In this document: piece after piece, positions 1-64,000 of the stretch
How positions within the stretch are numbered: position 1 is the first letter of the stretch
Layout: every line of letters begins with the position of its first letter
Assembly: GCF_963675165.1 (NCBI RefSeq)
Contig: NC_087392.1
Span: forward strand, 1,441,001-1,505,000
Origin: Halichondria panicea
Taxonomy: Eukaryota; Porifera; Demospongiae; Suberitida; Halichondriidae
Direction of reading: 5' to 3'
DNA length: 64,000 nt
Translations under genes and position numbers: made by a program
Notes under the pieces: generated by a model
Databases searched by the model: none
Told to the model about the DNA's origin: nothing
Seen by the model: only the letters and a program-made list of their open reading frames with translations

Positions 1-3000
1 ACAAGTCTAAAGATGTTCCTCTGCTGGAGGAAGACAACGACGAGAAGTTACCGACAGCTAGCGAACCAGTGGGTCTGGAAGGTGAGTGATCCAATTGCCA
101 TGGATGTACATGTACTTACTCAGTAGATGCATTTGCCATACTAATTTACATGCCATGCATGTAGCAACATACATGTATGGCAGCTGACAGAGTCCCCAAA
201 CCATTGATTAGACGGGGGTAGGGGTATAGTTGAGCATCTTTCAACAGCCATAACTTTAGTACCGTTGATCCAATGTCAACAATTTTGTGATTTTCTGAAA
301 GCTTAGAAAGAGACCTTTCAAATGATGTGTTTAAACATTAGGGCCATAATTTTTCGGCTTTCGGCTTTGGACCATGGGTATGAGAAAATTGGCAAATACT
401 TTTATCAAAGTGAGATAACACCGTTTGAAAGGTCTCTTTCCAAGCTTTTTCAGAAAATAAAATTGAAATATTGGATCCACGGAATTTAAGTTACATGTAC
501 TATAGGCCTACAGTCACTGACAATACTATCGAAGAGTCATGACTAGCCTCTGTTTGCCCTCAGGCCAACTCCAGGCAGCACTGGAGAGACGACGATCATT
601 CGGTCGTGGACGTACCCTGGCAGTAGACGAGGAGGTGGCCCAGGGGGGAAGGAAAGAAAAGGGGCGTGGTGGGATGGGTGCCGTCGCTGATTTTATGAGG
701 CGAAGCTTCAAGAAAACAAAGAGCAGGGACGAGCCAAAATATGAGGAGAAAATTGTTGAGAATACAAAAATTGATGAGATTTCTTCAACAACAAAACCGC
801 CAGAAGAGGTTAGTTGTGATTAATTACTGCTGCAACACATAACATGAATTAAAAAAGTGTTAAGCTTTGTTCGTTCCTTATATGGAAAATGTTTCACTAC
901 AAAAATGTATCTACATGTACATGTATATAACAGAACCACAGTGTGTTTATTCCATATAAGGAACGTGCAATGCTCAATGCTTTTAGTGATGTATTACAGA
1001 GATTCTTTGCAAACTCCAATACAGGCTCACCAAGTAGTAGTGTCTGTTTGCTTAGGTTAGTTCACATCCCTAGTTTCTGGCTTAATGCTGCTAGCCCTCC
1101 TCCTTATAGCTAGCTTAGTCTGATCATAATACTAAATAGTGCACAGCACATAATGAATTGCAATTGTTCTGTAGGTGGTACCAAAACCTGTTACACCACC
1201 AGCACCGTCAAGGTCTCCTCGCAAACGTCTGGACAGTAAGGCTAGACGAGCCCCTCCCCCTCCCCCTACAGCAACTACGCCCACTACACAGGCTCCACCC
1301 ACTTCTACACAGTCTGAACCGTTGAAAGAAGAACCATTAAAAGAAGAGCCGTCCCCTACCAAAGCCAAAGATACTAAGCCACCAACACCTACGCCACAAA
1401 TACGCAAGACCAGCACGGCCGCGGAAGCGGTGAAAACAACTCGCTCATTCTCTACTGCTCAGCCTAACTCCACCCAACCCATGATCCGTCCACGTAAACG
1501 ACTCACAACAACTGCAGGGGGCACACAGAGAAGACAGCCACCACCACCTCCACCAAGTGCGGCCAAAGTTGCCACACCTCCTGTTACACCCTCTCATCAA
1601 GCCACATCCTCAGATACAACAATGATTGCCAGCAGCACTAGTGCAGAGGAAGTCAAGGCACCTGCTAGTGAAACGAAACAAGTAAAGATCCCACCTGTTC
1701 CACCGAGATCCTCGCTACGTCCAAGAGTTCAACGCGTCAAGCGACCAATCAGTCGAATGATCCCCCCACCTCCAAACATTCCTCTCCCTCCCCCTCCAAT
1801 AAGAAAGGCATCCAAAATTGAGGAAACAATTCCGGCTATCAACAATTCAGAGAAGAGAAAGTCAATAGACAAACCATCAGTGGCACCAAAACCAGCTCAC
1901 TTGCGCAGATACAGCACCCCGACATCACCTACAGTTGCTCAAACGAATACAGAGCCTCTGAAATCACCTAAACCAAAACCACCCCCTCCAATGAGAACTA
2001 GCAGTCTGGCTACTAGACCAGTACCGCCTGTAAGAAAAGTGCCTGCTCCCTCACATCTACCGAAGATCAAGGATGAAAGCGAAGAAGTTGATCCACCACA
2101 AGAGATCGCTGAAAACACTATCAACGACAAAGCGGCAAGGTCAGCACCACCGAGGCGGCCTCCCCCACCTAGACCCCCCAGTGCTGCCTCAGGCAAGATT
2201 AACAAGATTGAGGAGCAGCCCAGCGGTGCTAGTGCAGTGCCTGCAGGAGGTAGAGTGTTGTATAACTCCTCTGATGCTCAGCCAGAGGATAAAGATGGAC
2301 GGGGACATAGCATACGTTCAAAGGGCTCAAATCTAATGCAGTCACTAAAGAAGATGGTAACAAGAGATTCGAAAAAAGGAGCCGAAAAGAAAGCTGTTCC
2401 TGTATCAAGTGTAGCCACCAAAACAACACGAGATGAAGCAACAGATATCACGACATCAAAGCAAGACTCTTTTGGTACCAAACCTGCTCGACCACCCCCT
2501 CCGAAAACTCCTCCTACTCAACAAAAGAGGGACAGTCTTTCGTCGAGACTACTTCCCCCTAATATAGGGACTGAGAAAGAGACAAAACCAACTCCAGCAC
2601 CAAGGCAAAGTGAACCAGACCCCTCACAGCCTAAAGCTGCACCAAGGCTGAGTCTGTCTGACCCTCCACAGAAACCACAGCCAACGCCAGTACCTAGGCA
2701 AGAACCTGACCCCCCACAGCCTAAGCCTGCACCAAGGAAGAGTGAACCTGCCCTCCCACAGCTCATGCCCAACGGTGGAGAGGAAATAAAACCCACACCT
2801 GTACCAAGGCTTGTTGAGACCCCCTCCCAAGATACAAAACCTACACCATTACCTAGGCAACGTTCTGTCTCACCTGATGAAAAGTCACATGGTGCTGATG
2901 TAAAGCCACAAGACCAAAGTACAGCATCACCTGACCTCGGGTTACAAGTATCTACATCACCTTCGGATGCAAACTTTTATCGAGCAACAATGAAATACGA

Positions 3001-3148
3001 AGCCATGAATGATAAAGAGTTGTCTTTCTCCAAAGGAGATGTTCTCATTATTGTACAGAAGCAAGATGATGGCTTCCACTATGGAATGCTGGATGATGGA
3101 ACTACTGGACTTTTCCCATTGCATGCGGTTGAACCATTCTTAAGCTAG
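1..3148 (+). CDS. Proline-rich adaptor protein with C-terminal SH3 domain (3' part of gene)
   Basis: The gene is cut by the left edge. Exons that join in phase are 1-81, 564-808 and 1175-3148 (TAG stop), giving about 765 visible residues. The first two exons are charged. The third is very rich in Pro, Ser and Thr, with polyproline runs and repeated KPTPxPR-type motifs near 2585-2870. The last 55 residues form an SH3 domain: a Kyea-type start, ELSFSKGD, then DDGFHYG and GLFPLHAVE. The usual second aromatic (DDGWW) is F-H and the usual SNYVE is LHAVE, so the ligand groove is atypical. SH3 plus proline-rich proteins normally act as cytoplasmic scaffolds in actin or endocytic signalling; that role here is inferred. 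Orthology is not resolved. An AATAAA lies about 270 bases past the stop. Confidence 0.8.
251..496. repeat. Foldback (MITE-like) element in SH3-gene intron
   Basis: Bases 251-323 and 423-496 are long imperfect inverted repeats. Both arms read TAACTT..., then GATCCAAT, then TTTTCTGAAA, then GAAAGAGACCTTTCAAA when the second is complemented. About 100 bases separate them. It has no coding capacity and sits wholly inside the intron 82-563. This is probably a non-autonomous inverted-repeat transposon relic. Confidence 0.7.
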
Positions 3149-3416
3149 TTTTCACTTGCTGATTACATACGCTATATTAGATTTTTATAATTATATGATG
3201 CTGTAATTTTCAATCTTTTTATAATCCTTAAACTGTGTATTTATTCGTAATTATTACTTATTATTGGTTAGAAAGTAGTGTTACGAGAACATGATGAGAA
3301 TTAACATGATTGTACAAAGACAAAAAAGGACATAATATTAATTGTTTAATAAGTTCAATCCATTGTCATGTAATAGAAGAACTCTTACTCTTCTTTGATC
3401 TTTCACCAACCTACAG

Positions 3417-3422
3417 AATAAA
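3417..3422 (+). terminator. Poly(A) signal AATAAA of the SH3 gene
   Basis: AATAAA lies 269 bases after the TAG of the SH3 gene and about 30 bases before the end of the convergent KRR1 coding region. The minus strand also has an AATAAA at 3240-3245 that could serve KRR1, so the two 3' ends probably overlap. Confidence 0.45.
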
Positions 3423-3453
3423 CGGTGTAATATGATTGCATGAATACATGTAG

Positions 3454-5703
<2,250 letters not shown>

Positions 5704-6021
5704 CTTTAACTCCACGTGAGTTGGTAAAGGTCGTAAGTGAATTTACTCAGGTCCGTTTGGTAAAGGTAATCAGACACTTAATTAGTAAACACTAAAAGGC
5801 CGATTTGTATCTAATGGAACGCATGCACCCCAGACACAAAACTGTTTCAAGTAAAGAGATTCAAGTAAAGAAAAGAAAATAGTAACACACATTACTGTTA
5901 TGGTGTGAGTGCTTGTGATAAAGCAAAATAACATTATTTTCCCAAAAAGAAAATGGAAAAGACTGTTTGAAGTGCAGCACAAGTCTTGAATGTGAATGAA
6001 TAGTAAAGAATTATACTAACG

Positions 6022-7870
<1,849 letters not shown>

Positions 7871-8501
7871 TTGCTCAGCTCCACGTGAGTTGGTAAAGGT
7901 CGTAGGTGCAGTTACACGGCTCAGATCTGTTAGGTAAAGGTCGTCAGACACTGAGAGAGTAAGCACCACAGAAGACCGATTTTTATCTAATGGAACGCAT
8001 GCACCCCCAAATATCTTGGACACAATCATTAGCAAACATCATGCACATAAATACACAATGAACATGTTTCAAGTAAAGAAGAGAAAATAGTAACACACAT
8101 TACTGTTATGGTGTGAGTGCTTGTGATAAAAGCAAAAAATGAAATGACATTTTTGTTCCCCAAATAGAAAATGGAACAGACTGTTTGAAGTGCAGCACAA
8201 GTCTTGAATGTGAATGAATAGCAAAGAATGAGATGCTAACATATATATCTTTGAGCATACCTAGGTTGGGACATTATTAAACTGGGAGTGCAAAATAAAA
8301 CAGGACAGAAAGCTTAATTAAATGGTGTTCATAGGTCTATGACAAAACACAGATTGAAATCACAGAGAAGAGAAAACGTACAACACTGAGCGAGAGCACT
8401 ATAAATACAAACCATGATGAATTTGAAATGAGTAGCCCATTCAGAAAGACAGTTAGAAGAATGAAACTAGACATTATTACAGTATTAAAGTTCCATTGTG
8501 G

Positions 8502-20299
<11,798 letters not shown>

Positions 20300-21037
20300 G
20301 GGCGATTTCTTGTCTTGCTCCACGGTAAAAAAAAATATTCCAGACAAACGAAGGCTTGATTACATTATAGGCACTATAGATCGCCTTTAAAGCTTCTTTA
20401 GGGACTTGCTGTAGTATCAGTAGCCGGCAGAGAGTCTTCAAAAGCCTTTACTTGACCTTTTTTTCAATTTTTAGGAGGGTGTAATTCAAACCTAGAGCTC
20501 CGTCTGTAGTAGCAAACGAAGAATTTCACAACTCTCAGCGAGTGAAAAATAATAGGAAATAGAAGATCAGATCTTGAAGGACTAATCTACAAAATAGAAC
20601 GATCAATTGTCTTGTAGCTTCCACTAGAACTAGCTATTTCTCTCTAACTTGTTCATTTCCCATCAAATGGTAGCCATTTTCTGTTTTGTGGTTTGCAGCG
20701 CTTTTGTAACCAATATACGGAAATATCTACTGGATAATCATGAATTCCAAGAATTTTATACCATTCCGTTCACGTTCTCTGTAAACCTTCAACAGTGGAC
20801 CACGTGACATCTTGGCAAGTAGTTTCCTAATTCCGTAGAAGCTGATTTCCTGCAAGTATTTTGCAACCAAAAGTACAGAAAGCAAGTGGCAAGCACTATA
20901 CAGAGAAAGAGTATGGAGGTTAAAGATGCTGGAAAGAGACTGAAGTTAGAAAAAATAACACAAAACCGTTTCCAAATGTCACGTGATTACCTCCACCTAG
21001 AAACAACACAGACTCTGGAAACAACAAAAGTTACCAC
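20300..21037. promoter_or_regulatory. Shared divergent promoter region of CBP and AMDHD2
   Basis: 738 bases separate the ATG of CBP (minus) from the ATG of AMDHD2 (plus), and no other gene is visible. Transcription starts and binding sites are not identifiable by eye. About 20590-20690 recurs near 39262-39365 and 55103-55205, upstream of the duplicated CBP exon 2 pieces. So CBP 5' flank was carried along in the segmental duplications. Confidence 0.6.
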
Positions 21038-21092
21038 ATGGCTAGTAAAGAAGGTCTGGTTACTCGCTTCAAGGGAGGAGATCTCATCCTAG
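20886..21092 (+). other. Possible upstream ORF overlapping the AMDHD2 start
   Basis: A 68-codon ATG frame starts 152 bases before the AMDHD2 ATG and overlaps it out of frame. If transcription begins upstream of 20886 it would act as an overlapping uORF that lowers AMDHD2 translation. There is no evidence it makes a useful protein, and it may be outside the transcript. Confidence 0.2.
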
Positions 21093-24020
21093 AAGATGGC
21101 AGATTGGTCAGAGAGGATCTGTGGGTGAGAAATGGACGAATACTGGATCCGTTGCATCTGTTTTATGAGGAGAAGAAAAAGGCCGATGTCGTTGTCGATT
21201 GCTCTGGCTTGCTCATATCACCAGGATTCATTGATATCCAAATAAATGGTAAGGACACTTTATATCTGCATTCACTGGTATAAATACTCCATGATCTGTC
21301 AGTTCTACCTTGCATCAGTCAATTTAAGTATTTTTCTTTTTTAAATGTACACACAGGTGCATTTGGTGTGGACTTCTCGTCCCTAACAAAAGACAATGTT
21401 GACAGTGGTCTCTCTCGTGTTAGCAAGGGCCTGGTGCAACATGGAGTCACTGCATACGTCCCCACAATCGTCACCTCTGAATCAGATTACTACAAACGAG
21501 TGCTGCCTCTCTTAACTCCGCGTGCAGGTGGACGGGACGGTGCCGCTGTGCTGGGGGTCCATTGCGAAGGGCCGTTTATAAACATAGAGAAAAAAGGAGC
21601 TCACGAACAAGCATTCATTCAACCGTCTCTCTCACCCGCCCTTCTTCAAAATGTCTACGGCTCTCAACTGGACAACGTTCGACTGGTAACACTAGCACCT
21701 GAGCTGGAGGGGGGACTGGAGACAATAGCGTGGTTGAAAGAGAGAAGAAACGAGAAGGAGATCGTTGTTGCGATTGGTCACTCTATGGCTAATCTGAGAC
21801 AGGCTGAGGAAGCTGTGAGGAGTGGGGCCTCTCTCATCACTCACCTCTTCAATGCAATGCTGCCGGTAGGTTTACTCTGCACTGAATATGTGTATAGTAT
21901 AGTTATTGGAATTCAACAGCCTCTGGATAAATTAATGGCCACCCGTTTTACGGTGTACAGTGATTGTAAGCTCCCTATACACATATTTAACAACTCCTAC
22001 TGTTGATAATGTAATGCTACTTGTTTAACAGTTACTGTAAGCTTTCTCCCTCACGTGTATTGTAGTCTTTGCATAATATTATACCTGTATGATATTCATT
22101 TAGCATCACCACCCCCCCCCCCCCCCCCCTCAGTTCCATCACCGTGACCCTGGCATAGTGGGCCTACTTACAAGCCTCAAGCTGGAGGAGAGGAGTGTCT
22201 ACTATGGTCTCATAGCTGATGGTCTACACACTCATGAGACAGTTCAAAGAATAGCCTACACTGCCTTTCCTAAAGGTGCGATTGTATGTGGTAACTGTAT
22301 TTAATTCTTGTGCTTTATAGCAATAAGCTTTGTACAGTGTATCTATGGTGTATTGACTCACAAGTTTCTCTATACATTTCCGTTTAAATCAGGGTTTCAT
22401 ACAGGATTTTTAGCGGGAGGGGGAAACATTTAATTGAGGAGGGTCTGGGGGTCCTTTCCCGGAAAAATGTTTGAGGAATGGTTATCTGAGGTCCAATTTG
22501 GGTTTTGTGTGTGCTTCAAACTATACATTTACTAGTCTATAGTTTTATAGTTTTATTGATGAGATTATAGACATTTTTAAGGAGAAAAGTCATACATTTT
22601 TATTACCCGAGGCCGTGCCGTGGCCAGCGGGTATAGTAGTCTGTTGGTTTGTTTGTTTGTTTGTGATGGGGTTTTCTACTCACCTGGATGCCATAGCGCT
22701 GCGTTTGCAGCATAGATAGCCTTCACACAACAATATCTTGATTTAAATAGTGGCAGATTTTGATGTTAAAGTTTCTTTGTCGAATAAAAGCGAGCAAAAG
22801 CTAGACTTGCCCGTTGGCAGCTGCTAACTACACGCGGCCTTTATTCGAGATACCCTATATGTTACATTGTGATTTTTCCACATAGGTTACTTACAGCTGA
22901 CGTGATCCTATACCAGAAACAATGGAACAGGGTCACTAAAGTAGAAAGCTAGAATTACTACCTCTGCTGACTAGGTATTTGCAGCTGAAGTGATCCCGTG
23001 CCAAGAAAGTAGAATTGTGACTGGTTGTTGACTGACTCTGGATCCTATACTCTAGCCTGGAAGGAGCCATACTTCTCTTAGTCTAAGACTCCAGGCTGTG
23101 ATCCCAGTCCACAGTGCATGTCTCATGTGACATACTCAATGTTTCAGCATCCCTACAGTCTGGTTTAGTTTTATTGCTCTTGAGTTGCTGTGCTAGTCAT
23201 ACATGCTACATGCACACTCTTCTGGTTTCTTTATTATCATGTCACCAGCCGAGGGTTTGCACTTTAGTGCTGTAGTTATGACATCATTAATTTTAAGATT
23301 TCTAGGGAGGGAAATCCCAGGGCGCCTCCCCCGTATCCTGGTTTTACAGGCTGTGTACATGACTGTAAATGTTCTTTACTGTGGCTATGCTTTTCAGGTG
23401 CACTTTTGGTGACTGATGCTCTGGCTGCCATGGGTCTCCCTGACGGTACCCACCTTCTAGGCACTCACACTGTGGAGGTGAAGGATGGGGCAGCCAGGCT
23501 CACAGGGACCAACACACTAGCCGGAAGGTGAGGGGTGGGTAGAGTACATGTCGTGCAGTGCCCTAAGCTATGCTCCACAATTGATAAAGATAATGTTTAC
23601 GATCAAATACTCACTGCTGTTCGAGAGGGTTTCTCTATTGCAGTAGGTACAATGTTCGCCCATGTAGATCACATCCAGTAGGTATTTTAATTAGGATTTT
23701 GGCACCGTTTTTTACCCTATAGCAACTTTCACATTGCAAATGCTTTTTAGATATGACAATTACTATCTTTTCCCTGCAGTATTGCCTCAATGGATTTCTG
23801 TGTGAGGCACTTCAAAGATGCAACTGGTTGCTCCCTTGGTGAGGCTGTAGTCGCAGCCACTCTTCACCCGGCCCAAGCTCTAGGTCTGGAGAAAGAACGA
23901 GGAACTCTGTCTTACCGTGCTAGGGCCGATTTAGTTATTCTGAACTCTAGTCTAGTTGTGCAGGCCACCTGCATTGCAGGGGAGTTGGTCTGGTGTAGAC
24001 AGGGTAGCAGGTTTAATTAG
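21038..24020 (+). CDS. AMDHD2: N-acetylglucosamine-6-phosphate deacetylase
   Basis: Five exons join in phase: 21038-21248, 21357-21865, 22134-22275, 23398-23527 and 23780-24020. They encode 410 aa; human AMDHD2 is 409. Amidohydrolase (NagA family) signatures are visible: PGFIDIQING-GAFG with the metal-side loop, the metal ligand block HCEGPFI, AIGHSMA, THLFNAM, the substrate loop GLIADGLHTH and the catalytic TDA in LLVTDALAAMGLPDG. The enzyme removes acetate from GlcNAc-6-phosphate to give glucosamine-6-phosphate. It recycles amino sugars and restrains the hexosamine pathway; it is cytosolic. The start is the first ATG in the frame. The third exon's acceptor follows a pure C run (about 22112-22129), unusual as a polypyrimidine tract. 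Confidence 0.96.
22380..23390 (+). other. Large AMDHD2 intron with repeat-like content
   Basis: This 1.1 kb intron is longer than the others in the gene. It holds a CAGGGTTTCATACAGGATTT end similar to the inverted-repeat terminus at 17195, and a stretch CCCGAGGCCGTGCCGTGGCC followed by a short GTTT repeat near 22640. No reading frame of note is present. It probably contains old transposon debris. Confidence 0.4.
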
Positions 24021-24176
24021 TCAACAAACTGTCTAGTTTCTTCTCTTTACAAGGATTTTTTAAGTTTTGCTTGTTTTGTGATTACCTGTACGTACTTATT
24101 ATTTATCGTCATGATGACATCATCATTTTTTACCCCATGTAAACAGCATGTTGATCAATGTCAATGTCAGTATGTA

Positions 24177-24182
24177 AATAAA
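24177..24182 (+). terminator. Poly(A) signal of AMDHD2
   Basis: AATAAA occurs 157 bases after the TAG of AMDHD2 in an AT-rich stretch. It is the first such signal downstream of the gene. Confidence 0.6.
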
Positions 24183-25510
24183 GGGTCATGACTGTTGAGC
24201 TCTTATCTTGGTGTAGAGGGATTCTAGACAGGCTAGACAAATTAGCTAGAGACAGGCTCCTAGCTATAGGCAACAACAACTAATTATAGACAAATTGACT
24301 TCACAGTGTAGCTTAACCAAATTCTTAGATTGAGAAGCAAACATCAACATACAGGGTAAAACGAAGTTAAAGTGAAGTGAGTCAAAAAAGGTAAACAAAA
24401 CCTTAAATACGTGGAGCAGGGCCCCAGAGGCTCGCACAACAACAAAGGGAGGAAGTGGAGCACTAACAATGAGAATTGTTAGAGAAGAGTATGATATCAA
24501 CATCAACATCAAATCATGGTTAAGGTAGTAGTAAATATTACATAACATAAGGTGTTAATAAGGTTCTAATAAATGTTAATTTAAAGTAAGGTACATTGAG
24601 CGTGAACAATGACTGTACGTATTTAATTAATAATAGATTAATTAATCTGAGAAACTGTACACAAAATAAATGTTGCTATTCCAACACAAAACAATGACAT
24701 TCATAATTAGCAGTCTACAAAAGAGTTCGACTAGCTCGAGTCCAGATGAGTGGCTGATCATACTTCAGTCTCTTCGTGTCTCATGATCATGTTGTTGAAC
24801 TGTACAGATCAAAAATAACTTTTTATAATAAACAATTTGGCAATCCACGTAGCTATACAAATAGATATAGCATGAGACCGAGTGTTGTAATGAAATAATT
24901 ATACATTGCATACAACACAAGGAGGTTTTTTTGTTACCTTTATAATTATGCATGGATTTTATATCACAACGACCCCTTACCAAATTATGCCTTGAGGGTA
25001 AGCGATCGTGTAATAAAAAATATTAGGGACTGGACTTTTATTACATGCTTGTAACCTTGACAACGTGAAATATAATATTATACTGAGCACACTATGACAC
25101 AATGGTTGGTTGTGTGGGGGACTACATTAGCAGCTACATGTACGTAGTTGAGTCGCTGCCTTACCTGTGAGGATGACAACATAACAGTCACATGAGACTC
25201 ACTTACATCAAGTATTATAAGTTGGTGCACCAAATATAATGAAATTAGGGATCAGACAGAATAAAATGTATAATGATACAAACATACCGTATCAGGTTCT
25301 CATGATAAATTGGTATGAGCAACTGCAGTTGCTGTGCTCACTTCAATTTCATCGGCTACATCGTTACGCTCAACAGCAGGACGCCTTAGGCATTCACATA
25401 TGTAAGGCCATGTGACCGGATGTTCTGGATCAGTAACTTCGAGACGCTTGCCTACCATCTCCATTAGGCGGCATTTATTACAAGGATATTGACCTTCGAT
25501 GTTTTTCAAA
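24183..25510. other. Intergenic; left edge of the tandem segment with an AIFM1 3'-flank scrap
   Basis: 24183-24640 shows no recognisable gene. 24644-24782 matches the 3' end and flank of AIFM1 (compare 55337-55480), including the end of its last exon, then switches at AGTCTCTTCGTGT to the sequence that lies downstream of the NTPase gene. 24783-25290 is unique intergenic DNA shared with 40600-41130. 25300-25560 carries a Death-domain remnant described with the NTPase copy. Confidence 0.65.
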
Positions 25511-25560
25511 TCAGTAAGCTTCACCCCGAGAGCCAATCCTAAATTGAACCAATCTTTGCT
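25300..25560 (-). pseudogene. Out-of-frame Death-domain remnant of NTPase copy 1
   Basis: The frame at 25300-25536 reads ALGVKLTDLKNIE...TWPYICECLRRPAVERNDVADEIE, a Death-domain C-terminal half almost identical to copy 2. The upstream frameshift disconnects it from the NTPase exon. Its own frame stays open to the end, so the break is recent, or a sequencing error, or bypassed by a splice site I did not find. Confidence 0.6.
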
Positions 25561-28370
25561 GGCACTGTTTCAGACTCTCACAAATTTTAAGAATATTCAT
25601 TTCAGTTAGAACGATCGTCTGGTTTGCACTTTCTCCTTTGTTTGGATCCTTTTCTGATGACAATTCTGTACACACATGTAAAGATTATTAATATACTCAG
25701 AGTCAGACTATTATAATTATACACATACATCTATAGATACTAAACCACGAAACTAAGACACTTAAATACTTTGACTATAATATAGTTCATGCATGACAAG
25801 CACACATTGGTTCTGCTGAGTATACTCTGTCTCATTACGCTTTACTGTAATGAATTATACCTTGTATAATGACATCATTCTTCTGACGCTTTAACAGAGT
25901 TTCAACTTCTTCATCTGATGGCAATAATCTTTTGCGCTTGCCTGAGGCTAGAGGATCTGTATGCAGTAGTAGTAATATAGTATTGTGTCGATAGAAGGCA
26001 TTAATGGCAGGTTCACAACAATTATTAAGTTATAGCCAGAGTTGTTACACTACTGAGCTGGTACATATGCTACATTGAGAAACCTATATAAGTATATACA
26101 TGTACAGACATGTATATGGGCCAGTACTATTATATAGGTCTCACCTTCCTCAGAAGTGTCATTTTCCAGAATTGATGGCTGCAATGAAAGTTCGCCTGCT
26201 ACATTCGTAGATGGGAAAAATACTGAGAGCCAATCTTTATGACCTTTTCCTAACATATATGTCATCTTTTTGCATTGAGTACACCTCATGGATTTGCCCT
26301 TTGAAACAACACGAGCTGGGTGGGGAACTTGGTGACTTGGACTTAATTCAGTTGAAGGTGGTTGAGATTCGGGCAATTCATGGGGACACAAAAATGCAAC
26401 TTCAGGATCCTCATACGTGTATTTCAGGGCTTGGTAAGCAGATTGCAAACCTAATCGAATATTTTCATTTATCATCAACAACATTTCTTTTAGATTGCTA
26501 CTGGAATGAATTTCGAGGAACGAAAACCAGTCAATTAGCGTGATAGTACAGTTTTCCTCTCGATGAAGGAATTGTACAAAGTTTCTACTCGGCTGGTGAT
26601 CCTCTATTTCAATTTCCCATTCACATTCTTTAATTAAATACACTTGGAGACAGCAAAACACCCCACAGCACTGCCAGTTGCTTTTAAACTGCAAAACAAG
26701 TGGGATTAATCCGGTCTTAAGCAGATCAGCTCGTTTTTCATTGACTTCCGTTGGTGGGAGCAAGGATAGAAGAGATGGCATATATAAACGCGTATCTTGA
26801 GTGACTTCTTGTGAGAAAAAACGAAATGGGGTGGCTATCAGCAGGTGCTTGAATATTTTAATGAGTTCAGTGGGTGCAAACAGTCTATCGACATAATGCT
26901 TTTCAAAATTCTTATTAGATAAAAGTTCAATTGTAATAATTCCTTTATTAGTAAAATTTAACCAGTCTCCTGACCCATGTATTGGAGTGTTACTTCCTCG
27001 CACATATGCAGCATGCTCGACAAGTTCTGTTACCTTATCGAGAAGAACTTGAGTATCACAAAACACCACATTTGGAAGAATTGCAGGATAATAGTGAAAG
27101 ATGTGATGCTCATGGAAGAATTTTAACGCTTCACAAAGAGCATCTTCGTGAAAATTATGTAATGCTTTTGCAATTTCTACACATTCAGTTTTGCTTAAAA
27201 CTTTTCTATTTTGATCGGTTGAAACCTTTTCGACAGTAATTTCTAAAAGAAACCACCAAAGAGGGAATAGGATTTCATTTTTAAGCTCTTGAGATCGTTC
27301 GTAAATAATTTCACGAATTGTCTTTGCTCTGTCCTTACTGTCAGAGTCGCAGTGCTTGCAATCCACAGGAAATATAATCTCTTTCTTTCCCAAATTGAAA
27401 AAATAAGTAAATTTCTGAATGTTATCTTTCTCTGCTAAGTTCAAAAAAGTTTTATTCTTGTCAGATAATGTTTCCGTGCATTCAGATTGACGGTCTTTGT
27501 GAGTACCAATGCATACCAGCTTGCAGTTTTCACTCTGAGATTGAATTGACTGGACGAGATACTTGAAGTTATCAAGAACTGAGAGATGTGATTTAAAACT
27601 TTTACTAACTGGCTCATTGTCCTTGTAGTATTCAACCAGCGGATGGTCGTCTAGGGATTCAGAGAGACGAAGGATATACAAAGCTATAGAAATCTTTGGC
27701 ATGAAGAGGGGCAGTAGATTATGAAAATGCGGTTGGCCTCCACTATCTATTATGTAGATCCAATGAGATCCAAATTTTTCTTGAATAGTAGTATGATCAT
27801 CGTCAGAAGAGTGCTGAATATTCATCAGTACATCTGAAACAATTTTAAGGAAATCTCTGCTCCCACCATATAAACTTTCTTGTTCATTATCTGATAGTTT
27901 AGTTGGACTAGCTCTTGAAGTCGAAGGAATTTCGTCAACCGGTTCATTGCTAGCTGGTTCATTGCTAGCTGGTTCATTGCTAGCTTCAAGTTGCTTCAGA
28001 GCAATGCTGAGTTCTTGTGGAATAACATATGTTTTAGAGTTAGGATCTGAGCTGGATACATGAGATTTAATAACATCAGCAACTATGCGTTGTAGGTCAT
28101 CACTAGCTATTGGTTTCCATGTTCTAGGGGAATCTTTTTGAGCTTCCATTTTCAGCTTTGTAGTGTCACGAATTTGTCGAATACATACCCTCTCTGCTGT
28201 GCTGGCTAATGGAGTGCTATTTCGGTCTTCAGGAGGAGGTAGTCCCAGAAGGAGATGCTTAGTGGAAGTTTTACCAGTACCCGCCATTCCAAAGAATAAT
28301 ATATTAGTAGTGTTCACACGGACAAATCCAGCCTTCATGGCTTCATCAAGGGCTTGTTTGGCCTTCAATT
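25511..28370 (-). CDS. Roc/COR-like NTPase, copy 1, truncated before the Death domain
   Basis: The main exon 26145-28370 begins at a splice acceptor (TATTCAG), so at least one upstream exon is unidentified. It joins 25861-25956 and then 25511-25665. Counting from an in-frame ATG at 28380, residues 31-39 are a P-loop (GMAGTGKTS), 212-216 a G3 motif (DSGGQP) and 293-296 a G4 motif (THKD). A COR-like region follows. The ~175-residue gap between P-loop and G3 is far longer than in ordinary Ras-like domains and holds three ASNEP repeats. The middle exon has a KRKR cluster. In the last exon one extra A (AGTCTGAAACAGTGC versus AGTTTGAACAGTGC in copy 2) shifts the frame, and translation stops at 25511. 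The Death-domain sequence continues out of frame at 25300-25536. Such proteins are thought to be signalling switches; this one's function is unknown. Confidence 0.7.
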
Positions 28371-28538
28371 CTGAATACAATGAGACTCAGTATAATCAAC
28401 TACGTTATATAAGGGACATAGCCAGGGGGATCCAGCACCCCCGTGGCTACGCACATAATAGTTGTACTTATACATGTACCACATGCAACAGTACACCTAT
28501 ACTCATGTACAATGGCCATACAACAATACTATTATAAG

Positions 28539-28719
28539 TATAGCGGGTAATTTCGAGGGTATATAAATTGGCTATAATTATTTGTGAATTTTGCGTACAA
28601 ATATTCGAGGATAAGCGGACTTGTATATTGAACATGCATTATTGCAGTTTAAATTTTTATGGCTTGGTTGAATCCGCGAAAATATTACCCCTTGAAAATT
28701 ACCCACTATATATACGGTA
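28539..28719. mobile_element. MITE, TATAGCGGGTAATT family (copy 1)
   Basis: The left end TATAGCGGGTAATTTCGAGGG is mirrored by the right end, which complements to ACCGTATATATAGTGGGTAA. It is AT-rich and about 180 bases long, lying upstream of the NTPase exon. The same element is at 44437-44617 in unit 2, so it predates the segmental duplication. It belongs to the family seen at 33682, 39430 and 49472. Confidence 0.7.
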
Positions 28720-29564
28720 TACTAACATATGTATAAATTATATATAGTACACGTATATATACGCTAAAGTATACAGTAACATATATATAGCCTTGTTCCC
28801 CGACCCGACTTTTCTCGAATGCTAGGTCGAAAGAGGACCTGTACTATACGTATTGTATGGGTGATAGTGCACATGCGCTTCAAATTACCCAGAATATGGG
28901 TACCGTATATCTTCTAATTTATCGGACACTTCTAATTACCCCGGACACTCTTTTGGGCAATTTCTAATACAACAGACACTCCAGTGCTTTAATATTACAA
29001 AGTTTGTTCAATATCCGAACAATACCTTGAAAAGTTGAGTTCTAATACAACAGACACTCCTCCAGTGCTTTAATATTACATTTTAATATTACATTTGTTC
29101 TAACCATATACAATACCTTGAAAAGTTGAGTTACATTCATAGACGGCAAGTAAGACTTAGAGTGCTGCAGTTAGATAGCTTTGAGTAGCTAGTTTTAGAT
29201 AGCTAGTGCAACTATTCAGTCGCGCATGCAGCTGCTTGCTTGTTCTAAACATTCCGGACACTTTGCATGCTCTATAAAAATCTGTTCCAATTATATTTCT
29301 GTCTAACTAGGAAGTAAGTATATGGATATTACAAATCGTGTATAATGCAAGGCCTCAAAGATCTACCACTAAATCATACTAGACCTATAAACATTAGGAC
29401 ATCAGATGCCAACCAGATTCAAGTGAGCATTCTGTTTGAGCTAGTAACGCGAACAGTTGACACTATTTCTCCCACACAAACAATACTTCTTGTATACCCT
29501 CGCACGCACGCACGCCGCACACACAGAGTTAGTTTTACCGTATTGACTACGGCTCGAGGCATAC

Positions 29565-30181
29565 AGTAGCAGCCAATATAAAGTATCCGTTCCGTTTACG
29601 TAGTACATCCGTAGTACGCTGGTACGTTGCAAAATAAACGCTAAAAGTACGGTCAAGATACGCTATGTACCGTTGCGTTTTTTTCTAATCAACCGTTGTT
29701 AAATTTTTCCTTCGGCCACACATGCAGCTCTGCATGCAGCTAGCTAGCTAGCTAGAACTTTTGCAGCAGTTAGCTTTTAGATATTATAGCTAGCTAGCTA
29801 GCGTTTTCTAACCTTGTAGAACAGAGATAGAACTCATATAGAGACTATATAGACATCCTTTTTGATGAGAAAGTTGAAGAAGAACCTGTGAATGCATGGT
29901 GCGTTTTATGTCTTTGTTGTAGATCTAGAGCTATAGGCTTACAGCTAGACATAGCCATAGCATAGCTAGGTAACTAGTCTAGCTACGACAGTCGAGATGA
30001 CCAGGATTGTTTCTTTGTTCATTTTCTAAAACTTTTCTGCAAAACGTACTTGCAATGTGCAACGGTAATTAGCAACGGTACGGTAAATTCCAAACGCTTT
30101 TAATACGGTGTCAAAACGGAAACGTTACGAATGTACTACGGACGTACTAAACGGAACGGGTACTTTATATTGACCGCTACA
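29565..30181. mobile_element. ~615-base terminal-inverted-repeat element (copy 1)
   Basis: Bases about 29566-29612 (GTAGCAGCCAATATAAAGTA then CCGTTCCGTTTA) are an inverted copy of about 30135-30180. Exact ends are uncertain by a few bases. The interior has GCTAGCTAGC runs and no coding capacity. It is shared with 45372-45984. It separates the NTPase gene from the CBP-derived gene. Confidence 0.7.
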
Positions 30182-30220
30182 GTATAAATATAGTAAACTA
30201 GTAACTTTCCGTAATATATT

Positions 30221-32203
30221 TTATTTCCCTTCCTGTCTATAATCGGCCAGGACCGAGGCTAACATGCACATACATAACACTTTACCTCTGCTCTTGTTTC
30301 TTTTTCTGTCTTCCAGCTCTTTCCTGATGAGGTAGATCTTCTGAGCTATTAGTTTGTAGTACTCCTCTCTGTTCTGAGCTGCCTCAAACATCACCTTCTC
30401 AACCTGAAGGGAGAACATTCCCATAGTTCAACTCTACACTACAGTACATGGAACACACCGTATAAGAGTACAGATACGTGTACACATGCATACTGTACAG
30501 TGTTGTTTTGCTTTCTTAGATCCACTTTACATATGAGACATCAACCGTTATTTTGAATGCGATGTTCTAAATAATACCCACCTTCATGGAATACTGGATA
30601 AGACTCTTGACTCGAGCATCTCTCAAAGCAATGGGATCATGTACAGGGTAGATGGCCTCCACTCTATAGTAGTGAGAGAAAAAGGAATTACTAGGGGTAC
30701 ATTAATGCAATTAAATCACTGAGCGAAGGTTGATCTGGTAAGAATTGATCTCGTGGGAGTTGATCTCGTGAAATTGATCTCGTGTGCACACACCGAATTA
30801 AATACCGAGTGATAAGAATAGCATCACAATAATAATTGATATATGAGTTCAGATCATTGAGTTCAGGTGATTAAATTTTATCTAGAATGAATTTTGGATT
30901 GAGTTCAGGTCATTGAGTTACGTTGTATATACACCAGAAAGAGATTGAAGTGCTAATAATCGTCACATAAAAAGCTAGGTCTACGTGCATTCAATCTGGT
31001 AAAGACGTCTAATGGTTGACACATGAGAAAAATTTAGGTGCGACCGTCCAGTCCAGTTTAGTCACTCCTGGCTGTAGCTGAGGTCTAAGACTGTGAGCCG
31101 ACGTCCCTCAGCATCTGCCAAGATTTCACGCCGAGTATCAAAGTCTACATGTCCACCAGAGTCCAGATAGAGCTACTTTTGCCTCGACGTCAACAACCAC
31201 CATGGAAAATCTCGAATAGGACCTAGACATAACCTCGCTTTGCTCGGAATAAGTATAGGATAGACTACACCTAAGAGTAGAATATGCGTCTATGTAACCT
31301 CCGCGGTTGCGGTTAGCCCGAGGCGCAAAGCCGAGGGAATCTAACCGTAACCAAGGTGGTTACTAAAACGCATATTCTATGAGTGGGTGTGGTCTATCTA
31401 ACTTGGACTTCATTGCGCATGCGCGAGGCGTGGTTATAAAAGGCAAGTTGGTGCGTAGCAACAGAAATTGAATTTGTGCGAGCTGGACGAGCTGGAGAGG
31501 TGTGAGAGACACCAGTTGACAGAAAAAGACAAGAAGACGGCTTCAAAACTACAGTAAAACTTAGTAGAGCTTGTGAAACTCTTCTTGAAGATACTGGAAA
31601 GAACAGACAAGTAAAAAGAACCTAGAACTGACTGCAACACTACAAGAAGAAGAAAGAAGCTCTGTGGTGGAGTGGAGGGGGGTATAGAGTAGACTTGACC
31701 GGCATGGAACCTTGAAAAACTCAATAGAAAGTGTCAAACGACTGCTGAAGTGTTTTTGATGCTTCCTGGCCCCCCTTGCCCATGCCCAACTGGAAAAAGC
31801 AATACAAAGCAACAGTGGACATGGAAAGAATGGATATTGACTGAACAAACTATTGCATTCTGTAAAAAAAAGTCATCTTCTTGTCACTTTCACTAAAAAT
31901 TTCATTCCAACTTTTGAGAACTTTCTGCAAATTATTGTCACTTCCTGTAGAATATGTGTCCATTTCCTGTAGAATATGAGCCCATTTCCTGTAGAATATG
32001 CGTCCACTTCCTGTAGAATAAGTACCTTCTTGTAGATTATGCTTCCATGTAATCTACTGTTTTTAGCCAATCAGATCAATTACAGATGATGTAGTGTAGT
32101 CTAAATACAAAGAAAGTATGAAATTGATCATAATGTAACCCACTTACATTGTGTACATGCATATAATTATGGCTCGGTGCGCATGCGCAAGCGAGGTATA
32201 CGG

Positions 32204-32254
<51 letters not shown>

Positions 32255-35200
32255 GATTTTAATTTGTGGATTTGCAAAATAATGCTTCGTTCTCGAGTTA
32301 TGCCTATAGTTTTGCTTACTTGGAATGCCATATTGCAGCCTTTTCAGAAGAGCACGTAGCCAAACTTGTTTACCGAGTGTTGCTACTCCACTTAGTAGTT
32401 AGCTCTGCACTAGAACGCTAGCTATTGGTAGCTGCAAGGCTCTGCTGATGGCAGCCATTAATAATAAAGACTTGAACTTTTGGCATCGATCGTTTTTAAC
32501 AACGATCATTCGATCATTACCCACTAATTGAGTTTGCATGCAGCAAATTAATGTTCATCATGTGTATAAAAGCTATATTAGTAGCTTTATGTTATGTAGC
32601 TTTGGCATCTCCACCGAGGTATCAGCACCTGCGGTGCTTTCATAATACATGTACATGTACATTGTGCAGGACAAAACCACTTGGACGTACGTACAACACA
32701 CAACAAACACTTTGGTTGTACAACGTACAGTGTTCTAACGAGGTGCTGCCTGAGGTCAGGACTCACAAGAGAGTGCCACGCTTGAGTAGGATTGCTCGTG
32801 ATCCTGTGCAAATTAGTTACAAATCTTTTGCATGCATGCATGTTCATGTACACTGTCTTTAACACATTATACACATGTACAGTATGCTGTTACACATGCA
32901 TGTACAGCCAGTAAACGCTCTGTAATCCAACTTAGACGACTCAAACATCCATTGAGATGATCGATCGACTCACTGTGGAATGGGAAGAAAGAAGCTTGAT
33001 TGCGGCGGTCCTCCCAGGCCAGGATTTGCTCCAGGATTGTAGCCTGTGTTTCCCTGCCCTGGCCCTGGAAACACAGTGGGGGTGCATTAATTATATAGGC
33101 CCAGTTTCCTATCTAATAGTACATTGTAATTGGCTGTCTGTAAATTACACGATGCATACTAATGTACACATATATATTCAGAGGAGGTTGGTCACAATTA
33201 AACAGAGGAATGTGCGTGCACGGAGAAAAGACATACGGAAACGTACAGAGAAGAGCATGAAAAGTAGCTATCCTAGCTAAAGCCAGAAAGCTGCAAACGA
33301 TTGTAGCACTCTATACTAGTAGCAAATGATGCTAACAATACCCAGTAAGTGAGTATATAGCATAGTCACACTCGAAGCAATGAGCCAGAAACTAAGTTAA
33401 CCACAAACTACCAGTTGTTACTGTACTACTTTCCTTGGTTCTTTGACTCCTGTCTTAATGTAGCAGGTATATATAGCAATGATAGGTTTACACTACTACG
33501 ATTCTTAACTAACAGGAGATGTAATACAAGAGAGATAACATAAGACAAATGCTCAGGAATGCAATAATGAGACAAAAGTGCTGACTCAGCGGGTTGAAGA
33601 AGGGTTGAAGGCGAATTCGAGGCCAAACACTGCTTGCATAGCATGTCTCATTAAATCGTGACCAACCTCTCCTCTGATGTATACCGTATAGCGGGTAATT
33701 TTCGTGAGGTAAATATTCGTTATTTTCGTGGGCAAGCTGACCTACACAAAATGTTAACGTAGGCGTGGCTTACCAGAACGTAGGAATGCAGTGCAGGCAA
33801 CGAGACTAAACAAAATTTTTGCTCACGAAAACTACCGTTTCTCGAGTTGAACGAATTTTTTACCCCACGAAACTTACCCACTATACGGTAATCACTCCTG
33901 GTAAAATAATTATACATGTACAGAAAATTGCAGGTTGGTTTTGTCTGGTTAAATTACAGTGTTACACTATTCTCTGTGGTCAATTTTGCCTTGCACATTG
34001 CTATACAGGTACAAGCATGCACAAGCACTGCGGTACACCGTAGGCGTAATTGGGCTAATTACATGTACTAGAGTTCACTGTTTGCTATATAGTAATTGCA
34101 CTGATTTTCAAACTGCACGCACTTACATGAATAAATACTATACATGTACATAATTATATGTAGAATAATCTCTCTGCATGACATTGTATAAACTCACGTG
34201 TATGTTGTTGCTTGACAGGTAGACACACAGGACAGTCAGCACGCACACAGTTCCTCCAGTGATTGATGATCTGATGAGACGTGGCACAGTGTGTATCTGT
34301 ATATCGATACAAGGGCATAAACACATCAAATACAGTACATACATGTGTATACATTGTATGTGTAGTGTATATGTACTCGTTCTAAGTTTGTGCTTTAATT
34401 TACTGTACGAGCTTGAAAAGCGAACAGTTTGGCAAGCTGCGAGTTCCTAAAATATAATCATGCAATAATCTGTAGCATTGAGAAAACGTCATGTACATGT
34501 ACATGTACGTGCTGTTAGTCCTGATTTACGTGCACTTACAGGTGCAGGATCTTCCTGCCTGACACCCAGCCATGTGATTGAGCACACTCTTCATGGTCTT
34601 GCAGTGAGGGACGGTACAGGGTTGATAGTCATCGCTTGCCTGTTGATCTCTATCGCACTTGTGAGCATGGAGTAGGAGCACCAACTGCTGTTGAATCTGC
34701 TTCACCTTCTCAGAGTCCACAGTCTGGTTAGGGGGAGCCCCCGGTGGTAGCTTGTTTCCGCCGCCTGGGAATAGATTCTGTACGTGGATGGATCCAGGAG
34801 GGGGTGGGGTGGGGACACGGTGGTAGTACATCCCCCCAGTTGCTTGAGAGGTTGTCTGCTGTTGCTGCTGCTGATTCTGAGACAATAGATTATCATCAAC
34901 CTGCAGAAACATTCGGTTTGAAAAAGCAGTTCGTGAAGCTGAGATTCAAACTCAGGACTTACGAATGAATGCACAATGCACACATGTATTTTATATGCAC
35001 AGTACATGTGTGCGACTAAAATTTACACACACAGTACATACTATAATTATGCATGCAGGCGATAATTTTAGTTACATGTAGTGTACGCACACGAACATGT
35101 ACTACATGCACAATCGGAACAGGATGTACACCATAAAAACTTCTTTAAATGCTATTATACCATGCACCTACGTCATCACTAATTGATCTCATTAGTCAAC

Positions 35201-37698
35201 AGCTGTAGGATATATAGAATATTATCATACAGCCCCAGGGGTGCACAGTTTTTCGTTTTTTCACTTGTTTAAGAAAGTAAGCAAAGAGAAAAGAGTCATG
35301 CTTGACAGTACTAAGACCCAAAGCGATGGCAGAAACACAGAAGGTGGTCTCCAACAAGATGGCTAAGCTTTCATAGGTCCATGGGCGTGGTTTAGATACA
35401 TTCTATCCAAGAAGAGCTTGCAACTCCAGTAAGGGACGTCGAATGGTCAACGCTTGGACCAAAGAAGCTCTTGAGCATCTATAGGAGTCGACGTGTTGCT
35501 CAACTAGTTCTTTTACGGCTGCAAAATCCGGCATAGTCTTGTTCTTTTGCAGTCTGCATCGTGGATTGAATTGTTGCTAGGGGGAGGTCCTTTTATAGTG
35601 CTGCCGTCACGTGGTATAAATCAGATATGCCACACCTACTCGGAGGATATGCATCCCAAATATCCTCCGCTACCATGATTACACATACCCTCGGAGTAGC
35701 CATGGTAGCGGAGGATATATGGGTGCATATCCTCCTCTTAGGTGTGGTATATCCTATACTTATAGGACTCACGGAAGTCATTTCCTGCATGTTGGTGCGT
35801 CCTGGGAGAGAAGGGGTCCCACCAGTTGAGCCTGGTAGGACATTGTTGGGCGTGGTCTGCTGGGAAGTGGGAGGGGCTTGGGATACAGCTCCACCTAGAA
35901 GAGGGCCACTGCTCTGAGGGATGCCTGTACAAACACAAAAAGTAGTACATAAAATTTATCACAATGAGAAAATATACATAATGCCATCCACCTAAAAATG
36001 TTCAGCCAAGAAGACCAGATATACATGTACCGTATTACTAGAATGTTTTGCGAGCATCGAACATTTGCGAACTTTGCGAGGGTTGATCAATTTGCAACAA
36101 TAAAATCTGCAAAACCTAGTAAATATACATGTACATGTACACGATCCTTGCCAGAACGCAATAGTTGGATCGCAAAGGGTCAACTTGCTGATTTGGCTAA
36201 ATCGCAAAGGTTTTTCACCAGCAAAATATTCTAGCTGAAAAGAGTACTTGCACTAGCTACTGTATACTAAATAATAGAAAGAAGACGTACGTATTGTACA
36301 ATACAAACAAACGTACAGCTCTACAAAAGTCAATAGGCAGCTCAAAGAAAAATTATAGCAAACACGTTGTCACTCACCTTGATGTGGCTGTTGTCCACTG
36401 AAAGAAGAGTCATTCTGAGCCATTGGTACACCCTGGGAGGTTGCTGGATTGCCAGCGACTGGAACTGGTGGCCATAATGCATTACTCTGCTGCATATGAG
36501 ACGTTTGCTCGGGAGTTGGAGTGAATCCACAGTGGTTGGTTTGGATCTGATTCTGAGGTGGTCCCACGTTATACATTGCTCCAGGAGGTCTGCCGTGCAT
36601 CATTCCACCAGGGACGGCCATTCTCATCCCCCCAGGACTCATTACTTGCTGGCCACTGTGCACCTGTCTTCTCATCCCAGGATGCATTCCAGGGTTCATG
36701 TGCACGGGGTTTTGCATTGTTCTGTGCTGCTGAACGTAGTTGTACTGGGCTCGCATTTGAGGGTGCATGCCCTGAGGGCTCATCTGTGGGACCATTCTAG
36801 GCCGTCCTATTTGTCCACCGTCCATCGGCATCCCTGGGTGGTTAACGTGACGTGTCATTGCACCTCGCATTGTCGGTCCCATTATTCCTCCGCCTTGTTG
36901 TAACCGCATTTGGCTGGGGTGCATATCAGGGTGACTACCTTGGTAGCCTTGAGGCATCACCATTCTCGTTCCAGGGCTAGGGTACATGGGAGCCATGCCC
37001 CCCATTCCAGGTGAATTTGTCATCATAGGAGCAACATTTCTGGCCATCGGGTCAAAGTTTTGCATCGAGCTCAAGGGTGCCATGGACACAATTCCGTGAG
37101 CAGGGGTGGAGCTGACTGACGGTAGAGCAGGTGTGGGGTCAGTTAAAGTGCTGACTGCTATCGGTTGAGGACTCGGAGCGTTGCCCGAAGCATTGTAACT
37201 GGAATACATCGAGGAATTGACATCTCCACGAGGGCTGTTGTTGTACATGTTAACGGTGGCATTCGGAGTAGCATGGTTCATAGAGGGTGGCTGCGTTTGA
37301 GGAGGTGTAGCACTATAGGGGGTGGGTACTTGACTCGCAACAGGTGGTGTGACACTTGGGGAGACGTTGGACCTTTGATGATTCTGAGTTGGAGTGACAG
37401 TGACAGAGGCGTTCGGAACATTCTGCTGCTGAAAAGATAGAGAAGGGTTTGCATTTATGGTCGAATTAACGAGACCACTCGTATTGTTCCCAGCAAGATC
37501 GTCCAGAGAGGAGAGATCGGGTAGGTTGTCTAAATCGTCCCGAAACTGACTCAGCACTTGTGCAGTGAGAGAAAAACTTATGTTACGTACATGTGTGTGT
37601 CGGTGTGGAAATAATTGCACTACAAAGGGGGATACAGGTAGCTGCCTGTGAAGGATGAGGATTCTTTGTTTAGAACAGCTTGATTTCTTGAACAACAC
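30221..37698 (-). CDS. CBP-derived TAZ1-KIX protein, copy A (no HAT or bromodomain)
   Basis: Eight exons join in phase into one 787-aa frame: 36378-37698 (ATG at 37698), 35773-35924, 34540-34900, 34198-34296, 32974-33064, 32729-32803, 30582-30663 and 30221-30403 (TAA). They correspond to CBP exons 2-5 and 7-10; CBP exon 6 is absent. TAZ1 (~565-640) keeps its zinc-ligand pattern: [41 protein letters not shown] (~682-766) keeps [20 protein letters not shown]. Everything after KIX is lost; the last exon reads through the old donor site into a 21-residue intron-derived tail, and its stop overlaps a minus-strand AATAAA. CBP exon 1 is also missing, and the ATG lies in former intron sequence. TAZ1 and KIX bind transcription-factor activation domains, so a competitor of CBP is a reasonable inference. 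An expressed pseudogene is the alternative. Confidence 0.65.
30729..30930. repeat. Short local repeats in copy A intron (TTGATCTCGTG and GAGTTCAGGTCATT)
   Basis: TTGATCT recurs four times at 30729-30785, mostly as TTGATCTCGTG. GAGTTCAGRTCATTGAGTT then recurs two to three times to about 30930. Both lie in the long KIX intron 30664-32728 and are shared with unit 2 (about 46535-46730). Confidence 0.7.
31279..31379. repeat. Foldback element with GAGGCGCAAAGCCGAG loop (copy A)
   Basis: The arms GAATATGCGTC...GGTTAG (31279-31316) and CTAAC...GACGCATATTC-like (to 31379) are complementary. They enclose CCCGAGGCGCAAAGCCGAGG, itself a small palindrome. The unit 2 copy is at 47085-47185. Confidence 0.75.
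31939..32048. repeat. 22-base tandem repeat, about 5 units (copy A)
   Basis: The unit CAYTTCCTGTAGAATATGNGTC repeats four times with a fifth degenerate unit. The unit 2 equivalent is 47744-47852. Confidence 0.85.
32206..32253. repeat. (GT)n microsatellite, longer in unit 1
   Basis: About 24 GT units lie here; the equivalent position in unit 2 (48010-48029) has about 10. It lies in the long KIX intron of the CBP-derived gene. Confidence 0.95.
33682..33890. mobile_element. MITE, TACCGTATAGCGGGTAA family, 209 bases (copy A)
   Basis: The ends are TACCGTATAGCGGGTAATTT and its near-complement CTTACCCACTATACGGTA. TA at both ends suggests a Tc1/mariner-type TA target. It lies in the intron 33065-34197 of the CBP-derived gene, where CBP exon 6 would be. 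It is shared with 49472-49680. Confidence 0.8.
35160..35759. mobile_element. 600-base insertion with TTATA target duplication and internal palindrome
   Basis: The insert is flanked by TTATA at 35155-35159 and 35760-35764. Unit 2 and CBP itself have a single TTATA and no insert here. Near its right end, 35625-35677 and 35701-35752 are inverted repeats (CACACCTACTCGGAGGATAT and complement) around a 23-base loop. No clear terminal inverted repeats and no transposase were seen. It sits 9 bases before the donor side of exon 35773-35924 (on the intron side). Confidence 0.8.
36030..36231. mobile_element. 202-base MITE with TA target duplication, private to unit 1
   Basis: The element is flanked by TA (36028-36029 and 36232-36233). 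Its ends share TAGAATGTTTTGC and complement GAATATTTTGC, with a second inner match around TTTGCGA. CBP and unit 2 lack it (compare 51190), so the insertion is younger than the duplication. It lies in the intron 35925-36377. Confidence 0.8.
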
Positions 37699-37764
37699 TG
37701 TAGCCAGTTAGCTACTGAGCGTTTATCATGCAGCATACACGTGCTATTGTTATTACGAAATGAA

Positions 37765-37880
37765 ACTGGGTAATTTCCGTACCGCTTAATGAGCAGGCCT
37801 TCCGTTTCCGTTCCGACGCAAACGTTTTTACGGTAGAGAACGGAAACTTTTATTTGAGGGCTACTGTATATACATACCAC
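37765..37880. repeat. Fragment resembling the ~615-base inverted-repeat element
   Basis: GGAAACTTTTATTTGAGGGC followed by TACTGTATA and nearby TTCCGTTTCCGTTCCG resemble the ends of the element at 29565-30181. A similar stretch is at about 52730-52830 in unit 2. It lies just upstream of the putative start of copy A, in former CBP intron 1. Confidence 0.4.
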
Positions 37881-38184
37881 AACGAAAAGTACATAATGCC
37901 ATCCACAATTTGCAGCCAAGAACACCATGCTGACAAACAAGTGGGTGGACTAGTCTAAGTTTACCATACATGTATACAAGGTGCAACAAGAACTCTTACA
38001 AGCATCGGTGGGTTAACAGGAAGTGCATAATAATTATGATATACATGGAGCAGAATAGAGTACTTGCACTAACTATTGTATGGTAAACGATGAAGTACAT
38101 ACTGTATAATATAAATTTAACTTGGCAAAGACAATATACGTACAGAGTCAATAAGCAGCTCATAGCAAACACGTTGTCACTCAC

Positions 38185-39210
38185 CTTGATTTTGCTGTTG
38201 TCCACTGTTGAAAGAAGAGTCATTCTGAGCCATTGGTACACCCTGGGAGGTTGCTGGATTGCCAGTGACTGGAACTGGTGGCTGACTCATAGCATTACTC
38301 TGCTGCATATGAGACGTCTGCTCGGGAGTTGGAGTAAATCCACGGTGGTTCGCTTGGATCTGATTCTGAGGTGGTCCCACGTTGTACATTGCTCCAGGAG
38401 GTCTGCCGTGCATCATTCCACCAGGGTTGGCCATTCTCATTCCAGGACTCTGGCCACCAGGTGACATGTGCACCTGTCTTCTCATCCTGGGATGCATTCC
38501 AGGGTTCATGTGCACGGGGTTTTGCATTGTTCTTTGCTGCTGAACGTAGTTGTACTGGGCTCGCATTTGAGGGTGCATGTCCTGAGGGCTCATCTGTGGG
38601 ACCATTCCAGGCCATCTTATTTGTCCATCGTCCATCGGCATCCCTGGGTGGTTAACGTGATGTGTCATTGCAGCTTGCATCGGTCCTATCATTTCTCTGC
38701 CTTGCATCTGACCGGGCATTCCGGCATACATTCCAGGGTGGTACATCCCAGGATGACCACCTTGATAGCCTTGAGGCATCGCCATTCTCGTTTCAGGGCT
38801 GGGAACCCCACTCATCATTCCAGACATAAAGGATAAATTAGTCATCATTGGAGTTCTGACCATCGGGTCAAAGTTTTGCATCGAGCTCGAGGGTGCCATG
38901 GACACAATTCCGTGAGCAGGGGTGGAGCTGACTGACGGTAGGGCAGGTGTGGGGTCAGCTAAAGTGCTGACCGCTATCGGTTGAGGGCTCGGAGCGCCGC
39001 CTGAAGCATTGTAACTGGAATACATCGAAGAATTGACGTCTCCACGAGGGCTGTTGTTATACATGTTAATGGTGGCATTCGAAGTAGCGTTGTTCGTATA
39101 GGGTGGCTGCGTTTTGAGGAAGTGTTTTGAGGAGGTGTAGCACTATAGAGGGTGGATACTTGACTCACAACAAGTGGTGGACATTTGGGGAGACGTTGGA
39201 CCTTTGATGA
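38185..39210 (-). pseudogene. Second, partial copy of CBP exon 2 upstream of copy A
   Basis: The frame from an internal ATG at 39064 to the donor at 38185 is open (293 codons plus one base, phase 1) and aligns with CBP exon 2 from [13 protein letters not shown] onward. It has a normal GTGAGTGA donor. Upstream of 39064 the homology continues to about 39210 in a shifted frame and lacks the acceptor end. Because CBP exon 2 starts and ends in phase 1, this piece could splice to exon 36378-37698 and lengthen the product. Otherwise it is a relic. Confidence 0.65.
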
Positions 39211-39261
39211 TTCCGCAGTACACTATGCAGTACTAGTACTAGTAGCAGACAAGAATTTAAA

Positions 39262-39365
39262 AAAATAAGTACAAAACAATTGTCTTGTATATAGCTTCCA
39301 TGATCCACTAGAACTATCTAACTAGTTCATTTCCCATCAAATGGTAGCCATTTTCTGTTTTTGTT
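39262..39365 (-). promoter_or_regulatory. Transposed piece of CBP 5' flank
   Basis: CAATTGTCTTGTA...CATTTCCCATCAAATGGTAG and neighbours match 20600-20690, in the CBP/AMDHD2 promoter region. It lies directly upstream of the partial exon 2, so the order 5' flank then exon 2 is preserved. It could supply promoter activity to copy A; this is untested. Confidence 0.5.
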
Positions 39366-39429
39366 CTCAGACCGAGTTGTCTTTAAAATAACGCGATCTG
39401 GCAAAGTACTAGCTTCGAATCCAGGCCAA

Positions 39430-39659
39430 TACCGTATAGCGCGAAATTTTCGAGGCACTTATATTTCGTGGATTGGCCTCTAAAAGCCATTTCGTTGCAC
39501 AATGTTCGCAGAATGACTGCTTACCGGAAGCCACGCCTTTAAATCTTGCACGTTATAGCAGGTAAAGAACGATTTTCGTGGACTTAATTTTCGTGTAGGA
39601 TTGCTAACCCACGAAATCCACGAAAATTAAGCCCCTCGAAAATTTCGCGCTATACGGTA
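39430..39659. mobile_element. 230-base MITE with perfect 26-base inverted repeats, private to unit 1
   Basis: The ends are TACCGTATAGCGCGAAATTT plus TCGAGG and its exact complement. Unit 2 (near 55275) lacks the insert. It belongs with the 33682 and 28539 elements by its CCGTATAGCG terminus. The perfect inverted repeats suggest recent activity. Confidence 0.88.
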
Positions 39660-39800
39660 CTTATTTTGCCAGGCCCATTAGATTAATCTGAGAAACTGTA
39701 CACAAAATAAACGTTGCTCTTCCAACACAAAACATCATAAGAAGTCTACAAAAGAGTTCGACTAGCTCTTAGAAGTGAGTCCAGATGAGTGGCTGATCAA

Positions 39801-40581
39801 TCACACCTCAGTCTCTTCGTGTATCTTAAACTTGGCTGACAGTGACCCAATATCTCCATTAGCTTTCTCTTCAGCTATGATCTGGACAGAACAGAGTACA
39901 GTAGTCAACAACAAGTACCAGTGTACAATACAGCTCTACCTGTTTCGCCAGATCCATCTTTCCAAACAGATTCCATGTAAGGACTCCAACTATTTTGCCG
40001 TCTGGTTTGTTGAGATAAAACACCACCCCTTTAGAATAATCATCCACAGGCAACTCGGATTCCTGAGATAAAGTGATAAAATTGTTAGTATAGTGTGTGT
40101 GTGTACAGTTTAATAATTGTACAGTTTTAACCGCTTAAACGTAGCAGATCTCAGTACAGCACAACTATACACCCACCTCACTGGTCTTCCTAGCCCATAC
40201 GCCCACTGTGGGGAGTTTGCTGTCAACCAGGCCCGTGGCTTCAAACCCAACCTCGGGGCCGACATCACTCCTGCACGGAACCAATAGAGTAGTATCACTT
40301 CAAACACATCTTATCATAAAGCAATTACATTCATGTACAAGCCTGACACCACACTGACCTGACCTCATGCACGTCATCAACTCTTGACTTCATGTATATA
40401 CATGATCACATGTGTATGATAATAGTCATTAATTAGTTTATACAGCTTGTAGTCCCAAATTAAAATAAAAAATTAACCAGTACAGATTGTCAATAGCTGA
40501 TAACTTACCAAAACATGGACTGGTGTGTGAATCTGTTGTGCTCCCCTGTCATGTTCTCTCCTGCCAGACGACCGCTTACGT
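39801..40581 (-). pseudogene. AIFM1 3' fragment (exons 11 part to 14)
   Basis: This matches AIFM1 exons 14, 13, 12 and the 3' part of exon 11, with their introns, at near identity to 55457-56210. It ends inside exon 11 at about 40581 and joins sequence found downstream of the NTPase gene. It has no 5' exons and cannot make AIF. It marks the duplication breakpoint. Confidence 0.9.
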
Positions 40582-41143
40582 CACACTTTAAGTCTCTTCG
40601 TGTCTCATGTTGTTGAACTGTACAGATCAAAAATAACTTTTTATAATAAACAAGCAATACTATTTGGCAATCCACGTAGCTATACGAATAGATATAGCAT
40701 GAGACCGAGTGTTGTATGAAATATACAGGTACAAGCCTGAGGGTGAGCCTGTATAATTATATTGCATACAACACAAGGATTCTCATGCTACCTTTATAAT
40801 TATGGGTTTTATATCACAACGACCCCTTACCGATTATGCCTTGAGGCTAAGCGATCGTGTAATATAAAATATTAGGGACTAGACTTTTATTACACGCTTG
40901 TAACCTTGACAACGTGAAACAATATACTGAGCACACTACCTAATACCTGACTCAAGGGTTGGTTGTGTTGGTTGTGTGGGGGACTACATTAGCAGCTACA
41001 TGTAGTTAAGTCGCTGCATTACCTGTGAGGATGACAACATAACATTCACATGAGACTCACTTACAGCAATTATTATAAGTTGGTGCACCATTTTATAGGG
41101 ATCAGACAAAATAAAATGTATAATATGGTACAAACATACCCTG
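40582..41143. other. Intergenic DNA shared with unit 1
   Basis: This matches 24765-25290 with small indels. No gene, RNA or repeat structure is apparent. It presumably contains the 3' flank of NTPase copy 2. Confidence 0.5.
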
Positions 41144-44100
41144 TCAGGTTGTATTGGTATGAGCAACTGCAGTTGCTGTCCTCACACAGTTTGCTTCAAT
41201 TTCATCGGCTACATCGTTACGCTTAACAGCAGGACGCCTTAGGCATTCACATATGTAAGGCCATGTGACCGGATGTTCTGGATCAGTGACTTTAAGACGC
41301 TTGGCCACCATATCCACTAGGCGGCGTTGATTAGTAGGGTATTGGTCTTCGATGTCTTTCAAATCATTATACTTCACCCCGAGAGCCAATCCTAAATTGA
41401 ACCAATCGTTGCTTGCACTGTTCAAACTATCAGAAATTATACTATTCATTTCAGTTAGAACAATCGGCTGGTTTGCACTTTCTCTTTTGTTTGGACCCTT
41501 TTCTGATGACAATTCTGTACACATGTAAAGATCATTAATACTCAAAGTCTACAGAGTCAGACTATATATAAATTATACACATACATCTAGACACTAGACC
41601 ACATAATACATTGAAATTAAGATACTTAAATACTTTGACTATAGTTCATGACAAGCACACATTTCTGCTGAGTATACTCTGTCTCATTACGCTTTACTGT
41701 AATGAATCATACCTTGTACAATGACATCATTCTTCTGACGCTTTAACAGAGTTTCAACTTCTTCATCTGATGGCAATAATCTTTTGCGTTTGCCTGAGGC
41801 TAGAGGATCTGTATGCAGTATAATATAGTAGTGATATAATCTTGTGTCGATATAGAAGGCATTAAAGAATGAAATGGCAGGTTCACAAAAATTATTAAGT
41901 TATAACCAGAGTTGTTACACTACTGAGCTGGCTACAATTTTATACATAATTATGCTACATTGAGAAACCTATAATTATATACATTATATATACATACATG
42001 TATGGGCCAGTACTATTATATAGGTCTCACCTTCCTCAGAAGTGTCATTTTCCAGAATTGATGGCTGCGATGAAAGTTCGCTTGCTACATTCGTAGATGG
42101 GCAACATACTGAGAGCCAGTTTTTATGACCTTTTCCTAACGTATATGTCATCTTATTGCATTGAGTACACCTCATAACATTGCCATTTGCAAGAACATGA
42201 GCTGGGTGGGGCACTTGGTGACTTGCACTTGTTTCAGTTGAAGGTGGTTGAGATTTGGGCAATTCATGGGGACACAAAAATGCAACTTCAGGATCCTCAT
42301 ATGTGTATTTCAGGGCTTGGTAAGCAGATTGCAAACCTAATCGAACGTTTTCATTTATCATAAACAACATTTTTTTAACATGACTACTGGAATGAATTTC
42401 GAGGAACGAAAACCGGTCAATTAGCATGATAAAACAGTCTTCCTTTCGATGAACGAATTGTACAAAGTTTCTACTCGGCTGGTGATCCTCCATTTCAATT
42501 TTCCATTCACATTCTTTAATTAAATACACTTGGAGACAGCAAAACACCCCACAGCACTGCCAGTTGCTTTTAAACTGCAAAACAAGTGGGATTAATCCGG
42601 TCTCAAGCAAAACAGCTCGTTTTTCATTGACTTCACTTGGTGGGAGCAAGGATAGAAGAGATGGCATATATAAACGCGTATCTTGAGTGATTCCTTGTGA
42701 GAATAAACGAAATGGGGTGGCTATCAGCAAGTACTTGAATATTTCAATGAGATCAGTGGGTGCAAACAGTCCATTGACATAATGCTTCTCAAAAGTCTTA
42801 TCAGACAGAAGTTCAATTGTAATAATTCCTTTATCAGTAAAATTTAACCAGTCTCCTGACCCATGTATTGGAGTGTTACTTCCTCGCACGTATGCAGCAA
42901 ACTCAACAAGTTCCGTTACCTTATCGAGAAGAACTTGAGTATCACAAAATACCACATTTGGAAGAATTTCAGGATAATAGTGAAAGATGTGATGCTCATG
43001 GAAGAATTTTAAAGCTTCACAAAGAGCATCTTCGTGAAAATTATGCAATGCTTTTGCAATTTCAACACATTCAGTCTTGCTTAAAACTTTTCTATTTTGA
43101 TTGGTTGAAACCTTTTCGACAATAATTTCTAAAACAAACCACCAAAAAGGGAACAAGATTTCATTTTTAAGCTTTTGAGATCGTTCGTAAATAATTTCAC
43201 GAATTGTCTTTGCTATGTCCTTACTGTCAGAGTCGCAGTTCTTGCAATCCATAGGAAATATAATCTCCTTCTTCTTCTTTGCCAAGTTGAAAAAATAAGT
43301 AAATTTCTGAATGTTATCTTTCTCTGCTAAGTTCAAAAAAGTTTTATTCTTGTCAGATAATGTTTCCATGCATTCAGATTGACGGTCTTTGTGAGTGCCA
43401 ATGCATATCAGCTTGCAGTTTTCACTCTGAGATTGAATTGACTGGACGAGATACTTAAAGTTATCAAGAACTGAGAGATGTGATTTAAAACTTTTACTAA
43501 CTGGCTCATCGTCCTTGTAGTATTCAACCAGCGGATGGTCGTCTAGGGATTCAGAGAGACGAAGGATATACAAAGCTATAGAAATCTTTGGCATGAAGAG
43601 GGGCAATAGATTATGAAAATGCGGTTGGCCTCCACTGTCTATTATGTAGATCCAATGAGATCCAAATTTTTCTTGAATAGCAGTACGATCATCGTCAGAT
43701 AACCGCTGAATATTCATCATTACATCTGAAATAATGTTAAGGAAATCTCTGCTCCCACCATCTAAACTTTCTTGTTCATTATCTGATAGTTTAGTTGGAC
43801 TAGCTCTTGAAGTCAAAGGAATTTCGTCAACCGGTTTATTGCTAGCTGGTTTATTGCTAGCTGGTTCATTGCTAGCTGGTTCATTCCTGGCTTCAAGTTG
43901 CTTCAGAGCAATGCTGAGTTCTTGTGGAATAATAGAGTTAGAATCTAAGCTGGATACATGCGATTTAATAACATCAGCAACTATGCTTTGTACGTCATCA
44001 CTAGCTATTGGTTTCCATGTTCTAGGGGAATCTTTTTGAGCTTCCATTTTCAGCTTTGTAGTGTCACGAATTTGTCGAATACATACCCTCTCTGCTGTGC

Positions 44101-44268
44101 TGGCTAATGGAGTGCTATTTCGGTCTTCGGGAGGAGGTAGTTCCAGAAGGAGATGCTTAGCGGAAGTTTTACCAGTACCCGCCATTCCAAAGAATAATAT
44201 ATTAGTAGTGTTCACACGGACAAATCCAGCCTTCATGGCTTCATCAAGGGCTTGTTTGGCCTTCAAGT
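41144..44268 (-). CDS. Roc/COR-like NTPase with C-terminal Death domain, copy 2
   Basis: Exons 42031-44268, 41713-41808 and 41144-41514 join in phase and encode about 900 aa. The first begins at an acceptor (GTATTCAG), so a 5' exon is missing from the model. Features in order: P-loop GMAGTGKTS, G3 DSGGQP, G4 GTHKD, a COR-like region (NVVFCDTQVLLDKV), a CTQC-type cysteine pair, a KRKR cluster, and a C-terminal Death domain (WFNLGLALGVKYNDLKDIE, then TWPYICECLRRPAV). The P-loop to G3 linker carries four copies of a five-residue repeat (ASNEP/ASNKP), one more than copy 1. Known Roc-COR-Death architectures include DAPK1-like and LRRK-related signalling proteins; this lacks a kinase or LRR in the visible part. 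A role in death or immune signalling is inference. Confidence 0.8.
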
Positions 44269-44436
44269 CTGAATACAATGAGACACAGTATAATCAACTA
44301 CGTTATATAAGGGACATAGCCAGGGGGATCCAGCACCCCCGTGACTACGCACATAATAGTTGTAGTTATACATGTACCACATGCAACAGTACACCTATAC
44401 TCACGTACAATGGCCATACAACAATACTATTATAAG

Positions 44437-44617
44437 TATAGTGGGTAATTTCGAGGGTATATAAATTGGCTATAATTATTTGTGAATTTTGCGTACAAAT
44501 ATTCGAGGATAAGCGGACTTGTATATTGAACATGCATTATTGCAGTTTAAATTTTTATGGCTTGGTTGAATCCGCGAAAATATTAGCCCTTGAAAATTAC
44601 CCACTATATATACAGTA
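44437..44617. mobile_element. MITE, TATAGYGGGTAATT family (copy 2)
   Basis: This is the unit 2 counterpart of 28539-28719, with the same inverted ends and a few substitutions. Confidence 0.65.
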
Positions 44618-45371
44618 TACTAACAAGTCATATGTATAAATTATATATAGTACACGTATATATACGCTAAAGTATACAGTAACATATATATAGCCTTGTT
44701 CCCCGACCCGACTTTTCTCGAATGCTAGGTCGAAAGAGGACCTATAGTATACGTATTGCATAGGTGATAGTGCACATGCGCTTCAAATTACCCAGAATAT
44801 GGGTACCGTATATCTAATTTATCGGACACTTCTAATTACCCCGGACACTCTTTTGGGCAATTTCTAATACAACAGACACTCCAGTGCTTTAATATTAAAA
44901 AGTTTGTTCAATATCCGAACAATACCTTGAAAAGTTGAGTTATATTCATAGACGGCAAGTAAGACTTAGAGTGCTGCAGTTAGATAGCTTTAAGTAGCTA
45001 GTTTTAGATAGCTAGTGCAACTATTCAGTCGCGCATGCAGCTGCTTGCTTGTTCTAATCATTCCGGACACTTTGCATGCTCTATAAAAATCTGTTCCAAT
45101 TATATTTCTGTCTAACTAGGAAGTAAGTATGGATATTACAAATCGTGTATAATGCAAGGCCTCAAAGATCTACCACTAAATCATACTAGACCTATAAACA
45201 TTAGGACATCAGATGCCAACCAGATTCAAGTGAGCATTCTGTTTGAGCTAGTAACGCGAACAGTTGACACTATTTCTCCCACAAAAACAATACTTCTTGT
45301 ATACCCTCGCACGCACGCACGCCGCACACACAGAGTTAGTTTTACCGTATCGACTACGGCTCGAGGCATAC

Positions 45372-45984
45372 AGTAGCAGCCAATATAAAGTACCCGTTCC
45401 GTTTACGTAGTACATCCGTAGTACGCTGGTACGTTGCAAAATAAACGCTAAAAGTACGGTCAAGATACGCTATATGTACCGTTGCGTTTTTTTTCTAATC
45501 AACCGTTGTTAAATTTTTCCTTCGGCCACACATGCAGCTCTGCACGCAGCTAGCTAGCTAGCTAGAACTTTTGCAGCAGTTAGCTTTTAGATATTATAGC
45601 TAGCTAGCTAGCGTTTTCTAACCTTGTAGAACAGAGATAGAACTCATATAGAGACTATAGACATCCTTTTTGATGAGAAAGTTGAAGAAGAACCTGTGAA
45701 TGCATGGTGTGTTTTATGTCTTTGTTGTAGATCTAGAGCTAGGCTTACAGCTAGACATAGCCATAGCATTGCTAGGTAACTAGTCTAGCTACGACAGTCG
45801 AGATGACTAGGATTGTTTCTTTGTTCATTTTCTAAAACTTTTCTGCAAAACGTACTTGCAATGTGCAACGGTAATTAGCAACGGTACGGTAAATTCAAAA
45901 CACTTTTAATACGGTGTCAAAACGGAAACGTTACGAATGTATACGGACGTACTAAACGGAACGGGTACTTTATATTGACCGCTA
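45372..45984. mobile_element. ~615-base terminal-inverted-repeat element (copy 2)
   Basis: This is the unit 2 counterpart of 29565-30181, with the same inverted ends near CAATATAAAGTACCCGTTCC. No coding capacity was seen. Confidence 0.7.
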
Positions 45985-46025
45985 CAGTATAAATATAGTA
46001 AACTAGTAACTTTCCGTAATATACT

Positions 46026-49000
46026 TTATTCCCCTTCCTGTCTATAATCGGCCAGGACCGAGGCTAACATATCGCACATACAAAACACTTTACCTCTGCT
46101 CTTGTTTCTTTTTCTATCCTCTAGATCTTTCCTGATGAGGTAGATCTTCTGAGCCAATAGTTTGTAGTACTCCTCTCTGTTCTGAGCTGCCTCAAACATC
46201 ACCTTCTCAACCTGAAGGGAGAACATTCTCATAGTTCAACTCTACACTACAGTACATGGAACACACCGTATAAGAGTACAGATACGTGTACACATGCATA
46301 CTGTACAGTGTTGTTTTGCTTTCTTGGATCCACTTTACATGAGACATCAACCGTTATTTTGAATGCGATGTTCTAAATAATACCCACCTTCATGGCATAC
46401 TGGATAAGACCCTTGACTCGAGGATCTCTCAAAGCAAAGGGATCATGTATAGGGTAGATGGCCTCCAATCTATAGTAGTGAGAGAAAAAGGAATTACTAG
46501 GGGTACATTAATGCAATTAAATCACTGAGCGAGGGTTGATCTGGTAAGAATTGATCTCGTGGGAGTTGATCTCGTGAAATTGATCTCGTGTGCACACACC
46601 GAATTAAATACCGAGTGATAAGAATAGCATCACAATAATAATTGATATATGAGTTCAGATCATTGAGTTCAGGTGATTAAATTTTATCTAGAATGAATTT
46701 TGGATTGAGTTCAGGTCATTGAGTTACGTTGTATATACACCAGAAAGAGATTGAAGTGCTAATAATCGTCACATAAAAAGCTAGGTCTACGTGCATTCAA
46801 TCTGGTAAAGACGTCTAATGGTTGACACATGAGAAAAATTTAGGTGCGACCGTCCAGTCCAGTTTAGTCACTCCTGGCTGTAGCTGAGGTCTAAGACTGT
46901 GAGCCGACGTCCCTCAGCATCTGCCAAGATTTCACGCCGAGTATCAAAGTCTACATGTCCACCAGAGTCCAGATAGAGCTACTTTTGCCTCGACGTCAAC
47001 AACCACCATGGAAAATCTTGAATAGGACCTAGACATAACCTCGCTTTGCTCGGAATAAGTATAGGATAGACTACACCTAAGAGTAGAATATGCGTCTATG
47101 TAACCTCCGCGGTTGTGGTTAGCCCGAGGCGCAAAGCCGAGGGAATCTAACTGTAACCAAGGTGGTTACTAAGACGCATATTCTACGAGTGGGTGTGGTC
47201 TATCTAACTTGGACTTCATTGCGCATGTGCGAGGCGTGGTTATAAAAGGCAAGTTGGTGCGTAGCAACAGAAATTGAATTTGTGCGAGCTGAACGAGCTG
47301 GAGAGCTGTGAGAGACACCAGTTGACAGAAAAAGACAAGAAGACGGCTTCAAAACTACAGTAAAACTTAGTAGAGCTTGTGAAATACTTCTTGAAGATAC
47401 TGGAAAGAACAGACAAGTAAAAAGAACCTAGAACTGACTGCAACACTACAAGAAGAAGAAAGAAGCTCTGTGGTGGAGTGGAGGGGGGTATAGAGTAGAC
47501 TTGACCGGCATGGAACCTTGAAAAACTCAATAGAAAGTGTCAAACGACTGCTGAAGTGTTTTTGATGCTTCCTGGCCCCCCTTGCCCATGCCCAACTGGA
47601 AAAAGCAATACAAAGCAACAGTGGACATGGAAAGAATGGATATTGACTGAACAAACTATTGCATTCTGTAAAAAAAGTCATCTTCTTGTCACTTTCACTA
47701 AAAATTTCATTCCAACTTTTGAGAACTTTCTGCAAATTATTGTCACTTCCTGTAGAATATGTGTCCACTTCCTGTAGAATATGAGCCCATTTCCTGTAGA
47801 ATATGCGTCCACTTCCTGTAGAATAAGTACCTTCTTGTAGATTATGCTTCCATGTAATCTACTGTTTTTAGCCAATCAGATCAATTACAGATGATGTAAT
47901 GTAGTCTAAATACAAAGAAAGTATGAAATTGATCATAATGTAACCCACTTACATTGTGTACATGCATATAATTATGGCTCGGTGCGCATGCACAAGCGAG
48001 GTATACGGTGGTGTGTGTGTGTGTGTGTTGATTTTAATTTGTGGATTTGCAAAATAATGCTTCGTTCTCGAGTTATGCCTATAGTTTTGCTTACTTGGAA
48101 TGCCATATTGCAGCCTTTTCAGAAGAGCACGTAGCCAAACTTGTTTACCGAGTGTTGCTACTCCACTTAGTAGTTAGCTCTGCACTAGAACGCTAGCTAT
48201 TGGTAGCTGCAAGGCTCTGCTGATGGCAGCTATTAATAATAAAGACTTGAACTTTTGGCATCGATCGTTTTTAACAACGATCATAGTCGATCATTACCCA
48301 CTAATTGAGTTTGCATGCAACAAATTAATGTTCATCATGTGTATAAAAGCTATATTAGTAGCTTTATGTTATGTAGCTTTGGCATATGTAGCTTTGGCAT
48401 CTCCACCGAGGTATCAGCACCTGCGGTGCTTTCATAATACATGTACATGTACATTGTGCAGGACAAAACCACTTGGACGTATGTACAACACACAACAAAC
48501 ACTTTGGTTGCAAAACGTACATTCTTTTAACAAGGTGCTGCCTGAGGTCAGGGATCACAAGAGAGTGCCACGCTTGAGTAGGATTGCTCGTGATCCTGTG
48601 CAAATTAGTTACAAATCTTTTGCATGCATGTATGTTCATGTACACTGTCTTTAACACATTATACACATGTACAGTATGCTGTTACACATGCATACAGCCA
48701 GTAAACGCTCTGTAATCCAACTTAGACGACTCAAACATCCATTGAGATGATCGATCGACTCACTGTGGAATGGGAAGGAAGAAGCTTGATTGCGGCGGTC
48801 CTCCCAGGCCAGGATTTGCTCCAGGATTGTAGCCTGTGTTTCCCTGCCCTGGCCCTGGAAACACAGTGGGGGTGCATTAATTATATAGGCCCAGTTTCCT
48901 ATCTAATAGTACATTGTAATTGGCTGTCTGTAAATTACACGATGCATACTAATGTACACATATATATTCAGAGGAGGTTGGTCACAATTAAACAGAGGAA

Positions 49001-52000
49001 TGTGCGTGCACGGAGAAAAGACATACGGAAACGTACAGAGAAGAGCATGAAAAGTAGCTATCCTAGCTAAAGCCAGAAAGCTGCAAACGATTGTAGCACT
49101 CTATACTAGTAGCAAATGATGCTAACAATACCCAGTAAGTGAGTATATAGCATAGTCACACTCGAAGCAATGAGCCAGAAACTAAGTTAACCACAAACTA
49201 CCAGTTGTTACTGTACTACTTTCCTTGGTTCTTTGACTCCTGCCTTAATGTAGCAGGTATATATAGCAATGATAGGTTTACACTACTACGATTCTTAACT
49301 AACAGGAGATGTAATACAAAAGAGATAACATAAGACAAATGCTCAGGAATGCAATAATGAGACAAAAGTGCTGACTCAGCGGGTTGAAGAAGGGTTGAAG
49401 GCGAATTCGAGGCCAAACACTGCTTGCATAGCATGTCTCATTAAATCGTGACCAACCTCTCCTCTGATGTATACCGTATAGCGGGTAATTTTCGTGAGGT
49501 AAATATTCGTTATTTTCGTGGGCAAGCTGACCTACACAAAATGTTAACGTAGGCGTGGCTTACCAGAACGTAGGAATGCAGTGCAGGCAACGAGACTAAA
49601 CAAAATTTTTGCTCACAAAAACTACCGTTTCTCGAGTTGAACGAATTTTTTACCCCACGAAACTTACCCACTATACGGTAATCACTCCTGGTAAAATAAT
49701 TATACAGAAAATTGCAGGTTGGTTTTGTCTGGTTAAATTACAGTGTTACACTATTCTCCGTGGTCAAATTTGCCTTGCACATTGCTATACAGGTACAAGC
49801 ATGCACAAGCACTGCGGTACACCGTAGGCGTAATTGGGCTAATTACATGTACTAGAGTTCACTGTTTGCTATATAGTAATTGCACTGATTTTCAAACTGC
49901 ACGCACTTACATGAATAAATACTATACATGTACATAATTATATGTAGAATAATCTCTCTGCATGACATTGTATAAACTCACGTGTATGTTGTTGCTTGAC
50001 AGGTAGACACACAGGACAGTCAGCACGCACACAGTTCCTCCAGTGATTGATGAGCTGACGAGACGTGGCACAGTGTGTATCTGTATATCGATACAAGGGC
50101 ATAAACACATCAAATACAGTACATACATGTGTATACATTGTATGTGTAGTGTATATGTACTCGTTCTAAGTTTGTGCTTTAATTTACTGTACGAGCTTGA
50201 AAAGCGAACAGTTTGGTAAGCTGCGAGTTCCTAAAATATAATCATGCAATAATCTGTAGCATTGAGAAAACGTCATGTACATGTACATGTACGTGCTGTT
50301 AGTCCTGATTTACGTGCACTTACAGGTGCAGGATCTTCCTGCCTGACACTCAGTCATGTGATTGAGCACACTCTTCATGGTATTGCAGTGTAGGAGGGTA
50401 CACGGCCGATAGTCACCGCTCGCCTGTTGATCTCTCTCGCACTTGTCAGCATGGAGTAGGAGCACCAACTGCTGTTGAATCTGCTTCCTCTTCTCAGGGT
50501 CCAAGGTCTGGTTAGGGGGAGCCCCCGGTGGTAGCTTGTTTCCGCCGCCGTGGATGGATCCAGGAGGGGGTGGGGTGGGGACATGGTGGTTAGGCATCCC
50601 CCCAGTTGCTTGAGAGGTTGTCTGCTGTTGCTGCTGTTGCTGCTGCTGCTGATTCTGAGACAATAGATTATCATCAACCTGCAGAAACATTCGGTTTTGA
50701 AAAAACAGTTCATAAAGCTGAAATTCAAACTCAGGACTTACAAACGAATACACACTGCACACACGTATTGTATACGTACAGTACATGTGTGTGACTAAAA
50801 TTTACACACACAGTACATGTACACACGACGTACATACTATAATTATGCAGGCGATAATTGTACTGTACACACACGTACTACATGTAAAATCGGAACAGGC
50901 TGTATATCACGAAAATTTCTTTATAAATGCTATTATAGACTCACAGAAGTCATTCCCTGCATGTTGGTGCGTCCTGGGAGAGAAGGGGTCCCACCAGTTG
51001 AGCCTGGCAGGGCATTGTTGGGCGTGGTCTGCTGAAAAGTGGGGGGGGCTTGGGATACAGCTCCACCTAGAAGAGGGCCACTGCTCTGAGGGATGCCTGT
51101 ACAAACACAAAAAGTAGTATATAAAATTATCACAATGACAATATATAATGCCATCCACCTAAAAATGTTCAGCCAAGAAGACCAGATATACATGTAGCTG
51201 AAAGAGTACTTGCACTAGCTACTGTATACTAAATCTAACAAAAAGAAGTGCGTATTGTACAATACATTATACGTACAGCTTACAAAAGTCAATATAGGCA
51301 ACTCAAAGAAAAATTATAGCAAACACGTTGTCACTCACCTTGATGTGGCTGTTGTTCACTGTTGAAAGAAGAGTCATTCTGAGCTATTGGTACACCCTGG
51401 GAGGTTGCTGGATTGCCAGCGACTGGAACCGGTGGCTGACTCATAGCATTACTCTGCTGCATATGAAACGTCTGCTTGGGAGTTGGAGCGAATCCACGGT
51501 GATTGGTTTGGATCTGATTCTGAGGTGGTCCCACGTTGTACATTGCTCCAGGAGGTCTGCCGTGCATCATTCCACTAGGGTTGGCCATTCTCATCCCAGG
51601 ACTCATTACTTGCTGGCCACCAGGTGACATGTGCACCTGTCTTCTTGTTCTGTGCTGCTGAACGTAGTTGTACTGGGCTTGCATTTGAGGGTGCATGTCC
51701 TGAAGGCTCATCTGTGAAACCATTCTAGGCCATTCTATTTGTCCACCGTCCATTAGCATCCCTGGGTGGTTAACGTAACGTGTCATTGCAGCTCGCATCG
51801 GTCCCATCATTCCTCCGCCTTGTTGTAATTGCATCTGACCAGGCATTCCGGCATATATTCCAGGGTTGTACATCCCAGGATGACCACCTTGGTAGCCTTG
51901 AGGCATCGCCATTCTCGTTCCAGGACTAAGGTACATGGGAGCCCCATCCACCTTTCCAGACATATAAGATAAATTAGTCATCATTGGAGTTCTGATCATC

Positions 52001-52545
52001 GGGTCAAAGTTTTGCATCGAGCTCGAGGGTGCCATGGATACAATTCTGTAAGCAGGGGTGGAGCTGACTGACGGTAGGGCAGGTGTGGGGTCAGCTAAAG
52101 TGCTGACCGCTATCGGTTGAGGGCTCGGAGCGTTGCCCGAAGCATTGTAACTGGAATACATCGAGGAATTGACATCTCCACGAGGGCTGTTGGTGTACAT
52201 GTTAATGGTGGCATTCGGAGTAGCGTGGTTCATAGAGGGTGGCTGCGTTTGAGGAGGTGTAGCACTATAAGGGGTGGGTACTTGACTCGCAACAGGTGGT
52301 GTGACACTTGGGGAGACGTTGGACCTTTGATGATTCTGAGTTGGAGTGAGAGTGACAGAGGCGTTCGGAACATTCTGCTGCTGAAGAGATAGAGAAGGGT
52401 TTGCATTTAAGGTCGAATTAACGAGACCACTCGTATCGTTCCCAGCAAGACCGTCCAGAGAGGAGAGATCGGGTAGGTTGTCTAAATCGTTCCGAAACTG
52501 ACTCAGCACTTCTGCAGTGAGAGTAAAATACATTGTTACGTACAT
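46026..52545 (-). CDS. CBP-derived TAZ1-KIX protein, copy B (no HAT or bromodomain)
   Basis: Eight exons join in phase into a 748-aa frame: 51339-52545 (ATG at 52545), 50945-51096, 50324-50678, 49982-50080, 48764-48854, 48521-48595, 46388-46469 and 46026-46211 (TAA). The architecture equals copy A: Met/Pro/Gln-rich N-terminal region, TAZ1 with its ligand pattern ([38 protein letters not shown]), KIX with [20 protein letters not shown], then an intron-derived tail and a TAA overlapping AATAAA. Relative to CBP, exon 2 has lost a block that encodes Met-rich repeats, in frame. Exon 2 keeps a CAG acceptor here, so it could also be an internal exon. Despite many substitutions, no frameshift or stop interrupts any of the eight exons. 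Confidence 0.65.
47085..47185. repeat. Foldback element with GAGGCGCAAAGCCGAG loop (copy B)
   Basis: This is the unit 2 counterpart of 31279-31379, with complementary arms around the same loop. Confidence 0.75.
47744..47852. repeat. 22-base tandem repeat, about 5 units (copy B)
   Basis: This is the unit 2 counterpart of 31939-32048: CACTTCCTGTAGAATATGTGTC and variants. Confidence 0.85.
49472..49680. mobile_element. MITE, TACCGTATAGCGGGTAA family, 209 bases (copy B)
   Basis: This is the unit 2 counterpart of 33682-33890, same length and ends. It was present before the segmental duplication. Confidence 0.8.
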
Positions 52546-52898
52546 GTGTGTGTCAGTGTGGAGGTAATTGCACTACAAAGGGGGATACAGGTAGCTGCCT
52601 GTGAAGGATGAGGATTCTTTGTTTAGTAGAACAGCTTGATTTCTTGAACAACACTGTAGCCAGTTAGCTACTGAGCGTTTATCACGCAGCAAACACAAGC
52701 TATCGTTATTACGAAATGAAACTGGCCGTACCGTTTTAATTTTAATGAGCAGGTCTTCCGTTTCCATTCCGTTTCGACACAAACGTTTTACAGTACGGAA
52801 CGGGAACTTTTATTTGAGGGCTACTGTATACATATCACAATACATAATTATAATACCATCCACAATTTGCAGCCAGAAAAGAGTACTTGTATATTATA

Positions 52899-53040
52899 GT
52901 TAAACAATGGCCTCGAGTGGTACTGGTATATTGATTTACACACGAGAGTAATCTGATAAACCACGAGGCGCAGCCGAGTTGGTTTATCTGATTACTCGAG
53001 CGTGTAAAGCAAATATACCACGAGAGGCCATAGTTTAACT
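52899..53040. repeat. 142-base foldback element with GAGGCGCAGCCGAG loop, private to unit 2
   Basis: The arms AGTTAAACAATGGCCTCGAG...GGTTTATCAGATTACTC-like are complementary over about 65 bases and end in GTTTAACT. The centre GAGGCGCAGCCGAG closely resembles the loop of the element at 31279. Unit 1 has no counterpart. Confidence 0.8.
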
Positions 53041-53990
53041 GGCTTGTACTATGTTTAGAACTGTACTACTATGTTTAGCTACTTCCTGTCATGCTTCTTC
53101 AATGAATATGCTTACAACTACTGTTTGCCGTCACTGTTGCTATAGCTATGCAATGAATTTGCTATCATTAATTTTTTAAAAAGCGATGGCTGATTCAAGC
53201 AAGCGTCTATGATTCAAGCAAGCAATTGTGAAGGCTGTGTTTCTGCATCTTTATAGAAGGCTCTTCAAGAAAGTACACTGGTGCTACTTGTCTACAAAGA
53301 GTGCAAATGTACCCGAAAATATCATTCCACAAGCCTACTATACTGCACTGTACTGGCCCAGTGCAGTGCAGTCTCTTTAGTCTGAGGAATTGTGAAGGAA
53401 CCAGATAAACACTTGGCAGTCTGGACCCTTCTTACTGCCATGCAGCAATGTAATAAGCAGGTTGTGACAACCAATGTTGAAAGTTGGAAAAAAAAACACA
53501 AACAAACCAGTATCGTTTACGAGTTCTTCCAAATTTGCCTCCCTTTTTGGAACTATTTATCGCTCGAACTTGGCTCTTTTTATGTTGACTAAAATCATTA
53601 GTAGTCTGTTTTGTATTGAATTCTCTCTAGCTCTAATATTGATTGAATTGAGTAGTGTGTCATTGTTTTAATTGAAACAGTGTGTCAATTTTGTTGCAAA
53701 GGTGGGATACTGTATTCAGTTCTAGCTGTACATGTAGTTTGACCACAAGCCATGGTATATGGCAGTTATACACTAGGGTATAACTGCCATATACCATGGC
53801 TGTAGTCAGACAGGTTGTATAAGTAGTATAAACTACAACTGAAGCCTTTGATCTTTGGTGCAACCATAGTACAAAGCTATATATTGTATGGTAAAACAAA
53901 ATAGTACATAATTATTATTGTATAATACAAATTTAACTTAGCAAAGACATTATACGTACAGCTCTACAAAAGTCAATAAGCAGCTTATAG
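53041..53990. other. Unit 2-specific non-coding stretch with a perfect hairpin
   Basis: This region has no counterpart in unit 1 and no recognisable gene. At 53749-53770 and 53779-53800 a perfect 22-base inverted repeat (GCCATGGTATATGGCAGTTA...) surrounds the 8-base loop CACTAGGG. The rest looks like ordinary AT-rich DNA. It may be one or more insertions with unrecognised ends. Confidence 0.6.
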
Positions 53991-54009
53991 CAAACACGTT
54001 GTCACTCAC

Positions 54010-55055
54010 CTTGATTTTGCTGTTGTCCACTGTTGAAAGAAGAGTCATTCTGAGCCATTGGTACACCCTGGGAGGTTGCTGGATTGCTAGCGACTGGAAC
54101 TGGAACTGGTGGCTGACTCATAGTATTACTCTGCTGCATATGAGACGTCTGCTCAGGAGTTGGAGTAAATCCACAGTGATTGGCTTGAATCTGATTCTGA
54201 GGCGGTCCCACGTTGTACATTGCTCCAGGAGGTCTGCCGTGCATCATTCCACTAGGGTTGGCCATTCTCATCCCAGGACTCTGGCCACCAGGTGACATGT
54301 GCACCTGTCTTCTCATCCCGGGATGCATTCCAGGGTTCATGTGCACAGGGTTTTGCATTGTTCTGTGCTGCTGAACGTAGTTGTACTGGGCTCGCATTTG
54401 AGGGTGCATGCCCTGAGGGCTCATCTGTGGGACCATTCCAGGCCGTCTTATTTGTTCATCGTCCATCGGCATCCCTGGGTGGTTAATGTGATGTGTCATT
54501 GCAGCTCGCATCGGTCCTATCATTTCTCTGCCTTGCATCTGACCGGGCATTCCGGCATACATTCCAGGGTGGTACATCCCAGGATGACCACCTTGATAGC
54601 CTTGAGGCATCGCCATTCTCGTTTCAGGGCTAGGGTATATGGGAGCCCCACTCATCATTCCAGGCATAAAGGATAAATTAGTCATCATTGGAGTTCTGAC
54701 CATCGGGTCAAAGTTTTGCATCGAGCTCGAGGGTGCCATGGACACAATTCCGTGAGCAGGGGTGGAGCTGACTGACAGTAGGGCAGGTGTGGGGTCAGCT
54801 AAAGTGCTGATCGCTATCGGTTGAGGGCTCGGAGCGCCGCCTGAAGCATTGTAACTGGAATACATTGAGGAATTGACGTCTCCACGAGGGCTGTTGTTGT
54901 ACATGTTAATGGTGGCATTCGAAGTAGTGTTGTTCGTAGAGGGTGGCTGCGTTTTAAGGAAGTGTTTTGAGGAGGTGTAGCACTATAGGGGGTGGATACT
55001 TGACTCGCAACAAGTGGTGGACATTTGGGGAGACATTGGACCTTTGATGATTCCG
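54010..55055 (-). pseudogene. Second, partial copy of CBP exon 2 upstream of copy B
   Basis: The frame from an ATG at 54904 to the donor at 54010 is open (298 codons plus one base, phase 1). The 5' part to about 55055 is frameshifted and truncated, as in 38185-39210. The two partial copies share the same breakpoints, so they arose before the segmental duplication. The donor is intact, so splicing to exon 51339-52545 is possible. Confidence 0.65.
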
Positions 55056-55102
55056 CAGTACACTGTACAGTACTAGTAGCAGACAAGAATTTCAAAAAAT
55101 AA

Positions 55103-55205
55103 GTACAAAATAGAGCAATTAATTGTCTTGTAGCTTCCACTAGAACTAGCTATTTCTCTCTAACTTGTTCATTTCCCAACAAAATAATGGTAGCCATTTT
55201 CTGTT
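55103..55205 (-). promoter_or_regulatory. Transposed piece of CBP 5' flank (unit 2)
   Basis: AATTGTCTTGTAGCTTCCAC and the next ~80 bases match 20605-20690 more closely than the unit 1 copy does. Position relative to the partial exon 2 is the same as in unit 1. Confidence 0.5.
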
Positions 55206-55456
55206 TTCTTTCTCAGACCGAGTTGTCTCTAAAATAACGCGATCTGGCAAAGCACTAGCTTCGAATCCAGGCCTATATAATTTTGCCAGGCCCAAACTTA
55301 TTATCCCCATAACAATTATTATTAGCAAAAATAATTATTAATCTGAGAAACTGCACACAAAATAAACCGTTGCTCTTCCAACACAAAACAATGACATTCA
55401 TAAGAAGTCTACAAAAGAGTTCGACTAGCTCTAAGTGAATCCAGATGAGTGGCTGA

Positions 55457-58400
55457 TCACACCTCAGTCTCTTCGTGTATCTTAAACTTGGCTGACAGTG
55501 ACCCAATATCTTCATTAGCCTTCTCTTCAGCTATGATCTGGACAGAACAGAGTACAGTAGTCAACAACAAGTACCAGTGTACAATACAGCTCTACCTGTT
55601 TCGCCAGATTCATCTTTCCAAACAGATTCCATGTGAGGACTCCAACTATTTTGCCGTCTGGTTTGTTGAGATAAAACACTACCCCTTTAGAATAATCATC
55701 CACAGGCAACTCGGATTCCTGAGATAAAGTGATAAAATTGTTAGTATAGTGTGTGTGTGCAGTTTAATAATTGTACAGTTTTAACCGCTTAAACGTAGCA
55801 GATCTCAGTACAGCACAACTATACACCCACCTCACTGGTCTTCCTAGCCCATACGCCCACTGTGGGGAGTTTGCTGTCAACCAGGCCCGTGGCTTCAAAC
55901 CCAACCTCGGGGCCGACATCACTCCTGCACGAGAACCAATAGAGTTCAAACACATCATAATTATCATAAAGCAATTACATTCATGTACAAGCCTGACACC
56001 ACACTGACCTGACCTCATGCACGTCATCAACTCTTGACGTCATGTATATACATGATCACACGTGTATGATAATAGTCATTAATTAGTTTGTTCAGCTATT
56101 AAAATTAACCAGTACAGATTGTCAATAGCCGATAACTTACCAAAACATGGACTGGTGTGTGAATCTGTTGTGCTCCCCTGTCATGTTCTCTCCCGCCAGA
56201 CGACCGCTTACGTTGGCATGGTCGTGATGCTCCACCCTCCTCCGTCCGAGGTAGGGGTCAAAGAAACAGGCCGCATCTCCAGCCTGTAAGGAACAGTATA
56301 TGTACATATAAAACAACGCCATCTAGCATGTATGTGAGGGGCACATTCAGTAGAGTGCATTTCTAGAAGTGGATTGTCTAGGCTTTCAAACGTTAGGCTC
56401 AGTATGATATAGAGCTCTTGAATTGTAGAGGGAGCAGATAGGAAATGACAGAAGTACTCAGTACTGTGTTTAAGCTCACCGCCCAGATATCTGAACAGGC
56501 CTGCAACTCAGAGTTAACTCTGTATCCTCCAAACTGTGGGTCTGTCTCCAATTTAGCCGACTTGGATAGCTCCGTGTTGGGCTGAAGACCCACGGCAACC
56601 ACCACATGATCAGCTGTAAGCTGTGTGTGAGCGCGCGTGTGTGTGTGTGTGGTAAAATAAGTGTAATGCAAATTGTATGTCAATTAGTGTGTTGTTTGAC
56701 ACTGTGCAACATTTTCATGTATATGCACATGCATAGACACTTGTCCTATGTTCAGAGGCTCACTAGATATAATATTCATATACTCACTTCTTCTCCATTG
56801 GACAGAGTGACCTTGACCTTCCCCTCCTCCACACCAGCCTTGGAGATGAGTGTCCCAGGGTGTACAGCCACACCCACCTTGCGAACTTTATCAGTGGTCC
56901 ACTTACAGAGGTCAGACGGTAGAACCAGCCCGAGGTTACCGCCCTCAGGAAACACCTGCGTCACTGACAATCCACGCCCCTTTCCTAGAGAACAAATATT
57001 AGCCATCATAATTATCAGTACTGCCGATACGTAGTAAACAATTCTACGAGCGTCAACCATACACAGACAAAGTTAATACACTCCATTTCTAAGCTGGGGC
57101 CTCCATGTACATGTCCAGCATAATAATAAAGCATAATATTAAACCCACAATGCAATGAATGCTCTATCTAACTCAGTTCAACATAGAGAGAAAGTACTAT
57201 TGAACACACCTCTGCTGGCCATCCCGACTGCGAGCTCACTGCCGAGGAACCCTCCTCCCACCACCAGAATAGACTCCACACTGCTGGCCACTTTGTCCAG
57301 GGATAGGTAATCTGGGATCTGAAAGGATTCAATCAATAATATTGCTACTTGTGACTAACCACAACATACTGTTCTGTATAGAGACACTCTCTCCTTGAGA
57401 TCAGCTGAGGCTTCAGAGAATATCGGGAGGTTCCTTGGCCGGCCACCAGTCGCTAGAAGACATTTGTCGTATGTGATCTCTGATCCATTCTCAAATTGGA
57501 TTGTTTTCGTAGTGGGGTTGAGGCCAACCGCCTGTTGTTAAAAATGTGTCAGTAGAGGACAGTATATAGGCTGTGTTTGAGCTCTTACCTTTGTTCCAGT
57601 GAGGACAGCCACACCTCCATTCTCTTTACCGGGCAGTTCTTTAGGATCACAAAAGTTCCATTTGTACAGTGGGCTATAGAGACGACACAATAATAAGACA
57701 ACCAGAACCCAAATTACGGTCGCTCAATTATGCTAAAAGTACTGTTTGCATAGGCCCTAAAGCGAGAATTTCGACTATTGATAACTTGAGCTCTAGTGAT
57801 GCAATTTTCAATTTTTGCGAAGCCATGAACACTAGCAAAGTTCACAAATGGTAATTTGATGTAATACAGTATGGGCCGACACTTACTCCACAAGCTTGCC
57901 ACCACTCCAAGAGGCCTTGAATTTAAGCTGTTTTGTAGCTTCGTGATCTTCATACAACCAGAGCTGCTTGGAGAGAGGGGGCCTACTGTATGGAGTGTAC
58001 GTCTCCTCTCCTATGATGAGGACCTGTTGTGTAGGATAGACAATATCACATCACTACTGGTTTCCCAACGATACCAAACATCGCCAAATCGTAGTACATG
58101 GTGATCTCTAAGTATGTGATCAGGGTAGTTATACTCAAAGTGGACGCTCTAAGTGATCAGGCAATAAAATTATTGGGTAAAGTGAAGCCTACAAACGTAG
58201 CAGTTAAGTACACACGCAGTAGAACTTTTTTCTCCTGTGGATAGCAAAACGAAAAACATAATAACACATAATAGACCTTTGCTTTAGGATCCTTTTCTCT
58301 GATTGCTTTGGCTGCTGCAAAAGAGGCTGTACCTGCTCCAACCAACACATAAGGTACATGTTCTGTGAGGAGATGATAACACATGAATGCAATATGTTGA

Positions 58401-58963
58401 ATAGCTTGGAACAATGCACACACAACAGGGTGGACAATTGACATACTAGGCAGCTCAAGTGCAGTCACATCAGGAGTCTTGATGAGGACATCACCAACTA
58501 CCTCTGTGGAAATAATAGGAGTAGAAGGGGGCGTGTCTGGTACTGAGGTGGGGGCTATCAACTTCTCTGCTTCAGCTGCAAATAGACCAGTCAATATGAT
58601 TATTAGTGGATATGGATGGGGGGTTAGCTCACCTTCGGGATGGGTGGCTCCAGCTTTACTGTACTCAGACACACGAGTCTGATTCATGCTTTTGATTCCA
58701 GCATTCTTCTGGTTACGATGAGATCGCCACATCTGCAATCGATGAGTGATATTTTAGCACCATGTTGGCTAGCTAGGCATACTCACAGCAAATGTGGTGA
58801 CCCCAGCAATTCCAACTCCTGCAGCTATGATAAGGTTCACGCTATTGCCTCCTCCGGCTCCAGCAGTGGAGGCAGCCCTCCTCCCATTGATGACACCTCC
58901 TCTCACTCCTCTCCCAGAGCGTACAGCCACTTGGAAAGAGCTTCTCCACAGACTTGTAGCCAT
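55457..58963 (-). CDS. AIFM1: Apoptosis-inducing factor 1, mitochondrial flavoprotein
   Basis: Fourteen in-phase exons: 58787-58963 (ATG), 58633-58732, 58447-58575, 58277-58362, 57887-58023, 57673-57589, 57370-57531, 57210-57318, 56788-56984, 56480-56620, 56141-56283, 55831-55924, 55596-55718 and 55457-55537 (TGA). They encode 587 aa; human AIFM1 is 613. An Arg-rich mitochondrial presequence is followed by a hydrophobic segment ([17 protein letters not shown]). The FAD-binding GAGTAS...A motif, the RPPLSK block, the second Rossmann motif [43 protein letters not shown] and GENMTG are all present, with the C-terminal AIF domain ([20 protein letters not shown]). It is an inner-membrane-anchored NAD(P)H-dependent oxidoreductase supporting complex I, and a death effector when released to the nucleus. 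It lies directly beside the duplicated Death-domain NTPase segment, which carries its 3' end. Confidence 0.96.
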
Positions 58964-59175
58964 TTGTAGCGTGTGTATTCTAGTCTTTTGTTGTAGCTAG
59001 GAAGCCATCCAACACAAGAACATGTGGCTCCTAATATCCGATTAGAATACGGTATCTACATCTTATTGCCTCAATACACAACCGCCCTCTCACTCAGCAA
59101 TAATTATCATTGGACACACAAAAATAATACAAGTAGGCTATAAACATGGGGCATACATAGGAAGAAAAATGTACA

Positions 59176-61229
59176 TTAAATGTTATTGTCCGACAAGCCG
59201 TAGTCATCGACGTCTTCTTCCTTGTTATTAGTGTTGCCAGGGAAGGCCATATTTGTGACTGTCATATTAGCCTCCGTAGTGGGCAGGGCAGTTGTGGGCA
59301 TAGTTGTAGGTGCAGCAGTGGTTGAGGGAGGAGTGGTTGGGGGAGGGATGGTAGGAACGAAAGGTTGACACTTACCATAGTCGAAATTTTGTGGCATGAG
59401 GACACCACCGACTTCGTGGATGACTCCATTACTAGCAGGAATATCAGCGGTGGTGACAGCAATCTGATCACCGAGCTCACCCAGAAATAGTGTTCCATTC
59501 TCAGCTGCAAGAACTAGAAGTGATCGTGGTCCATTGTAATCGGTGAACAGACTGAAAGCACTCTGTCGGAGACCCAAAACTTGCGAGTAGTCCGTTTGTT
59601 TCGAGATGTGATACAAGATCAGATTTGTGAGAGGAACTCGCATGTAGCTAGTGAGACAGTTGAAGAGCTCGGGAGGAATATCTCTCTCAAACACATCGTT
59701 GGTTGGTGCAAAGACAGTGTGGGATGATGAGCTTTCGTTGAGAAAGTTGAATGTACCAGCAAACATCAGCGCTTCAACAAACATTGAGTATTGAGGGTCG
59801 TTTACCAAAATATTCGCAATCGTTTCGCTACCTGGCATAAGTACTCGGTTGACAATATGCAGTGTTCCGTTGAGTGTCTTGCAAGCATCAGGATTCTCAA
59901 TCCCAGCTCCATTTATGAACCTCATCTAAGTACCAAAAAAATGTGATCAGGTGATGCATACAAGACAAGACAACAAGAGACTTACCTCTCTAAACCGCAC
60001 TTCACTATTCGAGGAGTGTTTACTGCTAGCCTGATAAGTGATGACACTATAGTCTGGGAAATGAATTAGCGTAGAGTGTAGTGCTAATCCAATCACATTC
60101 ATAATTCTTGTCCTGTGTTGTAAGTCAGATTCGGAGACAATTCCAGTGATAATGTGATTCCCAACCAGCATGTCAATATCAGTCATGGAGAGCAGGTCAG
60201 GGTCGACCAGGTTAAACGCCTCGTTCGTGGGGGCAAAAACAGTTACCCCTGAATTATTTGAGTTGATTAGATCTCTATAAGAGCTCTGCTCAACAAATTC
60301 CAGAAATCGTGTCAAGTTTTGCAGCCTCAGGCAATCAGCAATGGACTCTCCAACAGCTGTATATACAAAGAAAATCGTTGTTATTTGTATTTTAAACTCA
60401 AACGCCTATAAATTATTATAAATGGAGTGTGAAATCAGTATTACAACTCAGGGATATGGACACTCAATTCATAATTAGCTGATGAAAGAGTGTGATCAGT
60501 TACGGCTACACTTATGTACCAAGAGGGCATCCAGTTGGTTCAGTATTGAGTGGAGTGTAGTGCTGCTGGTAGTAACTGTTGTAGTGTGATTTGGGTGCCA
60601 CAGGGCGTGTTTGGAACCCCGGACAGCAGTTGACACCGGACGTCTCGATAGTTTGATTCCGGTTGCTACACACACGAGTTGGCTGGCATATTAGTCTGCA
60701 GGGGGGGACAAGAACGCACCAAAATCAATAATTAATAGTATATTGCAATTAAAATCTTTATCAAGCTGTGTATCTATTAGTGTGCATATGGTCTAGTCTA
60801 CTACTAATACTTACTGACACTGCATCACCCAGCTGCCATAGTAGTTCTTCTCGTCGTACACCCAATTACAATACTTCCGATACTCATAGTCCACTTCATT
60901 TACTCGAAGGTTTCGAACAAATCGACATGTGTTTGGCCTGCACAAAGAACATGTATAGCATGCAGTAACCAGAGCTATTAAATTAGATATGTGAACAGGC
61001 TATTCAAGCAATTGGCTTACCCATAAACAAATGATGGAGCAGGAGAAACTACTTCTGTGAGTGTCTCGTAGGCTCCACAAGAGTTGGGCCTGAAACCAAA
61101 TGGAGGTCGACAAGCGGTCCCCACAAAACTGTCATATGGATTTTGCGATGCAGGCTTTGGAGTTGACCCTGCAGACAGATGCAAACAGCAGAGCAGTACT
61201 GCTGCTGATATAGCTATTTGGCCAGCCAT
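59176..61229 (-). CDS. Secreted EMI and double-FAS1 adhesion protein A
   Basis: Five in-phase exons: 61021-61229 (ATG), 60815-60937, 60520-60695, 59986-60356 and 59176-59925, giving 542 aa. A signal peptide (MAGQIAISAAVLLCCLHLSA) leads into a Cys-rich EMI-like domain ending in NCCPGF. Two FAS1 domains follow, each with a TVFAPTN box (TVFAPTNEAF near 60230, TVFAPTNDVF near 59700) and late GVIHEVGGVL. The C-terminus is a Thr/Pro-rich stretch then an acidic tail; no GPI or membrane segment is clear. EMI plus FAS1 is the periostin/TGFBI arrangement, with two FAS1 units rather than four, so an extracellular-matrix role is likely. The donor after exon 3 is GTACAT, a weak site. Confidence 0.88.
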
Positions 61230-61492
61230 GTTTGTGTCCCATCCGTGGTGGTGAGGCAGGCCTTATTGTGTTTTTGCGCAGGCCGCTGCAGACCGCAAAG
61301 GAAAGCCTTCATGCATTAGCCTTAGGGGGTGGGGCTGCTCTAGCGTGGGTGTTGTGTAAAATTCCTGATTTTTATTCAGATTTCACAACTTTATAATTTT
61401 CAAAGCATAACTTTTTATTCATGCAAAATTGGTATCCAAACATGAGCTTAATAAAATCAAGAAATCATGCAGCAGTTATTGTCAGTTCAATT

Positions 61493-63164
61493 TCAGTTCT
61501 TAGCGACCGACGGAGGTGTCGCTGGCTCCATGATAGCTGTGATGCCTGGACAAAATCGCTGCAACAGTTTATCGGTAAACTTGATGATCTCGGGGATGGC
61601 ATGGATCACACCGTTACGAGCAGGGATGTCAGTACCGTCAAGAGGGATATAATCATTGGTAATGCTCACTACTTGTTTGGCTAAATTAACTTTAAGAGAC
61701 TGGTAGGTGAATCTTGGGACATACTTACGCTCAGAAAGAGTGGCTATGAACTCAGCAGGATAGGAGATATGAAGGAGAACAAAAGCAGAAAGATATCTTT
61801 CATTGCCATCCTCAAGTAGACAATCAACAAAATCTGGATCAAAGGCATCGTTTGTAGGGGCAAAAACAGTTTGAGATTTCTGCGGAACATCTAAGAGTTC
61901 AGCAATATCAGCTTTTTCTGCCAGTTGCTGGAAAATGCTGAAACGAGAAGACTGCTGAGTTAAAACGTCCTTAATGGTGTCTGAGGAAAAGGGCAGAAAA
62001 TTATCGACAATGTGCACTACACCATTGCGAGCTTGGCAGGCATTTGGTTGAGAAATCCGCACTCCATTCACGTAGAATACCTAATTGAAAACAGGAAAGC
62101 AATAATTATAGTTAACAGTACACATTGACAACCTCTATACTAGAAAATACAATACCTTGACAGTACTATTTCTAGTTTTTCCAATATGAAGAGACACGTT
62201 GGAGGCTAGTGTTTGTATCAGCTGGCCATTGAACAATTTATTCTCTGGAATACTTCCTTCTCCGATATGTGCAGAAATAATTGTCTCTCTGGTAATTATA
62301 TTGAACAGCAGAGCTCGTGTAATATCGTTCAGACCTGCAAATGCTTCGTTGGAAAGAGCAAACACTGTAATTGGGTCAGTTTCTGACTCAAATCTCTCAA
62401 CAATGTCTGGCAGTTCATTAGTTTCTGTCAGGAATTCATTTAGAGCCAGCTCGTTCAAACAATCCATAACGTTTTCCCTCAGCACTAAGCAGGAGAACAA
62501 AAAATGTAATTATGATTATAGTAATTTTCAAGTCACTTACTGACAGGGCATCCCTCAGTTCTCAAGGAAATGCGATTCCTATATCTCCTAATGAAATCAA
62601 AACTCTCTCCAGCTGCCACAGCCGCTGACTCCATGGATTCACCTTGAGCACATCCGTCACAGCAATCAATAGTGTTATCGGTGAAGTTGACCATCGTACC
62701 ATTGCATTGATTAGTGACAAAACAGTCAGTACTGTATTTATAGGGAATCAGTGATAAAAAAAATAGTATGTGCAAAATAATTAGTGTGTCATAAAACTTA
62801 CAAAGAAAAGCCTCTAAAGATTCGAAACTCTTGATATGTGTAGCCTCGTGTTTGCTGCATGTAGATCTTGGACACTCGACACACATTCGGTCTGCAGAGT
62901 TAAAGAATGGATACATGCATGTACCATATACAGCCGGCTAATTTTGTACACTAACCCTTCGATTCCATCTGTTTCACCTAGCTCAGCCTCAGTTTGCCCA
63001 ATAAGAGTTGCCTCTCCACATCTTTTAGCTATAGAGTGTCGTCTGGGGGTGCAGCTGTCCCCAAGCTGTGCTCCGTTGGGAAGACCAGTTGGTCTATATC
63101 CTTGTGCATTAGCGACACCAGCAAACAGTGCAATGCAAAGCACCACAAATCGTAGAGTTGCCAT
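61493..63164 (-). CDS. Secreted EMI and double-FAS1 adhesion protein B
   Basis: Five in-phase exons: 62956-63164 (ATG), 62802-62891, 62541-62731, 62156-62484 and 61493-62080, giving 468 aa. A signal peptide (MATLRFVVLCIALFAGVANA) starts at the second in-frame ATG; an ATG at 63197 would add 11 residues and spoil it. The Cys-rich EMI-like domain ends in DCCDGC instead of CCPGF. FAS1-1 has a diverged box (TVFALSNEAF) and FAS1-2 a standard one (TVFAPTNDAF). Exon number and phases match gene A, and first exons are both 209 bases, so the two are tandem paralogs. It lacks gene A's Thr/Pro tail. Confidence 0.87.
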
Positions 63165-63918
63165 TGTTGAGTAATTTTGACTGCGACTACTTTGCAAAAT
63201 GATTGCATTGGCTCTGCCAGCTACTTTTATACACTAGCAATGTACACAGTGTTGGCAGAACACCTTATTAAGAAATGGACACTTGCTAATGGAGTTTGTC
63301 ATGGTTGCATTTACAATACAGCACAAGAACTTGTGGTAAATGACTTCAAGGGCTTTGATCATAAGTTTTTTGATCATACATTATTTTGACATGAACAAAT
63401 AATTATGGTTTAAGGACACTTTCTTATACACCTACCTAAAGCTTGGAGATCATAATGAGGTAGCAAACCACACTCACTATTGTTGAACCACAGATCATGC
63501 ATAACAATATACAGTACACATGCATGCACAGCTAAGATCATTACACACTAATTAGATCAATCTTTATAGTTATGCCCACTTCACTAAATGCTGTGACACA
63601 GGCGTAGCGTAGGGGTGGTGTTGCTCATAGCTTGCAACACTTGGTTTCAACATATCATTACCCTACCAACAAACGAAGCTGTGTCTCTACCCCCTCTTCC
63701 CTTTAACCCTGACGATCGTAAATAGAGCATTCAATGTATAGGAAAGGTTCCTCAAGACACATCCGCTTATCTAAAGAAACAGGTGCCATAGCTTCCCTGA
63801 TTCAAAAAGTTGATGACACGATTAGCTACTGCTCAATCTATTCGTGACTGTGTATAAGACTAGGGAAGTACAATGAAAAAAGACATAGAATGATACTATA
63901 GTCAAGCTCTTCACGTAC
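63165..63918. other. Intergenic, upstream of EMI-FAS1 gene B
   Basis: No gene or repeat can be supported. It presumably contains the promoter of gene B. Confidence 0.4.
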
Positions 63919-64000
63919 GTGTCAATCTTAGCTGGGCGAAGGAACTTGAGAGCATCTCCTGGTTTCTCTATCAAACCCGACATGACCAAATTAAGCAAAA
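63919..64000 (-). CDS. Possible exon of an unidentified gene (cut by window edge)
   Basis: The minus strand is open for 27 codons (NLVMSGLIEKPGDALKFLRP in the middle) and ends at a GTACGT donor. The amphipathic, protein-like composition suggests a real exon, but it is short, and no family can be named. Confidence 0.35.

Follow-up and report, generated by a model that had tools for sequence, protein, structure and literature searches.

Two tandem partial duplicates of a sponge CBP gene with coding potential for TAZ1 and KIX and no acetyltransferase match

The window analysed here, a 64,000-nt stretch of the Halichondria panicea genome, contains a parent CBP gene, which we call P, and two partial copies of it, A and B, all on the minus strand. 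A and B sit inside a tandem duplication, one copy in each unit.

8502–20299, minus strand: parent CBP gene (P), with the ATG of exon 1 at 20299 and exons 2–10 at 19922–15538
downstream of P exon 10, minus strand: HAT, ZZ and TAZ2 of P, including the two HAT_KAT11 matches of the genome
24758–40581: tandem unit A
40582–56213: tandem unit B
30221–37557, minus strand: copy A, eight exons followed by an in-frame tail that closes with the TAA at 30221; AATAAA at 30225
37557–36378, 35924–35773, 34900–34540, 34296–34198, minus strand: copy A exons 2–5
33073–32974, 32803–32729, 30663–30582, 30403–30286, minus strand: copy A exons 7–10
46026–52545, minus strand: copy B, same exon set as A, stop at 46026; AATAAA at 46030
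52509–51339, 51096–50945, 50678–50324, 50080–49982, minus strand: copy B exons 2–5
48863–48764, 48595–48521, 46469–46388, 46211–46094, minus strand: copy B exons 7–10

The model of P covers exons 1–10 only, with exon 1 identified by eye; Pfam places zf-TAZ and ZZ matches of P on the ORF at 8502–10220. With both HAT_KAT11 matches, P is the sole HAT-bearing CBP gene of the genome. When P exons 2–5 and 7–10 (the query excluding exons 1, 6 and those past 10) were searched against the genome, all 26 matches fell inside the window, as did all three KIX and all four zf-TAZ matches, and these searches found no further CBP copy elsewhere in the genome.

CBP exons 2–5 and 7–10 are kept in each copy, as the initial annotation had proposed; exon phases agree, the coding exons contain no stop and no frameshift, and the uninterrupted frames it reported, 787 aa for A and 748 aa for B, were reproduced. 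Both copies resemble P over long stretches in blastn, which together with the domain scores given below excludes chance likeness, and blastn within the window together with the genome-wide exon search traces them to local partial duplication of CBP, with a synonymous divergence from P of ~0.1. CBP exon 1 has no match in A or B by blastn or by exact 15-base search, and blastn finds no match there to exon 6 or to exons past 10. The 787-aa frame of A opens with GTG at 37698, its first in-frame ATG being codon 92, in exon 2, while copy B has in-frame ATGs at 52545 and 52533. The earlier description of the copies as intact is too strong, since exon 1 is gone and there is no ATG where the frame of A begins, although the frames are open. 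Likewise, of the usable splice sites and matching phases claimed for them, the phases agree, but the exon-7 acceptor, CACAG in P, has become CACTG in A and B, and the frame relies on an AG 9 nt downstream.

Pfam scores far above the curated cut-offs were obtained for KIX (86.6 bits in A, 83.5 in B) and zf-TAZ (65 and 64.8 bits), each domain being split between exons. No domains besides KIX-type and zf-TAZ models were found in A or B by Pfam at E 0.01, and the HAT_KAT11 genome search gave no match in either, which supports the proposed TAZ1–KIX-only coding potential of both. At what we take to be the ligand positions, the twelve TAZ1 zinc ligands are conserved in A and B in alignments inspected by eye. 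TAZ1 of A carries 14 changes relative to P, 10 of them where P equals human CBP; KIX of B carries 11, with 5 at such positions.

The eight-exon inventory is correct as far as it goes, and left out a second, 5'-truncated CBP exon 2 in each copy, here called 2b. This exon and other features around the copies are as follows.

38185–39140, minus strand: A2b, second 5'-truncated CBP exon 2, open frame, intact donor, ATG at 39064
54010–54980, minus strand: B2b, second 5'-truncated CBP exon 2, open frame, intact donor, ATG at 54904
39262–39361, minus strand: DNA upstream of A2b resembling 20591–20687, upstream of CBP exon 1 (blastn, 80.6%)
55077–55207, minus strand: DNA upstream of B2b resembling 20560–20687, upstream of CBP exon 1 (blastn, 85.6%)
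29562–30186: dispersed repeat bearing terminal inverted repeats; it ends ~35 bp past the stop of A
37640–37875: dispersed repeat 5' of copy A exon 2 (40 matching pieces, window copies included)

Exon 2b precedes exon 2, and a 2b-to-2 splice is in frame, giving 1,033 aa for A and 1,035 aa for B; only given this splicing does A obtain a start ATG from 2b. Between A2b and B2b, dN/dS is 0.37 (11 S, 16 N; uncorrected for transitions). The CBP-derived DNA at 39262–39361 is possibly an inherited promoter. For the repeat next to the stop of A, the query 29560–30215 has 119 matching genome pieces, window copies included, and those elsewhere span approximately query positions 3–627.

We give about even odds (0.5) to the reading that A and B are partial tandem CBP duplicates still encoding a TAZ1 and KIX protein that lacks the HAT half. 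Each copy would be transcribed, possibly from the CBP-derived upstream DNA through exon 2b, and the transcript would end at the tail stop near the AATAAA. The HAT-less product would bind activation domains without acetylating chromatin, and so may be a weak competitor or a scaffold; competition with CBP is plausible and may reasonably be inferred.

Copy-specific indels, chosen by eye from alignments, are multiples of 3 in 8 of 8 cases (six in A, two in B), while the noncoding alignment over 28.4–34.5k has 4 of 16 (Fisher p 0.0013); those excluded from the eight (changes in polyQ, indels common to both copies, three B indels that match 2b, and one in the tail) are all in frame too. With kappa 3 and copy-specific counts, omega is 0.64 for A (44N:26S, p 0.049) and 0.86 for B (41N:18S, p 0.34), the counts for B including sites that match 2b and may therefore be transferred; A and B together give 0.73 (kappa 3, p 0.057). 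A clear signal of purifying selection calculated with no transition bias (dN/dS 0.43–0.60, upper bounds 0.60–0.86) mostly vanished with kappa 3 and copy-specific counts, so the weaker values are adopted. The TAZ1 domain of A and the KIX domain of B, at 10N:3S each, are approximately neutral, showing no purifying selection, and the KIX domain of A has too few changes to judge (3N:3S, omega 0.38, p 0.21). In exons 5 and 7, comparison of P with A or B yields dN/dS of 0.93 and 1.24. Judging from these counts, the coding capacity of A and B is retained under weak or shifting selection, and constraint is relaxed in the TAZ1 domain of A and the KIX domain of B, which a competitor would be expected to conserve. 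Since amino-acid constraint appears weak or shifted, the role of A and B, if any, would not be that of CBP itself.

A substantial possibility is that both copies are young pseudogenes (dS ~0.1) in which no stop has been caught yet. Exon-1 loss, the moved exon-7 acceptor and the near-neutral TAZ1 and KIX would then be the first signs of decay, and the absence from A of an ATG before codon 92, an omega for B indistinguishable from 1, and the frameshifted Death region and omega of 1.11 in the GTPase beside A (see below) point the same way. Against this stand the in-frame indels, the divergence spike in the KIX exons described next, and the lack of any stop among ~120 changes between P and A, which would have a probability of ~0.01 had every change occurred on the line of A without constraint, 50 of them being common to B and possibly belonging to the line of P. 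Among copy-specific changes, the chance of zero stops is ~0.06 for A and ~0.10 for B. The initial annotation had named dN/dS near 1 with frame breaks as signs that would tell against the copies; the former was found in part, in B, TAZ1 of A and KIX of B, and the latter are absent from A and B.

A and B differ at 18 of 275 sites in KIX exons 8–10, versus 55 of 5515 in noncoding DNA of the same block, and among 5748 placements of the exon mask displaced by over 120 bp the highest count was 12 differences. Such an exon-following spike would be unexpected under neutral decay. A wider acceleration, with exons 4, 5 and 7–10 at 5x the noncoding rate between A and B, was rejected and only the KIX exons remain; exon 4 was dropped because its upstream block has intron 3 of A far from P and B (52/263 sites, inflated through poor alignment). 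Conversion from P was also rejected as the source of the KIX changes: 12 of the 18 differences are B-specific, and hence not the base of P, with 5 A-specific and 1 three-way. Somewhat less likely than simple decay, and compatible with retained TAZ1–KIX coding rather than exclusive of it, is that gene conversion homogenised the introns of A and B while selection held their KIX exons apart, both copies being functional and different. This fits a dS between A and B of ~0.10 in exons 2, 3, 4 and 8–10, against 0.02 in exons 5 and 7 and 1% in noncoding DNA, as well as a divergence of 4–10% in the part of the unit at 24.75–26.5k. There is a precedent in the L/M opsin pair of primates, namely in gibbons, where exons are described as more diverged than introns after conversion (PMC3213168). 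Selection on the opsins is, however, backed by many individuals and a known trait, unlike that on A and B, for which the basis is three gene copies in one genome; moreover, several small conversion tracts would be required, and the changes in B may alternatively be recent products of positive selection.

Downstream of each copy lies an exon resembling a Roc-like GTPase.

26050–28370, minus strand: Roc-like GTPase exon downstream of A, phase-1 acceptor fitting A exon 10; Roc match below cut-off
41984–44268, minus strand: Roc-like GTPase exon downstream of B, phase as in unit A; Roc match below cut-off
41144–41548, minus strand: Death-domain match of unit B, open; 17 bits, below the cut-off of 22.6

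The counterpart of the Death region in unit A (25290–25680) is frameshifted. For the GTPase, omega is 1.11 in unit A (24N:8S; polarised with 10 of 18 relatives) and 0.60 in unit B (p 0.046). It seems improbable, if conceivable, that the CBP copies are the 5' parts of fusion genes, in which exon 10 would splice to the same-strand GTPase exon ~1.9 kb downstream to make a TAZ1–KIX–Roc-like GTPase product, plus the Death region in B. The exon-10 donor is kept with one leftover base and the junction is in frame in both units, but a phase match is expected by chance 1 in 3, and a stop and AATAAA directly follow exon 10. The GTPase exon follows a same-phase AG in 17 relatives besides A and B (by eye; L040 excluded), and so has the appearance of an internal exon; L038 has an open frame upstream of it as well, and of six relatives two have ankyrin pieces upstream, L044 (by Pfam) and L045 (by similarity to L044). 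However, an upstream exon common to these six was not found, the matches being mostly to repeats. No sense ORF of at least 75 aa was listed in the interval from exon 10 to the GTPase exon, and the omega in B favours the fusion, whereas a dispersed repeat within the would-be intron and the broken Death region of unit A oppose it. Viral proteins seize surfaces of CBP, and an even more remote idea is that these are chimeric immune genes, in which an in-frame splice would put a TAZ1–KIX bait on a Roc-like GTPase/cell-death module, with the Death region in unit B, and the KIX exons of the two copies would be kept or driven apart by an arms race. Only if fused would they be like NLRs with integrated decoys (a host-target domain plus a GTPase with a Death domain), and unlike those, the Roc and Death matches here are below cut-off and the fusion is putative.

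Taken as TAZ1–KIX duplicates, A and B share the exon 2–10 region, TAZ1 and KIX with the CBP/p300 (KAT3) coactivators and, unlike these acetyltransferases, have no HAT match. The truncated dominant-negative CBP of Oike et al. 1999 is said to act against the normal protein in mice; that is a laboratory allele, while A and B are natural paralogs. The initial annotation knew of no described genomic CBP decoy family of this kind, but the kind itself is described: C. elegans CBP-2 comprises the first zinc finger and KIX only, and CBP-3 the first zinc finger only (PMC10320766). The genes cbp-2 and cbp-3 are likely partial duplicates near cbp-1 without HAT, once classed as pseudogenes, yet expressed and with RNAi effects on promoters; decoy action is not reported there. 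A and B, like CBP-2, are local partial CBP duplicates with TAZ1 and KIX and without HAT, and are thus a new instance of a kind already described. They differ from the C. elegans genes in being two tandem copies, each unit carrying an additional exon 2 as well as a Roc-like GTPase exon. Their synonymous divergence from P suggests a recent origin, independent of that in C. elegans. If expressed, A and B would be a second independent animal case of a HAT-less TAZ1–KIX protein arising by local partial duplication, and would suggest a repeatable route to tune CBP recruitment; the divergence of their KIX exons against near-identical introns offers a sequence-level handle on whether they are used.

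Two partial copies of a CBP gene, A and B, lie beside the HAT-bearing parent gene, P, each in one unit of a tandem duplication.

ATG at 20299, exons 2-10 at 19922-15538, minus strand: P, with HAT, ZZ and TAZ2 beyond
24758-40581: tandem unit A (window self-comparison)
40582-56213: tandem unit B (window self-comparison)
Stop 30221, AATAAA 30225, minus strand: tail of copy A
Stop 46026, AATAAA 46030, minus strand: tail of copy B
26050-28370, same strand, downstream of A: Roc-like GTPase exon of unit A
41984-44268, same strand, downstream of B: Roc-like GTPase exon of unit B
~29562-30186: dispersed repeat of ~0.6 kb, 35 bp past the A stop, terminal inverted repeats of ~55 bp
37640-37875: dispersed repeat, 40 matching pieces in the genome, window copies included

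In the 131-Mb genome (39 contigs; the window is C16:1441001-1505000), where match counts are lower bounds, at least two HAT_KAT11 matches were found, both inside P, while every one of at least three KIX matches, at least four zf-TAZ matches and at least 26 hits with exons 2-5 and 7-10 of P falls in the window. P also contains a 320-bp CA repeat (10325-10644). Copies of the putative 3' end of one gene, which we take to be AIFM1-like in look, mark the unit boundaries (55327-56213, 39682-40581, 24629-24791); Pfam found no match in the ORF at 58157-58753. Dispersed repeats flank A on either side, and the one past its stop has 119 matching pieces in the genome, window copies included. A further local duplication lies within 3566-8240 (3566-6020 versus 6064-8240, 80-93% over four pieces).

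A and B retain CBP exons 2-5 and 7-10. Exon 6 of P (16811-16602, 210 nt) is removable in frame; the window self-comparison gave no self-match over exon 6, exon 1 or the region beyond 15512 downstream of exon 10, and an exact 15-base search with the exon-1 start found it only in P. The frames of 787 aa (A) and 748 aa (B) claimed by the initial annotation were reproduced exactly, but that of A begins with GTG. The splice sites look usable, as claimed, except the original exon-7 acceptor: A and B both read CACTG there, and frame is preserved by the following AG, 9 nt further. The exon-2 acceptor of A has moved to an AAG 3 bases inside the exon, frame kept, and past exon 10 both frames run across the former donor and end in a short tail. 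The TAZ1 and KIX assignments are supported: KIX scores 86.6 (A) and 83.5 bits (B; cut-off 27), zf-TAZ 65.0 and 64.8 bits (cut-off 25), and alignments to TAZ1 and KIX of human CBP are gap-free. By eye, both retain the TAZ1 zinc ligands at the positions where we take these to lie. KIX changes include K18T and L65I (A) and K18R, L19I and V20L (B), presumably within or beside the CREB/Myb-binding groove.

A second, 5'-truncated exon-2 copy (2b), missing from the initial annotation, precedes each of A and B and, by window self-comparison, adjoins DNA resembling the stretch upstream of CBP exon 1. Because the 2b donor is intact and exon 2 begins and ends in one phase, 2b-2-3-4-5-7-8-9-10 is open, giving 1,033 aa from ATG 39064 (A) and 1,035 aa from ATG 54904 (B). 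B has a mosaic exon 2: at 30 sites both 2b are alike but unlike P and A, and of these B agrees with 2b at 12 (codons 68-80 and 110-142), with P at 17 and with neither at one. A2b-B2b dN/dS is 0.37 (11 S, 16 N; transition bias uncorrected).

All eight indels unique to one copy (six in A, two in B; selected by eye) preserve frame, versus 4 of 16 indels in noncoding alignments (p 0.0013); those set aside (polyQ changes, A/B-shared, three of B matching 2b, one in the tail) are in frame too. Plain dN/dS is 0.43 for P-A (95% bounds 0.29-0.60), 0.50 for P-B (0.34-0.75) and 0.60 for A-B (0.44-0.86). For copy-unique changes at kappa 3, omitting a site that differs in all three and including 2b-matching sites of B, omega is 0.64 for A (p 0.049), 0.86 for B (p 0.34) and 0.73 for both (p 0.057). 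Of the counter-evidence named beforehand, dN/dS near 1 with frame breaks in other individuals or species, the first is partly borne out; neither frame has an internal stop. TAZ1 of A and KIX of B (each 10N:3S) change at about the neutral rate; counts for the other two domains (TAZ1 in B, 4N:1S; KIX in A, 3N:3S) are too sparse to judge by. In TAZ1 of A, 10 of 14 changes fall where P and human CBP share the same residue. A competitor using the same surfaces as CBP, the role first expected, should be more constrained than A and B.

A and B differ at 18 of 275 sites (6.5%) in KIX exons 8, 9 and 10 (30286-32803 versus 46094-48595), at 55 of 5515 (~1%) in noncoding DNA across 28.4-34.53k and at 3 of 199 in exons 5 and 7. 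Sliding the exon mask by more than 120 bp gave at most 12 differences (5748 shifts); only shifts of -1 to +42 (37 of 5988) reached 18, probably because three differences sit just within intron 8, so that the spike slightly overruns exon 8. Synonymous sites are raised as well (5.5/56.7); this favours conversion that homogenised the introns while the exons were kept apart, a pattern described for gibbon opsins (PMC3213168), more than positive selection alone. Under either reading, pure decay does not predict the spike.

The long GTPase exons, whose Roc match is below cut-off, come from a large family, with 334 first-look candidates genome-wide (58 scored, 59 matches). Omega is 1.11, near neutral, in unit A and 0.60 in unit B. 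Their phase-1 acceptor and the one base left at the exon-10 end would splice in frame in both units, so a fusion is possible. Such a fit arises by chance one time in three, and unit A has a frameshifted Death region; we keep the fusion only as a bold case. In one GTPase relative (L038), a single long open frame holds a second P-loop, which lies upstream of that of the GTPase (by eye).

The initial annotation knew of no described genomic CBP decoy family of this kind, but C. elegans cbp-2 encodes the same domain set, the first zinc finger and KIX only, and cbp-3 the first zinc finger only (PMC10320766). With cbp-1 they lie within 160 kb and are likely partial duplications; formerly called pseudogenes, they are expressed, and knockdown alters promoter activity (PMC10320766). 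We infer a separate, recent origin for A and B (dS ~0.1). As putative genes, A and B are a further case of an already known kind.
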